From contig NZ_CP033972.1 in assembly GCF_003855095.1 (NCBI RefSeq), forward strand, positions 3,038,001 to 3,102,000: a stretch of DNA of 64,000 nucleotides. The letters run 5' to 3'. A model generated the notes under the pieces. It ran no database searches. It saw nothing but the letters and a program-made list of their open reading frames with translations, and was not told the DNA's origin. The number at the start of each line of letters is the position of its first letter. The first letter of the stretch is position 1. Both the position numbers and the translations under genes were made by a program. The DNA comes from Gordonia insulae (lineage in GTDB: Bacteria; Actinomycetota; Actinomycetes; Mycobacteriales; Mycobacteriaceae). This document shows, piece after piece, positions 1-64,000 of the stretch.

Positions 1-974
1 CCGATGTCGATGGCTCAGCTGATTTCTACACTCGCAAGTTCGGTATGCGGGAGTTCGCACGTCGCGACGGCAGAGTGTATCTGCGTTGCTGGGGCGACTA
101 TCAGCCCTACAGCGTGGTACTCGTACCAGGCGCTCAACCGGGTCTGCATCAGATGGCCTGGCGAACAACGAGTTCCGAAGCGCTCGAGGAGGCCGCCGCA
201 CGGGTCGAGCAGGCCGGTATCCAAGGGACCTGGACGGATGGCGGACTGGGGTACGGCCGGGCGTTCGAGTTCACCGGCCCCTACGGCCACCCCATGCGAT
301 TGGTCTTCGATGTGGACGACTACGAGGCAGATGCCGAGCATCGGTCGATCTATCCCGATCGGCCGGAGATGCGGTCGGCACATGCCGGCGCACCGCGATT
401 CCTCGACCATGTCACCATTGCGGCAACCGATGTCCGCGGATTCTGTGAGTGGTACGCGGAAGTTCTCGACTACCGCATCATGGGATACACCGAGCTCGAC
501 GACGCGCCTATCACGGTGTTCGGAGTTCTCACCACCAACGAGAAGTCCCACGATCTCGGTGTCGTGCTGGACACCTCGAGCACCCCAGGCCGGGTCAACC
601 ACCTCGCCTTCTGGGTCGACACGTACGAAGAGTTGGTGATCTGCGCGCAGGTTCTGCTCGAGCGCGGGACCGACATGGAGTACGGCCCCTCAGTGCACGG
701 GATCGGCGAACAGAACTTCCTCTACTTCCGCGAACCGAGCACCATGCGGGTGGAACTGAATTCCGGTGGTTACCGCAATTACGTGCCCGGCTGGGAGCCG
801 AAGGTGTGGAAGCCATCCGACGGTTCCAACAACATCTTCCGCAACAGCGCGATGCCCATGTCGATGACCGAGTCCTTCCCTGCCGCCGATGGTTTCACCG
901 CAACAGAGGAAGGCGTCTCTGATGAGATGAAGGCCGAGCTGCTCAACCCGTACGCCCAGCACGGCCGGGGCTGA
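1..974 (+). CDS. Extradiol ring-cleavage dioxygenase (VOC/catechol 2,3-dioxygenase type), 5' end outside window
   Basis: The reading frame is open from base 3 and has no start in the window, so the gene is cut at its 5' end. The visible part has two vicinal-oxygen-chelate modules. The C-terminal module shows the likely Fe(II) facial triad: His in LDHVTIA, His in VNHLAFW and Glu in MRVELNS. Family members open catecholic rings next to the diol and yield a 2-hydroxymuconate-type product. It is the first visible gene of a + strand operon with two FAH-family hydrolases, which fits ring cleavage followed by C-C hydrolysis. The substrate cannot be read from the sequence. A related enzyme is encoded at 19332-20270. 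A strong hairpin follows the stop codon, so expression of the downstream genes may be reduced relative to this one. Confidence 0.85.
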   Translation, partial: DVDGSADFYTRKFGMREFARRDGRVYLRCWGDYQPYSVVLVPGAQPGLHQMAWRTTSSEALEEAAARVEQAGIQGTWTDGGLGYGRAFEFTGPYGHPMRLVFDVDDYEADAEHRSIYPDRPEMRSAHAGAPRFLDHVTIAATDVRGFCEWYAEVLDYRIMGYTELDDAPITVFGVLTTNEKSHDLGVVLDTSSTPGRVNHLAFWVDTYEELVICAQVLLERGTDMEYGPSVHGIGEQNFLYFREPSTMRVELNSGGYRNYVPGWEPKVWKPSDGSNNIFRNSAMPMSMTESFPAADGFTATEEGVSDEMKAELLNPYAQHGRG

Positions 975-990
975 GGAGACTTTCGCAACG

Positions 991-1026
991 GTGTTCACCC
1001 GGTAGGAGTTCCGACCGGGTGAACAC
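991..1026 (+). terminator. Perfect 13-bp stem hairpin between dioxygenase and hydrolase genes
   Basis: GTGTTCACCCGGT pairs perfectly with ACCGGGTGAACAC across a 10-base loop. No T tract follows. It lies 17 bases after the dioxygenase stop and 24 bases before the next start. It could be an intrinsic-like terminator, an attenuator or an mRNA-stabilising structure that makes the dioxygenase more abundant than the rest of the operon. Confidence 0.55.
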
Positions 1027-1049
1027 TGTCCCGCCCACGATGGAGAACT

Positions 1050-1994
1050 ATGAAGATCGCACGCAGACAAACCGACCACGGTCCACGCTGCGCCGTCGTC
1101 GACGACGATCTACTGATCGACCTGTTGATCGATGATTCGCTCCTCGACCTGTTGCGCACCGAGGACCCGAGCCGTGTCGACGACGTGGCATCTGCCGCCC
1201 TCCGCAACCGGCGAACCGTCACCCCCATCGACGAGGCCACTCTTCTCGCACCTCTTCAACCACCGACGTTCCGCGACTTCTCGACGTTCCCCGAGCACAT
1301 CGCCGGCATCGGCAAGAACCTCGATCCACAGGCCGAGGTGCCCGAGATATTCTGGGAGATACCGACTTTCTACTTCTCCAACCCCTACGCGATCGTCGGC
1401 CCCTACGATTCGGTCCCCATCTCGCCGGGTTGCCGCGATTTCGACTTCGAGCTCGAGGTGGGGGCAGTGGTCGGACGCTCCGGTCGCGACCTCGGACCTG
1501 ACGACGCCGATGATCACATCGCCGGATACGTTGTGATCAACGACTTCTCGGCGCGTGACACCCAGTTCCGGGAGATGCAGCTGCATCTTGGACCGGCCAA
1601 GGGCAAGGATTCGTCGACGGTTCTGGGCGCCTTCTTCGTGACGGCCGACGAGCTCGACGGTCGTCGCAGCCGCGCCTCGTTCGACCTCGAGATGCGGGTG
1701 GAGGTCAACGGCGTGACCATCGGCACCGACACGCTGTCGAACATGGCCTGGACCTTTCCGGCTCTGGCGGCGTATGCCTCTCGCGGTACGTGGATCCGGC
1801 CGGGAGATCTCTTGGGCTCGGGTACCTGCCAGTCCGGGTGTCTCGCGGAACTGTGGGGACGCCACGGGCGCGACGCCTATCCTGCATTGCAGCCGGGTGA
1901 TGTGGTCACCACGCACGTCGACGTACTGGGTGGTACCGCCAACGAGATCGCCCCCGCGGCACCGATCACCCCGATCCCACCATGGAGAGGCTGA
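1050..1994 (+). CDS. Fumarylacetoacetate hydrolase (FAH) family protein
   Basis: This 314-residue protein has the FAH fold signature. The DFELEVGAVVG segment carries the metal-binding Glu residues. It is followed by NDFSARD, by the GPAKGKD loop and by a C-terminal GSGTCQSGC segment. Family members hydrolyse C-C bonds of acylpyruvates or isomerise and decarboxylate muconate-type products, using Mg2+ or Mn2+. A GGAGAA ribosome site precedes the ATG. The next gene overlaps the stop as ATGA, so translation is probably coupled. The protein resembles the FAH-family protein at 18283-19284 more than the second FAH protein of this operon at 5269-6270. It probably acts on the ring-cleavage product of the upstream dioxygenase. 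The exact reaction is an inference. Confidence 0.85.
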   Translation: MKIARRQTDHGPRCAVVDDDLLIDLLIDDSLLDLLRTEDPSRVDDVASAALRNRRTVTPIDEATLLAPLQPPTFRDFSTFPEHIAGIGKNLDPQAEVPEIFWEIPTFYFSNPYAIVGPYDSVPISPGCRDFDFELEVGAVVGRSGRDLGPDDADDHIAGYVVINDFSARDTQFREMQLHLGPAKGKDSSTVLGAFFVTADELDGRRSRASFDLEMRVEVNGVTIGTDTLSNMAWTFPALAAYASRGTWIRPGDLLGSGTCQSGCLAELWGRHGRDAYPALQPGDVVTTHVDVLGGTANEIAPAAPITPIPPWRG

Positions 1995-2989
1995 TGAGCA
2001 TAAAGGTCCTGATCACCGACCACCCGGCATCGACCCCGGATGTGGAACGCGAGGTGTTGTCGACCCTGGGCGCAGAAGTCGTTGTGGCACCCAGCACCGA
2101 CGAAGCGACCCTCGCGGAACTCGCGGGCGACGTCGACGCGATCATCACCTGCTTCGCCAAGGTGACCGATCGGGTACTCGACGCTGCCGTGCGATGTCGA
2201 ACCGTGGCGCGAACGGGTGTCGGCGTCGACAACATCGATGTCGCTCGGGCAACGCAGTTGGGCATGATCGTGACCAACGTTCCCGAATACTGCACCGACG
2301 AAGTCGCCGATCACACGCTGATGCTCATCCTGGCCTTGTCGCGTCGACTGGGACCGCTGGTCGCCGACACCGCCGCTGGTGGCTGGGACCGCAACCTCAC
2401 CCCTGTCCCGATGCGGCTACGCGGAAAGACGCTGGCCCTCTTGGGTACCGGAACCATCGGCCGGGCGCTGATCCCACGGGCCCAAGCGATCGGCATGGAC
2501 GTCGTCGCATGCAACCGCGGCCGCGCCACTCCCCCGGGGGTGCGGTCGGTCCCCGGTCTCGCAGCCCTGTTCGCCGAGGCCGACGTCCTCTCGCTGCACC
2601 TGCCGTTGACCCCGGAGACCGAGGGCATCATCGACCGCTCGGCGTTGGCAGCCATGAAACCGTCTGCACTGCTGGTGAACACGGCGCGCGGCGGCCTGGT
2701 GGACACGCCCTCGCTCACCGAGGCACTCGCGGCAGGAGAGATCGCCGGCGCCGCACTGGACGTCACCGAACCCGAGCCGCTGCCGGCTGCACACCGCCTA
2801 CGTGGACTGCCCAACGTACTACTCACGCCACACATCGCCTTCAGTTCCGACGGCTCGCTTGCCGACCTGAGTCGGTTCGCCGCCGGCAACGTCGTCGGCG
2901 TCCTGCGCGGATCGCTGCCCTCCTCGGTCGTCAATCCGGACGTCCTCGAGTCCCCCGGACTCCGCGGGAAAGGGGTCACGCACTCATGA
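1994..2989 (+). CDS. D-isomer-specific 2-hydroxyacid dehydrogenase (SerA/hydroxypyruvate reductase-like)
   Basis: The 331-residue protein has the NAD-binding motif GTGTIGRALIP and the catalytic Arg, Glu and His of the family in NTARGGLVD, TEPEPLP and LTPHIAF. It lacks the ACT-type C-terminal domain of long SerA proteins. Such enzymes interconvert 2-oxo acids and D-2-hydroxy acids, for example hydroxypyruvate and D-glycerate. I chose the ATG that overlaps the previous stop, because GGAGAGG lies directly before it. An earlier in-frame ATG at 1982 would overlap the ribosome site. The next gene, a kinase, again overlaps by ATGA. With the kinase and the enolase-like gene it could form a reduction-phosphorylation-dehydration sequence, which is an inference. 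Confidence 0.85.
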   Translation: MSIKVLITDHPASTPDVEREVLSTLGAEVVVAPSTDEATLAELAGDVDAIITCFAKVTDRVLDAAVRCRTVARTGVGVDNIDVARATQLGMIVTNVPEYCTDEVADHTLMLILALSRRLGPLVADTAAGGWDRNLTPVPMRLRGKTLALLGTGTIGRALIPRAQAIGMDVVACNRGRATPPGVRSVPGLAALFAEADVLSLHLPLTPETEGIIDRSALAAMKPSALLVNTARGGLVDTPSLTEALAAGEIAGAALDVTEPEPLPAAHRLRGLPNVLLTPHIAFSSDGSLADLSRFAAGNVVGVLRGSLPSSVVNPDVLESPGLRGKGVTHS

Positions 2990-3975
2990 CAACTCTGTCG
3001 CTACGCGCAGAGTTGACTGCGCACCTTGCCGAGCGCGGACTGCTCGCCGGCGACGCATCCCCAGTCTCCATCCGACCGCTCACCGGTGGCGTGTCCAACG
3101 ACGTCCTCGCGGTGACCGGTGGTGATTTCGATGCGGTCGTCAAACGTGCTCTCGGGCAACTCCGAACCGCGAAGCTGTGGAACGCCGACACCACGCGGCT
3201 GCTCACCGAGGGGCGCGCCTTGCTGGCGGCCGCTGCCGTCGACCCGACGAGGGTCCCACGAGTTCTCGATCTGACGCCTGAGTTCCTGGTCATCGAACGG
3301 GCGCCGAGCACCTGGACGACGTGGAAGGAGCGCCTCCTCGACCATGACGTCGATCCGATGATCGCCGGCAAACTGGGGGAATTCCTCGGTGCACTACAGC
3401 GGGACACCGCCGCGGGTGCCGTCGACACCGCGCAGTTCGAGGGAGTTCGCGCGTTCGAGCAGCTCCGGGTGGACCCGTTCCATCGCGAAGTCGCCGCGAC
3501 GCACCCCGAGCTGCGCGCCGTCGTCGAACAGACGATAGACACCATGTTCGCCAACCGCGTGTGCCTGGTACACGGCGATTACACACCCAAGAACGTGATG
3601 GTGGGCGACAGTGTCGATGATGTCTGGGTGATCGACTGGGAGGTGGCACATGTCGGTGATCCGACCTTCGACCCCGCCTGGGTGATCGGCCATCTTCTTC
3701 TCAAGAGCATCCATCGACCCCCCAGTGCAGCGGCATACCTCGCCGCCGCGCACGCGTTCCTCGACAGCCGAACGGGCATTATCGGTGCACCCGTCCTCGA
3801 CCACGTCCAGCTGACCCGCCAGATCGGATGTCTACTCGTCGCCCGCATCGACGGGCGCAGTCCCATCGACTACCTGGACCCGCGCGACCGTGACCAGGCC
3901 CGGAAGCTGGGCCGTCATGTGCTGTTGAACACCCCAGACCGCATCGATTCCATTTGGGAGAATCTTCATGACTGA
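2986..3975 (+). CDS. APH/choline-kinase-like phosphotransferase
   Basis: The 329-residue protein has the kinase-like motifs of the aminoglycoside phosphotransferase family: HGDYTPKN (catalytic loop with Asp and Asn) and VIDWEVA (Mg2+-binding Asp), with an N-terminal TGGVSND glycine loop. The family phosphorylates hydroxyl groups on diverse small molecules, so the substrate is not set by the motifs. It overlaps the dehydrogenase stop (ATGA) and its own stop overlaps the enolase-like start by 8 bases. An upstream open frame extends this gene towards 1774, but that part is antisense-type noise inside the neighbours. By context it may phosphorylate a 2-hydroxy acid, acting like a glycerate kinase. 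Resistance to an aminoglycoside seems unlikely here. Confidence 0.8.
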   Translation: MTTLSLRAELTAHLAERGLLAGDASPVSIRPLTGGVSNDVLAVTGGDFDAVVKRALGQLRTAKLWNADTTRLLTEGRALLAAAAVDPTRVPRVLDLTPEFLVIERAPSTWTTWKERLLDHDVDPMIAGKLGEFLGALQRDTAAGAVDTAQFEGVRAFEQLRVDPFHREVAATHPELRAVVEQTIDTMFANRVCLVHGDYTPKNVMVGDSVDDVWVIDWEVAHVGDPTFDPAWVIGHLLLKSIHRPPSAAAYLAAAHAFLDSRTGIIGAPVLDHVQLTRQIGCLLVARIDGRSPIDYLDPRDRDQARKLGRHVLLNTPDRIDSIWENLHD

Positions 3976-5272
3976 CACGACCGTCGACTCCGTATTCGCC
4001 TGGGAGGCACTCGACTCACGCGGTAAGCCGACCGTCGCCTGTGAGGTCGTCCTCGCGGACGGGACGCGCGGCCACACATCGGTACCGTCGGGCGCCTCGA
4101 CCGGGACACACGAGGCCAGCGAGCTGCGCGACGGCGGACACCGCTATGGCGGACAGGGTGTGCTGACTGCGGTGCGCAATGCGAACACCGTGCTCGCTCA
4201 GGCAGTTCGCGGCGTGGACGCCACCGATCAGGTGGCGATTGATCAGGCGCTACGTGCGGCCGACGGTACCGAGAACCTCTCCGCGCTGGGCGCCAATGCA
4301 GTGCTGGCGATATCCATCGGCAGCGCGATCGCGGCCGCGTCCGCCCAAGGTCGATCGCTGTACAGGTCGGTGGACGATTCCGGGCAACGGCCACTGCTTC
4401 CGTTGCCCATGGTCAACGTCTTGTCCGGCGGCGCGCACGCGGGCCGCGCGATCGACGTCCAGGACTTCCTCGTCGTGCCGATGGCCGCCGGGAGCTTCGC
4501 CGAAGCGATCGAGATCTGCGCGCGAGTACGGGCCGGCGCCACCCAGGTCCTTGACGAGCGCGGATTGCCGACGGCACTGGTGGCCGACGAGGGTGGCCTG
4601 GGCCCGGTGTTGCCGTCGAACCGCGCGGCACTCGACATCATGGTGGAGGGCATCGAGCGCGCCGGCCTGCAGCCCGGAGCCGACGCGGCCATCGCCATCG
4701 ATGTCGCCGCCACCCAGTTCCACACGGCCGAGAACACCTACGTACTCAGCGCAGAACAGGGACGCACGCTACGCTCTGCCGAACTCGTCGACGAATTGGT
4801 CTCCTGGACAGAGCATTATCCGATCGTCTCGCTCGAGGATGCACTGGCCGAGGATGATTGGTCGGGTTGGGCCGAAGCGACCACACGGCTGGGCCATTGC
4901 CAGTTGCTCGGCGACGACCTCTTCGTCACCAACCCCGCGCGTCTACAGCGAGGCATCGACGGGTGGGTTGCGAACGCGGTCCTCGTCAAGCCGAACCAGA
5001 TCGGTACCCTGACCGACGCGCGCACCGTCGTGACCACGGCGCAAGCCGCGGGCTACCGCACCGTGCTGTCGGCGCGGTCGGGAGAGACCGAGGACTCGTG
5101 GCTGGCAGACCTGGCGGTCGGCTGGCGAACCGGCCAGATCAAGGTCGGGTCGACAATGCGCTCGGAACGCACCGCGAAATGGAATCGGTTGCTGCGCATC
5201 GAGGCTGAGCTGGGCGACCAGGCGGACTTCGCCGGCGCTGCCGCCATCGCGGCTTCCGGGGTGCGGGCATGA
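3968..5272 (+). CDS. Divergent enolase paralogue in a catabolic operon
   Basis: The 434-residue protein aligns along its length with phosphopyruvate hydratase. It keeps the PSGASTG loop, the metal ligands Asp245, Glu290 and Asp316, the base Lys341 in LVKPNQIG, the DEGG Glu208, His157, and Arg370-Ser371 of the RSGETED motif. Two active-site positions differ by my hand alignment: the Glu of the QEFM motif is Asp166, and the His of SHRSGETED is Ala369. The loop after His157 is also changed (HAGR instead of HADN-type). Metal and phosphate binding therefore look intact, while the pocket around the leaving hydroxyl is altered. This suggests a related substrate rather than glycolytic 2-phosphoglycerate. 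The neighbouring kinase and dehydrogenase genes support a catabolic role. The housekeeping enolase should lie elsewhere. Confidence 0.85.
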   Translation: MTDTTVDSVFAWEALDSRGKPTVACEVVLADGTRGHTSVPSGASTGTHEASELRDGGHRYGGQGVLTAVRNANTVLAQAVRGVDATDQVAIDQALRAADGTENLSALGANAVLAISIGSAIAAASAQGRSLYRSVDDSGQRPLLPLPMVNVLSGGAHAGRAIDVQDFLVVPMAAGSFAEAIEICARVRAGATQVLDERGLPTALVADEGGLGPVLPSNRAALDIMVEGIERAGLQPGADAAIAIDVAATQFHTAENTYVLSAEQGRTLRSAELVDELVSWTEHYPIVSLEDALAEDDWSGWAEATTRLGHCQLLGDDLFVTNPARLQRGIDGWVANAVLVKPNQIGTLTDARTVVTTAQAAGYRTVLSARSGETEDSWLADLAVGWRTGQIKVGSTMRSERTAKWNRLLRIEAELGDQADFAGAAAIAASGVRA

Positions 5273-6270
5273 AGCGATCGATTCCCTCCTACGGGCTGGG
5301 TACATTCAGCGATGATCGGCACACCTTCGCCGGAGTCGTCGCGGGGGAACGGGTACTCGAGATCGCTGACGACACCCTGGTCAACGGTGCCGCGACCGTG
5401 CTCGCGCTCCTCGACGAGTGGGATGCGACACGCCGGCATCTGCCGCGACTGGCCGAAACCGCCCGGGACAGTGGGACTCTGCTGACGGATTTGCGGATAC
5501 ACGAGCCGCTTCGCCCGAGGCACATCATCCAGGCTGGCGCGAACTACCGCAGCCATGTCATGGAGATCATCGTCTCCGGCCGTGAACCCGACGACATGCG
5601 CTCCGAGGACGAGCTCTACGCCGCTGCCGGCAAGATGCTCGACGATCGCGCGGCCACAGGTAGCGCATTCCTCTTCGCCGGCCTCGATTCGGCCATGTGC
5701 GGCGCCGACGACGATATCCACCTGATCGGCGAGTCCCGCCAAACCGATTGGGAGGCTGAGCTGGCCGTCGTCATCGGAAGGCGCACCGACAACGTGACGC
5801 GAGCCGACGCCCTCGAGCACGTCGCCGGCTTCACGATCGCCAATGACATCAGCGCACGCGATCTACAGTTCCCGGCCGAGCATCGCCCCCTCGGCGGCGA
5901 TTGGCTGCGAGCCAAGAACAGACCAACGTTCCTTCCGGTCGGACCGTTCCTCGTTCCCGCCGACAACATCGATGACTACCGAGACCTCGAGATCACTCTC
6001 GATCTCAACGGGCAGCGGATGCAGCAAGATCGGGCCGCCAACTTGATCTTCGACGTGGAGTCGCTCGTCGCACAGGCGTCGCAGATAGCCCCGTTGCTAC
6101 CCGGCGACCTCATCCTGACCGGGAGCCCGGCCGGCAACGGCGGCAAGTGGCAGCGCTGGCTACAACCCGGGGACACCCTCACGACGGCCATCACCGGGCT
6201 CTCGCATCTGCACAACACCTGCATAGCTCCGACTGCGCAGCCCGCAGCTTCGAAGGGGAACAATCAGTGA
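5269..6270 (+). CDS. Second FAH-family hydrolase/isomerase of the operon
   Basis: The 333-residue protein has the FAH core. GANYRSHVMEI resembles the entry motif of the 2-hydroxyhepta-2,4-diene-1,7-dioate isomerase/FAHD group. It is followed by DWEAELAVVIG with the metal-binding Glu residues, by the NDISARDLQ motif, and by LTGSPAGNG near the C-terminus. It belongs to a different FAH subgroup from the protein at 1050-1994, so the two probably act at different steps. The start overlaps the enolase-like stop as ATGA. The next gene begins with GTG overlapping this stop. The substrate is not predictable beyond an oxo-dienoate or acylpyruvate type. Confidence 0.85.
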   Translation: MKRSIPSYGLGTFSDDRHTFAGVVAGERVLEIADDTLVNGAATVLALLDEWDATRRHLPRLAETARDSGTLLTDLRIHEPLRPRHIIQAGANYRSHVMEIIVSGREPDDMRSEDELYAAAGKMLDDRAATGSAFLFAGLDSAMCGADDDIHLIGESRQTDWEAELAVVIGRRTDNVTRADALEHVAGFTIANDISARDLQFPAEHRPLGGDWLRAKNRPTFLPVGPFLVPADNIDDYRDLEITLDLNGQRMQQDRAANLIFDVESLVAQASQIAPLLPGDLILTGSPAGNGGKWQRWLQPGDTLTTAITGLSHLHNTCIAPTAQPAASKGNNQ

Positions 6271-7274
6271 GTACGGACGATCAGACCACCCGTCACATGC
6301 CGGAAGTGACGCTGGATCCGGCCGACCCCGAGGCGGCGATTGCCGCTGCGGCACAGCGTTGTACCAACTGGGGCCGATGGGGGCCACAGGACGTGCACGG
6401 TACCCTCAATCACATCACCGACGAGGACCGTCGCCACGCAGCCACTCTCGTCCGCAGTGGCCAAACCTTCAGCCTGTCACTGCCGTTCGATATGGACGGT
6501 CCACAGAAGGGCTGGCGCCGCCGTACCAACCCCATTCACACCATGCTCGACACCGGTTCCGACGCAGAAGCAGGACGTCAAGGATTCCCCCACGGCCTCG
6601 GCGGCGCCGATGATGTGGTGACCATGCCGCTGCAGTGCTCGACCCAATGGGACGGGCTCGGTCACATCTTCGACCACGGTAGAGCCTGGAACGACCGGCG
6701 TGCCGGTGATGTGGTCACCTCGGAGGGGGACAAGGTCACCGGCATCGAAACCGCTGCCGATCTGATCGTGGGACGTGGCGTCCTACTCGACGTCGGACGG
6801 GTCTGTGGAACCGATGGCGAGCTCCCTGACGGCTTCGCCATCACCGCGGAGCACCTTCAACACACCATCACTGCTCAGGGTGTGACAGCCCAGGTGGGCC
6901 GAGGCGACCTCGTATGTGTCCGTACGGGCCAACTCGCGCGTGCCCGTCGCGCCGGTTGGGGCGACTACGCGGGCGGTCCTGCGCCTGGCCTGTCGTTCAC
7001 CACCGCCGACTGGATCCGCGCCACCGATGTCTCCGGCATCGCCACGGACACCTGGGGATTCGAGGTCCGTCCGAACGAGTTCCACAATGCGTTTCAGCCG
7101 CTGCACCAGGTGGCCATCCCCCACATCGGTCTCTACATCGGTGAGATGTGGAACCTCGACGAGCTCGCAGAGACCTGCGCCGCCGACAGTCGATACGAGT
7201 TCCTGCTCACCGCGGCACCGCTGCCGGTGACCGGCGCCGTCGGAGCTCCGGTCAATCCCATCGCCATGCGGTAG
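6267..7274 (+). CDS. Cyclase-family hydrolase (kynurenine formamidase-like fold)
   Basis: The 335-residue protein is a member of the PF04199-type cyclase family. Its core TQWDGLGHIFDHG corresponds to the HxGTHxDxxxH-like metal motif, with Gln where many members have His. I chose GTG because it overlaps the upstream stop (GTGA), has GAAGGGGAA upstream, and continues the operon's coupling pattern. Later ATG codons are possible. The family hydrolyses amides, lactones or C-C bonds with a divalent metal. A close paralogue sits at 16515-17513 in the second catabolic operon; long identical stretches include DVGRVCGTDGELPDGFAIT. The last 47 codons overlap the end of the opposing LysR reading frame. 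Confidence 0.8.
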   Translation: MSTDDQTTRHMPEVTLDPADPEAAIAAAAQRCTNWGRWGPQDVHGTLNHITDEDRRHAATLVRSGQTFSLSLPFDMDGPQKGWRRRTNPIHTMLDTGSDAEAGRQGFPHGLGGADDVVTMPLQCSTQWDGLGHIFDHGRAWNDRRAGDVVTSEGDKVTGIETAADLIVGRGVLLDVGRVCGTDGELPDGFAITAEHLQHTITAQGVTAQVGRGDLVCVRTGQLARARRAGWGDYAGGPAPGLSFTTADWIRATDVSGIATDTWGFEVRPNEFHNAFQPLHQVAIPHIGLYIGEMWNLDELAETCAADSRYEFLLTAAPLPVTGAVGAPVNPIAMR

Positions 7275-8251
7275 GTCGGTCTGGCACCGATCTGGGCGGT
7301 ATCACTCGACTGCGGTGATCCGTATGTCGTGAACGGGCAGTTCATCCGACGATCGACATCGCGGCACACGCGCTGGATCATCGACCGCAACCACATGTTT
7401 GCCGGGTCTGTCGCTTGCAGTGGATGCCAGTACATCGATTCCACCACCGGAATCTCGAGCTCCGAATCGAATTCGACCACCGTTGTGGCCAAGTGCTGGC
7501 GAATCGAGCGAACCATCATGCGTGGCACGAGGGCCACGAGATCAGTGCCCTCTACCAGCATTGGAGGTGCCTGCCATCCGGCGACCCGTGCCGCCACCCT
7601 GAGGGTGAGGCCGAGCTCGGCAAAGAACCGCATCGGCGGTGTCTGCACGCCTGCACCGAATTCACCGACCACGTGGGGCGCGCGAGCCAGATCGTCCACA
7701 GTGATTCTGCTGCGCTGGAGTAGCGGATTCGCTGAGTCCATCACCACAACGAACTCGTCGCGAAACAAGTAGCGTGATACACCGCCGAAGTTCTGCCCGA
7801 CCGGACCGATCAACACGTCGATCTGGTTGAAAGCCTCCAAGTCCGGACGCACCCTCGCGGAGGGCATGATGTCCACCGCGATATGGCCTCCGAGCTCGGC
7901 TATGAGGTTTCGAAGTGGTCGCATCACCACCGCTGTCGCATAGTCGGAGGCCGCCACCACGAACGTTCGATCGCTGTCGGCCGGATCGAACCGGGCGTTG
8001 AGCCGCATTGCACCCTGGGCGCGCTCAACAGCATCGTCGACCATCGGCGCCAGCGTCTCCGCAAACGTCGTCAGCTCATATCGGCGACCCGCCCGAACCA
8101 ACAGTTCATCGTTGAAGTGTCGCCTCAACCTAGCGAGATTGTTGCTCATAGCGGACTGACTCAGGTGCATCCGCTCCGCCGCCCGCGACACGTTCTTCAA
8201 CTCAAGCAGAACCTGCAGGTGCGGCAGGAGGTTGAGATCCACCTCGTTCAT
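7133..8251 (-). CDS. LysR-family transcriptional regulator
   Basis: The N-terminus has the LysR winged helix-turn-helix (DLNLLPHLQVLLE, then SRAAERMHLSQSAMSNNLARLR) followed by an effector-binding domain of the NodD/LinR type. The ATG at 8251 places the HTH at the normal distance. An upstream in-frame start at 8293 would add 14 residues without support. The reading frame runs to 372 residues, about 60 longer than usual, because its stop lies inside the opposing cyclase gene. The tail is therefore mostly antisense-coded and may be non-functional. It is related to the LysR protein at 21562-22563. It probably controls the operon ending at 7274, whose promoter lies outside the window. Confidence 0.85.
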   Translation of the reverse strand: MNEVDLNLLPHLQVLLELKNVSRAAERMHLSQSAMSNNLARLRRHFNDELLVRAGRRYELTTFAETLAPMVDDAVERAQGAMRLNARFDPADSDRTFVVAASDYATAVVMRPLRNLIAELGGHIAVDIMPSARVRPDLEAFNQIDVLIGPVGQNFGGVSRYLFRDEFVVVMDSANPLLQRSRITVDDLARAPHVVGEFGAGVQTPPMRFFAELGLTLRVAARVAGWQAPPMLVEGTDLVALVPRMMVRSIRQHLATTVVEFDSELEIPVVESMYWHPLQATDPANMWLRSMIQRVCRDVDRRMNCPFTTYGSPQSSDTAQIGARPTYRMAMGLTGAPTAPVTGSGAAVSRNSYRLSAAQVSASSSRFHISPM

Positions 8252-8342
8252 GCCCGCGCTCCCGTTCCGGCCCTCTCGGTGGGGTGAGCACACATGAGAT
8301 CAAGTATGCCGCGCCGAGCTTGCGAATTTGATGGCAAGCGCA

Positions 8343-9221
8343 TCAGCCCGAGGAATCACGTGACCGCTGACACTCGGGTGAATCGCGTGCGCCGCGAATG
8401 CGCGGGAACGGCAGAACGAGTGCGGCTGGCGCGTCAGCAGGTACCACCGGATGTCGAGGCGGTTCAGGTCGGAGCCGCTTGTACGGATGTCCCTGGCGAG
8501 GACGGCTGTCGGCCTCCCCACGGTTGGGCCACAGTGCGAGCGCGCGCTCGGCCTGAGCGCAGATCGTCAGTGACGGGTTCACCCCGAGATTGGCCGAGAT
8601 CGCTGCGCCGTCAGTGATGTGCAAGGTCGGGTAGTTCCACACCCGGTGATAAGGATCGATGACCCCTGACCCTGCGCGGTCGGAGATCACACAGCCGCCT
8701 AGGTAGTGGGCGGTCATGGGCACGTTGAAGACGTCACCCCACGTCCCTACGGCCTGGGCATTGTCACCGAGCGCGCGGGCTCCGCGCTCGGCGGCTTCGT
8801 TGCCTGCGGGAATCCAGGTCGGGTTAAGTTCCCCGTGGCCCTGACGGCTGGTGACGAAACGGAGCGGACCCAGCTTCCGCATGGAGGTGGTCAACGAGTT
8901 GTCTCTGTTCTGCATCACGAGCAGTACCACTGAGCGCTGGGACCATCGGCGCACGGTGACCAACGACAGCAGGGAGCTGGGATCGCGGAAGATCTGACGT
9001 ACTACCGACAGCAAACGTCGATGGCCGGCGTCACCCCTGGTGAGATAGGTCTGCAGCACGGCGAGGGCGTTGGACCCCTTCCCGTAACGCACCGGTTCGA
9101 TGTGGGTGTCGGAGTCAGGGTGGAAGGATGATGTGGTCGCCACGCCGGCCGAGTAGACGGCAGCATCGAGGTCGTCGACGACGTACCCGTTTTGGCGTGC
9201 CCCGCCGAAGAACAAGCTCAT
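8343..9221 (-). pseudogene. C-terminal remnant of a GMC (cholesterol-oxidase-like) oxidoreductase
   Basis: The 292-residue frame matches only the C-terminal half of a GMC oxidoreductase of the ChoD type. VPMTAHYLGGC and LHITDGAAISANLGVNPSLT are the typical substrate/FAD-domain signatures, and the proline-rich end VVPADAPAALVLP is family-like. The N-terminal FAD-binding dinucleotide fold, about half the protein, is missing. Instead, the tail of an NTF2-like gene begins 16 bases away on the same strand. I read this as a deletion product rather than a functional gene. Confidence 0.75.
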
Positions 9222-9237
9222 CTCACCACGCCAATCG

Positions 9238-9435
9238 TCAGTTCGCCACGGCGGTGGGCAGTTCCGGGAGTGCCTGCTGCAGCGGCAGCAGCTTTCTGCG
9301 CGCTTCGCTGAGTGTGATGAAGTCTTCTTCGCCGACCTCGTACAGGTTGGCGATCGCGGCGTGTTCGAAGACGTGCTCGCCGATCATCCGGCCCTGTTCG
9401 TCGTACGGCCAATGCGTGCACAGGTCCCAGAAGCG
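9238..9435 (-). pseudogene. C-terminal half of an NTF2/SnoaL-like protein, separated from its N-terminal half
   Basis: The frame reads RFWDLCTHWPYDEQGRMIGE and then ITLSEARRKLLPL before a stop. From memory of the family, this is the C-terminal part of an NTF2-like protein of actinobacterial catabolic loci. Its expected N-terminal half lies immediately next to it but on the opposite strand, with the junction near 9430-9440. This arrangement fits an inversion breakpoint. It is short and has no start codon of its own at a sensible place. Confidence 0.55.
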
Positions 9436-9436
9436 T

Positions 9437-9741
9437 GGGATTGACGCGTTTCTCGAGACGATTGAGTATCCGCTGCATCGCAAGATCATCGCCAACTACC
9501 GTAGGCACGCGATTTTCGAGATTTGTGGGTACAAGGACCGAATCTTCACCCCTGATATGACCGTGGAGCATCCGCGGTACTACCTCAACGTCAACGGGAT
9601 GAGTGTCACTCTCGACGTCGAGATGAGGTACTGAGCTTCTACAGTTCGTTGGAGGAGCGGGAGGCCACCGTGATGGTTGTCGAAGACGAGCAACTGGCGG
9701 TCTCAGACTGGGGTTTCGCATCCGAGGCGTGGTTCAACTGG
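9437..9741 (+). pseudogene. N-terminal half of the same NTF2/SnoaL-like protein, with frameshift
   Basis: The frame reads FLETIEYPLHRKIIANYRRH, then IFTPDMTVEHPRYYLNVNG, and stops at 9634. The expected continuation (LSFYSSLEERE, then VEDEQLAVSDWGFASEAWFN) is in another frame from about 9623, so there is a frameshift near 9615-9630. After WFNW the similarity changes to a TetR-type tail. Together with the adjacent minus-strand piece, this reconstructs most of one NTF2-like protein. The gene is broken in at least two ways. Confidence 0.55.
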
Positions 9742-10002
9742 AACCACCGCCTCACCGACGCACTGACCGAACAACTGCGTAATGACGTTCGTGACGGGCT
9801 TGCACACCCGGCGACAGCCGATATCGAACGCCTTATCATCGACTTGAACTACATGATGCAGCACGCGTTCTACCTCAACTCCGCCAGCAAGGCGGACACC
9901 ACTGAAACGCAACGAATGTTCACAAGCGTCACAGCAATCTGGCTCGCCGCGGCCTGGGGTCACCCCACGTCCAGCACCTCACGGCCCGCCACAGACCGCT
10001 AG
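9742..10002 (+). pseudogene. C-terminal fragment resembling a TetR-family regulator
   Basis: The frame continues from the NTF2-like piece into HRLTDALTEQLRNDV, DIERLIIDLNYMMQHAF and MFTSVTAIWLAAAWG. This resembles the ligand-domain end of TetR-family regulators. There is no helix-turn-helix domain. The fusion with the NTF2-like fragment looks like a second rearrangement junction. The assignment rests on general pattern only. Bases 10003-10162 after it hold nothing I can support. Confidence 0.4.
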
Positions 10003-10162
10003 CGGCCCCGGCATCGACGGACGCACACCGACAGCCGTCAGGGCTTCAGCCGAATCGCGTTCCCGTCTAGTGCGCTCGAATTCATCTCTCTCACAACGTG
10101 ACGGGCGACAACCCTGCTCTCCATCCTTCACAGGCGTGAGAGCCTCCGGCGAACCCGGCGGT

Positions 10163-11020
10163 TCAGGTGATAGCGACCGGGGGAATACCCCGAGGGGTGT
10201 TGAACATACCAGCGTCCACTGGTAGCGCCACACCCGTGACGAATCGGGCCTCATCTGACGCGAGCCACAACACCGCATTCGAAACGTCGACGGTCTCGAC
10301 CCACGGCACCGGCAGCAGGTTCATTGCTCGCATCGGAAATTCCATGTCCTTGATTGTGAAGTCAGGATTTCCTCCTGAAAATGCACCCACCACATGGTCA
10401 TTCAAGATCATGTCCGTAGCAACATTTCCCGGGCAGATGGCGTTGACCCGAATCCAGTGCTCGCCCAGGGACGCTGACAGACCTCTCATGAGACCGACGA
10501 CGCCATGCTTGGCTGCCGTATAAGGCAGAAGGCCTGCTTGTCCGAGTAGACCCGACACCGACGAGGTCAGTACGATGGACCCGCTCTGCGCTGCAACCAT
10601 ATGAGGAATTACCGGCCGAACAGATGTCCACACCGATTTGAGGTCGGAATCGATTACGTCGTCCCAGTCAGAACCGGTCCATCCATCCCAGTTCTTGGCC
10701 ATGGCTATTCCATGATTAACGATGAGGACGTCGATCTTGCCGAAGTTCTCCATGGCAGCGTCAGCAACGGCATGCATGGCCGACTCGTCGCGGGCATCCG
10801 CCTTGATCGCCAAGCACTTCGACCCAGCAGCTTCAACCAGAGACGCGGTCTGTGCAAGGTCTTCTTCGCTTGCGAGTGAGTAGCCGAGGGAGTTCATCTG
10901 CTCGCACAGGTCGGAGGCAACGATAGTGGCGCCCTCTTCGGCAAGACGGACTGCGTGTGATCTTCCCTGTCCTCTTCCCGCTCCGGTGATGACTGCGACC
11001 TTGCCCTCTAGTCGAGACAT
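10163..11020 (-). CDS. Mycofactocin-type short-chain dehydrogenase/reductase
   Basis: The 285-residue SDR has the nucleotide motif TGAGRGQGRSHAVRLAEEGA and the catalytic Tyr and Lys in YTAAKHG. It carries the extra segment after the second strand (about residues 38-62) typical of mycofactocin-associated SDRs with a non-exchangeable NAD cofactor. These enzymes oxidise alcohols such as carveol-type substrates and pass electrons to mycofactocin. The ATG has a strong GGGAGGT ribosome site. It stands alone on the minus strand next to the gene graveyard. No mycofactocin biosynthesis gene is in the window. A possible Crp/GlxR-like site lies about 140 bases upstream. Confidence 0.85.
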   Translation of the reverse strand: MSRLEGKVAVITGAGRGQGRSHAVRLAEEGATIVASDLCEQMNSLGYSLASEEDLAQTASLVEAAGSKCLAIKADARDESAMHAVADAAMENFGKIDVLIVNHGIAMAKNWDGWTGSDWDDVIDSDLKSVWTSVRPVIPHMVAAQSGSIVLTSSVSGLLGQAGLLPYTAAKHGVVGLMRGLSASLGEHWIRVNAICPGNVATDMILNDHVVGAFSGGNPDFTIKDMEFPMRAMNLLPVPWVETVDVSNAVLWLASDEARFVTGVALPVDAGMFNTPRGIPPVAIT

Positions 11021-11448
11021 CTAGACCTCCCGAGATGCAAGGTCTGCGGGGCGACGACGCGCAACCCTTCGAGTCAGTCGACTCCGCGAGACCGTGGCCT
11101 GGCTGCCAGCCGTTATCTTCGTCATCAAGAACGCTCCTAGCTCAAGTTGCACACCACCGAATGTGATGGCGATCACCATCGTTGCCCGCGGCCCAGTCGC
11201 ATTGCTTGTCTCAGCGCGACTACTAATTGACATTTGATGACTATCCACGTCCGTCCTTCGCTGCATTTGCTTGCTCGCGATGGTTGTTCACGTCGCAGGG
11301 ACTGAACGATTCCTCGACATGATCGGAGGATGAACTGGCGCCTCACTTCAGCAGCGCGGGCGCGGCCATCGACTCGCGCGGCGCCGGACGACGGTACTGC
11401 GCCAGAGTTCGTCGCGAACGTAGTGGCCAGCGCCTGTGCACTTGGCCA
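11021..11448. other. Intergenic stretch without a supported gene
   Basis: About 430 bases lie between the SDR start and the end of the AraC-type gene. A short minus-strand frame (11021-11266) exists but has no family-like features. The stretch contains the promoter region of the SDR, including a TGTGA-N6-TCACC motif. I see nothing else convincing. Confidence 0.5.
11162..11177. promoter_or_regulatory. Crp/GlxR-like motif upstream of the SDR
   Basis: TGTGATGGCGATCACC differs by one base from TGTGA-N6-TCACA. It sits 142 bases upstream of the SDR start, which is distant for a proximal promoter site. This is a motif match only. Confidence 0.3.
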
Positions 11449-12507
11449 TCAGTTGTTTGACGGCTCGGCGCCTTGCACGTAGTCCGAACGGCTGTGCATC
11501 CCTCGTTCGCTTGCATGCAGCTGCGCCCGCTGACGCAGTTGCCGGGGTGATTCACCGTGCCACCGCCGGCAGGCGCGGGCATAGCTGCTTTGCTCGGAAT
11601 ATCCCAGAGCAGCCGCAATACGTGAGATGGGCAGGTCTGAGGCCGACAGTTCCCAAGCAATTTCGCGCCGAATGTCGTCCAGAATTCGCTCGAAAGTGGT
11701 CCCTTCCTCCGCGAGCCGTCGTTGAACAACCCGCGGATGCAACGACAGCGCTTCCGCGACCATCCTGAGGCTGGCGTGGCCGACGACGAGCATGCGCCGG
11801 ATCAGTCTCCGGACGTGGTCGACGAGCGCGACGTCGGGCGTTACTCCAGAAAAGTAACCCTCGGCCAGCGCCAGCGCCGCCGCGTCTCGACCTCGAATAG
11901 GGTGGGAAAGCGCCGCTGCGGGTAGGTGAAGTGCGTTGAGTTCGGAATCGAACTTGACCGGACATCCGAACATCCTGCGGTAGCTGTCTTCTGGCCCGAT
12001 CTGCCGGTGTTGGAACGTGATACGGATTGGGACGAAGTCATCGCCCAGCATGATCTTGAACGCTGCGAGTGTGGTTCCCAGTGCACGTTCGACCATCTGC
12101 TTGCGATCAGCGGCGCGCCGCAAGTCAGTGTCAAAAGAGACAACAGCCAGGTCGCCGAGACGGCTCACCTCAATGGTGTCGGCGGGGGCGACGGTATGCA
12201 CGTAGCGGCAAATGCTGCTCAGTGCAGCGGAAACAGTTTCGGCATTTCGCACGATAACCGCGCCCGGACCGAGAATTTGTGTGTTTTGCAGCCTCGCCAG
12301 ACGCAAACCAAAGTCAGGACAGTCGAGTACGAGCGCGGCGTCACCGATGACCGCGGCCGCGCTGCTGTACCGAACGAAGCGGTCATAGTTTCCCGCTGAA
12401 GCTGGATCTATCCCGTGCTCAGTCAGATGAACCAGAGGATCGCCGCCGAGGCTGCTGATCAATCTCGGCACCCCCAGCAGGACTGTGCCGCGAACCAAGT
12501 CGGACAT
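11449..12507 (-). CDS. AraC-family transcriptional regulator
   Basis: The 352-residue protein has an N-terminal arabinose-binding-like domain of the OruR/ArgR type and a C-terminal AraC double helix-turn-helix (about residues 245-330). VAEALSLHPRVVQRRLAEEG forms the first HTH region and ISRIAAALGYSEQSSYARAC the second. The ATG at 12507 is preferred over an upstream TTG. It is divergent from the alcohol dehydrogenase gene, with about 118 bases between the starts, and probably controls that gene and the cupin gene behind it. Confidence 0.85.
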   Translation of the reverse strand: MSDLVRGTVLLGVPRLISSLGGDPLVHLTEHGIDPASAGNYDRFVRYSSAAAVIGDAALVLDCPDFGLRLARLQNTQILGPGAVIVRNAETVSAALSSICRYVHTVAPADTIEVSRLGDLAVVSFDTDLRRAADRKQMVERALGTTLAAFKIMLGDDFVPIRITFQHRQIGPEDSYRRMFGCPVKFDSELNALHLPAAALSHPIRGRDAAALALAEGYFSGVTPDVALVDHVRRLIRRMLVVGHASLRMVAEALSLHPRVVQRRLAEEGTTFERILDDIRREIAWELSASDLPISRIAAALGYSEQSSYARACRRWHGESPRQLRQRAQLHASERGMHSRSDYVQGAEPSNN

Positions 12508-12572
12508 AGTCACCAATTGTCAACTAAACGTCGCTTCAAGACAAGAAACTGGGTCTGCGTTCAGATGATGCT

Positions 12573-12588
12573 GGTGACTGCGATCACA
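12573..12588. promoter_or_regulatory. Crp/GlxR-like motif in the araC-type/adh divergent promoter
   Basis: GGTGACTGCGATCACA differs by one base from TGTGA-N6-TCACA. It lies 38 bases before the dehydrogenase ATG, inside a 118-base divergent promoter region. Control by a cAMP-type regulator would fit carbon catabolism but is unproven. Confidence 0.35.
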
Positions 12589-12625
12589 CCCAAGGTCGCT
12601 CAACCAAGACTTAGGAGCGTTCCCG

Positions 12626-13732
12626 ATGACCCAGACTGCGCCTGGAATCATGGATGCCGTCGTCATGACTCGCGGCAACTTGACGGTCACCACGGCCCCG
12701 GTGCCCACTCCGGGTCCGGGTGAGGTTCTCGTCAAGGTGCTCGCAGCCGGGATCTGTGGAAGCGACCTTCATTGCGTGACCCATGGCGAACAGCTCCTGG
12801 CCAGTGCCAGGGAAGCCGTGGGCGTCGACTTGTTCAGTATGGACGACCCCGTCGTCATGGGCCACGAGTTCTGTGGCGAGATCGTTCAGTACGGCCCGCA
12901 GAACCAGCAGACGCTGCCGATCGGAACGAGGGTGGCCTGCTTCCCGTTCCTCCTGCGAGAGCAGGTCGTGACCATCGGCTTCGGCGGTCCCGACACCCCG
13001 GGCGCCTACGCCGAATACATGCTGCTGACCGAGGCTCTGCTGATACCCGTACCCGACCACATGCCCGACGAGATCGTGGCGCTCGCCGAGCCACTCGCTG
13101 TAGCGCTGCATGCAGTCAACCGTGGAGAGCTGGGCTCCCATGATGTGCCACTAGTTATCGGATGCGGCCCCATTGGCCTGGCAGTCATTGCGATCCTGAA
13201 GATGCGAGGCCTGGGCCCCATCGTCGCCTCCGATTTCTCCCCCTCCCGCAGGGCTCTGGCGAAAGAACTCGGCGCGGACATCGTCGTCGACCCCCGCGAA
13301 ACCTCACCGTACGAATCCTGGCACGACGCCGCCGCGCCGAACGATCCTGCCCACGTCGGCAGGCAGACCCTGATGTTCCCCGAACCGCTACGCCCCTCGG
13401 TGATCTTCGAGTGCGTAGGTGTTCCGGGGGTGATCCAGCAAGTTCTCGCCAACGCCGCGGCCTGCTCGACAATCGTGGTCGCCGGCCTGTGCATGCAACC
13501 CGACACCTTCACGCCGTCAACGGCGGTCATGAAGGAAATGGATCTGAAGTTCAGCATCGCCTACACCCCAGACGAATTCGCACAAGCGTTCAACCATCTC
13601 GCATCGGGTGAACTCAAGGTGGAACCGCTGATCACCAGCCGTATCACCCTCGATGACCTGCCCGGCGCCTTCGACCGGCTGGCCAACCCCGACCACGACG
13701 CGAAAATCATCGTCCTGCCGTCCATGCGCTGA
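12626..13732 (+). CDS. Zinc-dependent alcohol dehydrogenase (MDR superfamily)
   Basis: The 368-residue protein has the MDR catalytic zinc residues in GICGSD and GHEF and the Rossmann motif GCGPIGLAVIA. The four-cysteine structural zinc cluster, normally after residue 95, is absent. That segment reads CFPFLLREQVVT. It also has an insertion of about 16 residues before GHEF. The family oxidises alcohols or polyols with NAD(P). A clear AGGAG precedes the ATG. It is followed by a cupin dioxygenase gene 67 bases downstream, likely in the same transcript. The substrate is unknown. Confidence 0.85.
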   Translation: MTQTAPGIMDAVVMTRGNLTVTTAPVPTPGPGEVLVKVLAAGICGSDLHCVTHGEQLLASAREAVGVDLFSMDDPVVMGHEFCGEIVQYGPQNQQTLPIGTRVACFPFLLREQVVTIGFGGPDTPGAYAEYMLLTEALLIPVPDHMPDEIVALAEPLAVALHAVNRGELGSHDVPLVIGCGPIGLAVIAILKMRGLGPIVASDFSPSRRALAKELGADIVVDPRETSPYESWHDAAAPNDPAHVGRQTLMFPEPLRPSVIFECVGVPGVIQQVLANAAACSTIVVAGLCMQPDTFTPSTAVMKEMDLKFSIAYTPDEFAQAFNHLASGELKVEPLITSRITLDDLPGAFDRLANPDHDAKIIVLPSMR

Positions 13733-13799
13733 TCTATCAGCTCCGCCCCTACGGCGCCTGGATTCGATTGACAAACACAACAAAGAAGAGGTTCGCGCA

Positions 13800-14360
13800 A
13801 TGACAACAACACACAACGCTCCTGCCCCCCACACCACTGCGGACAAAGTTCCCGTCTTCTCACTCCCGCAGACCGAATTGCTGACCGTCAACGTCGCCGA
13901 CATCCCGATGCTCAAGGACGCTCTCGGGCCGGGCTCCAACTTCAAACCACTCTTCCTCGACCCCGAGGTCGGCGTGTGGGTTCTCCTCGCGACGTTCGCG
14001 CCCGGCGTCGAGTTGCCCATCCACCTTCACACGGGCCCCGTTCACGCCTACACACTCAGCGGTAGCTGGATCTACAAGGAGTACCCCGATCAAGCCCAGA
14101 CAGCGGGGTCATACCTCTACGAGCCCGCATCGTCAGTCCACACCCTCAAAGTCCCAGACGACAACACCGAGGCTACGACGGTGTTGTTCATCATCTACGG
14201 CGCGAATGTCTCCTTCACGGACGACGGCCAGTTCCACTCTCTGCTCGACGCGGTAACCCTGATGAACCTCACCAAGCATCTGGCGGAAGCACAGGGAATT
14301 CCGCCCGTTCAGTACCTCACTGGAGGTTCTGCTGGATTCACAAGTAGCGCAAACACGTAG
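13800..14360 (+). CDS. Cupin-domain protein, 2,4'-dihydroxyacetophenone-dioxygenase-like
   Basis: The 186-residue cupin has the metal motif PIHLHTGPVHAYTLSG, where two His residues would bind iron, and a second-motif His in SSVHTL. The composition and the SWIYKEYPDQ segment recall the 2,4'-dihydroxyacetophenone dioxygenase/ChrR-type cupins, which cleave a C-C bond in a side chain. The ATG is preceded by AAGAAGAGG. It follows the alcohol dehydrogenase, which could make the hydroxy-ketone substrate. The family match is from memory, so the substrate is a guess. A hairpin follows the stop. Confidence 0.7.
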   Translation: MTTTHNAPAPHTTADKVPVFSLPQTELLTVNVADIPMLKDALGPGSNFKPLFLDPEVGVWVLLATFAPGVELPIHLHTGPVHAYTLSGSWIYKEYPDQAQTAGSYLYEPASSVHTLKVPDDNTEATTVLFIIYGANVSFTDDGQFHSLLDAVTLMNLTKHLAEAQGIPPVQYLTGGSAGFTSSANT

Positions 14361-14379
14361 ACGTCTTGGACGAGCCGGA

Positions 14380-14414
14380 GCCTGCTCCCGGTGTGGTTGA
14401 CACCGGGGGCAGGC
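14380..14414. terminator. Hairpin between convergent cupin and hydrolase genes
   Basis: GCCTGCTCCCGGTGT and ACACCGGGGGCAGGC pair over 15 bases with one mismatch around a 5-base loop. It sits between two converging genes, where a bidirectional terminator is expected. No T tract follows. Confidence 0.65.
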
Positions 14415-14489
14415 CCACTCTTCGGCATACCCCGTAGGCCGCGAAGCTCCTGATCACCCAGTACGGCGACGTCAACCATGTCCTGGGTC

Positions 14490-15689
14490 CTATGCGTGAG
14501 CACCGACCTTCTCTCCGGGCTTGTCCGCAGCCGTCGCGGTCATGTCCGCGAAGGTGTCGGCGACCCAATCCGCGACGAAACTGCTGACGTGCCCGAGGTC
14601 ATCGAGTCCGATGTGCTCGGCGCCGCCTTCCTCGGGAGTGAACACCCGCAACTCACGTTTGGGGCTGTTGACGGCCTGATCATAGGAGCGCTGAGCGTAT
14701 TCGAGCGGGATCTGACGATCGTTGGCACCGTGGGCGATCAGGAAGGGCACGGTGATCTTCTCGACGACACCGTCGAGGTGCACGCCGTCGGCCATCGTCA
14801 GGAACTCGTCGAGATCGTCCTGTCCCCACACCCACATGACGTGATCCCAGTAGTGCGGCACCGGGCGCTCACCTTCGCGTTCCACGCGCCGGCGCTGCAC
14901 CTTGCCCCAGTTGTGGTTGGCACCCCACGCCACGACCAGCGCGAGCCGCTTCTCGAAAGCGGCCGCGCGGGGGGCGAAGTAGCCGCCGAGGGACCATCCG
15001 ACGATCCCGATCCGCGACGCATCGACATCCGCGTCCGCCTCGAGGAAGTCCACACACGCCGCAGCCCATTCCTCGGTATCGATCTGGGCTGTCAATCCCT
15101 GCTTGCGCAGGGCCTCTCCCGATCCGGGGCAGTCGACCATGAGGGTCGCGATCCCGCGCTCGGCGAGCTCGAGGTTGTGGTCCGAGAGATACTGGTGCTC
15201 CTTGGTGCTGTCGAGTCCGTTCCACATGATCATGGCCGGAACCGGTCCGGCCACAGCGGGCTTGGTGTAGTACGCCGGAAGGGTGGTGTCCCGGAACGGG
15301 ATCTCCACACGCCGGGTCAGCGGATCGTTGAGTTCGAACGACTTCTCCATCAGGTCCAGACAACGCTGGTAGGTCGCCTCGCGCTCGGTCGTGCCGGCCT
15401 GCTGCATGCGTTCCGCGGTGATCAGGTAACTCGCTGCCCGGGCATACGCCTGGCCCGCGGTGCGTCGGTGCCCCTTGGCGGCGTCCTCGTCGGCCGCAGC
15501 GACGAGGCGATCGACCATCGTCGTCCAGGACCGAAGGAAGTCGACGGTGCCGACATCCTCGTTACCGGCGGCGATGTCACGCAGCGGCCGACAGGCACGA
15601 TCGACCTCGTCGATGCGGCCACGACTGTTCAACGTTCCGGCAACGGCAAAGTTCCAGACGTAATTGTTCTTCGGGAAATATTCGAACAT
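14490..15689 (-). CDS. Alpha/beta hydrolase, 2,6-dihydroxypseudooxynicotine-hydrolase-like
   Basis: The 399-residue protein has an N-terminal helical cap of about 130 residues and then an alpha/beta-hydrolase core. The nucleophile Ser lies in GWSLGG, a candidate acid Asp in GANDRQIP, and the His in GAEHIG. This layout is that of the FrsA/DHPON hydrolase group, which includes enzymes that hydrolyse C-C bonds of diketones. An AAAGGAAA site precedes the ATG. It is the last gene of the seven-gene minus-strand operon, 31 bases after the SDR. A role in cleaving a diketone intermediate is plausible. Confidence 0.75.
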   Translation of the reverse strand: MFEYFPKNNYVWNFAVAGTLNSRGRIDEVDRACRPLRDIAAGNEDVGTVDFLRSWTTMVDRLVAAADEDAAKGHRRTAGQAYARAASYLITAERMQQAGTTEREATYQRCLDLMEKSFELNDPLTRRVEIPFRDTTLPAYYTKPAVAGPVPAMIMWNGLDSTKEHQYLSDHNLELAERGIATLMVDCPGSGEALRKQGLTAQIDTEEWAAACVDFLEADADVDASRIGIVGWSLGGYFAPRAAAFEKRLALVVAWGANHNWGKVQRRRVEREGERPVPHYWDHVMWVWGQDDLDEFLTMADGVHLDGVVEKITVPFLIAHGANDRQIPLEYAQRSYDQAVNSPKRELRVFTPEEGGAEHIGLDDLGHVSSFVADWVADTFADMTATAADKPGEKVGAHA

Positions 15690-15720
15690 CGGTGTTTCCT
15701 TTTCTATCGGTGAATGCGGA

Positions 15721-16518
15721 TCATCCGGGGAGGACGGCCGACCAGCCGCCGTCCACCATGAGGTTGGTGCCGGTCACGTATCCGGCCTCGTCGGAGGCGA
15801 GGAACACGGCGCAGTTGACCACGTCGGTCGGGGTGCCCAGTCGGCCGAGCGGGATCGAGGACGCGATGGTCGACATCGGATGTCCGTCGTCGAGCAGCGT
15901 TGCCTCCGATTGTGGGGTGCTGATCATGCCCGGGCTGATGCAGTTGGCCCGGATGTGGTGCGGCGCCCCCTCGGCCGCCAACTGTCTGGTCATCGCGACC
16001 ACAGCACCTTTCGAGGCGGTGTGGGCCAGGCGGGCATTCGTCACCGATCCCGTCACACCTGCGGTCGATCCGATCAGAATGATCGAGGCGTTTCCCGACT
16101 GGCACAGGTACTTCCACGCCGATCGCACCGGCAGGAACACCAGGTCGATCTCATGGGTCATCACGAAACGCCAGTCTTCGAGCGTGATCTCCGGAACAGG
16201 AGCAAAGGTCGTCAACCCGGCATTGGCATAGAGGATGTCGATCCGGCCGTGCCGGGTCCCGACATCCTCTATCCACCCCACCACGGAATCCTCGTCGGTC
16301 AGATCGATCGGATGCGAGCTGTGCATCTCACCTCCCGTCGCCTCGACCATCGCCACCGTGTGCGCTGCGCCCTCGCCATCGATGTCGCAGCCGTGGACGA
16401 TCGCACCCTCCGCGGCGAATCGGATCGCCGCCTCGCGACCCTGCCCGCTCGCGGTGCCGGTGATGACGGCGACCTTGCCCTCGAGTCGGCGATCGAGGGC
16501 GAAGTCCCGCTGTGTCAT
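15721..16518 (-). CDS. Short-chain dehydrogenase with His in place of the catalytic Tyr
   Basis: The 265-residue SDR has the nucleotide motif TGTASGQGREAA and a family-like end (GYVTGTNLMVDGG). The YxxxK active-site motif reads HTASK, so the catalytic Tyr is replaced by His, while Lys is kept. The Ser before it is present in IGSTAG. The start is the ATG that overlaps the upstream cyclase stop (ATGA). The long N-terminal extension of the open frame is shadow coding. The enzyme may still bind NAD(P) but with altered or no redox chemistry. Confidence 0.8.
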   Translation of the reverse strand: MTQRDFALDRRLEGKVAVITGTASGQGREAAIRFAAEGAIVHGCDIDGEGAAHTVAMVEATGGEMHSSHPIDLTDEDSVVGWIEDVGTRHGRIDILYANAGLTTFAPVPEITLEDWRFVMTHEIDLVFLPVRSAWKYLCQSGNASIILIGSTAGVTGSVTNARLAHTASKGAVVAMTRQLAAEGAPHHIRANCISPGMISTPQSEATLLDDGHPMSTIASSIPLGRLGTPTDVVNCAVFLASDEAGYVTGTNLMVDGGWSAVLPG

Positions 16519-17513
16519 TTGACGGCGATCGGATTCACCGGCGCGCCGACGGCGCCGGTCACCGGGATGGGTGCCGCGGTCAGGAAGAACTCGTACACCC
16601 CGTCGTCGGCACAGTCGGCAGCGAGTCCGTCGAGGTCCCACATCTCGCCGAGGAAGAGTCCCATGTTGGGGATCGCCACCTGATGCAATGGCTGGAATGC
16701 CTCGTCGAACTCATTGGGACGTACCTCGAATCCCCATGTGTCGGTGGCGATCGCCGCGATCTCGGTGTCGTGCAGCCAGTCTGCGGTGGTGAACGACAAT
16801 CCCGGCGCGGCGCCGCCCGCGTAGTCGTTCCAGCCGTCCCGTTTGGCGCGCTGTAGCTGGCCGGTTCGCACAAGCACGAAATCCCCTGTCCCCACGCGAT
16901 CCACGAGACCCTGGTGGGCGATGGTGCGCTCGAGATGGTCGACGGTGATGGCGAATCCGTCCGGGAGTTCGCCGTCGGTGCCGCACACGCGCCCGACGTC
17001 GAGCAGGACTCCCCGACCGACGAACTGATCGGCGACGGTCTCGATGCCCGTCACCTGATCGCCGGCAGAGGTCACCACGTCACCGGCACGTCTCCCGTTC
17101 CACGCTTTCCCGTGATCGAATATGTGACCCAACCCGTCCCACTGGGTGGAACACTGCAGCGGCATCGCTATCACATCGTCTGCGCCGCCGAGACCATGCG
17201 GGAATCCTTGGATGCCTGCTTCGGCGTCGGTGCCGGTATCGAGCATGGTGTGCACGGGGTTGGTGCGTCGCCGCCATCCCTTCTGCGGCCCATCCATGTT
17301 GAACTGCAGCGACAGACCGAAAGGTACGCCACGACGCACGAGCGTCGCAGCGGCGGAGCGCTTCTCGTCGTCGATGAAGTTGAGGGTGCCGCGGACGTCG
17401 TCGTCACCCCAGCGACCCCAGTTGGAGCACCGCTGCACGGTGGCTGCGATCGTGGCCTCCGGGTCGGCGGCATCGAAGAACGAGGTAGTGGACACGACAG
17501 CGTCAGTGGTCAT
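16515..17513 (-). CDS. Cyclase-family hydrolase, paralogue of the first operon's enzyme
   Basis: The 332-residue protein is highly similar to the protein at 6267-7274 throughout, including TQWDGLGHIFDHG and the C-terminal PVTGAVGAPVNPIA. The same Gln replaces the usual His of the metal motif. I start at the ATG preceded by AAGGGA; an in-frame start 6 codons earlier has less support. It overlaps the next gene by ATGA. Sharing this enzyme, an FAH-family protein, a VOC dioxygenase and a LysR regulator shows that the two operons descend from a common catabolic module. Confidence 0.85.
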   Translation of the reverse strand: MTTDAVVSTTSFFDAADPEATIAATVQRCSNWGRWGDDDVRGTLNFIDDEKRSAAATLVRRGVPFGLSLQFNMDGPQKGWRRRTNPVHTMLDTGTDAEAGIQGFPHGLGGADDVIAMPLQCSTQWDGLGHIFDHGKAWNGRRAGDVVTSAGDQVTGIETVADQFVGRGVLLDVGRVCGTDGELPDGFAITVDHLERTIAHQGLVDRVGTGDFVLVRTGQLQRAKRDGWNDYAGGAAPGLSFTTADWLHDTEIAAIATDTWGFEVRPNEFDEAFQPLHQVAIPNMGLFLGEMWDLDGLAADCADDGVYEFFLTAAPIPVTGAVGAPVNPIAVK

Positions 17514-17527
17514 CGAAAGATCCCTTC

Positions 17528-18286
17528 TCACAGTGAAACAGAGGTCGCGGGTGAATGGGCGGCGAGTGCATCCGAGATGGACTTGACGCCGCCATGCGAG
17601 GTGGCCCCACCATCGACGGTGATCTCGCTACCGGTCACGTAGCCGGCCGCGGGGCTGAGCAGGAATTCGATCACCGCTGCCACCTCGACGGCGGATCCCG
17701 CTCGTCCCAGCGACGTCTCGTCGATGGAGGTGTCCCGGAACGCCGGTGGAGCCGAGGCGGTCATCGGTGTGTCGATGAAGCCCGGATGGACGATGTTCAC
17801 GCGGATGCCGTCGGGCCCGAGTTCGAGTGCAGCCGTGTGCGTCAGGCCGCGCAACGCCCATTTGCTGGAGGTGTAGGCCACGGGGTAGTGGGCGGTCAGC
17901 GCGGCGATCGAACCGACGTTGACGACCGATGCACCCCTCAGAAAGACCGGCCGCAGCGCTTGCATACCGATCGTCGGACCGACGACGTTGACGCTGTACG
18001 CGTCGAGCATGTCGCGCTCGGTCACCTCGCCGAGCCGTGCCCGGCGGGTGATACCGGCGCAGTTGACCAGTCCCGACACTCCTCCCTCGGACCCGGCCAC
18101 CCGTGCCACGTGCTCCCACTGTGCGCGCTCCGTGACGTCGAATCGGGTGACGTCGGTCGTCGGGTCGGCGGTGGCGTCCAGCGCGATGACGGTGTGTCCG
18201 GCCCCGCGGAGCCGCTCGACGACGGCGGCACCGATACCGCCCGCAGCCCCGGTCACGACGATGGCTCCGACGCGCGTCTCGGTCAC
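17528..18286 (-). CDS. Short-chain dehydrogenase/reductase
   Basis: The 252-residue classical SDR has TGAAGGIGAAV for the cofactor, the NCAG-type motif, Ser in VGSIAA, and the intact catalytic YTSSK. It ends with the usual TGSEITVDGG. It probably oxidises or reduces a hydroxyl or oxo group of a ring-derived intermediate. The start overlaps the FAH stop by 4 bases and the next gene begins 14 bases after its stop. Confidence 0.85.
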   Translation of the reverse strand: MTETRVGAIVVTGAAGGIGAAVVERLRGAGHTVIALDATADPTTDVTRFDVTERAQWEHVARVAGSEGGVSGLVNCAGITRRARLGEVTERDMLDAYSVNVVGPTIGMQALRPVFLRGASVVNVGSIAALTAHYPVAYTSSKWALRGLTHTAALELGPDGIRVNIVHPGFIDTPMTASAPPAFRDTSIDETSLGRAGSAVEVAAVIEFLLSPAAGYVTGSEITVDGGATSHGGVKSISDALAAHSPATSVSL

Positions 18287-19284
18287 GGCACCGCTCCTAC
18301 ACCCGACCGCGCCTGCCGTGCATCACGTGGATCGCGATCCCGGCGGGCGCCGGGCACCTGCGGCACACGACTCTCGCTCGCCGCCACGGTGTTCGACAAC
18401 GTTCCGATGCCCTCGACGGCCAGCGACACGACATCTCCGGGCTGTAGGGCAGGCGGATCCAGCCGACCGCGTCGACCCCAGAGTTCGGCCAGACAACCCC
18501 CGTTGCCCATGGTCCCGGACCCGAGCACGTCGCCGGGTTCGACCCTCGAGTTGCGGGAGGCGTAGGCGATCATGGCCGGAAACGTCCATCCCATGTTGGA
18601 CAGGACGTCACGACCGACCTCGACTCCGTTGACCGCGGCCACGCACTCCAGCGAGAGGAAGCCGTCGTCGTCGGTGCTCGCACCGAATTCGTCCGCCGTG
18701 ACCAGGACCGGTCCGAGTGTGTTGGCGAAGTCCTTGCCCTTGGCCGGCCCGAGTCCCACCTGCATCTCCCGACGCTGGATGTCGCGCGCCGACCAGTCGT
18801 TCAGGATCGTGTAGCCGAAGATGTGATCGGCGGCCTCGTCGACGGTCAGATCAGTGCCTGCCCGACCGACGACGACCGCCACCTCGAGCTCGAAGTCGAG
18901 TTGCTCGCAGCCGTCGGGAATCGTGATCGGGACGTTCGGCCCGGTCACCGTATGGGGGTTGGTGAAGTAGAAGTGCGGGGCGTCGTACCAGGCCTCCGGG
19001 ATTCCCGAGGCTCCCTGCATGCTGGTCCGCACACCCTCGACATGCTCGGCGAATGTGACGAAGTCGCGGATGGTCGTCGGTCGAAGCGGCACGTCGAGCA
19101 CCGAGCCCGCGTCGTCGAGCGGGGCCTCACTAACGATCGCCGCCGCGCCGATCTCGAGCGCCGCGGGAAGGCTGCGACGGACCAGTTCGGCGACACTCAT
19201 ACCCGGGATCGGATGGCGTCCCACGTCCGACTCGACGGTGGCGACCCGATCGCCGTTCGGCAGGACGACTGTGGCAAAACGCAT
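18283..19284 (-). CDS. FAH-family hydrolase of the second catabolic operon
   Basis: The 333-residue protein has the same FAH core as the protein at 1050-1994. DFELEVAVVVG carries the metal Glu residues. It is followed by NDWSARDIQRREMQ, by GPAKGKD and by GSGTMGNGGC. The C-terminal 25 residues are rich in Arg and Asp and extend beyond the family norm. It presumably hydrolyses the ring-cleavage product made by the dioxygenase encoded 47 bases upstream. Confidence 0.85.
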   Translation of the reverse strand: MRFATVVLPNGDRVATVESDVGRHPIPGMSVAELVRRSLPAALEIGAAAIVSEAPLDDAGSVLDVPLRPTTIRDFVTFAEHVEGVRTSMQGASGIPEAWYDAPHFYFTNPHTVTGPNVPITIPDGCEQLDFELEVAVVVGRAGTDLTVDEAADHIFGYTILNDWSARDIQRREMQVGLGPAKGKDFANTLGPVLVTADEFGASTDDDGFLSLECVAAVNGVEVGRDVLSNMGWTFPAMIAYASRNSRVEPGDVLGSGTMGNGGCLAELWGRRGRLDPPALQPGDVVSLAVEGIGTLSNTVAASESRVPQVPGARRDRDPRDARQARSGVGAVP

Positions 19285-19331
19285 GAGCCTGATTCCTTTT
19301 CAGTGTTCTGTCTCGTGAAGTCCGGCCGGCT

Positions 19332-20270
19332 TCAGATCGGTGGGGCGACGAACAGTCCCTTGTCGACGTCGTTGAACGACTTCGCGGCGACGAACTCGTC
19401 CATCGCGTTGGCGGTCCCCCACTGATCGCTCACCGCCGGATCCGAGAAGTCGTAGAGGTGCGGATGCCACGAGTCCTCCTCGAGCACCTCGAGTTCGGTC
19501 GTGTACTCCATGGTGTTGCCGTTGGGATCGAGGAAATAGGAGAAGGTGTTGTTGCCCGCCTGGTGTCGGCCGGGGCCCCAGATCTTCTCGACTCCCGCAC
19601 GCATCATGCGACCGGTTCCGCGCATGTATTCGTCGATGCCGCGCATCTCGAAGGACGCATGATGCAGGGCAGGATGCGGCCCGCGCGCGATCGCCATCGA
19701 GTGATGCCAACTGTTGGTTCGCAGGAACCACATCATCTTGCCCATCCGTGGGTGCATCAGGATGTCGGAGACCTGGAACCCGAAATGCTTCTCGTAGAAC
19801 GCCACCGTGGCCTCGGGGTCGGTCGAGTTGACGACGACATGGGAGAGCTTCACCGGTATCGGTTCGCCCTCCTCGACTTTGCGGTGCGCGCGTGGCGCGA
19901 CATCCGCGGAGATCTCGATGGTGCGACCCTCGTTGTCGAAGAAGCGGAATCCGTAGCCACCGCCCGGCGTCTGCAGGTCCGCGGGATCGCCGACGAGTTG
20001 CACACCGGAGCGTCCCAGCCGTTCGGCCATCGCGTCGACGGATGCGGCATCGGTTGCCCCGTAGGCGATCAGGTCGAGACGCTTGTCGACGTCCTTGCGG
20101 ATGCGCACGATGTAGGACTCGGGCGATCCCTCGGCCGCGAGGTACGTGACATCGGCGTCTGAGCCCGCCACCGACAATCCCCACTGCTGGGTGTAGAAGT
20201 CGAGCTGCTTCTCGTAATCGGGGACGGCGAGGGCGACGTGTCGCAGATGTGTGAACGCGTAGTCGGTCAT
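19332..20270 (-). CDS. Extradiol ring-cleavage dioxygenase (VOC family)
   Basis: The 312-residue protein has two VOC domains. The C-terminal one carries the probable Fe(II) triad: His in LSHVVVN, His in LHHASFEM and Glu in TMEYTTE. The internal ATG is chosen because TDYAFTHLRHVALAVPD is the usual N-terminus; the 40 residues before it are low-complexity Arg-rich shadow. It lies 38 bases after the FAD monooxygenase gene. A likely sequence is hydroxylation to a catechol and then meta cleavage. Confidence 0.88.
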   Translation of the reverse strand: MTDYAFTHLRHVALAVPDYEKQLDFYTQQWGLSVAGSDADVTYLAAEGSPESYIVRIRKDVDKRLDLIAYGATDAASVDAMAERLGRSGVQLVGDPADLQTPGGGYGFRFFDNEGRTIEISADVAPRAHRKVEEGEPIPVKLSHVVVNSTDPEATVAFYEKHFGFQVSDILMHPRMGKMMWFLRTNSWHHSMAIARGPHPALHHASFEMRGIDEYMRGTGRMMRAGVEKIWGPGRHQAGNNTFSYFLDPNGNTMEYTTELEVLEEDSWHPHLYDFSDPAVSDQWGTANAMDEFVAAKSFNDVDKGLFVAPPI

Positions 20271-20308
20271 AGCGAAGGGCTTTCTCTCGGGGCGATGGGT
20301 TTCAGGAC

Positions 20309-21445
20309 TCAGGCCGGGGCGCTGACGAGGGCCGAGATGCGCCCCATGAGTCCGGGGACGTCGGCAGCGGGATCGTGGTCGAGCATCCACTGGCCGAGCT
20401 GCAGCGAGCCGTTGACGACTTCGCTTGCACGCGTGAGTCTGCGGTCATGGAACGCCTTCCACATGGCGTCGTCCACGGCCTGCGTGGTCAGCAACTCGGC
20501 CAGGACCGCGGCGTCCTCGAGCGCCTGGGCACCGCCCTGCGCCAGAGTGGGCGGGCACACGTGAGCGGCGTCGCCGATCAGCACGACCCTCCCGCGGTTC
20601 CAGGGTTCGTCGAGCAGGTGGGATTCGAACCACGTGTAGTTGATTCGCGCGGCGTCGGTGATGAGAGTGCGGATCTCGTCCCACGGCCCGTGGTAGTGCT
20701 CGGCGAGCGATCGCATGACCTCGAGCCGCTCCTGGTCGGTGAGGCCGGAGCGGTCCTGCGCGTCTTCGACGATGTAGGCGTACATCGAGTCGTCGCCCGT
20801 CGGGCAGTAGCCGGCGATGTACCCGACGCCGCCGTAGTAGAGGTCGGTGCGCGTGATCGATGCCGGGCGCGTGCACAAGACGCGCCAGATCCCCATGCCG
20901 GTCGGAGTCGGCGTCAGGTCGATGCCGAGGGCGCGACGAGTCGGGGACTTCACCCCGTCCGCGCCGATCATCACGTCGTAGCGTCCGTGCGAACCGTCGG
21001 TGAAATCGACGTCGACCCCCGTCTCGTCCTGGACGAAACGGGTCACCGTTGTGCCATAGCGGGTCTTGACCCCGGACAGGTCCGCGGTTTCCCGCAGGAT
21101 CGCCGCGAGCACCGGTCGCTCCATGCCCAGGGTGGCGGGAAGGTCGGGTCCACCGGTCTTGGCGTCGGGCATCTCGACGAGAAGAGTGCCGTCCGCGTCG
21201 CATGCCCGGATGCCGAGCGTGTCGAAGCTGTAGCCGTGCTCGGCGACCTGATCCCAGACGCCGAGCTGCTCGAGGACGCGGAGTGCGTTGCCCTGGAGCG
21301 TGATCCCCGATCCGGTCGCGTGATCCCGGGTCTGCGATTCGATGAGGTCGACCGCAACTCCCGCCTTCGCGAGAAGAATCGCGGTGGCGGAACCCGCGAT
21401 CCCGGAGCCGACGACGAGAACGTTGGTCGCAGTGGCATGTGTCAT
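20309..21445 (-). CDS. FAD-dependent aromatic monooxygenase (PHBH/PheA fold)
   Basis: The 378-residue protein has the GxGxxG FAD motif near the N-terminus (VVGSGIAGSATAILLAKAG), the DG motif GADGVKSPTR and the GD motif VLIGDAAHVCPP. These are diagnostic of class A flavin monooxygenases that hydroxylate phenolic rings with NAD(P)H. The ATG at 21445 gives the FAD motif at the normal position; the longer GTG start adds an unsupported leader. It is the first gene of the minus-strand operon, and a 19-bp palindrome lies 39 bases upstream. Confidence 0.88.
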   Translation of the reverse strand: MTHATATNVLVVGSGIAGSATAILLAKAGVAVDLIESQTRDHATGSGITLQGNALRVLEQLGVWDQVAEHGYSFDTLGIRACDADGTLLVEMPDAKTGGPDLPATLGMERPVLAAILRETADLSGVKTRYGTTVTRFVQDETGVDVDFTDGSHGRYDVMIGADGVKSPTRRALGIDLTPTPTGMGIWRVLCTRPASITRTDLYYGGVGYIAGYCPTGDDSMYAYIVEDAQDRSGLTDQERLEVMRSLAEHYHGPWDEIRTLITDAARINYTWFESHLLDEPWNRGRVVLIGDAAHVCPPTLAQGGAQALEDAAVLAELLTTQAVDDAMWKAFHDRRLTRASEVVNGSLQLGQWMLDHDPAADVPGLMGRISALVSAPA

Positions 21446-21483
21446 GGATTGTGTCTCCTGAGACTGGTGGCCCGTGAGGCGAA

Positions 21484-21502
21484 ACAGTGATGCCATCACT
21501 GT
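21484..21502. promoter_or_regulatory. 19-bp perfect palindrome, likely LysR operator
   Basis: ACAGTGATG-C-CATCACTGT is a perfect inverted repeat with a one-base centre. It lies between the divergent monooxygenase and LysR genes, 39 bases from the former and 60 from the latter. Position and symmetry fit the operator of the divergent LysR protein, although the spacing is not the classical T-N11-A. Confidence 0.6.
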
Positions 21503-21561
21503 GCGGCCCACGTCACAATAAGTGAAGACGCATTTGGTGATGCCTGAGATAAACTGCGTTT

Positions 21562-22563
21562 ATGCCCCACCCGGATACCGCGGACACCCCTGGTCAATCA
21601 GTGGCCGATCACTCCGATCGGTCTCTGGCCAACCTGGATCTCAACATGCTCGTGACTCTCGATGCCGTCCTCCAGCACCAGAGCGTGACGCGGGCAGCAG
21701 AACAGCTCGGCGTCACCCAACCGGCGGTGTCGGCCACATTGCGCCGGCTCCGACGGCACTTCTCCGACGAACTGCTCTACCGCGCAGGCGCCCGCTACCG
21801 CCTCACGATGCTGGCGGCCGAGCTGCGTCCCCGCACTCGGATCGCACTCGAAGGGGTGGAGCGCGTCTTCAACAGCCGATCCGGGTTGGACGTCGGGGAC
21901 ACGATTCGCGAATTCACCATCCTGACAAGTGATTACGCAACGCAGCTCCTGGGAGAGGCCATCGTCAGGCGGTTACTCGACCGGGCGCCGCATGCGCGTA
22001 TCCGCATGATGCCCACCAGCCCCGATCAAGTGGTCCGTGCCGAACAGGTCCTCATCGAACGTGACCTTCTCCTGATGCCCCACGGGTTCGTGTTCGATCT
22101 GCCCAATGCCGAGTTGTTTCGCGACGAGTGGGTGATCGTGATGGACGCCGACAACCCGGCCGTCGCAGGACCCACCGTCGAGGACCTGCGATCTCTCCCG
22201 TGGGTACTCGTCTATCACGATTCCGCGGCATCCACTCCCGCCGCACGGCAACTCCGCATGCTCGGCATCGAACCGCGAGCCCAGGTGATCACCGAGTCGT
22301 TCCTGACAGTGCCGGCTCTCCTCACCCACAGCAACCGGATCTCACTCCTACCGACACTCATGCTCGACGCGATTCCCGAATCCGCGCGTCTCGTCGCCTG
22401 CGAACCACCGGTTCCTCTCGAACCACTCGTCCAGGCAATGTGGTGGCACCCGATCCACGACCGCGAACCCGAACATCGACTGCTCCGGGAGATCGTCGTC
22501 GATGCGGTTCAGGATGTTCTCAGACCATCTGCTGAATCGGGAGGCACTCGTCTACCGCAGTGA
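21562..22563 (+). CDS. LysR-family regulator of the second catabolic operon
   Basis: The 333-residue protein has the LysR HTH (LNMLVTLDAVL, then TRAAEQLGVTQPAVSATLRR) and a periplasmic-binding-like effector domain. It has an N-terminal extension of about 25 residues rich in Asp, Ser and Pro before the HTH. It is divergent from the FAD monooxygenase operon. Similarity to the LysR protein at 7133-8251 extends through the DNA-binding region (LRRHF, DELLxRAG). It probably activates the divergent operon in response to a pathway compound. The 230 bases downstream hold no supported gene. Confidence 0.88.
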   Translation: MPHPDTADTPGQSVADHSDRSLANLDLNMLVTLDAVLQHQSVTRAAEQLGVTQPAVSATLRRLRRHFSDELLYRAGARYRLTMLAAELRPRTRIALEGVERVFNSRSGLDVGDTIREFTILTSDYATQLLGEAIVRRLLDRAPHARIRMMPTSPDQVVRAEQVLIERDLLLMPHGFVFDLPNAELFRDEWVIVMDADNPAVAGPTVEDLRSLPWVLVYHDSAASTPAARQLRMLGIEPRAQVITESFLTVPALLTHSNRISLLPTLMLDAIPESARLVACEPPVPLEPLVQAMWWHPIHDREPEHRLLREIVVDAVQDVLRPSAESGGTRLPQ

Positions 22564-22793
22564 GGCCCAGGATCGATACAGCACCATAACCCGGATACCC
22601 ACGCGTCGGCTGACCTCGACGATCAGACCCTCTCGTCCGTGTGCGTCACCGTGGGAACGGCATCGGTGGCGGAGTTCGTCAAGAAGATCCACGCCATGGC
22701 CGTCCGCTGGCCCCTGCTCGGCGTCGGTTGCGGGACCTACGCAGCGTGTTTCCGTCCGAGTTCACACCGCTCGAGCGCTGCGATCCGGCCGAA

Positions 22794-23483
22794 CTAGTAG
22801 TGCCGCCGCGCTGTGTCCACATGGATCGCGCACGCAATCGATGTGGGCAGTTCTGCTGTGGAGCGCGAGGTTGCGAGTAACACCGACCTCCGTTTGGGTG
22901 TGACGGTGACCTCCATACCGGGTTCGATCCCTTCCGCCAGAAGCCCAGCCAGGGCGTCGCGGTCGTTCTGCATGTGCTCGGTGAACCGACGGATCACCCC
23001 CGACGTCGGAATCCCGAGGGGCAGTTCCGGCACGGGGGTGCTGAAATTCTTTGGTGCAGTGTTGAATCCGATCTGTTCCAGCCCCGGAATAGGGTTGCCC
23101 CAGGGATCTGTTGCCGGATATCCGAGAAGCGGGACCAGGTGGCGTTCGACGTCGTCGTCCATCACATGCTCCCAGCGGGTCGCGATCTGATGCACGTCGG
23201 CGCGGCGCATTCCGATGATGTCCACCAGCATCCGCTCGGCCAGCCGGTGCTTACGCGTCAGCGCGACTGCGGTTCGGTGTCCGGCGTCGGTGAGGACGAT
23301 GCGCTGGTCGTCAGTCATCTGCACGAGTCCCCCCAACCGCATGCGTTCGATCTTCTGTGAGACAGCGGATTTGCTGTGACCGAGTCGGGCGCTGATTCGT
23401 GCACGTCGAGGTGTCACATGGTCTTCGTCGAGATCGAAGATCGTTCGCAGATACCGTTCGGTCGCCGAACTCATCTCGATCAT
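22794..23483 (-). CDS. DtxR/IdeR-family metalloregulator with altered metal site
   Basis: The 229-residue protein has the DtxR layout: HTH (about residues 25-50), dimerisation and metal domain, and an SH3-like C-terminal domain. With the ATG at 23483 the numbering matches DtxR. The ancillary-site residues His79, Glu83 and His98 are kept. In the primary site Glu105 and His106 are kept, but Met10 is Arg and Cys102 is Thr. Specificity for Fe(II) is therefore uncertain. An ATG three codons later is also possible. The MATE gene lies upstream on the same strand, about 170 bases away, and a GCTTAG-N6-CTGAGT site lies in that gap. Confidence 0.85.
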   Translation of the reverse strand: MIEMSSATERYLRTIFDLDEDHVTPRRARISARLGHSKSAVSQKIERMRLGGLVQMTDDQRIVLTDAGHRTAVALTRKHRLAERMLVDIIGMRRADVHQIATRWEHVMDDDVERHLVPLLGYPATDPWGNPIPGLEQIGFNTAPKNFSTPVPELPLGIPTSGVIRRFTEHMQNDRDALAGLLAEGIEPGMEVTVTPKRRSVLLATSRSTAELPTSIACAIHVDTARRHY

Positions 23484-23630
23484 GCGGCCACTCGACCCGG
23501 TCGCGGGGTGCGGCCTCGGCCCGCACGACACAATGCCCGTGCATCACCGGTGGATGGTGGCCACGCAGGCCTTACTGTCCGCAGATAGTGACCGATTGGT
23601 TTCATGTCGCCACAATCCTGTCGGAGAGTA

Positions 23631-23648
23631 GCTTAGGAGACCCTGAGT
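23631..23648. promoter_or_regulatory. GCTTAG-N6-CTGAGT site 1 (upstream of DtxR-family gene)
   Basis: GCTTAGGAGACCCTGAGT is one of five exact matches to GCTTAG-N6-CTGAGT in the window. It lies just after the MATE stop and 148 bases before the DtxR-family start. It can be read as 11-bp-spaced direct repeats or as the degenerate palindrome CTYAG-N6-CTRAG. Confidence 0.65.
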
Positions 23649-23652
23649 AGGA

Positions 23653-25056
23653 CTAGCGCGGCCCGTTACGGTCGGGCGATAGTTCTGAGGTGCGCGGAAC
23701 CGAACGGACGAACCGCATGAGCATCAAGGCCGCGGTGACACCAAGACCGCAGGTGAGGCCCCACCACACTCCGGCGGCGTCGAGTCCCACAGGAAATGCC
23801 AGAACGAGCGCAGTGGGTAGACCGACCAGCCAGTACCCCACCACGGACAACCGGAATGCCGACACGGTGTCCCCGAGCCCACGCAGCAGACCAACGCCGA
23901 CGTTCTGGGCGGCGTCCACGAACTGCATGACGATCCCGATGAGCAACAACGAACGGCATAGCGCGATGGTGTCGCTGCTCGCATCGACGGTGAACGGTGC
24001 CAGGACTACGTCGGGGATGAACAGGTAGCACAACCCAGAGGCGGCCGCCAGGACCGACGTGGCAGCGAGGGCAAGCCTCATGACCGTCAGCGCCTGGTGG
24101 GTACGCATGCGGGCCACCTGTCGACTGACCAGGATCGACGCACCCTGCGACAATCCGATCGCGACCTGGAAGACGATGAAGGTTATCTGATACACGATGT
24201 TGTGGGCGGCAAGCGCTTCGGCCGAGATCGCTCCCATCACGAGGGCGAGAACCGAGAACATGCCTGCTTCGCTGGCATAGGTCGCCGACACGGGCACACC
24301 GAGCCCGAGCAGAGAGATCACGTCACGCCGCTCCGCGCGCCAGAACCGTACCGACATGAGTGGCGACAGTGTCTGATTGCGGCGGACGAGGATCCAGAAC
24401 ACGATGAACGTCAAGGCATGCACGAGAGATGTGCTCAGACCGATGCCGGCGAGCCCCAGCGACGGAAACGGCCCCCATCCGTGGATGAATCCCAGATTGA
24501 GTGCCGCGTTGACAGCGACCGAAGCGACGGTGATCCACAGTAATGCCAACGGTTTTCGCATTCCGACCGTGAACTGTCGGATGACCTGGAACCACAGACA
24601 GGGGATGAGCCCGGGTGCGAGCGCGACCAGCATCGATCTGGCGGCGGTGACGACATCGTCGGATTGGCCGAGGAAGGGAAGAAGCCAGCCGATACCGATG
24701 ATGGCCAGGGCACCGATGATCCCCGCGATCGTCGCGAGGAGAAACCCGGCGCGTACATGGCCGCGGATCGCCCGGGCCGCGTCTCCTGGATCGGCGGCGG
24801 TATCTGCTGCAGCGATCTGGTTTCCCATCGGCACAAGCAGTCCCACACCCATCGTGCGGAGTTGGTTGAAGATGACGACTGCCAGGCCGCCTCCGGCCAA
24901 CGCCTCAACGCCGAGAAGGCCCATCATCGCGGTGTCGGTGGCCGACAACGCTATCTGGGCCAGCTGGGTGCCGGCGACAGGTACGGCGAGCGCGGTCAGT
25001 TGCCGGGCCAGATGCGCTCCTGGAAGGTCACGCTTCTGCACTGTCCTGATGCTCAT
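23653..25056 (-). CDS. MATE-family multidrug/metabolite exporter
   Basis: The 467-residue membrane protein has about twelve hydrophobic segments in two homologous halves and MATE-like sequence near the N-terminus (ALAVPVAGTQLAQIALSATD). MATE proteins export cationic or amino-acid-derived molecules using Na+ or H+. The ATG overlaps the upstream SbnA-like stop (ATGA), making this the last gene of the tightly coupled biosynthetic operon. It is the best candidate for exporting the operon's product. Confidence 0.88.
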   Translation of the reverse strand: MSIRTVQKRDLPGAHLARQLTALAVPVAGTQLAQIALSATDTAMMGLLGVEALAGGGLAVVIFNQLRTMGVGLLVPMGNQIAAADTAADPGDAARAIRGHVRAGFLLATIAGIIGALAIIGIGWLLPFLGQSDDVVTAARSMLVALAPGLIPCLWFQVIRQFTVGMRKPLALLWITVASVAVNAALNLGFIHGWGPFPSLGLAGIGLSTSLVHALTFIVFWILVRRNQTLSPLMSVRFWRAERRDVISLLGLGVPVSATYASEAGMFSVLALVMGAISAEALAAHNIVYQITFIVFQVAIGLSQGASILVSRQVARMRTHQALTVMRLALAATSVLAAASGLCYLFIPDVVLAPFTVDASSDTIALCRSLLLIGIVMQFVDAAQNVGVGLLRGLGDTVSAFRLSVVGYWLVGLPTALVLAFPVGLDAAGVWWGLTCGLGVTAALMLMRFVRSVPRTSELSPDRNGPR

Positions 25057-26186
25057 TTCTGGGTGGGGATGGGGTCGCCCTGCCGCCACACCGTACTGGT
25101 TGGGGTCTCGTCATGGGTGGCGGTGCCGTTGATGACGTCGTCGAGGAGTTCGTCGACGCGGTTCTCCGTGGCGGGGCTGAGCAGGCCTCGGGCACTCATC
25201 CACTCGTCTGAGAAGACCGTGTCCAGGTACTTCTCTCCCCCGTCGCACACGATCGTGACCGCGGTGGTTCCCGAGGGGAGGTCGGGAAGGCGCTCGAGCG
25301 CAGCGTAGATGGCGCCGCCGGCAGAGCCTCCCAACAACAGGCCCCATCGGCGGGCGATCACCCGGACGGTGGCGAACGCTTCGATGTCACCGATCTTGAC
25401 ACCCTCGTCGAGCAGACTGTAGTCGACTGCCGTTCCGACGACCGCCCCCTCGGGAGTGCCGGTGCCGGACTGCCAGTAGTCGTATCCCGGACCGCCGAAG
25501 GCGATGGACCCGTGCGGTTCCACGCCGATGACGATGGCCGGATTTCCCAGAGCTCTGAGCTGGGCCGCGGTGCCGAAAAGACTGCCTCCGGTGCCGACAG
25601 CGCTGATGAGGTAGTCCACGCCGTTCGGCAGATCCTCGAGGAGTTCTTCTGCGACGCGGTGGTAACCGACGGCATTGGCGTCATTGTTGTGTTGCTCGGT
25701 GAAGTGGGCGTCGGGCAGTTTGGCGGCAAGCGCTTCGGCGTAGTCTTCGCGAGCCGACGTGGCCAGGGCATCGTCTCCATCAGAGGAGACGTAGGTGAGT
25801 TCGGCACCCATGGCCTTCATGGCGCGCAGCTTGTCGATGCACGCATGGTTGTCGACGACCGCGGAGAAGTGGTAGCCGCGTTCGGCGGCCACGACCGACA
25901 GTCCGAGTCCTGTGTTGCCTGAGGTGGATTCGACGATACGGCCGCCGGGGTGCAGATTGCCCCGCCGTTCGGCGTCGTCGATCATGGAGATGGCCATTCG
26001 GATCTTGGCTGCGCCGGTGGGATTGAATTGTTCGAGCTTGAGGAGCAGTCGTCCCCCTCCGGGGGCGCGGCAGAGTTCGAACAGCGGTGTGTTGCCGACG
26101 AGATCGGTCACTGCCTGCACGACGCGTTCTCGACCAACGCGTGGGCGACCGGCGGCGTCGGTGTGTGTGAGGGTGCTGGTGGTCAT
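25053..26186 (-). CDS. SbnA/cysteine-synthase-like PLP enzyme
   Basis: The 377-residue fold-type II PLP enzyme has the Schiff-base Lys in NPTGAAKIR, the phosphate loop STSGNTG and the GTGGS loop. The pairing with an SbnB-like gene suggests the SbnA group, which joins O-phosphoserine with glutamate towards L-2,3-diaminopropionate. An ordinary cysteine synthase or cystathionine synthase is the alternative. It has a C-terminal extension of about 50 residues compared with SbnA. Start and stop overlap both neighbours by four bases. The long upstream open frame is shadow coding within the decarboxylase gene. Confidence 0.8.
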   Translation of the reverse strand: MTTSTLTHTDAAGRPRVGRERVVQAVTDLVGNTPLFELCRAPGGGRLLLKLEQFNPTGAAKIRMAISMIDDAERRGNLHPGGRIVESTSGNTGLGLSVVAAERGYHFSAVVDNHACIDKLRAMKAMGAELTYVSSDGDDALATSAREDYAEALAAKLPDAHFTEQHNNDANAVGYHRVAEELLEDLPNGVDYLISAVGTGGSLFGTAAQLRALGNPAIVIGVEPHGSIAFGGPGYDYWQSGTGTPEGAVVGTAVDYSLLDEGVKIGDIEAFATVRVIARRWGLLLGGSAGGAIYAALERLPDLPSGTTAVTIVCDGGEKYLDTVFSDEWMSARGLLSPATENRVDELLDDVINGTATHDETPTSTVWRQGDPIPTQK

Positions 26187-27547
26187 CGATCGATGCTCCA
26201 TGTGGTCGGTGATGCTTGTCGGTGCAGAACCAGTTTCGGCGGTACCGGCACCTGATGGAACTCGGATTCGTTGGAATCCATCTGATAGCCCGCCGTGTTG
26301 GGATAGACGATGAGGTCGCCTACCCTTGCCCTGCGGGAGAACGGTATTCGTCGCCGACTCAACAGATCTGTGTCCAGGCAGGTCGCACCGGCGACGATCG
26401 CGGGATGACGCACGATCGGGGTGTCGGAGCGCGGTTGCGAACCGAGCGGGTCGACGAGCTCGGGATCGGGGAGGAATTCGCTGTCGAACCACTGCTCGGA
26501 CAGGCTCATCGAGGTCCCGGACACCGTGATGATGTCGGTGCCGTCGGTGTGGGTGTGTACCCCTCGCACGGTGAAGACGCTGATGCCGGCGCCGTCACAC
26601 AGCGCCCGGCCGGGTTCGATCATGATCGACAGCCCGCTGGAGCGGGCCCGGACGCCGACCGACTCCGGATGAGTCGTGTCGGAGTCGCACAGGATACGTT
26701 CGAGCATGGCCGCCCCGGCGACCTCGGTGGAGTAGGGGTACAGCGAGCCGGCAGTCTTTCCGTCGAAGTACCACTCGCCGGATTCTCTGGCGCGGTATGT
26801 GTCCCAGTCACGATGCTCGACATAGTCGACGGCGATGCCTCCGCCGATCGAGACGATGTCAGCGGGATGGCCGACCTCACGAGCCCGCTGGCATGCGTCG
26901 ATCGCACGATGAGCCATCGCCACTCTCGGCCACACGTCATAACCGGAGAGATGAAAACTGAATCCTCTCAGGACGATCCGATCTGACTCTTGCAAGTCAG
27001 CGACGGCCTGCTGGAGGCCCCACCCACTCATGCCGAACCGCGTCGTGGGGTCGTCGGGGCGCATCCGGAGCAGAATGTTGAGGTGCTCGGTCGGAGTGTG
27101 CTCGAGTACCCGGGAGACTTGTTCGACCGTGTCCAGAGCCACCAGGGCTCGGTGTCGCGCAGCGAGCCGTAGCACGTCGTCGGAGTGGGCGGGGCCGGTG
27201 ACCATCACCTCCTCGCCGCGTACCCCGGCGGCGAGTGCGGCACCGAACTCCTCGGCGGAGGCGACGTCGACGCCGTAGCGCGACGGCGGCGCAATGGCGG
27301 CGGCGTCTGCGCACGCACGAACGAACGCTCGCGCCTTGTTCGCCTTGTAGCCGTATCGAATCCGCCCAGTGACCCCGCATTCGTCGAACACGGCGGCGAA
27401 GTCGGCCAGATTGGCGGCGAACGTGTTCGGATCGATGATGTGATAGCTCTCCCCCACTGCCGAGGCCATCTGGCTGAGCAGGTCTGGCCGGGTGAGAATG
27501 GCTTTCTCCCAGGCACGGCGCTTGGCCGGCATGGGCGGGGCGCTCAT
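26183..27547 (-). CDS. Type III PLP amino-acid decarboxylase (LysA/SbnH-like)
   Basis: The 454-residue protein has the alanine-racemase-like barrel of group IV decarboxylases. The PLP Lys lies in YGYKANK, the phosphate-binding GGG in VSIGGGIAVDY and the EPGRALCDGAG motif downstream. DAP decarboxylase is the housekeeping member, while SbnH decarboxylates a citryl-diaminopropionate intermediate of staphyloferrin B. In this operon, with SbnA- and SbnB-like partners, an SbnH-like or specialised role is more likely than lysine synthesis. Its start overlaps the SbnB-like stop and its stop overlaps the SbnA-like start. Confidence 0.82.
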   Translation of the reverse strand: MSAPPMPAKRRAWEKAILTRPDLLSQMASAVGESYHIIDPNTFAANLADFAAVFDECGVTGRIRYGYKANKARAFVRACADAAAIAPPSRYGVDVASAEEFGAALAAGVRGEEVMVTGPAHSDDVLRLAARHRALVALDTVEQVSRVLEHTPTEHLNILLRMRPDDPTTRFGMSGWGLQQAVADLQESDRIVLRGFSFHLSGYDVWPRVAMAHRAIDACQRAREVGHPADIVSIGGGIAVDYVEHRDWDTYRARESGEWYFDGKTAGSLYPYSTEVAGAAMLERILCDSDTTHPESVGVRARSSGLSIMIEPGRALCDGAGISVFTVRGVHTHTDGTDIITVSGTSMSLSEQWFDSEFLPDPELVDPLGSQPRSDTPIVRHPAIVAGATCLDTDLLSRRRIPFSRRARVGDLIVYPNTAGYQMDSNESEFHQVPVPPKLVLHRQASPTTWSIDR

Positions 27548-28503
27548 GACCACAGTGCCACCACCTTTCCCAGGCCGAGTTCGCGGGCTCGGTCGACCAC
27601 GGCTTGACCGATGGCGATGTCGGTGACGACCAAGCCTGAGTTGTAAGCGAAGATGCGTTGGTTGCCTTCGGTGCGCGCAGGGTCGTCCCCCGCGAGAATG
27701 GCGGGGAGTTGCGCGTCGACCGGCGGCAACGACGTGCGCCCGTCCAGCAGATCCGTTCCGGTCACGGCCATCTGCTCGGCGTTGGTGGCGACCACCCGGT
27801 CGGCGGCCCAGAGACACGACGCGTCCACGCCGTATCCCACGAGGATCGTCACCGCCCAGGGTGCAACGCGATCACCGGTGACGTTGTGGGGCGTGCCCGG
27901 TCCGGCTGCTCCGACGATGACGTCGGCTCTGTGGGCCACCTCGTTGGCGTCGGTCACGGACTCTACGTCGACGTCGTGGACGTCCAAGCGCTGCTTGGTC
28001 GCGCGCAGACCCTCGGGATGGCTGCCGGCCAGCAGGACCGTGGTGACTGTCGGAAGGGCAGTCAGGATGGGACCGATGGTCTCTTGCCCTTGTCGTCCGC
28101 TGCCGATCACCAGGAGGGTGCGCGGGTTCGGTGGCGCGGTGGCCTTGGCGAGCAGAGCTGTGACTGCGGCAGTTCGGACTGCACCGATACGGGCACCGTC
28201 GAGCAGTGCGGTGGGCACTCCCGTCTGATCGTCGTACAGTTGCAGAGTCGTGTAGTAGCGCTTGGTGCCACGTCCCGGGTCCGGATCATGGGTGTACGAG
28301 GTCTTGAAGCCGACGGTCGTCGGGGATCGGCCCACCATCGCAAAGGAGATCGACTCGGAGGCTGACATTTTGACCTTGCGAGGGTTCTGTGATTGCTGAC
28401 GCGCAATACCGCAGTACGCCTCCTCGACGGCCGTGAGAACCAGCTGGGGGTCGAGCTCGATCCGGTCGATGTCGCTGCGGCTCAATGTCAACAGCTCGCT
28501 CAT
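27544..28503 (-). CDS. Ornithine cyclodeaminase/mu-crystallin-family dehydrogenase (SbnB-like)
   Basis: The 319-residue protein has the OCD/mu-crystallin layout: a substrate domain with FKTSYTHD and the Rossmann motif VIGSGRQGQETIGPI. SbnB uses NAD to release L-2,3-diaminopropionate from the SbnA product. OCD, alanine dehydrogenase and pyrroline reductase are alternatives. Immediate linkage to an SbnA-like gene is the main reason for the SbnB reading. It overlaps the 2OG-oxygenase stop and the decarboxylase start by 4 bases each. Confidence 0.78.
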   Translation of the reverse strand: MSELLTLSRSDIDRIELDPQLVLTAVEEAYCGIARQQSQNPRKVKMSASESISFAMVGRSPTTVGFKTSYTHDPDPGRGTKRYYTTLQLYDDQTGVPTALLDGARIGAVRTAAVTALLAKATAPPNPRTLLVIGSGRQGQETIGPILTALPTVTTVLLAGSHPEGLRATKQRLDVHDVDVESVTDANEVAHRADVIVGAAGPGTPHNVTGDRVAPWAVTILVGYGVDASCLWAADRVVATNAEQMAVTGTDLLDGRTSLPPVDAQLPAILAGDDPARTEGNQRIFAYNSGLVVTDIAIGQAVVDRARELGLGKVVALWS

Positions 28504-29498
28504 ACGAGGACCTCACTGTAGGGGCGGACGACCACCTGCCCGAATCCCGGCTCGAAGGATTCTGCGGCGGGTCGGTCGCGATCTGCCAGTCGGATGTTCA
28601 GTCGCAACAGCCACCGGTCGGTTCCGTCGAAACGCGCGGTGAACGGAACCCGGCCGTGCACAGCGACATCGTTGTCCAGTATCAGCACTTGACCAGGTTC
28701 CAACGCGACGAGCTGTGATACCGAGGCCAGGCCCGCCTCGAGTTTGGCGTAGGCCCTCGCCCACGTCGGACGTCCGGTCGAATCGGGCGTGTAAGCAGGG
28801 TCGTATCGCAGGCAGGCACCGTCGTCGCGCTGCCACAATGTACCCACGGGTGCCGGCGCCTGAGACTCGTCGCCACCCACATACGAGTCGTCGGGCAGGA
28901 TCGGGCATTCGGGTTGCCGGAGATGGGCGATCTCGTCGGGTGAGAGGTAGCCGCCGGCGAGGACGTCTCTGACCGATGCCAGTGTGGTGCCGATTGATTC
29001 ATGATTCCGCATGCAGCCCAACATGATCAAGTGCGCCCTGTCCGGGTGGAATGCGTCTTCGGTGTGTGGACTCAGCAGCACCGATGAGCTGGCGCCGGTC
29101 TGCTCGTTCTCGTGACCCGGGGTGGGGACGATCGAGTTGACCAGACGTCCGTCCTGTTGCCCCGCCCACCCGAACGGCTCGCCCAGCGCGAGCCCGATCA
29201 AGGTCATCGCGAATCCCAAAGCGGGACAGGTGTCAGCCGTCTGCCAGCTCGACGGCGTGGAGTCGATCAGCATATCGTCGATCGGTAGCCGATCCAGCAC
29301 AACAGCGGCTCCTCGGGGAGCCACACATTGGTTCAGGATCGCTGCAGGAATCTCGGCAAGAAGGTCACGTGCGGTTGTCGCGAACTCGGGTGCGTCAGGA
29401 TTGCGGTATTCCTCGGCCAGTTCGGACGCAAGTCGCATCAGACTGGTGGCGTCGGAAGGATCGATGCTGTGCATTTCTATGGTTTGTGCCGAAGTCAT
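28500..29498 (-). CDS. Fe(II)/2-oxoglutarate oxygenase of the clavaminate-synthase/amino-acid hydroxylase type
   Basis: The 332-residue protein has the metal triad His145-x-Glu147 in HTEDAFHPD and His281 in DNDVAVHGR, and a candidate 2-oxoglutarate Arg (Arg295 or Arg299). The HTEDAFHP segment is typical of the CAS-like group that hydroxylates or desaturates free amino acids such as Arg, Asn and Lys (VioC and AsnO relatives). It is the first gene of the operon, with GGAG before the ATG and an IdeR-like box 87 bases upstream. It probably tailors the amino-acid precursor of the product. Confidence 0.82.
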   Translation of the reverse strand: MTSAQTIEMHSIDPSDATSLMRLASELAEEYRNPDAPEFATTARDLLAEIPAAILNQCVAPRGAAVVLDRLPIDDMLIDSTPSSWQTADTCPALGFAMTLIGLALGEPFGWAGQQDGRLVNSIVPTPGHENEQTGASSSVLLSPHTEDAFHPDRAHLIMLGCMRNHESIGTTLASVRDVLAGGYLSPDEIAHLRQPECPILPDDSYVGGDESQAPAPVGTLWQRDDGACLRYDPAYTPDSTGRPTWARAYAKLEAGLASVSQLVALEPGQVLILDNDVAVHGRVPFTARFDGTDRWLLRLNIRLADRDRPAAESFEPGFGQVVVRPYSEVLV

Positions 29499-29584
29499 TT
29501 CAGCTCCATCGCTGGTGTCGGAAATCGATCATGACGATCTAGCTCAATGGCGCGTCAGCCTTTCCAAGCTCTATCAAAAGGAAC

Positions 29585-29603
29585 TTTGGTTAGGCTATCT
29601 AAA
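29585..29603 (-). promoter_or_regulatory. IdeR/DtxR-type iron box upstream of the 2OG-oxygenase operon
   Basis: TTTGGTTAGGCTATCTAAA matches TTAGGTTAGGCTAACCTAA at 15 of 19 positions, including the central GGTTAGGCTA. It lies 87 bases upstream of the operon's first ATG. This supports repression by iron-loaded IdeR and thus a role of the operon in iron limitation. Confidence 0.7.
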
Positions 29604-29950
29604 GTGCATCTCGTCACGAATTGGCCCGTTCCCTTGACCAGATCGACAGTTGGCGGCGCACGGCGAGCATCTCGCTGCTCGAAAGTGAAGCGCACTTAAC
29701 TGTTTCGCCGTCCAGATCCACGTGCTCGCAGAGCGATTCACGAGGCGTGGCGCCGCAAGCGACATGTCGAGCCTTACGCAGTGATGACCGGCGCACCTCG
29801 CAGGTAGACGGCGTACCGGCGATCGTCTGCCTGCAACGCATCACGCCCGTGTCGGCCGATCGACTCACGCCGATCGCTTGGTGGCCAGAGCCGCCCGGCC
29901 CGAGGCGCCCTTGCCCGGGTCCGCATCGGCGTGATTAGGTGCCGCACGAC

Positions 29951-29972
29951 GGGGGTTAGGGTATCCATACCC
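29951..29972 (+). promoter_or_regulatory. Half iron box and 14-bp palindrome upstream of ABC importer
   Basis: GGGGGTTAGGGTATCCATA matches the iron-box consensus at only 12 of 19 positions. It overlaps a perfect GGGTAT-CC-ATACCC inverted repeat. It is 40 bases before the binding-protein start and could be an operator for that operon, but the IdeR reading is weak. Confidence 0.35.
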
Positions 29973-30012
29973 GGAGCCCACAGGTGTTGCCTTATCGAGA
30001 AAGCACATATTC

Positions 30013-31536
30013 GTGAGCATCAGTCGCCGACATTTCCTGGCGGGCAGCGCGGGCGTTTCCGCTCTGGCCGTACTTGCCGCATGCGGCTCGAACAACGACT
30101 CCTCTTCGGGTGCCCCTCAATCGGGTGGAACCCTCCGGGTTGGCGCACTGGGGAAGACCTCGGCAATCGAGCAGGATCCGCATCAAACGCTGAACAACAA
30201 CAGCGACTTCCTCATTTCCTCATTGGTCTTCGACGCGTTGACCGTTCCCGGCGAGAATCCGAACACCGCGCCTCGGCTGGCCTCCCGGTGGGAGCAGCTC
30301 GGCGATCCTCGACAGTGGCGATTCGTCATCGCCGAAGGCGCCGCGTTCCACGACGGCACTCCGGTCTCCTCTGCCGACGTGGTGTGGTCACTCCGACGGC
30401 TCCATGAGATTGCCGGTGAGACAAAGGTTCCCGTAACCTCGCCGGGCGACATCGTGACTGACGGCCCATCGGCTGTCCGGATCACCACGCCGGCACCCAA
30501 CCGCGACCTGCCCATGCTGTTGCGTCTGATGACGTTCACCGTCAAACAGGGCACCACCGATTTCGCCAGGCCGGTCGGCACAGGACCGTTCACGCTGGAG
30601 TCCTTCGACAACGGAAATGCTCGCCTGGTGCGAAACCCGAACTGGTACGCCACGCCGCCGACCCTGGACGCCATCGAGGTCACCCGCTTCGAGAGCACCA
30701 CCGCGATGGCCAACGCGGTACTGAGCAACCAGATCGACCTCGCCTCCAACGTCGGCGCCGTCGCCGGACGCACTGCCGAGGGCCGAGACGGATACACGGT
30801 CATGCGCCGCTCCAACGATGTGGTGATCCCCGTCGTCATGCGCACCTCCGACGGCCCTTTTGCCGACGTTCGGGTACGTGAGGCGATGCGGCTCATCGTC
30901 GATCGCGATGCCATGGTGAAACAGGCGATCTCCGGTTATGGAGTCGTCGCCAACGACGTACTGGGAACCGGTGATCCGACATACGACAGGTCACTGCCCC
31001 AACGCGGGCGGGATCTCGACAAGGCCAAAGCACTTCTGGCCGAGGCGCGTTTCGATCTCACCAAGACCTATCAACTGTTCACCAAGGATGAAGCGGTCGG
31101 CGAGGTCGATTCGGCCAAGCTGTTCGCCGGCCAGGCACGGGATGCGGGCATCAAGATCGACGTCGTCACGCAGGACTCCAACGTGTTCTACGACGAGACG
31201 TGGCTGTCCGCGCCGCTGTACACCGCGAACTGGGGAACCAACGACTCCGTGGTCTTCTTCGCCAGCAAGACGATGTATTCCGGGACCAAGTGGAACGAGA
31301 CCGGTTTCCACGACGCTGCCTTCGATTCCGCCTATCGCCGAGCACTGGCGGCGCGCGACGACGCGACATATCAGAATGCCAGTCACGACCTGCAGCGCAT
31401 CGAGTACGAGCGGGGCGGCTACCTCGTCTGGGGTATGGCCGACGGGGTCGATATCGCTTCGTCTCGGGTTCACGGACTGCCCACCCTGGGTGGGTTCGGT
31501 CGAGTACAGCTCGAACGAGCATGGTTGACCAATTGA
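30013..31536 (+). CDS. ABC-importer substrate-binding lipoprotein (Opp/Dpp/NikA class)
   Basis: The 507-residue protein starts with GTG. It has a twin-arginine-like RRHFLAG signal and a lipobox (LAAC at about residue 23), so it is likely an exported lipoprotein. The mature part is a family-5 solute-binding protein (SBP_bac_5) with the TSPGDI and GTGPFTL-type segments. Such proteins bind peptides, nickel complexes or metallophores such as staphylopine. It is the first gene of a complete four-gene importer and is divergent from the metallophore-like operon. The ligand is inferred, not seen. Confidence 0.85.
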   Translation: MSISRRHFLAGSAGVSALAVLAACGSNNDSSSGAPQSGGTLRVGALGKTSAIEQDPHQTLNNNSDFLISSLVFDALTVPGENPNTAPRLASRWEQLGDPRQWRFVIAEGAAFHDGTPVSSADVVWSLRRLHEIAGETKVPVTSPGDIVTDGPSAVRITTPAPNRDLPMLLRLMTFTVKQGTTDFARPVGTGPFTLESFDNGNARLVRNPNWYATPPTLDAIEVTRFESTTAMANAVLSNQIDLASNVGAVAGRTAEGRDGYTVMRRSNDVVIPVVMRTSDGPFADVRVREAMRLIVDRDAMVKQAISGYGVVANDVLGTGDPTYDRSLPQRGRDLDKAKALLAEARFDLTKTYQLFTKDEAVGEVDSAKLFAGQARDAGIKIDVVTQDSNVFYDETWLSAPLYTANWGTNDSVVFFASKTMYSGTKWNETGFHDAAFDSAYRRALAARDDATYQNASHDLQRIEYERGGYLVWGMADGVDIASSRVHGLPTLGGFGRVQLERAWLTN

Positions 31537-32525
31537 CCTCCGAGTCGCTGCGGTTCGCGGGTTCCCGGTGGACGCCGTCGGTCGCGGCTGCCTCCTCGCG
31601 CCGCGTTGCCACCGCGCTGACTCAGCGGATCGCGGTGTTGATCGTCGTGCTGATCGTGGTGTTCGCGACTGTCGATCTGCTACCGGGCAACGGTGTAAGG
31701 GCCGTACTGGGGCGCGACGCCACCGACGCCCAGATCGCCGCGCGCGAGGCGGCCCTCGGGCTCGACCGACCCCTGCCCGTCAGGTTCGCAGACTGGCTCG
31801 GGGGACTGATCCGGGGCGATCTGGGCACCAGCGTCCGGGGAACATCCGTCAACGACATGCTCACCGACAAGTTCCCCAACACCCTGATCCTCGGCGGCGC
31901 CGCGATACTGGTCACGGCCATCGCGGCGGTCTGTTTCGGAGCGCTGTGGTCGTTCTTCCCACGCAGCGTTGCTGCCCGTGCACTGTCGTCGACGACCATT
32001 GCGGTCATCGCGATCCCCGAATTCGTGATCGCCGTCGGCCTGGTCTTCGTGTTCGCCCTGCTGCTCGGCTGGTTGCCCGCCGTGACCACGACCGGCCCGT
32101 CAGGCGCGCCGGCCAACGCCGCGGTGCTGGTGCTTCCGGTACTTGCACTGGCGATCCCCCAGTCCGGCTGGAACATTCGGGTCACCCGGGCCGCGCTGGA
32201 CGAGGCCGCCGGCATGCCACACGTCGCCGCGGCCGAACTGGATGGACTCACGCGACGTGAGATCCTGGCGCGTCATATCCTGCCCATCGCCGCACCCACT
32301 CTGGCCGCCTCGCTGGCGACGACGGTGGGCATGGTCCTCGGAGGCGCGCTTGTGGTCGAGACGATCTTCAATTACCCGGGGCTGGGAACGGTGCTTGCCG
32401 GCGCGGTCACAGATCGCGATGCGCCCGTTGTCGCAGCTGTCGTGGCCTTGACCGGTGTCGTCATCACCATGATGCTGGTCCTCGCAGATCTTCTGCGCGC
32501 GTGGGCGATACGAACTCGCGCATGA
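31521..32525 (+). CDS. ABC transporter permease, DppB type
   Basis: The 334-residue protein has an N-terminal transmembrane helix, a periplasmic stretch with GLDRPLPVRFADWLGG and LGTSVRG typical of DppB-type permeases, and five more helices. The EAA loop is AAELDGLTRREILARHILP. The start overlaps the binding-protein stop by 16 bases. The first 25 codons, rich in Ser and Arg, are less certain. Confidence 0.85.
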   Translation: MVDQLTSESLRFAGSRWTPSVAAASSRRVATALTQRIAVLIVVLIVVFATVDLLPGNGVRAVLGRDATDAQIAAREAALGLDRPLPVRFADWLGGLIRGDLGTSVRGTSVNDMLTDKFPNTLILGGAAILVTAIAAVCFGALWSFFPRSVAARALSSTTIAVIAIPEFVIAVGLVFVFALLLGWLPAVTTTGPSGAPANAAVLVLPVLALAIPQSGWNIRVTRAALDEAAGMPHVAAAELDGLTRREILARHILPIAAPTLAASLATTVGMVLGGALVVETIFNYPGLGTVLAGAVTDRDAPVVAAVVALTGVVITMMLVLADLLRAWAIRTRA

Positions 32526-33310
32526 AACACACGCGGGTCTGGTGGCTGGTGCCGGCGGCGGTGATCATCGCCGCTGCCGCCATCGCCCCGTTGTTCGTCG
32601 ACACGTCGTCCGGTCAGGGAGACATCCCCTACTCGGAGCCATCGGCGCAGGCCTGGCTCGGCACGGACCACCTCGGGCGTTCGATACTGCCTCAGCTGCT
32701 GACCGGCGGATGGAGGATCATCCTGATCGCGTCGACGATCGCCGTATTGGTCACTGCTCTGGCCGCGATGGCGGGTACCGTCGCTGCGCTCCAACCGCGC
32801 CTGGGTGCAGTCATCGAGCGCGCCACCGACGCCGCGATGCTTGTTCCGCCCATTCTGGCGATCATGCTGGTGTTGCTGTCCTGGCCGTCTGCCGGAACCG
32901 CCGGGCTGATCGTCGTCGCCGTACTGGTCGGCACGCCCTACTCAGCACGGGTATTCGCTGCCGCCGCGAACGGGGTCGCCGCATCCGGCTTCATCGACGT
33001 CGCCGTCGCCAGTGGTGAGCGACTGCCGTACCTCGCGGTCAGAGAGGTCCTGCCGAACCTGCGTGACACCACGCTCACTCAGCTCGGACTGCGGTTCGTC
33101 GAGGCCATGTACCTGGTCAGCACCGCAGCATTTCTCGCCCTCCCGGCATCCCTGGGCGAATCCAACTGGGCGCTGATGGTCCGCGAGAACAGCGGTGGTG
33201 TGTTACTCAACCCGTGGGCAGTGGCAGCGCCGGCTCTCGCGTTGGCGCTGGTGGCGATCAGTCTCTCGGTGGCCGTCGAGATCATCGCTTCCCGAAGGAC
33301 GACACCGTGA
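32522..33310 (+). CDS. ABC transporter permease, DppC type
   Basis: The 262-residue protein has the DppC features: HLGRS in the LGTDHLGRSILPQLLTGG segment, several membrane helices, and the EAA-like loop around DVAVASGERLPYLAVREVLP. The ATG overlaps the DppB-type stop (ATGA); an earlier ATG would make a longer overlap without need. Confidence 0.85.
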   Translation: MKHTRVWWLVPAAVIIAAAAIAPLFVDTSSGQGDIPYSEPSAQAWLGTDHLGRSILPQLLTGGWRIILIASTIAVLVTALAAMAGTVAALQPRLGAVIERATDAAMLVPPILAIMLVLLSWPSAGTAGLIVVAVLVGTPYSARVFAAAANGVAASGFIDVAVASGERLPYLAVREVLPNLRDTTLTQLGLRFVEAMYLVSTAAFLALPASLGESNWALMVRENSGGVLLNPWAVAAPALALALVAISLSVAVEIIASRRTTP

Positions 33311-34794
33311 CCGCGGCCGTCTCGGTGACGTCATTCAGTGTCAGCGTTGCCCCCCAGCCGGACGATCCGATCCTCGCCCCGGTGTCGTTCACGGCTGAGC
33401 ACGGCACCGTCATCGCGTTGTCGGGCCCGTCCGGGTGCGGCAAGACCACACTGATGAAAGCGATTCTCGGGGCGGTGCCCGCCGGTGGACATCACAGGGG
33501 CGACATCACCGTCCACGGTGAACAGGTACTGGCTCTGCCAGAGAAGCGGCTGCGCTCCTTCCGCCGTAGGCATCTGGCCTATGTCGGCCAAGACCCCGGT
33601 TCAGCACTCAACCCGGTCGTCACCGTGCGGACGCTGATCTCCGAACTGGCCACTCCCACCGCGGCGTTGAGCCCGGCAGCGGCGCTCGAAGCCGTGGGCC
33701 TGCCGGCCGAGATCTCGTCGCGGCGTCCCGGACAACTCTCCGGCGGGCAGCAACGCCGAGTGGCGTTGGCGCGTGCGCTCACACGCGGCGTACAGCTGCT
33801 GCTCATCGACGAACCCTTCGCCGGACTACATCAACAAGCCCGGGCAGACATCTCCCGACTACTGACCGCGTTGGCCACCGAGCACAACATCACCGTGATC
33901 GTTTCCGGACATGACATGGCCACGCTCGAATCGATGACAGACCAGCACATACACCTCCACCCTGCGGCAGCGCGTCGCGTCACCGCGCCCCCCATGCCGA
34001 TCCCGATCCCGATGCCGATGCCGGCACGATCGGCCACCTCGCCAGTGCTGGCCGCCCGGACACTGTGCCTCCGCCGTGGGCAGATCAACGTTCTCGACGG
34101 CGTCGACCTGACTGTGTCCGAAGGCGCGCTGACCGCGGTGCTCGGTCAATCCGGGGCGGGCAAGACCACCCTGGCTCGCGTACTGGTCGGACTCGAGCCC
34201 ACGGCGACCGGCACGCTGACTCTCGACATGGAACCGCTCTCGTGCGATGTACGCGGGCGGACTCCCGCCCAGCGCGGCCGCATTCAACTCATCCCGCAGA
34301 ACCCGTTGTCGTCACTCAATCCGCAACGCACCGTGGGCCAGACACTCGCCAGGGCTCTGCATCGCCTCAACGGTCGCCGGCACCGTTCGCGCGATCACCC
34401 CACCGACGTCACCACACTGCTGGAGGCCGTCGAACTACCGCCGGATTTCGGTCACCGCTACCCACACGAGTTGTCCGGCGGACAACGCCAACGCGTTGCC
34501 ATCGCTCGCGCACTGGCGGCCGGTCCGCGGGTGCTCGTCTGTGACGAGATCACCTCGGCGCTCGACATTGCCACAGCGCACGCCATCATGCGCTTGGTCT
34601 CCGACGTCGCCACCGCACGCGATATGGCGGTGATCGTGATCAGCCACGACATGGACCTGCTGAAGCGATACACCGCGCACGGGGTCGTTCTCGATGCCGG
34701 CCAGATCGTTGCCCGAGGAAACATCCGCGAACTCGTCGACACCGTCGGCACCCCGGCAGGACCGTCGGAGTCGATCGGCCACAGCCACACATGA
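33307..34794 (+). CDS. Fused double ABC ATPase (DppD-DppF type)
   Basis: The 495-residue protein has two complete nucleotide-binding domains. The first has Walker A GPSGCGKT, signature LSGGQQRR and Walker B LLLIDEP. The second has Walker A GQSGAGKT, signature LSGGQRQR and Walker B VLVCDEI. The linker carries a short PMPIPIPMPMPMP repeat coded by tandem hexamers (about 33992-34021), a site prone to length change. The GTG start overlaps the permease stop (GTGA). It powers import by the preceding permeases. Confidence 0.88.
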   Translation: MTAAVSVTSFSVSVAPQPDDPILAPVSFTAEHGTVIALSGPSGCGKTTLMKAILGAVPAGGHHRGDITVHGEQVLALPEKRLRSFRRRHLAYVGQDPGSALNPVVTVRTLISELATPTAALSPAAALEAVGLPAEISSRRPGQLSGGQQRRVALARALTRGVQLLLIDEPFAGLHQQARADISRLLTALATEHNITVIVSGHDMATLESMTDQHIHLHPAAARRVTAPPMPIPIPMPMPARSATSPVLAARTLCLRRGQINVLDGVDLTVSEGALTAVLGQSGAGKTTLARVLVGLEPTATGTLTLDMEPLSCDVRGRTPAQRGRIQLIPQNPLSSLNPQRTVGQTLARALHRLNGRRHRSRDHPTDVTTLLEAVELPPDFGHRYPHELSGGQRQRVAIARALAAGPRVLVCDEITSALDIATAHAIMRLVSDVATARDMAVIVISHDMDLLKRYTAHGVVLDAGQIVARGNIRELVDTVGTPAGPSESIGHSHT

Positions 34795-34918
34795 TCATGG
34801 TGCGGCTGACTGCTGACGGGCGTTCGACTTTGCCTGCCGTCGCACAGCAGGCCGTCACCAGCGGTGCTGACCGGCCGCATCCCTCATGCGAGCGGTGCCG
34901 CTACAGCGGTGTCACCAG

Positions 34919-35707
34919 TCAAAGTAGCTGCCTCGCAACCAGTTCAGTGGTCATCACGGCGGCGATCGCACTGACGGCCAGCAGCGAGATCAGCACGAAC
35001 AGCTGCATCACCGCAGCCGCGGTCGTCGACGCGCCGCCCAGGACCATCCCGACGAATGCACCCGGAATGGTGACCAGACCCACCGACCGCGTCTGATCGA
35101 TGCCGGGGACCAGAGCGGTGGCTGCCGCGGAGCGACAGATCTCGAGACGGGCATCACGAGACACCAGTCCCAGCGCCAATGCGGCATCGACTTCGCCGCT
35201 GCGGGTGTGTAGTTCGTCGTGGGCCCGGCGACCTGCCAACGAGGCGGTGTTCATCGCACCCCCGAACATGATGCCTGCAGTGGGAATCACCGCCAGCCCG
35301 GTTGCCGGCAATACGCCGATGATCACCAATGCCGCCACGATGATCACCGTCGAAAGCGCAACCGGCAGCAGACATCGCACCGCGCGCCGCCACGTACCGC
35401 GCCGTCCCGCGATCCGGTCAGCCGAGGTCCACGCGGCCGCACATGCCATGATGGCGATGAACAGTGCCGACGCCCAGAAGCGTTGGATCACCACTCCCAG
35501 CACCGCCGCCAGAGCGGCCAGCTGGACGGCGGCTCGCAGCGTGGCAACCATGCTCTCCCGCCAATAGCCGGTGTGGCCGAGGTAGTTGACAGCCACGGCC
35601 ACAGCCGCCAGGACCACCACGACAACACCGAGCGCGGGACCGATCCGAACCACAGCGTCGCCTACCGAGTTCATCACGTCACCAATCACATGAGCGGGTT
35701 GATCCAC
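34919..35707 (-). CDS. FetB/UPF0014-family ABC permease (putative iron export)
   Basis: The 262-residue membrane protein has about seven hydrophobic segments. Its conserved segment TALVPGIDQTRSVGLVTIPG matches the FetB signature ALIPTVDSAKTVGLVSLPG of E. coli. FetAB is reported to export iron and to protect against oxidative stress. No adjacent FetA ATPase gene is present, so this is an orphan permease. The start could be GTG 35707 or ATG 35674. A GCTTAG-N6-CTGAGT site lies 58 bases upstream of the GTG. It converges with the ABC importer, separated by 124 bases with no clear gene. Confidence 0.78.
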   Translation of the reverse strand: MDQPAHVIGDVMNSVGDAVVRIGPALGVVVVVLAAVAVAVNYLGHTGYWRESMVATLRAAVQLAALAAVLGVVIQRFWASALFIAIMACAAAWTSADRIAGRRGTWRRAVRCLLPVALSTVIIVAALVIIGVLPATGLAVIPTAGIMFGGAMNTASLAGRRAHDELHTRSGEVDAALALGLVSRDARLEICRSAAATALVPGIDQTRSVGLVTIPGAFVGMVLGGASTTAAAVMQLFVLISLLAVSAIAAVMTTELVARQLL

Positions 35708-35764
35708 CAGTACTCGTTCTGTACCAGAGTGATGCGCAGTGCGCCAGCGCCCGGCGCGGATCGC

Positions 35765-35782
35765 ACTCAGATATCCCTAAGC
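35765..35782. promoter_or_regulatory. GCTTAG-N6-CTGAGT site 2 (fetB-like/DUF1707 divergent promoter)
   Basis: The plus strand reads ACTCAGATATCCCTAAGC, so the minus strand is GCTTAGGGATATCTGAGT, an exact match to the 12 fixed bases. It lies between divergent genes, 58 bases from the fetB-like start and 67 from the DUF1707 start, and could serve either. Confidence 0.65.
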
Positions 35783-35848
35783 TCCACGTCGGCACACTCG
35801 GAACGTGCGTCGCGACCGGCGGCACATCTGCTGCGAAGGATCCGTCCC

Positions 35849-36298
35849 ATGTCCGACCTCCCCGTCCAGAACACAGACTCGCCGCCACCACGACGGCGTG
35901 CATCCACCCGCGACCGCGAGGCGTCCGCTGCGATTCTGAGTGCCGCGATGGCCGAGGGCATGCTCAACCCGGTCGAATTCGACGATCGGTCGGCGAGCGT
36001 ATACGCGGCCACCTACCGCGACGAACTGGTGGTACTCACTGCAGATGTCGACCACGCGGAACTCCGGACGCCCGCGGGTCGACGATCCGGTGCACACGCC
36101 ATCCGCCGGGGCGGCGCCGCACTGAACGCGATGCTCACGTCCTCACTCGCAACGGCCATGCACCATCGCCGCGCCGCGGTAGCGATCGGGCTCGTCCTCG
36201 TGCTGATGGTCATCGGATTGACCGCGGTCTCCGTCGGCATCATCGCCGAAACCGGCACGGAGATCACTCCATTCGACCACGAACAGTTCTCAGAATGA
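35849..36298 (+). CDS. DUF1707-domain single-pass membrane protein
   Basis: The 149-residue protein has an N-terminal DUF1707 segment (about residues 20-70; RDREASAAILSAAMAEGML, then EFDDRSASVYAATYRDEL) and one C-terminal transmembrane helix (about 113-133) with a short acidic outside tail. DUF1707 occurs next to membrane domains in actinobacteria and its role is unclear. The stop overlaps the esterase start (ATGA). An operator-like site lies upstream. Confidence 0.75.
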   Translation: MSDLPVQNTDSPPPRRRASTRDREASAAILSAAMAEGMLNPVEFDDRSASVYAATYRDELVVLTADVDHAELRTPAGRRSGAHAIRRGGAALNAMLTSSLATAMHHRRAAVAIGLVLVLMVIGLTAVSVGIIAETGTEITPFDHEQFSE

Positions 36299-37326
36299 GC
36301 CGGGTGGAACACGTGGTGCGCTCATGCCGACGAATACTCTCGAAACATCTGACCCCAGGTTCCCTCGCCGTCGTGGTCACACTGAGCGTGTTCCTCCCCT
36401 CGGTCACGAGTTGCACTGTGCCACCACAATCATCGGCGGCACGAACCTTCGTTTCGCCCGCACCGGACTCGGCGGCACAAACCGGATCGCGCCCCCTTCG
36501 ATTGGTCTATCCCACGCCGGATGGCAAGAATGATCCCACCCAGAACTTCGGCGATCTGTACCTGCCGTCCGCACCTGTCACCGGGGTGCCCCTCGCCGTC
36601 CTGTTCCATGGCGGGAGTTGGCTGTCCTCCGCGGGCGATCTACGCGGGTTGGCGCCCATGGCACGCGCTCTCGCCGACCATGGGATCGCCGTGTTCAACG
36701 TCGAATACCGACGCATCGGCTCCGGAGGAGGATGGCCGACGACCCTCACCGACGCCCAGGCAGCCGTCGATTTCGCCGCCGGCCTGAGTCACGACCACCG
36801 CTCCCTCGCAGACGGTGTCGCCGTCGTCGCCGGGCACAGCGCAGGTGGACAACTGGCCCTTTGGGCGGGTACCCACGGGAGGACACCACCGCGAGCGGTG
36901 GTGTCGATCTCCGGCCCGGCTGATCTGGCATATGCGGCCGTGCACGGCGACCGCAACGTGCGGGCTTTCCTCGGCGGGTTGCCCCACCAGGTTCCCGAGC
37001 GATACTCACTGGCGGACCCGAGTGCCGACCCACCCCCGACCGTGCCTGTGCTGTTGCTTCACGGCACCCGCGACCACGTCGTCCCGATCGAGGTGGCCCG
37101 ACACTACCTCGAAGACCACCCCCTGCCGGCACTGCCGCATCCCGACCTGGTCGAGATCGCGGGCGGTACGCACACTTCCCTGGTGACACCCGGCCGCCGG
37201 GGCTACAGCGAGGTCCTGACTGACGTGGAAAAGCTGATCCGACAGGTGATGTCTCACTCCCCCGCGCTCCCCACCCACGTGACTCAGGGAGCTCTGAGCT
37301 CGCGAGCCCTGGGTTCGACAGCGTGA
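36295..37326 (+). CDS. Exported alpha/beta hydrolase (BD-FAE/esterase), probable lipoprotein
   Basis: The 343-residue protein has a signal-like N-terminus ending in a possible lipobox (VTSC near residue 40). The hydrolase core has the oxyanion motif FHGGSW, nucleophile Ser in GHSAGG, a candidate Asp in HGTRDHVVP and His near GGTHTSL. It probably hydrolyses small esters outside the membrane. Both ends are coupled to neighbours (ATGA before, GTGA after), so DUF1707, esterase and DedA form one operon. Confidence 0.8.
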   Translation: MSRVEHVVRSCRRILSKHLTPGSLAVVVTLSVFLPSVTSCTVPPQSSAARTFVSPAPDSAAQTGSRPLRLVYPTPDGKNDPTQNFGDLYLPSAPVTGVPLAVLFHGGSWLSSAGDLRGLAPMARALADHGIAVFNVEYRRIGSGGGWPTTLTDAQAAVDFAAGLSHDHRSLADGVAVVAGHSAGGQLALWAGTHGRTPPRAVVSISGPADLAYAAVHGDRNVRAFLGGLPHQVPERYSLADPSADPPPTVPVLLLHGTRDHVVPIEVARHYLEDHPLPALPHPDLVEIAGGTHTSLVTPGRRGYSEVLTDVEKLIRQVMSHSPALPTHVTQGALSSRALGSTA

Positions 37327-38018
37327 CCATTCCCCTCGCGGCTGCTCATGCCGTCGCGCTACCCGGCTTCCTGGATCCCGTGACCCTGTTGGGCTACTTC
37401 GGTTCGTGGGCGCTGGTCGGCCTGCTCCTCGTCATCGCCGTGGAATCGGGAATACTGTTTCCTCTACTACCGGGAGACTCTCTGCTGTTTGTCGCCGGGA
37501 TGGTGATCGCCGCCGACGGCGCGCAGGGACTCGAGTCCTTTGCGTCACTGTGGCAGGTGCTGCTGTTGGCGCCCATGGCCGCCATCCTTGGCGCAGAGGT
37601 CGGCTATTGGGTGGGACGCACAGTCGGCACCCGCTGGTTCACCCCGGCGAGCCGTGTTCTCAAGCAACGCTATGTCGACGAGGCTCACACATTCTTCGAC
37701 CGTCACGGCCCGATCACCGTCTTTCTCGCCCGCTTCGTGCCGGTTGTACGAACCATCACTCCCATCGTGGCCGGGGCCGCAGGCATGCGGCATCGACATT
37801 TCCTGATCGTCAACATCATCGGAGCGGTGACCTGGGCGAGCGGTATCACGCTGCTCGGATACTGGTTGGGCCAGTTCGCAATCGTGCAGAAACTCATCGA
37901 GCCGATCTTCGTGTTGATCGTGGTCGTCTCCGTTGCACCGATGGTGTGGACCGCGCTGCGTCGTCGCCGACGATCTGCACGCGTTGGCAATCCAGCGCCC
38001 GGCCGAGACCGGGGATGA
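37323..38018 (+). CDS. DedA-family membrane protein
   Basis: The 231-residue protein has the DedA/SNARE-associated layout. The N-terminal membrane part has the LPGDSLLFVAG motif with its conserved Asp, followed by the FFDRHGPITVFLARFVPVVR motif with conserved Arg residues. DedA proteins include undecaprenyl-phosphate and phospholipid flippases. The GTG overlaps the esterase stop. Confidence 0.85.
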   Translation: MTIPLAAAHAVALPGFLDPVTLLGYFGSWALVGLLLVIAVESGILFPLLPGDSLLFVAGMVIAADGAQGLESFASLWQVLLLAPMAAILGAEVGYWVGRTVGTRWFTPASRVLKQRYVDEAHTFFDRHGPITVFLARFVPVVRTITPIVAGAAGMRHRHFLIVNIIGAVTWASGITLLGYWLGQFAIVQKLIEPIFVLIVVVSVAPMVWTALRRRRRSARVGNPAPGRDRG

Positions 38019-38097
38019 CAGCGACCGTCAGGCACCATCGGTCGTCGGCACGGTGTACGTATTGTGCTCGCGCGCCACAAGTGTCACCCGCTGACCT

Positions 38098-38379
38098 TCA
38101 GCTGTCGTCGGGGTGATGGCGCGCGGTGACCCACGACTCCAGGAGCGATACCACTGGGTCCACGTGTTGACGATGGGCCCACGCGGCTGTCCTGTCCTCG
38201 GCGTCGCCGGGCCCCGGAGCGCCGAGCGCGTGGCCGTAGGACCCGGCCGTGACAAACGATGCGATCAGGGCTGCAAGGAGGAGCGAGGCCCTCACCGCGC
38301 GCGACAGACGCGGATGCTCGTCGTGCGGGCCCGCGGTGTACGTTTCGCCGCTCCTGCCGTTTGAGACCGTCACCGTCAC
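38098..38379 (-). CDS. Small membrane-anchored protein of unknown function
   Basis: The 93-residue protein has one hydrophobic segment (about residues 29-50, ASLLLAALIASFVTAGSYG) and a polar C-terminus. No family is recognised. Its GTG start overlaps the stop of the 75-residue gene (GTGA), which supports both as translated genes of a minus-strand operon starting at PAP2. Confidence 0.5.
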   Translation of the reverse strand: MTVTVSNGRSGETYTAGPHDEHPRLSRAVRASLLLAALIASFVTAGSYGHALGAPGPGDAEDRTAAWAHRQHVDPVVSLLESWVTARHHPDDS

Positions 38380-38603
38380 CGCCGCCTGCTAGTCGGCGGA
38401 GTGGCGAGTGCGACGCAGAGTTGTACGAACATTCGCGCTATCAATGCACCAGCAGTCAACGACATGATGGCGCTGTTGCATGAGACTGATTGTGGCATCG
38501 CGCCGTTCGTCGTGACGCCAGAAACCGTCACGAGCAGCAGTATGATCAGAGTGGTCGTGATTGTGGCGAGTACAGTCAGCGTCCGGGCACTCGAGACACT
38601 CAT
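38376..38603 (-). CDS. Small two-helix membrane protein of unknown function
   Basis: The 75-residue protein has two hydrophobic stretches (about residues 8-30 and 45-67) separated by a short loop with one Cys. No family is recognised. It starts with ATG 38 bases after the COG4705-like gene and is coupled to the next small gene by GTGA. A longer open frame through this region is shadow coding of the upstream gene. Confidence 0.55.
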   Translation of the reverse strand: MSVSSARTLTVLATITTTLIILLLVTVSGVTTNGAMPQSVSCNSAIMSLTAGALIARMFVQLCVALATPPTSRRR

Positions 38604-38641
38604 CGTCACGAATTCTTTTGAGCACAAACCGTTCCGAGCTC

Positions 38642-39445
38642 TCACCGGCGGACTTCGCCCGGAGCGCGCTGCTCGACACGGTCGATCGTGGTGACACTCA
38701 AGAACGCCACCAGAGCCACCATCACGACGAGGAACACCACGTTGGTGACAGTGGTGCCGAACGCGAGGCCGCCCGAATCCCGCGGCTGGGTCAGAAGGTC
38801 GCCGAGCGACGCTCCGAGAGGTCTGGTGACTATGTATGCAGCCCAGAACGCGACGACCGCGTTCAGACGAAGTACGTAGTGCGCGATGGCGATCAGCGCG
38901 ATGATCGCCGCGAAGATGCCCAGCGACGCCGCATATCCCACAGCGAGCTTCTCGGCGATGAGATCGCCGGCAGCGGTACCCAATGCAAAGGTGATCAGGA
39001 TCGCGAGCCAGTAGAAGGCTTCCCGCCGCCGGGTGCGGATGGAGTGGATCGAGAGGGTTCGTTCTGTGGCGTACCACGCGGTGAACACAGCGATCAGGGC
39101 GATGCTGAACACCGCAGTGGACATCGCCAGCGGGACACCGAACACGTCGGTGAGGTTGTCGGTGATCAACGTGCCCGTCACACTGATCAGCAACACGGTC
39201 CACCAGTACAGTGCCGGAATGTAGCGGCTGACCATGAACTGGGCGGCGAGCGTGACGGCCAGCAAGATCACGGCCACCAACGTCGTCGACTGCAGGCCGA
39301 GGCCCAAGGTGATGTTGATGTAGTCGGCCGCTGTCTCACCCACGGTCGTCGCCAGGATCTTGATCACCCAGAAATAGATGGTGACCTCGGGGACCTTGCT
39401 CCAGGCATTGGTCACCGAACTCGGTGTGACGTCAGTGATGGGCAT
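38642..39445 (-). CDS. COG4705-like multi-pass membrane protein
   Basis: The 267-residue protein is almost wholly hydrophobic and contains four related repeats, each with an acidic helix motif: VGETAADY, ITDNLTDVFG, AAGDLIAEKL and GASLGDLL. This is the pattern of the COG4705 'uncharacterised membrane-anchored protein' group. The repeated Glu/Asp in membrane segments could bind cations. The ATG overlaps the end of the PAP2 gene by 14 bases. Its biochemical role is unknown. Confidence 0.75.
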   Translation of the reverse strand: MPITDVTPSSVTNAWSKVPEVTIYFWVIKILATTVGETAADYINITLGLGLQSTTLVAVILLAVTLAAQFMVSRYIPALYWWTVLLISVTGTLITDNLTDVFGVPLAMSTAVFSIALIAVFTAWYATERTLSIHSIRTRRREAFYWLAILITFALGTAAGDLIAEKLAVGYAASLGIFAAIIALIAIAHYVLRLNAVVAFWAAYIVTRPLGASLGDLLTQPRDSGGLAFGTTVTNVVFLVVMVALVAFLSVTTIDRVEQRAPGEVRR

Positions 39446-40160
39446 GTACCTGATCTCCGTTCGGTGAAGCGGAACGCGGCCTGAGCCACCCTGATAGGCG
39501 ACCGGTACTTCCACTGGCAGTTCGACGATGCAGATCAGTCAGCCCCCCGACGGCCAGCGGTGGGATGATCAGTGCCACTGCGATTCCCACCGCCATGGCC
39601 GCCACAACATCGGACACCCAGTGGACGCCCAGATACAGGCGGGTACCAGCGACGACGAGCGTGATCGCGACTGCGGCAGACACGACTCCGCGACGCACCC
39701 GTGGTGCGGTGGATGCGGTGCAGACCAGAGCAACAGTCACCGCCAGAGCGCAGGTCCCTGTCACGTGACCCGATGGATAGGAGAAGCTGGTCTCGGCAAT
39801 CGTCCGGTGGAACTGCAACGGCGGACGTGGTCGGGCCACAACCAGTTTCACGATCTCCGCGACGATTCCGGCGGTCACCACGCTCGCCACGACCGCCGTC
39901 GCGCGGACGATACTGCGGTCATAGATCGTCAGCCCCACTGCTATGGCGATGGTCCAGATCGCGATCATCATCGGGCCGAAGCAATCGGATACCACGGAGA
40001 CCGTGGGCATCACGGCGGCGTTTCGGTGCGCGATCACCCAGGCCATGACCGGGTCGTCGAGGCCGAACGGGCCTCCTGAATAGGCCAGAGCGACGCCGCC
40101 CAGCAATACCCCGGCGACCAGCAGCGCCGCAAGGACTTGTCGTACGGTGGAGGTCTGCAT
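39432..40160 (-). CDS. PAP2-family membrane phosphatase
   Basis: The 242-residue membrane protein has the three PAP2 motifs: KLVVARPRP, SYPSGH and GTRLYLGVHWVSD. The catalytic His residues are in motifs two and three. The family dephosphorylates phosphatidate, undecaprenyl pyrophosphate and related lipids at the outer face. It is the first gene of the minus-strand group and is divergent from the decayed histidine kinase. An operator-like site lies 23 bases upstream. Confidence 0.85.
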   Translation of the reverse strand: MQTSTVRQVLAALLVAGVLLGGVALAYSGGPFGLDDPVMAWVIAHRNAAVMPTVSVVSDCFGPMMIAIWTIAIAVGLTIYDRSIVRATAVVASVVTAGIVAEIVKLVVARPRPPLQFHRTIAETSFSYPSGHVTGTCALAVTVALVCTASTAPRVRRGVVSAAVAITLVVAGTRLYLGVHWVSDVVAAMAVGIAVALIIPPLAVGGLTDLHRRTASGSTGRLSGWLRPRSASPNGDQVHAHH

Positions 40161-40182
40161 GCGAACATGCTCGACCGCAGAT

Positions 40183-40200
40183 GCTTAGCGGACGCTGAGT
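40183..40200. promoter_or_regulatory. GCTTAG-N6-CTGAGT site 3 (PAP2/histidine-kinase divergent promoter)
   Basis: GCTTAGCGGACGCTGAGT lies between the PAP2 start and the decayed kinase start. It differs at only one base from the copy upstream of the intact kinase, consistent with duplication of kinase plus promoter. Confidence 0.7.
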
Positions 40201-40259
40201 TGTGCTGTGATCACGCTGATATTGGTACTACCGTCCGATGCGTGCATCCAAGGCAGACA

Positions 40260-41279
40260 GTGTGGCCACGCAAGCTCCGCGTCCACCCCATGCCGCTTCG
40301 CGTTCACCTGACCGTGGCGGCCACCACGGTGGTCGCGGTGACGCTGCTTCTGGCCGCGATGATACTGGTGCTGTCCATCAATTCGGTGCTGGTCCACACC
40401 GCCGACAGCGCGGCGGAGGCGCGGGCGTCCCAGTTGGCAACCGCGGTGCGCCAGGAAGGGCCCGGCGGGATCGATCACGAACTGCTCGGTCAGGCGCAGA
40501 ACGTCGACATCATCCAGATAGTCGATTCCAGCAATCGGGTCGTGATCGCCAGCCCGCCGACTCACACCGGCGCGCTCACAGAGTCGGTGCCGCCCGAGGC
40601 TCAGCACACGATCTATCTGGAAGAGCGTGCTGGTGACGCCGAGTATCGTGCCGCGGTTCGCGGAAGTGCCGGTCCTGGAGGTGAGCCGTTCACGATCGTC
40701 GTCGGGGCTGCTGAAGGTCCGATCCAGCGCACTGTCGCCCTTATCGCATTGATGTGCGCAGTGGGATTTCCGGTCATCATGATCGGGATGGCGGTGTTGA
40801 CCTACGTCCTGACCGGGAGGACTCTGCGATCAGTAGACGGTATCCGCCGGCACCTGGCTGCAGCCGCTGACGGTGGCCTCCCCCACCCCAGGATTCCGGT
40901 GCCCGCCTCCGGCGACGAGACATCCGCGCTCGCGACCACCATGAACGCGATGCTTGATCGAATCAACGGCGCGCATCGGCAGCAGTCCGACTTCGTCGAG
41001 ACCGCCGCACGCGAGTTGCTCACCCCGGTTCACGGCATCGTCGATGGTCTCGCATCCGCGGTTGATCACGAAGAGGCCATCGAACCGGACAAAGCCGGCA
41101 CTCTGCTGGCGAACGAGGTGACATCGGTGAAAACCATTGTTGCTGAGTTGCTTCTGAGTTCCCGGCCACGTGGTGACCTTGCGGGGCCACCCGGTGGGAA
41201 CGGCACGGTGACGTGGGCGAACGCGCCATCGACGGACCGGTCGCCCTCGACCTCGACCTCGCACGACACACTCGGCTGA
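40260..41279 (+). CDS. Degenerate histidine kinase: sensor half without phospho-acceptor His or ATPase domain
   Basis: The 339-residue frame is a paralogue of the kinase at 44388-45785. It keeps the two membrane helices, the extracytoplasmic sensor (AQNVDIIQIVD) and HAMP. The dimerisation helix reads FVETAARELLTP, with Arg251 where the kinase has His. After LLLSS the homology stops and the frame ends in a Ser/Thr/Pro-rich tail, so the HATPase domain is lost. I chose GTG 40260; ATG 40290 is an alternative. It may be decaying or act as a sensor or decoy partner for the intact kinase. Confidence 0.7.
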   Translation: MWPRKLRVHPMPLRVHLTVAATTVVAVTLLLAAMILVLSINSVLVHTADSAAEARASQLATAVRQEGPGGIDHELLGQAQNVDIIQIVDSSNRVVIASPPTHTGALTESVPPEAQHTIYLEERAGDAEYRAAVRGSAGPGGEPFTIVVGAAEGPIQRTVALIALMCAVGFPVIMIGMAVLTYVLTGRTLRSVDGIRRHLAAAADGGLPHPRIPVPASGDETSALATTMNAMLDRINGAHRQQSDFVETAARELLTPVHGIVDGLASAVDHEEAIEPDKAGTLLANEVTSVKTIVAELLLSSRPRGDLAGPPGGNGTVTWANAPSTDRSPSTSTSHDTLG

Positions 41280-41428
41280 ATTCTCGGAATGCGAGCGTGC
41301 ACAGCGGCCGTCGCAGCGGGGCCGAGCAGCCGGGCTCTCAGCAACACTCAGCGTGTACACAGCGCCGTCCCGCGACTCTGGGTTCCAGATCGTCACCGTG
41401 ACGATCGACCTCGAGAAAGGAATTTCGC

Positions 41429-41725
41429 ATGGGACACAACACTCTTGGCCCAGGACGACGGCTGCGAAGAGCGCTGATCGCCGCAGCCCTGGCCGCAGCG
41501 GCTGCCAGTGGTGTCGGGATCGGCGTTGCTCACGCAATCACCACACACGCGCCTTCCGGACAATCATCCACATCCGTCCGGACCCAGCCAGTCCGGCCCA
41601 CCGATCAACCCGATCGGCCCGGCCAACCAGATCTGCCCGAACCCGGCGACACCGCGGACGATGCACCCGATATTCCGGGGCAACCGGACGTGCCCGAACC
41701 CGGCGACACACCCGACGCACCCTGA
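41429..41725 (+). CDS. Small secreted Pro/Asp-rich repeat protein
   Basis: The 98-residue protein has a signal-peptide-like N-terminus (about residues 12-35, ending AVAHA-type AHA). The acidic proline-rich remainder contains two copies of GQPDxPEPGDT. No family is recognised. AGAAAGGA precedes the ATG. Acidic repeats outside the cell could bind metal ions, which is speculative. It lies between the decayed kinase and the efeUO operon, towards which it converges. Confidence 0.55.
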   Translation: MGHNTLGPGRRLRRALIAAALAAAAASGVGIGVAHAITTHAPSGQSSTSVRTQPVRPTDQPDRPGQPDLPEPGDTADDAPDIPGQPDVPEPGDTPDAP

Positions 41726-41767
41726 GTTCCTCGCTCCGGGCTCGCGTGCTCCCGTCGGCATCGAGTG

Positions 41768-41808
41768 GTGGTCTCGGCCGTGCCTCTCGCTCGGTCGGCC
41801 GAGACCAC
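41768..41808. terminator. Perfect 13-bp stem hairpin between convergent genes
   Basis: GTGGTCTCGGCCG pairs with CGGCCGAGACCAC around a 15-base loop. It lies between the secreted-protein stop and the efeO stop and is a likely bidirectional terminator. No T tract is present. Confidence 0.7.
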
Positions 41809-41812
41809 GTCC

Positions 41813-43021
41813 TCAGCCGAGAACGATTCCGGGAACTTGGGCCAAGGTCGCCGACAATGCGTCGATCTTGTTCGACAGATCCTTGCGTTGCTCGGCGTTG
41901 ACCGTCGTGTATGCCACGTAGCCGTCACCCTGGCGGTACTGGTTGATCGCCGTCCGCACATCGGTGAACTGCCCGGTGATCTTGTCCATCAACGCAGGAT
42001 CCTTGGCGGAGATGATCGGCTGCATCTCCGCGATCAGCGTCTCTGCGCCGTCGACATTGGCTGCGAAGTCCCACAGGTCGGTGTGTGAATAGCGATCCTC
42101 CTCTCCTCCGACCTTGGTCGCCGCGATCTCGTCGATCAACGCCTGTGGGCCTTGCACGAACTGGCGGGTCTCAAAAGTGAAATCTTGCTTGTTCACTTCA
42201 TCTTTGAGCGTGTTGACGTTGTTCAGTAGCTCGTCGGCCGCCTGGGTGATGTTGGCGTCGCTGTCGGCGGAGGTGGCGTTCGCGGCGTCGGCGGGCGCGA
42301 TCTGGCCCGGACCGTCCCCGACCTCTTGAGGCTGGGGCGGCCACAGGTAGCGTTCGAGTCGATGGAACCCGGTGAAGGGTTGGGCGCCGTCTTCGGTGTC
42401 GTCCCAACGCATGTCGATCGCGGGATCGAGGTCCGGGAAGGACTCGGCCACGGGCTCGATGCGTTCGTAGAACGTGCGCACCTGCCCGAACATGGCTTGT
42501 GCCTGGTCACGCTGCCCCGCCTTGATGTGATCCACGAACACCGTGGTCTGTGCGGCCAACCCGTTCACCTGCCCACGTACATAGTCGAGATAGCGTTGCT
42601 TGGCAGCGTTGACATCAGCGGGAACGGCCTGCTTGTCCTTCGTGTCACCGGAGACGGTGATCTGCTGCCTGATTCCCGTCCCGACCATGCCGGGTTTGCA
42701 TGCGACGGTGTAGGTGCCGGGGTCCGTGACCTCGACGGTGAGGTTGCCGGAGAGGCCGGGACCGATGTTCTCCACCTCGCCGAGGACCCGATTATTGTTG
42801 CCGTACAGGTAGAATTCGGTGACTTTCGGACCATTGTTGGTGACCGTGAAGTTCACGTCGCCTGTTTGTGCGTCGGTGCTGGCCAGATCGCAGGCATCAT
42901 TGGTGGAGGTGACGTCGATGGTGCCGTTGGCGCCGTCTTTGGAGGTACAGCCCGCAAGCAGTGCAGGTGCGGCTACCGTCATCGTCAGTAGCGCGACCGG
43001 CGTGGTGATTCTTCTGTTCAC
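41813..43021 (-). CDS. efeO: Iron uptake lipoprotein EfeO
   Basis: The 402-residue protein has a lipobox signal (LLAGC near residue 24), an N-terminal cupredoxin-like domain (about 30-135) and a C-terminal M75/imelysin-like domain with the HxxE-type motif in GFHRLERYLW. EfeO captures iron outside the membrane and hands it to EfeU. The GTG start follows GAAAGGAAAA, 12 bases after efeU. The usual third gene, the peroxidase efeB, does not follow. A terminator-like hairpin comes next. Confidence 0.9.
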   Translation of the reverse strand: MNRRITTPVALLTMTVAAPALLAGCTSKDGANGTIDVTSTNDACDLASTDAQTGDVNFTVTNNGPKVTEFYLYGNNNRVLGEVENIGPGLSGNLTVEVTDPGTYTVACKPGMVGTGIRQQITVSGDTKDKQAVPADVNAAKQRYLDYVRGQVNGLAAQTTVFVDHIKAGQRDQAQAMFGQVRTFYERIEPVAESFPDLDPAIDMRWDDTEDGAQPFTGFHRLERYLWPPQPQEVGDGPGQIAPADAANATSADSDANITQAADELLNNVNTLKDEVNKQDFTFETRQFVQGPQALIDEIAATKVGGEEDRYSHTDLWDFAANVDGAETLIAEMQPIISAKDPALMDKITGQFTDVRTAINQYRQGDGYVAYTTVNAEQRKDLSNKIDALSATLAQVPGIVLG

Positions 43022-43033
43022 CTGGTTTTCCTT

Positions 43034-43927
43034 TCAGATACCGGCATCGGGAGCGGCCGGGGTTTGCGGGTGCGCATCGGCCGAGCGGGCTGGGCGGCGG
43101 CGATTGGCACGGAGGAACAGCGCCAGCACGATGACGATGTAGAGCGACCACGCGGCGACCTGCAGAAGAGTCGGATCTGGGCGGAAGTTGAATATTCCTG
43201 CCAGAAGTGTTCCATACCAAGATGATTGGTCATAGTATGCCGAGGTGTCGAATGCCAGGGTCGGTCCACCGGGTAACCACCCGACGGTCTGCAGGGCACG
43301 CACTCCGTAGGCGAGAATGCCAGCGGCGACGAAGATCAGGAAGATGCCCGTATACAGAAAGAACTTATGAAAGTTCAGGCGCACGGCACCTCGATACAGC
43401 AGGACCGTCAACAAGACGGCCACCAGGATACCGAGCAACAGCCCGAGCAGCGGCCATAGACTGCCGGACACACTCTCGGCGTACCCGACCATCAGCAGTG
43501 CGGTCTCGAATCCTTCACGCCCGACGGCGAGAAACGCCAGCCCCATCACCGCAGCGCCACCGCTGATCAACGCCGTCGACATCTCGTCTTTGAGATCAGC
43601 GGAAATGTGTGCGGAGGCCTTGCTCATCCACAGCACCATGAACGTCACGATCGCCACCGCCACCAGGGAGGCGAGGCCGGCGATCAGTTCTGCGGTCAAC
43701 GTCGACACCGTCGAGGTACCGAAATGGATGATCACGAAGATCGCGATGACCATGGCGACTGCTGCGCCAACGCCCGCCCACAGCCACTTGAGCGCGTCTC
43801 GACGGTCCGACTTCACGAGGAAGGCAACGAGAATCATGACCACGATCCCGGTTTCGAGCCCTTCGCGTATGCCGATGAGGCCGCTGCCGAACACTTGAGC
43901 AGCGACAGAGGGTCCGGCCGTATCCAT
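43034..43927 (-). CDS. efeU: Iron permease EfeU (FTR1 family)
   Basis: The 297-residue membrane protein has about seven helices and both REGxE motifs of the FTR1/EfeU family (IREGLET near residue 20 and GREGFET near 138), which form the iron path. It is the first gene of the efeUO pair, with GGAG before the ATG. It completes a ferrous or ferric uptake system with EfeO. About 400 bases upstream hold no gene. Confidence 0.92.
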   Translation of the reverse strand: MDTAGPSVAAQVFGSGLIGIREGLETGIVVMILVAFLVKSDRRDALKWLWAGVGAAVAMVIAIFVIIHFGTSTVSTLTAELIAGLASLVAVAIVTFMVLWMSKASAHISADLKDEMSTALISGGAAVMGLAFLAVGREGFETALLMVGYAESVSGSLWPLLGLLLGILVAVLLTVLLYRGAVRLNFHKFFLYTGIFLIFVAAGILAYGVRALQTVGWLPGGPTLAFDTSAYYDQSSWYGTLLAGIFNFRPDPTLLQVAAWSLYIVIVLALFLRANRRRPARSADAHPQTPAAPDAGI

Positions 43928-44329
43928 GTATCGGCGCTCCTTAATGGGTGACGTGAGTTCGGACGCCCGCCACGTTGTCGGGATAGGTGAGCCGGATGCG
44001 AGCCGTCCGCGCGATCAGTGGCGCCGAACATGTTTCGCGGAGTCTGCTGCGCCGTTGTGGTGCTCGAGGTTCGACCGAAACCGAGCTGTGACCACCTGAC
44101 ACTGACGTTTCGCCATGAAACTCGATGATTTCGGTCGCACCGCCACCAGCAGCACCCAACAGTGTTCGTCGCGAGTAGCGTCGGCCACCGTCGGGTCGCC
44201 CACGGTCACCCACTTCCGTCACCACGATGGCGGGCCGACCGGCTCGGGTGTCGCACCAGCGGAGATGGGTCCTGCGTCATCCGCTCCGATGAGCGCTTCA
44301 CTGGCATGAGGCCATGCTTTCCTAACAAA
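43928..44329. other. Intergenic region upstream of efeU and the histidine kinase
   Basis: This roughly 400-base region separates divergent genes. Short frames on both strands lack family features. I found no good iron box for efeU here. GCTTT-CCTAAC-AAAGC at 44316-44331 is an inverted repeat that abuts the operator-like site. Confidence 0.5.
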
Positions 44330-44347
44330 GCTTAGTGGACGCTGAGT
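44330..44347. promoter_or_regulatory. GCTTAG-N6-CTGAGT site 4 (upstream of intact histidine kinase)
   Basis: GCTTAGTGGACGCTGAGT lies 41 bases before the kinase GTG start. It is the same position and orientation as site 3 relative to the decayed kinase, which suggests autoregulation. Confidence 0.7.
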
Positions 44348-44387
44348 ACCGCTGTACGGTGCGGCAGAGCCGGGTTACTGTCATCGC

Positions 44388-45785
44388 GTGCAGACGCGAA
44401 GGGCAGGCCCCTACCAGCGGATATGCCGCTGGCTTCGTCCTGTTCGGACACGGTTGACCGTCACCGCGAGTGTCCTGGTGATCCTGGCTCTCACTCTTGC
44501 GGCACTCATCATGATTGTCGCCCTGCACCACGTTCTTGCGCGATCCGCGGAGTCCGCGACATCCGCCCGCGCACACCAGATCGCCGGAATCGTCGCCAGT
44601 GAAGGATTGGCCGGCGTTGAACCGTCACTGCTGAATGCCGCTCAGAATGTCGCCGTCATCCAGATCGTCGACCCCACCGGAACCATCCGACTCAGCAACA
44701 ACGCAAACTACAACCGCCCGCTCGCACCTCCACTGCCGCCCGGCCAGCAGACAACGCTGCCCTCGACGTACGCGAAAGACGACTCCGGCGAGGCGTACCA
44801 GGCCAGCGCAATCGGTGTGAAGACACCGGACGGCGTCCTCACTGTGATGGTCGGGGCGGCCATCACCCCGATCAACGCGACCGTTCTGATCGTCGCAATC
44901 CTGTGCAGCATCGTGTTCCCGCTCATCGTCGCCGGGATGGCCTTGTTGACCTACTATTTCGTCGGTCGCGCGCTCCGTCCGGTCGAGGCCATCCGACGCC
45001 GGGTCGCCGACATCACGGGCGGCGACCTCACCCAACGTGTACCTGTTCCGGCGACCGGCGACGAGATCGCCACCCTGGCAACCACCATGAACGAGATGCT
45101 CGGCCGCATCGAAGAGGCCCGGGGACAACAGCTCCGCTTTGTCAATGATGCATCGCACGAGCTCAACAGCCCGCTGACCACACTCGTCGGCCTGCTCGAT
45201 CTGGCACGCGTCAAAGGCCAACCCATTGATCCCGACACCGTTGATGTCGTGATGATGCCCGAAGCCATGCGCCTGCAGAACATGGTTGCCGATCTGCTGC
45301 TGCTCGCTCGAGCCGACGAGAGCGGTGTTCCGTTGCGCTGGACGGACGTCAATCTCGATGAGATCGTCAGCTCCGAGGTCGCGCGTCTGGAAGCCACCAC
45401 CGACCACACCATTACAGTCTCGATCGTGCCCGTCCGCATTCGCGGCGACGCAGAGAAGCTCACCCGAGCCCTTCGCAACATCGCCGACAATGCTGCACGC
45501 CACACCGACGACACGCTCGCCTTCGCCATGACGCACGACTCGACGACCCGCTCGGCGACAATCACAGTGTCCGACAACGGACGAGGCATACCAGATGTCG
45601 ACAAGGGCCGCATCACACAGCGTTTCGTTCGTCTCGACACCTCGCGCGAACGCACCAGCGGCGGGTCTGGGCTCGGATTGTCGATCACCAACGAAATCAT
45701 CCGCGCACATCACGGATCGATGATCATCACCGACTCCGACCACGCAGGCGCAACCATCGGGTTCACACTGCCCGCCGACGAGTGA
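44388..45785 (+). CDS. Membrane sensor histidine kinase
   Basis: The 465-residue protein has two membrane helices (about residues 25-48 and 163-190) around a sensor domain, then HAMP, HisKA with His257 in NDASHELNSP, and a HATPase domain with N box (NIADNAARH), G1 (DNGRGIP) and G2 (GSGLGLSI). The GTG start fits. Its likely partner is the OmpR-type regulator at 46553-47233, on the other strand beyond the DtxR-family gene. The signal is unknown. Iron or envelope stress fits the context. Confidence 0.88.
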   Translation: MQTRRAGPYQRICRWLRPVRTRLTVTASVLVILALTLAALIMIVALHHVLARSAESATSARAHQIAGIVASEGLAGVEPSLLNAAQNVAVIQIVDPTGTIRLSNNANYNRPLAPPLPPGQQTTLPSTYAKDDSGEAYQASAIGVKTPDGVLTVMVGAAITPINATVLIVAILCSIVFPLIVAGMALLTYYFVGRALRPVEAIRRRVADITGGDLTQRVPVPATGDEIATLATTMNEMLGRIEEARGQQLRFVNDASHELNSPLTTLVGLLDLARVKGQPIDPDTVDVVMMPEAMRLQNMVADLLLLARADESGVPLRWTDVNLDEIVSSEVARLEATTDHTITVSIVPVRIRGDAEKLTRALRNIADNAARHTDDTLAFAMTHDSTTRSATITVSDNGRGIPDVDKGRITQRFVRLDTSRERTSGGSGLGLSITNEIIRAHHGSMIITDSDHAGATIGFTLPADE

Positions 45786-45851
45786 GGCATCAGCCGAACG
45801 GTCCATCCCCCACCACAGTCGCACAAAGGTCACGAAAGGCATTGCGAGTCA

Positions 45852-46532
45852 GTGAATCGTCTCATCGATACCGCCTCCTGCTACGTCCGCACGATCTACA
45901 ACATCAGCGAAGACGGACAAGTCCCACGCCGAGCTCGCATCATGGAACGCCTGGGCCAGGCAGGACCCACTGTCTCCCAGACGGTCGCCCGACTCGAACG
46001 GGACGGACTGCTCACCGATGGCACGACAGAACAACATCTCGTGCTGACACCCGAAGGCCAACGCATCGCGATCGCCGCCACTCGCAAACACCGACTTGCC
46101 GAACGGATGCTCACCGACATCCTGGGACTTCCTGCCCAAAGAGTGCATGAGGAAGCGTCTCGATGGGAACACGTCATGAGCGATGACGCGGAACGCGGAA
46201 TCATCGAGCTCCTGGAGAATCCCACCGAGTCACCATGGGGAAACCCGATACCGGGCCTCGATCAACTCGGTGTCGAGTGGCGACCACGGCCTCCGGGCAT
46301 CCGACTACTCGACATCGGGCGACCCAAGGACCCGATCCAGGCGACCGTGCGATCGATCTCGGAAGACGCGCAAGACGATGAAGCCCTGATGAGCCAACTG
46401 ATCTCGGCCGGTGTCATCCCAGGTGCGCGGGTGCGTGTCGAGTACCGACCGGGCATCTACGTTGTGCGCGGCTTGAACAGCATCGAAGTCGCTGCAAAGC
46501 GCGCACACATCATCCAACTCGACCGCGGGTAA
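45852..46532 (+). CDS. DtxR/IdeR-family metalloregulator, second paralogue
   Basis: The 226-residue protein resembles IdeR along the HTH (SGPTVSQTV-like AGPTVSQTVARLERDGLL) and metal domain (EASRWEHVMS) and has a C-terminal SH3-like domain. The position of DtxR Met10 is Cys10, and that of Cys102 is Ser. Ancillary His80, Glu84 and His99 and primary Glu106 and His107 are kept. Metal preference may differ from IdeR. The GTG start has AAAGG upstream. It follows the kinase by 66 bases and probably shares its transcript. A bona fide IdeR could lie elsewhere. Confidence 0.87.
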   Translation: MNRLIDTASCYVRTIYNISEDGQVPRRARIMERLGQAGPTVSQTVARLERDGLLTDGTTEQHLVLTPEGQRIAIAATRKHRLAERMLTDILGLPAQRVHEEASRWEHVMSDDAERGIIELLENPTESPWGNPIPGLDQLGVEWRPRPPGIRLLDIGRPKDPIQATVRSISEDAQDDEALMSQLISAGVIPGARVRVEYRPGIYVVRGLNSIEVAAKRAHIIQLDRG

Positions 46533-46552
46533 CCGACTGTGCCGTCGCGAGG

Positions 46553-47233
46553 TCAGCCACCCCCATCAGCAGCCAGTCGATACCCGACTCCGCGAACAGT
46601 CTCGATCGCCTTGCATTCGAAGGGCGTGTCAATTCGGCGGCGAAGGTAACTGACATACACCTCGACCACATTCTCGTCACCGCGATAGTTGATGTCCCAC
46701 ACCGAGTCCAAGATCTCCGCCTTCGTCACCACCTCGCCTTTGCGACGCATCAAGTACTCGAGCATGCCGAACTCCCGCGGCGTCAGGCTCAGCTCGACAT
46801 CACCTCGTTTCGCAACATGCGCGGCCGGATCCAACGACAGACTGCCCGCTACGAGAACCGCCGGCCGCGCCGGTGCACCCCGACGCGCGAGCGCCCGCAA
46901 CCTCGCCACAAAGACAACGAATGAGAACGGCTTCGTCAGGTAGTCATCGGCACCGAAATCGAATGCGTCGGCCTGGTCATACTCTCCGTCTTTCGCCGTC
47001 AGCATCAGCACGGGAGTCCAGTTGTCCACGCTTCTGAGACGGCGAACCACCTCATAGCCATTCAAACCCGGCATCATGATGTCCAGAACGACAACGTCGA
47101 ACCGCTCGGTCATGGCTCGCTCGAGACCAGTCACACCATCGTTGACGACGTCAACGACCCAGCCTTCGGCAACCAGCATCCGCCGAACCGTCTCCGCGAC
47201 GCTGCGATCGTCCTCGACCACCAAGATGCGCAT
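46553..47233 (-). CDS. OmpR-family response regulator
   Basis: The 226-residue protein has a receiver domain with the phospho-acceptor Asp51 in VVVLDIMMPG, the Lys in YLTKPF, and a winged-helix output domain ending in the usual TVRGVGYRL. It is convergent with the DtxR-family gene, only 20 bases between stops. It is the only response regulator in the window, so it probably pairs with the kinase at 44388. A GCTTAG-N6-CTGAGT site lies 110 bases upstream; OmpR-type proteins typically bind 11-bp-spaced direct repeats such as this. Confidence 0.9.
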   Translation of the reverse strand: MRILVVEDDRSVAETVRRMLVAEGWVVDVVNDGVTGLERAMTERFDVVVLDIMMPGLNGYEVVRRLRSVDNWTPVLMLTAKDGEYDQADAFDFGADDYLTKPFSFVVFVARLRALARRGAPARPAVLVAGSLSLDPAAHVAKRGDVELSLTPREFGMLEYLMRRKGEVVTKAEILDSVWDINYRGDENVVEVYVSYLRRRIDTPFECKAIETVRGVGYRLAADGGG

Positions 47234-47342
47234 CAGCCCACAACCCTCTGTCCAGCGTTCGCTCCGACTCCGATGGGCCGAGTAGACGCTCCGACACTAT
47301 TCGACCGTCTGCTCTCCCTTCTCTGTATAGTTCCTTCGGCGC

Positions 47343-47360
47343 GCTTAGAACATGCTGAGT
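47343..47360. promoter_or_regulatory. GCTTAG-N6-CTGAGT site 5 (upstream of response regulator)
   Basis: GCTTAGAACATGCTGAGT keeps all 12 fixed bases with a different spacer. It lies 110 bases from the response-regulator ATG and downstream of the lipoprotein stop, so the regulator gene is its probable target. Confidence 0.65.
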
Positions 47361-47498
47361 CGGGATCTTCGTCGCTCCGAGCGCGGCTCGTCAGCCGTCC
47401 GGATGGGGCATCGGCTCCCGGCGGTGGTGACGGCGCGGAAGACATTGTTTCATCGGTGACCTTGTGCGGCATAGAGCATTTCAGATCGAGTAGACCCG

Positions 47499-47981
47499 CT
47501 AAGTTCCTTCCGAGTAGACGTATATCTGGTGTGGATCATCGCCTTCGGGTACGACTATGGCCTGACTACCAGCTGCAAGAAGGTCGCCCGCGCCCAATCC
47601 ATCGTTGCGAATAACCGTCAGCGGCATCGACTCCTCGCAGTGCAGACCCATGTCTGACACCAGCGAATATCTCGACAGTTCACTGGCGCATTTCGCCTGC
47701 AAGACGGGACCGAACTCGGCACTGGAGTTCATCTCGGCCAGCGCGCGCAGATCTACTTTCTCCGCGTCATCGTAGCGGAGGAAGTAGGCCGACTTGCCCG
47801 AAAACGGAGGTGGCACGAAGTACCCCGCGATAAAACGATACTGCTCGGGGAGAGCGATCCGGATCGCCGACAACGCATCGTCAGCCTGACTCACTTCGAG
47901 GGTGCGCGCCGACAGGTCTGACTCAACTGGGACGTCACAGCTGGTCAGGATGCCGATCACCGCGAAAGCGCCGACGCCCAA
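47499..47981 (-). CDS. Predicted lipoprotein of unknown function, start uncertain
   Basis: The frame ends in a convincing extracytoplasmic domain of about 140 residues with two Cys (CASEL and LHCEE). It is preceded by a hydrophobic stretch and a lipobox-like LTSC. A TTG at 47981 would give MGVGAFAVIGILTSC as signal, which lacks the usual basic residues. The long open frame to 48281 is Arg-rich and not protein-like. The true N-terminus may lie in the neighbouring frame (47957-48253), joined by a frameshift. No family is recognised. Confidence 0.5.
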   Translation of the reverse strand: MGVGAFAVIGILTSCDVPVESDLSARTLEVSQADDALSAIRIALPEQYRFIAGYFVPPPFSGKSAYFLRYDDAEKVDLRALAEMNSSAEFGPVLQAKCASELSRYSLVSDMGLHCEESMPLTVIRNDGLGAGDLLAAGSQAIVVPEGDDPHQIYVYSEGT

Positions 47982-48253
47982 TGCGTGGGAAAGCTGGGGT
48001 CCGGCCGGATGGCGATGTCGACCGACGCCAACCCCGACAGAGTGCTCCAAACGGAGAGCAGCACGAGACACGCGATCGCGCTGTCGAACCAACTCTTGAA
48101 CTCCGCGTTTGCACGCGGCATCTCGGGCGCGTTCTGACAGGCCAGCCTCGGCGAGAGGATCCCATACATCGCCTCGGTCGAGACCGACATCCGCCATTCC
48201 CATCCGGTCATCCACCAAGATGCGTACCAAGAAAAGCCAGAGTCCGATTCCAC
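47957..48253 (-). CDS. Possible small membrane protein or frameshifted N-terminus of the lipoprotein
   Basis: This frame contains a plausible membrane helix (SAIACLVLLSVWSTLSGLAS) after a short N-terminus. A likely start is the ATG at 48121 (MPRANAEFKSWF), because the earlier part overlaps the BAAT-family gene. It ends 24 bases inside the lipoprotein frame. Either it is a separate coupled gene or both are one gene with a one-base error. Confidence 0.35.
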   Translation of the reverse strand: MESDSGFSWYASWWMTGWEWRMSVSTEAMYGILSPRLACQNAPEMPRANAEFKSWFDSAIACLVLLSVWSTLSGLASVDIAIRPDPSFPTHWASALSR

Positions 48254-49461
48254 GCATCCCGTTGCGCCACCGCGCTGCCACGAGGTGTGCCTCCCGCTAC
48301 GAGGCCGTCGGACCTGTCGACGGTCGTCGGGGTCGCCGGCGGACGTATGAAATGACCGGCACCGGTGTACACGTGGAGTTCGTCGGCGGCGCCCACTCCT
48401 GCGGACGAACGCCGATCCATGATCGCACGGACCATCTCATCTGCCGGATAGGACTGGTCGTCGTCACCGGCGATCCCCAGGATCGGCGCATCGACCTCCT
48501 CGACCGGGATCACCGCGGCCTCCACCGCGTCACCGTCGGCGAGGCCGGCCGCGTACGCCGTTCGGGTTGCTATCGCCATCGACGTCGGACGGCGAGAGAA
48601 CAATCGACGTACCTGGTTCTTGATGAGCTGCGAGAAGAGCTTCTCCGCCTTCACCGGCACATACGGCAGATCAACAGCTCCGCGCGTCAGGGCACTGGCC
48701 TTCGGAGGGGGTCCGTCGTTGCGAAGAGCCTGGAAAACAACATGACTCGGCGCGACCAGTACCACGGCCTTCGCTCGGAAATCCCGAGCCCCGCTCAGCG
48801 TCGCAAGCGCCGTCTGACATCCGACCGACCCCGCGTGGACCGCGACTCGCTCGGAGTCCACATAGAGCAGTGCCGCGAACGATCGCATGCCGGCCTCGAT
48901 CGATTCCACGGCTATGCGTGCAACGGAGTCCGGCAGGCCGGGCTGTTGGGTGTAGTAGAGAACGCCCGCGGCGTAGCCGTGCGAGGCGAACAACGCGGCG
49001 GTGGCCTGCGTGGCGCCGCTGACCAAGGTTCCGGGCACGACGATCACCCCGGGCAGAGGACCCTCCGTCACCGCCGGCCGGTAGCACGCCAGTACCCACC
49101 CGTCACCCTCGATTCGGTCTGTCACGAGCCCGACGCCCCATGATCGCCGGACCGTCAGGCTCGCGGCCTCGCGCTCAGCGGTCGCGGTGATGACGAAATC
49201 GAGGCCGGTCTCGCAACCCGTGAAGACGACCGGCGCAGTCGCCTCGGACACGAATTCCATGGAGGTCCAGGGCTCATCGGGATCCGGGATCTCCACGACA
49301 CCATCGTCACCGACCTGATAGTCATGAATCGACTGCCACGGATGCCCCTCGGCGTCGGTCACTCTGACGACCAGTACGACCGACGACGCCTCGGTGTCGC
49401 TGACGCGAAACGACACGGGACTGTCGATGAGCTCGGAAGGCGAGGAGATGTGTAGCTTCAC
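48208..49461 (-). CDS. BAAT-family acyl-CoA thioesterase/acyltransferase-like protein
   Basis: The 417-residue protein has an N-terminal beta-rich domain like that of acyl-CoA thioester hydrolases/BAAT (about residues 10-110) and an alpha/beta-hydrolase C-terminal domain. Candidate catalytic residues are Ser or Cys in HAGSVGCQT, Asp in GDDDQSYP and His in GAGHFIRP. The family hydrolyses or transfers acyl groups from CoA thioesters. It is single and divergent from the DUF222 gene. Substrate is unknown. Confidence 0.75.
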   Translation of the reverse strand: MKLHISSPSELIDSPVSFRVSDTEASSVVLVVRVTDAEGHPWQSIHDYQVGDDGVVEIPDPDEPWTSMEFVSEATAPVVFTGCETGLDFVITATAEREAASLTVRRSWGVGLVTDRIEGDGWVLACYRPAVTEGPLPGVIVVPGTLVSGATQATAALFASHGYAAGVLYYTQQPGLPDSVARIAVESIEAGMRSFAALLYVDSERVAVHAGSVGCQTALATLSGARDFRAKAVVLVAPSHVVFQALRNDGPPPKASALTRGAVDLPYVPVKAEKLFSQLIKNQVRRLFSRRPTSMAIATRTAYAAGLADGDAVEAAVIPVEEVDAPILGIAGDDDQSYPADEMVRAIMDRRSSAGVGAADELHVYTGAGHFIRPPATPTTVDRSDGLVAGGTPRGSAVAQRDAWNRTLAFLGTHLGG

Positions 49462-49656
49462 GCCACCAGTGTCGCGCTTCTCCGGCCCCCGCGCGTGATC
49501 GTCGCGAACTTGCTGTGATCGATCTTGTCGGTGCCATCTCGTAGTGTTGTCACCAGCAGGAAAGAAGAAGACGAAGCGCGCCCCGTGTCCACATGCCGGC
49601 CCGTCGCACAGAACACGTAAGCCCTGCTGTCCTGTTCTGTCATTCGGGAGGCCGCA

Positions 49657-50913
49657 ATGTCATCGACCGCATCACTCATCGCCATCGGCGACGCCCTGCG
49701 CGCCGTTCACCACGACCACGAGTCCATGACCGGGCAGAGCGCCTTCGAGGAGATGCGCGCCCTGTACACGATCCGGAATCTGATCGATCACCACGCAGCA
49801 CAGCTGACCGGCACACTCGAACGACTGCGGGTGGCCAGAGACCACGGACGAACTACTCGAGAGTTGTTGATCGTCATGGGCTTCGCTCCGTCTGTGGCGC
49901 AGCGCTACGTTCGCATCGCCGGTGCGCTTGCGCTGCTCCCCACCCTGTCGGCGCATGCCGTCGACGGCGTGGTGCCAAGTGAACATGTCGACGCCATCGT
50001 CCGCGGCGTCGAGCACATCGGCAAAAGATCACCGGAACCGATCGACGACGCGATGCGTCTATACTATGTGACTGATCTTCTCGGACAACACTTCTCCGGC
50101 GCCACCCCAGCCGAGATCGCCGACCGCGCCCGCACCCTGGGCAACGTCCTCGCCGACGACACGCCCGACGGGTTGCCCGCCGCCGAAGACCGCTCCATCA
50201 ACACGCTCACCAAGAGTAAGACCACCGACGGGCGCCTACATGTCGACGCCGACCTCGATCTCGAAGTCGGCGAGAAATTCCAGGCCGCGATGGAACGCTA
50301 CGGTGCACCCCGCCCCGAACCCGACGGCTCCCCCGACGCACGTTCCACCGAACGACGCCTGGCCGACGCACTGGACACCATCCTCGACATCGCCGCCGGA
50401 GGCGGAAACGACATGAGCATTGTTCCGAGAACTCATGTGCTAGTGACCATTCCCGCCGACAACCCACAGCTGTCCGCACTCGAACACATGGGATCGATCA
50501 CCCGCGCCACGATGAACCGACTCGCCTGCGACCCAACCATCACACCACTGCTCGTCGACGGCGAAACCGTGCCCCTCGACGTCGGCAGAGAGAAACGTCT
50601 GTTCACCCCCGCACAACGCAAAGCACTGCACGTCCGGGACAAGTGCTGCATCAAATGCGGCGCCCCCGCCACCCGCACCCAGGCCCACCACATCGCGCAC
50701 TGGGCCGACGGTGGCGAAACTTGTCTGGAGAACGGCTGCCTGCTGTGCCCGTCCTGTCACGCCGACGTCCACCACAACGGATGGGACGTGTACATCGGCG
50801 CCGACCGGCACGCCTGGCTGATACCGCCGACCACCGTCGACCCCGAGCAACGAGCCTTACCAAGCTACAACCGACGCACCCTGACCCTCGACAACCTGCC
50901 CGCCGCCGCCTGA
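49657..50913 (+). CDS. DUF222/HNH endonuclease-domain protein (13E12 repeat class)
   Basis: The 418-residue protein has an N-terminal DUF222 region and a C-terminal HNH domain with CxxC (KCGAP context), AHHIAHWADGG and LCPSCHADVH, which form the zinc-binding HNH fold. Such genes are multicopy in Mycobacteriales and may be tied to mobile DNA. GGAGG precedes the ATG. Many copies in a genome provide homology for rearrangement. Confidence 0.88.
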   Translation: MSSTASLIAIGDALRAVHHDHESMTGQSAFEEMRALYTIRNLIDHHAAQLTGTLERLRVARDHGRTTRELLIVMGFAPSVAQRYVRIAGALALLPTLSAHAVDGVVPSEHVDAIVRGVEHIGKRSPEPIDDAMRLYYVTDLLGQHFSGATPAEIADRARTLGNVLADDTPDGLPAAEDRSINTLTKSKTTDGRLHVDADLDLEVGEKFQAAMERYGAPRPEPDGSPDARSTERRLADALDTILDIAAGGGNDMSIVPRTHVLVTIPADNPQLSALEHMGSITRATMNRLACDPTITPLLVDGETVPLDVGREKRLFTPAQRKALHVRDKCCIKCGAPATRTQAHHIAHWADGGETCLENGCLLCPSCHADVHHNGWDVYIGADRHAWLIPPTTVDPEQRALPSYNRRTLTLDNLPAAA

Positions 50914-50955
50914 CCGATTCCTGACATCACCATCCAACGACCACCACATCCTGCA

Positions 50956-50970
50956 CCCGGCCACGCCGGG
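50956..50970. terminator. Short GC hairpin after the DUF222 gene
   Basis: CCCGGC-CAC-GCCGGG forms a 6-bp stem 43 bases after the stop. It lies between converging genes. It is weak and has no T tract. Confidence 0.3.
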
Positions 50971-51054
50971 ACCGCATCCGTACCTTGACAACTCAACAGT
51001 GTGAAAGCGGCAGACCGACCCGTCGCAACCGTCGTGGGCACGAATAGATCCGCC

Positions 51055-54000
51055 CTAGCCCGCGATGGCGCCCGCCAACGCGACCACCGACCGCTCCCAC
51101 ATCGCCGTCAGCTCGCCGACCTCGTCCGCGGTCAGCACGGTGTCGCCGTAGCGCCAATTGGCCACCAATTGCGGACCGTCGTCGGTCGCCCGGATCACGG
51201 CAACCACGTCAAGCGCGTACCGCAGCGGCAGATCTGGTTCCGGGTCCGTCGGCAGATGCTCGTTGATGTCGAGATCAGTGATGGGCGACCACGGTTGCCA
51301 CTGGGTGTCCGGCGTGTGCAGATCGAACCGACCAAGATAGTTGAACTCGATCTGCGGCATCGGCACCTGCAACCCCGGAGTTCGGGAAAGATACTTGAGG
51401 ACACCGAAATCCACTCCACCGGCTGGAATCTCCGCGACCTGCCGGGCAACCTCGTCCACGAGCTTCCGCCCGACGCCCGGTTCGGCGAGAACGTCGTCGG
51501 CGCCGACCGACCCTCCCACACCCAGGCGCACCGGGAAGACACTCGTGAACCAGCCCAACGTCCGCGACGTGTCGACGCCGGGACCGGCCAGATGGTCCTC
51601 ACGGCCGTGGCCCTCGAGCGCGATGTAGGCGCCGCCCGTCGCGTCCTGGCCTCGGCGCGCCCGCCAGCCGGTGACCGTGAGGGTGAGCGCGGCGAGCAGG
51701 AACTCGCGCACACCGACAGTACGGTCGGCGGCCTTCAGGATCGTCGCGGTGACGTCGGTGTCGGTGGTGGTGACCGCTGATCGCAGTGAGGCCCACGTGT
51801 CCGTGGTGGGATCGACCTGCCGGGCCCCGACGGCCGGATCGGGCCCGGCAACCTGAGCGGTCCAATAGTCCTGCTGTGCCAGCACATCCGGACTGTCGGT
51901 GCGTCCCTCGACGAATCGGCACCACGCACGGTAGTCGGTGTGCTCCTCTGGGAGGGCGGGGACCGTCGGCGAGCCATCGACCACCTCGAGGGTCGAGCCT
52001 GCCCGCGCGAGGTCTGCGAAGAGCACCTGCCAGCTGACCGCGTCGACCGCGAGGTGGTGGATGGCCAGCAGCAGGACATCGGCCGAGTCGCCCGCGGAGT
52101 GGTTGTGGCGCAGTCGCACTGCCGACACCATGCGGCCCGCGTCGGGGTCAATGCGGTCGTTCGCCTCCCGCGCGGCAGCGGTGACGCTGTCTGCGAGGTC
52201 CTCGGCGTCGCGGACGACCAGCAACGAGGCGGCGTCGACCGTGCCGCGGTCCCGTGTGATCAACCCGTCCTCGGTGACGATCGAGCGGAGCATGTCGTGG
52301 GCATCGATCGTGGCCTGCAGAACCGCGATCAGCCCGTCGTCGGACACATCGGCCGGTAGCGCGAACAGCACGGTCTGGGTGAACCGCCGGTGGTTGCCGT
52401 ACTCGTACAGCCACTCGACGACCGGCAGTGCGGGTACGAGACCTGTCCCGGCCGAGAAGGATTCGTCCTCCTCGGCGTTGTCGATCGCGTCCGCGAGGTC
52501 GAGCACCGTCGGGTACGACAGCACCATCCGAGGTGTGACGGTGAGGTCGTGGCCGCGCAGCGCGTTCACGGCTGCCATCGCGACGATGCTGTCGAGGCCG
52601 AGGTCGAAGAAGTCCTCGTCCGGGCCCGGTGCGGTTCCGAGCACGTCGGCGATCACACCGGCGACGATCGTCGCCGTCGGTGTGAGGTCGACGTCGTCGG
52701 CAGTGGCGCGGGCCTGCAGTGCAGCGGCGGCCGATTCCGCGAGGACGATCGCGTCCACCTTGCCGTTGCTGTTCATCGGGAGCACCGGCACGCCGACAAC
52801 TCGCGACGGCACCATGTGTGCGGGAAGCGCCTTCGCGACGTGGGCGCGAACAGCGCGGGCGTCGACACCATCTCCGGCGGCGAACCCGACCAGTGCCGGT
52901 CCGGCGGCCCGGTCGACGACCACGACGGCGGCCGCCGTCACACCGTCGGCACGTCGGATCGCGGCCTCCACCTCACCGGTCTCGATGCGGTATCCGCGGA
53001 TCTTCACCTGATCGTCGCTGCGGCCGACGAACAGGATGTTCCCGGCCGCGTTGCGACGCACCAGGTCTCCGGTGCGGTACATCCGCGCGCGTGGGCGGAA
53101 CGGGTCGGCGACGAATCGTGTGCTCGTCATCGCCGGTTTGCGTTGGTAGCCACGGGTCACCTGGGCACCCGACAGGTACAGCTCGCCGGCGACACCGGTC
53201 GGTGTCGGGCGGAGTCGGGAATCGAGGACGTAGGCGCTCATCCGGTCGGTGGGCGTGCCGATGGTGGGCGACGCGGAATCCGCCACCCGCGCGACGACTG
53301 CTTCGACCGTGGTCTCGGTGGGTCCGTAGCAGTTGTGGACCACGGTGTCCGGCAACGCCGACAGCTGCCCCCACAGGGCAGGACCGATCGCCTCCCCGCC
53401 CAGGGCCAGCACCGACAGGTGCCCTCCGGCCCGGGCCGCGCCGTCCGCGGCATCGCCGCCGACGAGACCGGCCGCGGCCAACTGTCCGAACATCGACGGC
53501 GTGGTGTCGATCATGTCGATCGCGTGTCGAGCCAGACCTGCCACGAGCCGGCCGGCGTCGCGCATCTCGTCCTCGCCGAACAGGTGGATCGCGTGGCCGT
53601 CGAGCAGACCGGCCAGCGGTTGCCACGAGGCGTCGAAGCTGAACGTCCACGCGTGCGCGATCCGCAACGGACGGCCCAGCCGGGCACGGGCGGGGGCGAG
53701 CATGTGGTCGCGGTGGTCGCGGCAATAGCTCATCAGCGCGGCATGTGTTCCGATGACGCCCTTGGGTTCTCCGGTCGATCCCGACGTGAAGATCAGGTAG
53801 GCGGCGCTCGCCGGTCCGATAGCCGGTTCGGCGGTCAGCGCAGGCGGCTCCGCTCGCGCGGCGATCCGGTTGGCCGTCTCCGGGTCGTCCGGGACGACGA
53901 CCACGTCGTCGGCAAACCGATCCGCGTGTGCCCGGTCGGTGATTACGACGATGGCACCGGACTGGTCGAGGAGATTCGTGATCCGGGCATCGGGGAAGGC

Positions 54001-55607
54001 CAGGTCGATGGGCACATACGCCCCGCCCGCGAGCATCGTCGCGAGGATGGCGACCACCGACCCGGTCGACCTCGGCAGCGCCACGGCGACAACGGTTTCG
54101 GGTCCGATCCCGTGGTCGCGCAACTCGGCGGCGAGTTGGCCTGCGCGGCCCCAGAGCTCGCCGTAGGTGATCGATTCGTCGTCGGTCACCAGCGCGGGTG
54201 CCGACGGAGTGCGCTCGCACTGCCGGACGAAGGCCTCGACGACGGTCGCGGGCAGGTCGGCGGGTGCGTCATGGTCGGTCTGCTCGAGCGCGGCGCGCTC
54301 GGCGGGCAGGAGCACGTCGAGGTGATCGACCTCGTGGTCGGCGGCATCGGGCAACGCACGCACAACGGCCAGGATGCGTTCCGCGACGTCGGCGGCGTCG
54401 ATCTCGCCCAGCGCCTCGTCGATCGACTCGGTGATCACGATCAGCTCACCGTCGAGCAGGTAGGCGACCACCGTCAGCGGATAGTGCGCAAGGCTCTCCA
54501 TGGCGAGCGGCAGGAACCGGGTGCCGTCGGCCGCGCTCACGGGTTCGGTCGCCGCGCCGATGGGCGCGTTCTCGAAGATGAACAGCGTGTCGAACAGCGT
54601 GCCGTGCCCCGCCGATCGCTGGATCTCCGACAGACCCACATGCCCCTGGTCGCGCATAGCCGCCGAGTCTCGTTGCAGCGCAGCACATACCGTGGCGACG
54701 GTCGCCGGCCGGCCGTCGCCGGCACCGGACAGCCGGACCCGTGAGGGCACCGTGTTGATGAAGAGGCCGATCATCTCGTCCGCCCCCGCGAGTCCCTGAG
54801 GGCGCCCCGAGATGGTGGTGCCGAAGACGACGTCGGTCCGGTCGGTGAGCCGCGACAGCACCACGGCCCACGCGAACTGGGTCACCGTGTTGACGGTGAG
54901 TCCCGTCGAACGCGCCCACGACACCAATCGTTCGGTGTCCGCGACGGAAAGACGGTGCCGGGTCCGGACGGGCTCGGTGACCGGCACCGTGGGTGCCGCG
55001 AGCATCAACGGTTCGACGCCGTCGAGGTGCTCGCGCCAGGCCGCGCGGGCCGCCTCGGTGTCCTGGGCGGCGAGCCAGGCGATGTAGTTGCGGTACGGGC
55101 GAACCGGCGGCAGCGACGCCGCCGAACCGTCGGCCGAGTAGATCGCGAGAAGTTCGCCGAAGAACAGTGCGATCGCCCAGCCGTCCATCAGGATGTGGTG
55201 GGCGGTGACCAGCAGCCGGCGGCGGTCGCCGGGCAGGTCGACCAGTTTCACCCGCAGCAGCGGGCCATTCCGCAGGTCGAATCGGAGGGCGCGTCCGGCG
55301 ACGGCGAGGGAGTCGAACTCCGCTGCACTCGCGGTGATCTCCTCCCAGGGAACGACGACGTGGCTCGGCACGATCTGCACGGGTGCCGGTAGATCCTTGT
55401 CCCACAGCGACACCCGCAGGTTGGGGTGTCGGTCGACGATCGCGTCGACGCTGCGATGCAGACGGTCGACGTCGAGGGGGCCGGTGATCTCGACGACGAA
55501 CTGCATGGAGTAGACGTCAAGCCCTTCGCCGGACATCTCCGAGAGCGTGAACAGGCCCTGCTGCAGTGGGCTGAGGGCGAGAACGTCCTCGATCTCGGGG
55601 ACGTCGC

Positions 55608-55611
<4 letters not shown>
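51055..55611 (-). CDS. mbtF: NRPS with C-A-PCP-E modules, MbtF-like siderophore synthetase
   Basis: The 1518-residue protein has a condensation domain (HHILMDG at 138-144), an adenylation domain (TSGSTGEPKG near 610, NCYGPTE near 763, YRTGD near 845), a carrier domain (LGLDSI, Ser near 1008) and a terminal epimerisation domain (HHLAVDAVSW near 1185, EGHGRE, FNYLGRFD). It has no thioesterase. Hand-read specificity residues (235 D, 236 A, 278 D, 322 C, 331 E) give no safe substrate. Length and order fit MbtF/NbtF-type enzymes that add the last hydroxylysine unit. The start overlaps the MbtE-like stop by ATGA. Confidence 0.75.
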
Positions 55612-60977
<5,366 letters not shown>

Positions 60978-60991
60978 GCGTGCCAGTCTAC

Positions 60992-61010
60992 AGAGGTAAA
61001 CCTAACCAAC
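60992..61010 (-). promoter_or_regulatory. IdeR-type iron box immediately before mbtE
   Basis: Read on the minus strand, GTTGGTTAGGTTTACCTCT matches TTAGGTTAGGCTAACCTAA at 13 of 19 positions, including GGTTAGG and ACCT. It lies in the 42-base gap between the MTB12-like stop and the mbtE ATG, so a binding protein would block transcription of mbtEF. Confidence 0.6.
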
Positions 61011-61019
61011 CTACGTCGG

Positions 61020-61895
61020 TCAGAGGCTGCAGGGTATCTGCGCGTAGGCCCCGATATCGCAGATGGAGCGGTTGGACAGCTTCCACTGGCCGTCCTTCCA
61101 GACCCAGTACACGGGCATCCTGGCCGGCTGATATCCGGGCGACCGGAGTTCGAGGGTGGCCTTGGCCGTGTTGCCGTTGACGCTGACCGGACCGACCACG
61201 CGATAGGTGAAGCCGAGCGGCTTGAAGCGCTGGAGCAGCAGCACGATCGGCTGCGCCTGGGTGGCGGCGCGCTGGCCGCCTTCGAGCCGCTGACCCTTCT
61301 GCGCGGCCGAACCGCCGCCGACGAGCGCGTTCAGATCGCCCTGCAGCTGCCCGACGCTGGGTGTCGGACGCGACGTCGGGGTCTGCGCCTGTTGGCGAGG
61401 TTGGGTCTGCTGGGGTGCAGCGGGCACCTCGGGTGCGGGCTGGGGTGCGGCACCCGGTGCGAGTCCGCCTCCGGATGCTCCGCCGGCCGGGAGGTCTGCG
61501 CTGCTGCCCTCACCGCCGGGTGCAGGTGCGGGTGCGGCGGCGGCCGGAGCGCCGGGCGCGGTGGCCCGCGGTGCCGCCTGGGGCGCGCCTGCCTGCGGGA
61601 CCTCGCTCTGGGCCGATCCGAGGTTCACCACGGTCGGCTGGGTGTTGGACGACGCGTTGTTGTCGCGCCCGATGTCGGAGAGCAGCAGTCCGACCACTCC
61701 GATGGTCACGACGAGTGCGGAGATGATGGCCGAGATGCCACCGGCCATCAGCACGGTCGGCCAGTTGACCCCGTCCCCGCCGCCGCGTGTGGCGCGCTCG
61801 TCGCCGCGGGTGGGTTCGGCGTCGTCGGCCTCGGGCGCGGAGTAGGCGCGCGATCCGATCGGCCCGGTGTCGGTGTCGTCGTAGTCAGGCGACAT
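61020..61895 (-). CDS. Single-pass membrane protein with MTB12-like C-terminal domain
   Basis: The 291-residue protein has an acidic cytoplasmic N-terminus of about 45 residues and one membrane helix (about 47-73). A long Ala/Pro/Gly/Gln-rich linker follows (about 80-180). The C-terminal domain of about 105 residues resembles the MTB12/low-molecular-weight antigen fold (GFTYRVVGPVSVNGNTAKAT, then WVWKDGQWKLS and two Cys). The function of this domain is not settled. It sits between mbtD- and mbtE-like genes, which is unusual. A weak iron-box-like sequence lies upstream. Confidence 0.7.
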   Translation of the reverse strand: MSPDYDDTDTGPIGSRAYSAPEADDAEPTRGDERATRGGGDGVNWPTVLMAGGISAIISALVVTIGVVGLLLSDIGRDNNASSNTQPTVVNLGSAQSEVPQAGAPQAAPRATAPGAPAAAAPAPAPGGEGSSADLPAGGASGGGLAPGAAPQPAPEVPAAPQQTQPRQQAQTPTSRPTPSVGQLQGDLNALVGGGSAAQKGQRLEGGQRAATQAQPIVLLLQRFKPLGFTYRVVGPVSVNGNTAKATLELRSPGYQPARMPVYWVWKDGQWKLSNRSICDIGAYAQIPCSL

Positions 61896-62011
61896 GGTGG
61901 GTAACTCCCCTTGCTCGGCGACAGTGCGTGTTCGTCGGGCTCCCCGAGAGCCGGTTGCCCCGGGAGCCCGTTGCCCCGAGAGCACATTTGCCCCGGGAGC
62001 AGGGTTGCACT

Positions 62012-62030
62012 GTCATTTAGCGTGACCTTA
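62012..62030 (-). promoter_or_regulatory. Weak iron-box-like sequence upstream of the MTB12-like gene
   Basis: GTCATTTAGCGTGACCTTA matches the IdeR consensus at about 11 of 19 positions, with the TTAG and ACCT parts best kept. It lies between mbtD and the MTB12-like start, about 115 bases from the latter. It is too weak to call alone. Confidence 0.3.
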
Positions 62031-62051
62031 CTTGATCGGGCGGTGTGGTCG

Positions 62052-64000
62052 TCACCCCATCAGCTCGACGACCTCGCGCAACGTCGCGCCCCCGAGGATC
62101 GCCTCGATCGGAAGGTCCTGGTCGAGGACGGTCTTGACGCGTTTACGCAAGTCCAGCGCCTGCAGTGAGTCGAGCCCGAGTGCGACAAGCGGAAGGTCCG
62201 GATCGAGATCGACCTGCGCCGGATCGAGGCCCATCGTCAGTGCGAGCTCGGACCGCAGCAGATCTGCGACGGACGCCGTCGCTCCCGGTCCGGTGGGGTC
62301 GACCGGTTCGGCGGGTTCGGTGCGCGCGATCTCGTCGTGGACGACGGTCGGTTCGGCTGCGCGCGCAGGAGCGGCCGGCGCAGCGGTCGGTGGCGCGGCG
62401 ACGTCGTCCGGGATGTCGGCGAGCAGACGGTGGGAGCCGAGCAGGGCGAGCACGTCGCGCAGCTCGGCGAAGTCCGCCGACAACACGATGCTGTCCGCCG
62501 ACAGATCGCTCAATCCGACCGTCAGTGCCGACGATGGCGTCATCGGCACCACCCCGGCGCCCTGCACCCGGGCGACACCGGCGTCGTCGAGCGGTCCCTG
62601 CACCCGCCAGAGACCCCACTGGATCGAGGCCGCCCGGGTGCCGTCGGAGCGCAGTTCGGCGGCGACGACATCCAGCATCCGGTTGCCGAGCGCGTAGAGC
62701 GCCTGGTCGCGCCCGCCCAGCGTCGCCGACAGCGACGAGCAGAGGAGCACGCGGACGTCGTCGGTGGTCGGGATCGCCGCGAGCACCGACCGCAGACCGG
62801 TCACCTTGGCCCGCAGCGCCTCGTCGAGGTCGGTGCGGGTGATGTCATCGGCGGGTGTCGCGACGTAGTTGACCGCCGCATGCAGCATCAGGCTCACCGG
62901 CTCGGGCAGCGTGGCGGCGAAGTCGGCGAGTGCGGCCTCGTCGCCGATGTCGCAGCGCACCACATCGACGACGGTGTCGTGCCGTCGGCGCAGTGCCTCG
63001 ATGCGGCGGGCGACGTCGGGGGGCCCGCCGGAGCGGCTGACCAGAGTGATCCGTCCGGCGCCCGACGCGGCGAGGTGGTCAGCGAACTCGAGTCCGAGTT
63101 TGCCGGTGCCGCCGGTGATGAGGACATGGGTGAGATCCGGTGCGGACTCCGGACCGACGTCACCACCGGACTCGGCCTGCTCGAGTCGCTTGACGTACAG
63201 CGAGCCGTCGCGCACCGCGAGCTCGGCCTCGTCGGCGACGTGTACGGCGGCGACCACATCGGCGCCGGGGTCGCCCTCGGACACGGGGTCCAGGTCGAGG
63301 TGCCGGAACCGCACGGACGGGTGATCGGCGGCCGCACAGCGCAGCGCCGAGGTGAGCGCGGCGTGCACGAGGTCGGGCGTCGGGTCGGCATCGACGACGC
63401 GCTCGCCGCCGACGGTCACCCACCAGAACTGCTCGGGCACCGGATCGAGTCCGCCACGCCACCGACCGTCGACCAGGATGTCGGCCAGATGATCCAGCGC
63501 ACCATCGGGTTTCGTCCCCGCAGGCCCCACCAGCAGAACCGCGGCGTCGGCCTCCACGGGCTCACCGCCCGCGCCGACGACGACTGCCGAGGCCCCCTGC
63601 TGCTGTGCGGCGGCCTCGATCGCACGCGCGAGGTCGGCACACTGTCCGGACGGGTCGAGGACCGCGATCCGTCTCGGCGGCAACAGACTCCGGCGCTTGC
63701 ACAGTCGCCACGTCTCGACCAGCCGATGCACCGCATTGCCGGCCTGCCGCGCGGCCCAGCCCGGGCTGTTGACCTCGTCGTCGCGACCCGCCTCACGATC
63801 GGCCCACAGGTGGACCCGACGCATGACGGTGTTCGGGAACCCGCCCAGCGGCGGTTCGGGGTGCTGATCGCGGTGTCGGCGGGTTGTAGTGCTTCCCAAC
63901 GGAATCCGCTGTCGGTGACGGCCACGGCGGCGACGTTGCGGGTGAACTCCTCGAGCCCCACGGCGTCGCGTCGGGACGTGCCGATCACCGGGCGCGCGGC
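62052..64000 (-). CDS. mbtD: MbtD-like polyketide synthase, C-terminal part (KR-ACP), apparent frameshift, 5' part outside window
   Basis: From 63850 down to the stop the protein has a linker, a ketoreductase (GGTGKLG for NADPH; Ser, Tyr and Asn in CSSLSA and YALGN) and an acyl carrier domain (LGLDSL). Bases 63865-64000 encode an acyltransferase-like end (IGTSRRDAVGLEEF, FRWEALQP) in another frame. The two join if one C is added to the run of four at 63858-63861, giving STPEPPLGGFPN. The gene is thus frameshifted or carries a homopolymer sequence error. A TTG at 63899 opens the second frame but is not a credible start. Confidence 0.7.
   Translation of the reverse strand, partial: RAPGDRHVPTRRRGARGVHPQRRRRGRHRQRIPLGSTTTRRHRDQHPEPPLGGFPNTVMRRVHLWADREAGRDDEVNSPGWAARQAGNAVHRLVETWRLCKRRSLLPPRRIAVLDPSGQCADLARAIEAAAQQQGASAVVVGAGGEPVEADAAVLLVGPAGTKPDGALDHLADILVDGRWRGGLDPVPEQFWWVTVGGERVVDADPTPDLVHAALTSALRCAAADHPSVRFRHLDLDPVSEGDPGADVVAAVHVADEAELAVRDGSLYVKRLEQAESGGDVGPESAPDLTHVLITGGTGKLGLEFADHLAASGAGRITLVSRSGGPPDVARRIEALRRRHDTVVDVVRCDIGDEAALADFAATLPEPVSLMLHAAVNYVATPADDITRTDLDEALRAKVTGLRSVLAAIPTTDDVRVLLCSSLSATLGGRDQALYALGNRMLDVVAAELRSDGTRAASIQWGLWRVQGPLDDAGVARVQGAGVVPMTPSSALTVGLSDLSADSIVLSADFAELRDVLALLGSHRLLADIPDDVAAPPTAAPAAPARAAEPTVVHDEIARTEPAEPVDPTGPGATASVADLLRSELALTMGLDPAQVDLDPDLPLVALGLDSLQALDLRKRVKTVLDQDLPIEAILGGATLREVVELMG

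What the first reader, a model, noticed from the sequence alone, without database searches (positions are those of the whole stretch)
22794..34794. Iron-boxed SbnA/SbnB/SbnH-like operon with a 2OG oxygenase, MATE exporter and divergent Opp-type importer
Five genes with four-base overlaps throughout encode a CAS-like amino-acid oxygenase, OCD/SbnB-like, LysA/SbnH-like, SbnA-like and MATE proteins. An IdeR-like box with 15 of 19 matches lies upstream. A complete Opp/Dpp-type importer, the class that also imports opine metallophores, diverges from it. Staphyloferrin B uses SbnA, SbnB and SbnH, but no NIS synthetase is present here and an oxygenase is added. This suggests a small diaminopropionate- or hydroxy-amino-acid-derived metallophore or antimetabolite I cannot match to a known pathway.
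Basis: partly seen in the sequence, partly recalled or inferred. Interest (0 to 1): 0.88.

Follow-up and report, generated by a model that had tools for sequence, protein, structure and literature searches.

The report
Gordonia copy of EDHA siderophore cluster
This looks like a soil actinomycete's set of genes for making, exporting and re-importing a small iron-scavenging molecule of the already described EDHA type, with an unusual extra iron-regulator-like gene attached.

Summary
In detail: five genes joined by four 4-base ATGA overlaps, a 15/19 iron box at 29585-29603, and a divergent Opp-type importer. The claim that no known pathway fits does not hold. All nine genes (SBP-PermB-PermC-ATPase diverging from oxygenase-SbnB-SbnH-SbnA-MATE) occur in the same order and orientation in Streptomyces scabiei 87.22 at 589813-600682. 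That agrees with the published cluster for the siderophore ethylenediaminesuccinic acid hydroxyarginine (EDHA; scab_5231-5311, 11 kb). 66 of the 80 named loci kept by the search have all nine genes in that layout. All 92 importer-oxygenase gaps scored carry an IdeR-like box; eight core clusters without that gap score 13-16 of 19. The oxygenase resembles arginine hydroxylases. No NIS synthetase family was found in the genome. An antiSMASH 'aminopolycarboxylic-acid' cluster is in print for Gordonia polyisoprenivorans. Specific to the two Gordonia copies: a cluster-linked IdeR paralogue with an altered primary metal site, found in 2 of 59 genomes of the genus, the two with the cluster, and a local DNA box shared with efe and two-component promoters. 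Product and regulation are inferred, not measured.

The parts
28500..29498 (-). Fe(II)/2-oxoglutarate oxygenase, predicted L-arginine 3-hydroxylase
   Evidence: TauD family; nearest solved structures include arginine hydroxylases OrfP and VioC and CmnC; metal-ligand-type residues H145, E147, H281 invariant in 12 of 12 aligned relatives; 50.5% identity to the S. scabiei cluster oxygenase
27544..28503 (-). SbnB/OCD-like NAD(P)H dehydrogenase, predicted imine reductase
   Evidence: PF02423; TIGR03944 SbnB is the best NCBIfam hit at 90 bits, below its 327 cut-off; 45% identity to S. scabiei
26183..27547 (-). SbnH/LysA-like PLP decarboxylase
   Evidence: PF02784; K68, SFHLxG, GGG, EPGR and C390 invariant in 10 of 10 aligned; 46% identity to S. 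scabiei
25053..26186 (-). SbnA-like PLP synthase (beta-replacement)
   Evidence: PF00291; TIGR03945 SbnA is the best NCBIfam hit at 227 bits, below its 350 cut-off; 67% identity to S. scabiei
23653..25056 (-). MATE exporter
   Evidence: PF01554; 54% identity to S. scabiei
29585..29603 (+). IdeR/DmdR-like iron box, 15 of 19
30013..31536 (+). solute-binding protein of the Opp/Nik family
   Evidence: SBP_bac_5 and TAT_signal; 55% identity to S. scabiei
31533..32525 (+). permease B (start uncertain)
   Evidence: BPD_transp_1; 57% identity to S. scabiei
32522..33310 (+). permease C (ATG at 32522 or GTG at 32501)
   Evidence: BPD_transp_1; 48% identity to S. scabiei
33307..34794 (+). two-domain ABC ATPase (start uncertain)
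   Evidence: ABC_tran, two stretches; 48% identity to S. scabiei
22794..23474 (-). cluster-linked DtxR/IdeR paralogue with altered primary metal site
   Evidence: PF01325, PF02742; Arg at Met10 and Thr at Cys102 of IdeR; found in 2 of 59 genomes of the genus, both with the cluster
23631..23649 (+). local box GCTTAGGAGACCCTGAGTA between MATE and the IdeR paralogue

Best explanation
The locus is the Gordonia version of the EDHA-type aminopolycarboxylate siderophore cluster. Proposed working (chemistry inferred): the oxygenase converts L-arginine to 3-hydroxyarginine; the SbnA-like enzyme joins an activated serine (O-phosphoserine or O-acetylserine) to the alpha-amine of one amino acid; the SbnH-like enzyme decarboxylates the serine-derived end, giving an ethylenediamine unit; the SbnB-like enzyme reductively couples a 2-oxo acid to the free amine and so adds the second arm. 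The result is ethylenediamine bearing one succinate and one hydroxyarginine arm, made without any ligase. MATE exports it, and the divergent Opp-type importer takes the ferric complex back. Iron-loaded IdeR represses both transcripts from the shared box. Shown: gene content, order, homology, box. Inferred: each reaction, product, direction of transport, iron response. Which arm is added first is unknown.
For: S. scabiei 87.22 has all nine homologues in the same order and orientation within 10.9 kb; this fits the published EDHA cluster, scab_5231-5311 and 11 kb. 66 of the 80 named loci kept have the complete layout, spanning 10.2 to 11.8 kb, with SbnA identities of 60-68% to the window. The SbnA- and SbnB-like proteins are far from own-genome paralogues. 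The oxygenase's best solved-structure matches with a named substrate are arginine hydroxylases, and the Asp that lines up with an Asp of OrfP, CmnC and 6daw is invariant among the aligned relatives. An iron box of at least 14/19 is present in 92 of 92 scored importer-oxygenase gaps and of 13-16 before the oxygenase in 7 of 7 core clusters without an adjacent importer. EDHA is described in print as iron-responsive (passage of PMC10702961). An antiSMASH aminopolycarboxylic-acid cluster is reported in Gordonia polyisoprenivorans 135 (passage of PMC10112205).
Against: Identity to the S. scabiei proteins is only 45-67%, so the amino-acid arm could differ. The EDHA paper itself (Metallomics 2018) is not held, so tags and genes were matched by count, length and position, not by reading the tags. 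The SbnA and SbnB matches lie below the curated equivalog cut-offs. Two oxygenase-bearing clusters fetched later have weak boxes, L227 11/19 (and no importer hit) and L236 13/19; three of four Nocardia-type boxes at 13/19 were matched by 0, 0, 1 and 3 of 40 shuffles, so the box there is not certain.
Confidence: 0.9

Rival explanations
1. Same scaffold chemistry but a different product: the oxygenase hydroxylates another amino acid (for example enduracididine, lysine or asparagine), giving an EDHA analogue.
For: The oxygenase is 50.5% identical to the S. scabiei one. The best NCBIfam score is an enduracididine hydroxylase model, far below its cut-off (218 against 345 bits). Asparagine, clavaminate and lysine enzymes are also among the 16 solved-structure matches.
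Against: Those come below the arginine hydroxylases in score, and the whole nine-gene layout is shared with S. scabiei.
Confidence: 0.08
2. A zinc metallophore of the [S,S]-EDDS type.
For: Oxygenase-less four-gene clusters SbnB-SbnH-SbnA-MATE in the family of G294 share the core order, and 10 of 38 oxygenase-less upstream regions have a Zur-like box of 12 or 13 of 15 (two of the 38, L259 and L261, could not be judged).
Against: The window has the oxygenase, an iron box (15/19) and no Zur-like box (best 9/15).
Confidence: 0.02
3. A staphyloferrin B-like or diaminopropionate pathway.
For: SbnA/SbnB/SbnH homologues.
Against: No NIS synthetase family in the genome, equivalog cut-offs not reached, and a complete match to another known cluster.
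Confidence: 0.01

Closest known systems
EDHA biosynthetic gene cluster (Streptomyces scabiei scab_5231-5311; MIBiG BGC0002567)
   Same: All nine genes, order, divergent orientation, length of about 11 kb, iron-type box in the shared gap (15/19 in S. scabiei)
   Different: 45-67% protein identity; the Gordonia copies add a DtxR/IdeR paralogue behind MATE, and the same query hit none of the other cluster stretches fetched
Aminopolycarboxylic-acid cluster of Gordonia polyisoprenivorans 135 (antiSMASH call in print)
   Same: Same genus. A G. polyisoprenivorans IdeR paralogue (P0126) prints the same letters as the one in the congener cluster L047, and its longest contig, 5988360 bases, is the chromosome length printed for strain 135. 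That strain's cluster itself was not fetched
   Different: Window proteins are 61-82% identical to those of L047 over the five core genes and 56-83% over the importer
[S,S]-EDDS cluster of Amycolatopsis japonicum
   Same: Shared SbnB-SbnH-SbnA-MATE core in oxygenase-less actinomycete clusters that are probably of this type (inference, no named A. japonicum locus was fetched)
   Different: No oxygenase, Zur-like boxes in part of them; EDDS control by Zur is in print (passage of PMC6103462)
Staphyloferrin B (sbn) pathway
   Same: SbnA/SbnB/SbnH homologues
   Different: No NIS synthetases; an oxygenase instead; scores below the SbnA and SbnB equivalog cut-offs

Membership tests
EDHA-type cluster | Same gene content as the S. 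scabiei cluster | tested here: met
   9 of 9 homologues
EDHA-type cluster | Same order and divergent orientation | tested here: met
   Identical layout in S. scabiei and in 66 of 80 named loci
EDHA-type cluster | Arginine-hydroxylase-type oxygenase | tested here: met
   By homology only; activity not tested
EDHA-type cluster | Iron-responsive control | tested here: inconclusive
   Box present; response to iron not measurable here
EDHA-type cluster | Production of EDHA | not testable with these tools
   Needs chemistry
EDDS-type cluster | Zur box | tested here: not met
   Best 9 of 15 in the window gap
EDDS-type cluster | No oxygenase | tested here: not met
   Oxygenase at 28500-29498
Staphyloferrin B pathway | NIS synthetases | tested here: not met
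   0 matches to PF04183 in the genome
Staphyloferrin B pathway | SbnA and SbnB equivalog scores | tested here: not met
   227 of 350 bits and 90 of 327 bits
Cysteine synthase / ornithine cyclodeaminase | Grouping with own-genome PALP and OCD-family paralogues | tested here: not met
   Trees of 51 SbnA and 50 SbnB rows, with 3 of 5 own PALP paralogues and the one own OCD-family paralogue; best own PALP paralogue 38%, own OCD 27%

The most novel reading that the evidence does not exclude
In Gordonia the EDHA cluster has acquired its own regulator: an IdeR paralogue whose primary metal site is rebuilt (Arg for Met10, Thr for Cys102), so that it no longer reads iron like IdeR. It would work under a local two-component box (GCTTAG-N5-SCTGAG) that also sits before the efe and sensor-kinase genes, joining siderophore traffic and Efe iron uptake in one local circuit.
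Probability: 0.3. Interest if true: 0.5.

Novelty: new member of a known kind. Interest (0 to 1): 0.3.

Why it matters
It turns an apparently orphan operon into a named siderophore pathway. The nine-gene EDHA layout is seen here in Gordonia, Nocardia-like, Streptomyces, Kitasatospora and Streptosporangiaceae genomes. It also points to oxygenase-less sister clusters, part of them with zinc-type boxes, a natural comparison for how one scaffold is switched between metals. The Gordonia IdeR paralogue gives a testable case of an iron-repressor fold with a changed metal site tied to one cluster.

Tried and rejected
Considered and rejected: staphyloferrin B-like pathway (no NIS synthetase); cysteine synthase or ornithine/proline catabolism; zinc metallophore; antimetabolite (nothing found for it; iron-type boxes).

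Idea that weakened: from one locus in a relative genus (L086) I supposed that the SbnA-like enzyme swaps together with the oxygenase and therefore accepts hydroxyarginine. In 40 more neighbourhoods the oxygenase-less clusters of the G294 family keep an SbnA that is 49-60% identical to the window's, and in the SbnA tree four rearranged oxygenase-less clusters fall inside the oxygenase-bearing group. L123 even has all of importer, oxygenase, SbnB and SbnH but an SbnA of only 30% and no MATE hit. The SbnH and MATE trees did not finish. So I do not assign the order of the two arms.

Led nowhere: a duplicate-removal script timed out, so duplicates were recognised from equal contig lengths. My first alignment of IdeR paralogues read one locus on the wrong strand and was repeated. 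A genome-wide scan for IdeR boxes with up to 3 mismatches found three places (six rows), none of them the cluster's own box, which has 4 mismatches. A search for Gordonia with EDHA and siderophore found no paper.
Full report
What is there. Five minus-strand genes (oxygenase 28500-29498, SbnB-like 27544-28503, SbnH-like 26183-27547, SbnA-like 25053-26186, MATE 23653-25056) start with ATG and are joined by four 4-base overlaps. Diverging from them over a 514-base gap is a four-gene Opp/Nik-type importer, 30013-34794. In the gap lies TTTGGTTAGGCTATCTAAA (29585-29603), 15 of 19 against the recalled IdeR consensus; 1 of 2000 Markov versions of the gap did as well. Behind MATE lies a DtxR/IdeR-family gene (22794-23474).

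Conservation. In 397 genomes of the order, 61 had an oxygenase match at E<=1e-20, and about fifteen matches stood apart in score. Stretches around the 14 outside the window were fetched, and around the two hits of the genus search. Eleven held all five core genes: the congener L047, L031, and all nine of genus g3 (Nocardia-like by names: L033-L037, L039-L042). L032 is cut by its contig end. L038, L043, L044 and the congener stretch L048 carry an oxygenase relative without the core. The importer adjoined the core in L031, L033, L037, L041 and L047, and had no adjacent hit in the other six of the eleven. In 394 genomes of the class, decarboxylase matches at E<1e-165 included seven in one genus outside the order; all seven stretches held all nine genes in the same divergent layout.

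Identity. A scan of named genomes found 257 relatives of the oxygenase and kept the best 80. 66 of 80 have all nine genes in the same order and orientation, over 10.2 to 11.8 kb. Of the other 14, ten are cut by a contig end on the side of the missing genes; L096 has no ATPase hit, L169 no importer, L172 the oxygenase alone, and L123 an SbnA of only 30% and no MATE hit. One of the 66 is Streptomyces scabiei 87.22, NC_013929.1, 589813-600682, 10.9 kb. A paper on S. scabiei states that its EDHA cluster runs from scab_5231 to scab_5311 and is 11 kb (passages of PMC8914351); tags rising by ten would give nine genes. I take the two to be the same locus; I did not see the tags on the DNA. Passages of another paper call EDHA iron-responsive and zwitterionic and list S. 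scabies, S. avermitilis, two corynebacteria and Nocardia brasiliensis (PMC10702961). A mining preprint counts the family in 24 genera (passages of PMC11888242).

Genus. The nearest named oxygenase is 'oxygenase [Gordonia polyisoprenivorans]', 76% over 94%. A genome announcement of G. polyisoprenivorans 135 lists an antiSMASH aminopolycarboxylic-acid cluster (passage of PMC10112205). So the kind of cluster has been called in this genus before. It is sporadic: 3 of 59 genomes of the genus, the window's included, have an oxygenase match at E<=1e-15; the window and G425 have the cluster, G432 (35%) does not.

The best own PALP paralogue is 38% identical to the SbnA-like protein and the one own OCD-family paralogue 27% to the SbnB-like one. 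Trees were made of 51 SbnA rows (one cluster row, L084, dropped by my filter; 3 of 5 own paralogues put in) and 50 SbnB rows. In the SbnA tree the window lies with oxygenase-bearing clusters including S. scabiei, but that group is not one clade, as four rearranged oxygenase-less clusters fall inside it. In the SbnB tree the oxygenase-bearing rows form one side of a branch with weak support (71/87). Own paralogues lie on very long branches outside. SbnH and MATE trees did not finish.

Iron control. Of 105 loci examined, 12 lacked an oxygenase or SBP hit and one (L043, genes 8 kb apart) was set aside. All 92 others had a best box of 14 to 18 of 19, and none of 40 shuffles per locus reached it. 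Nine genomes are in that set twice (equal contig lengths), leaving 83. Of the 12, seven have the core without an adjacent importer: before the oxygenase L040 and L042 score 15, L169 16, L034, L035, L036 and L039 13; shuffles as high were 0 of 40 except L035 (3) and L036 (1). Among oxygenase-bearing loci fetched later, L227 had only 11/19 and L236 13/19. For contrast, 10 of 38 oxygenase-less upstream regions (two of them not usable) had a Zur-like box of at least 12/15, and 3 of 38 an IdeR-like box of at least 15/19.

Oxygenase. Of 16 solved-structure sequences matched, the best are CmnC, OrfP, a non-heme iron hydroxylase (6daw) and VioC-type arginine hydroxylases; asparagine, clavaminate and lysine enzymes follow. 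H145, E147 and H281 are invariant in 12 aligned relatives. D233 lines up with an Asp present in OrfP, CmnC and 6daw; its role in holding the guanidinium group is recalled. No VioC alignment was printed.

How it works. Hydroxylation of arginine, beta-replacement on an activated serine, decarboxylation to an ethylenediamine unit, and reductive coupling of a 2-oxo acid would give EDHA with the four enzymes present and no ligase. This is inferred from enzyme families and from the name of the product; the SbnA/SbnB chemistry is recalled, not read here.

What is specific to Gordonia. The IdeR-family gene behind MATE is found at E<=1e-60 in 2 of 59 genomes of the genus, the two that carry the cluster; the same query made no hit in the other cluster stretches. 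Its close clade among the 120 proteins listed (P0121-P0127) has Arg in place of Met10 in all six members that cover it; Cys102 is Thr or Ala in six of seven, and the seventh, P0126, keeps Cys but has Gln at 105 and 106. The genome's canonical IdeR (L176) and the three further relatives aligned keep all four residues. Between MATE and this gene both Gordonia loci share a box. The degenerate form GCTTAGNRGACSCTGAGTW has three exact sites in the 5.96 Mb genome, all within 20.7 kb of the window (23631, 40183, 44330), none with 1 or 2 mismatches, and nine with 3, of which one (47343) precedes the response regulator. The pattern was built from these sites, and at up to 3 mismatches the backward control is no rarer (8 forward and 8 reverse, against 8 and 4), so the weight rests on the clustering and on the two exact core sites in L047, one before the IdeR paralogue and one before efeB. 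Starting from the 23631/L047 form alone, three window matches with up to 3 mismatches were found against 0.01 expected.

Verdict. A well-supported new Gordonia member of the EDHA cluster family, ordinary in its biosynthetic core, with a regulatory add-on that deserves a small experiment. I ran no literature search on that add-on, so I make no claim that it is unreported.

Noticed in passing
22794-23474: IdeR paralogue with Arg at Met10 and Thr at Cys102, found only in the two genomes of the genus that carry the cluster (2 of 59)
   Followed up: partly
23631-23649, 40183-40201, 44330-44348, weak 47343-47361; L047:14699, 17674: Local box GCTTAGNRGACSCTGAGTW before the IdeR paralogue, before sensor-kinase-type genes, between efeU and a kinase, and before efeB in the congener; possibly a direct repeat bound by the nearby OmpR-type response regulator
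   Followed up: partly
41813-43927 and 44388-47233: efeO and efeU iron-uptake genes, a sensor kinase, a second IdeR paralogue (45852-46532, Ser at Cys102) and a response regulator; in L047 a response regulator, a kinase-like frame and efeB follow the EDHA cluster directly
   Followed up: partly
L086, L254-L258: Oxygenase-less clusters in a relative genus in which the SbnA-like enzyme is replaced by a distant one (32-35% to the window; 68-76% to L086's)
   Followed up: partly
L249-L253: Rearranged oxygenase-less SbnH-SbnB-SbnA clusters, three of the five with a Zur-like box of 12/15
   Followed up: no
L240, L241, L244, L247, L262, L265, L266: Four-gene SbnB-SbnH-SbnA-MATE clusters with a Zur-like box (12 or 13 of 15), probably EDDS-type
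   Followed up: partly
L123: Streptomyces torulosus locus with importer, oxygenase and SbnB but an SbnA of only 30%, an SbnH of 36% and no MATE hit: a possible hybrid cluster
   Followed up: no
L038, L043, L044, L172: Relatives of the oxygenase without the cluster core; L038 nevertheless has a 16/19 IdeR-like box before it
   Followed up: no
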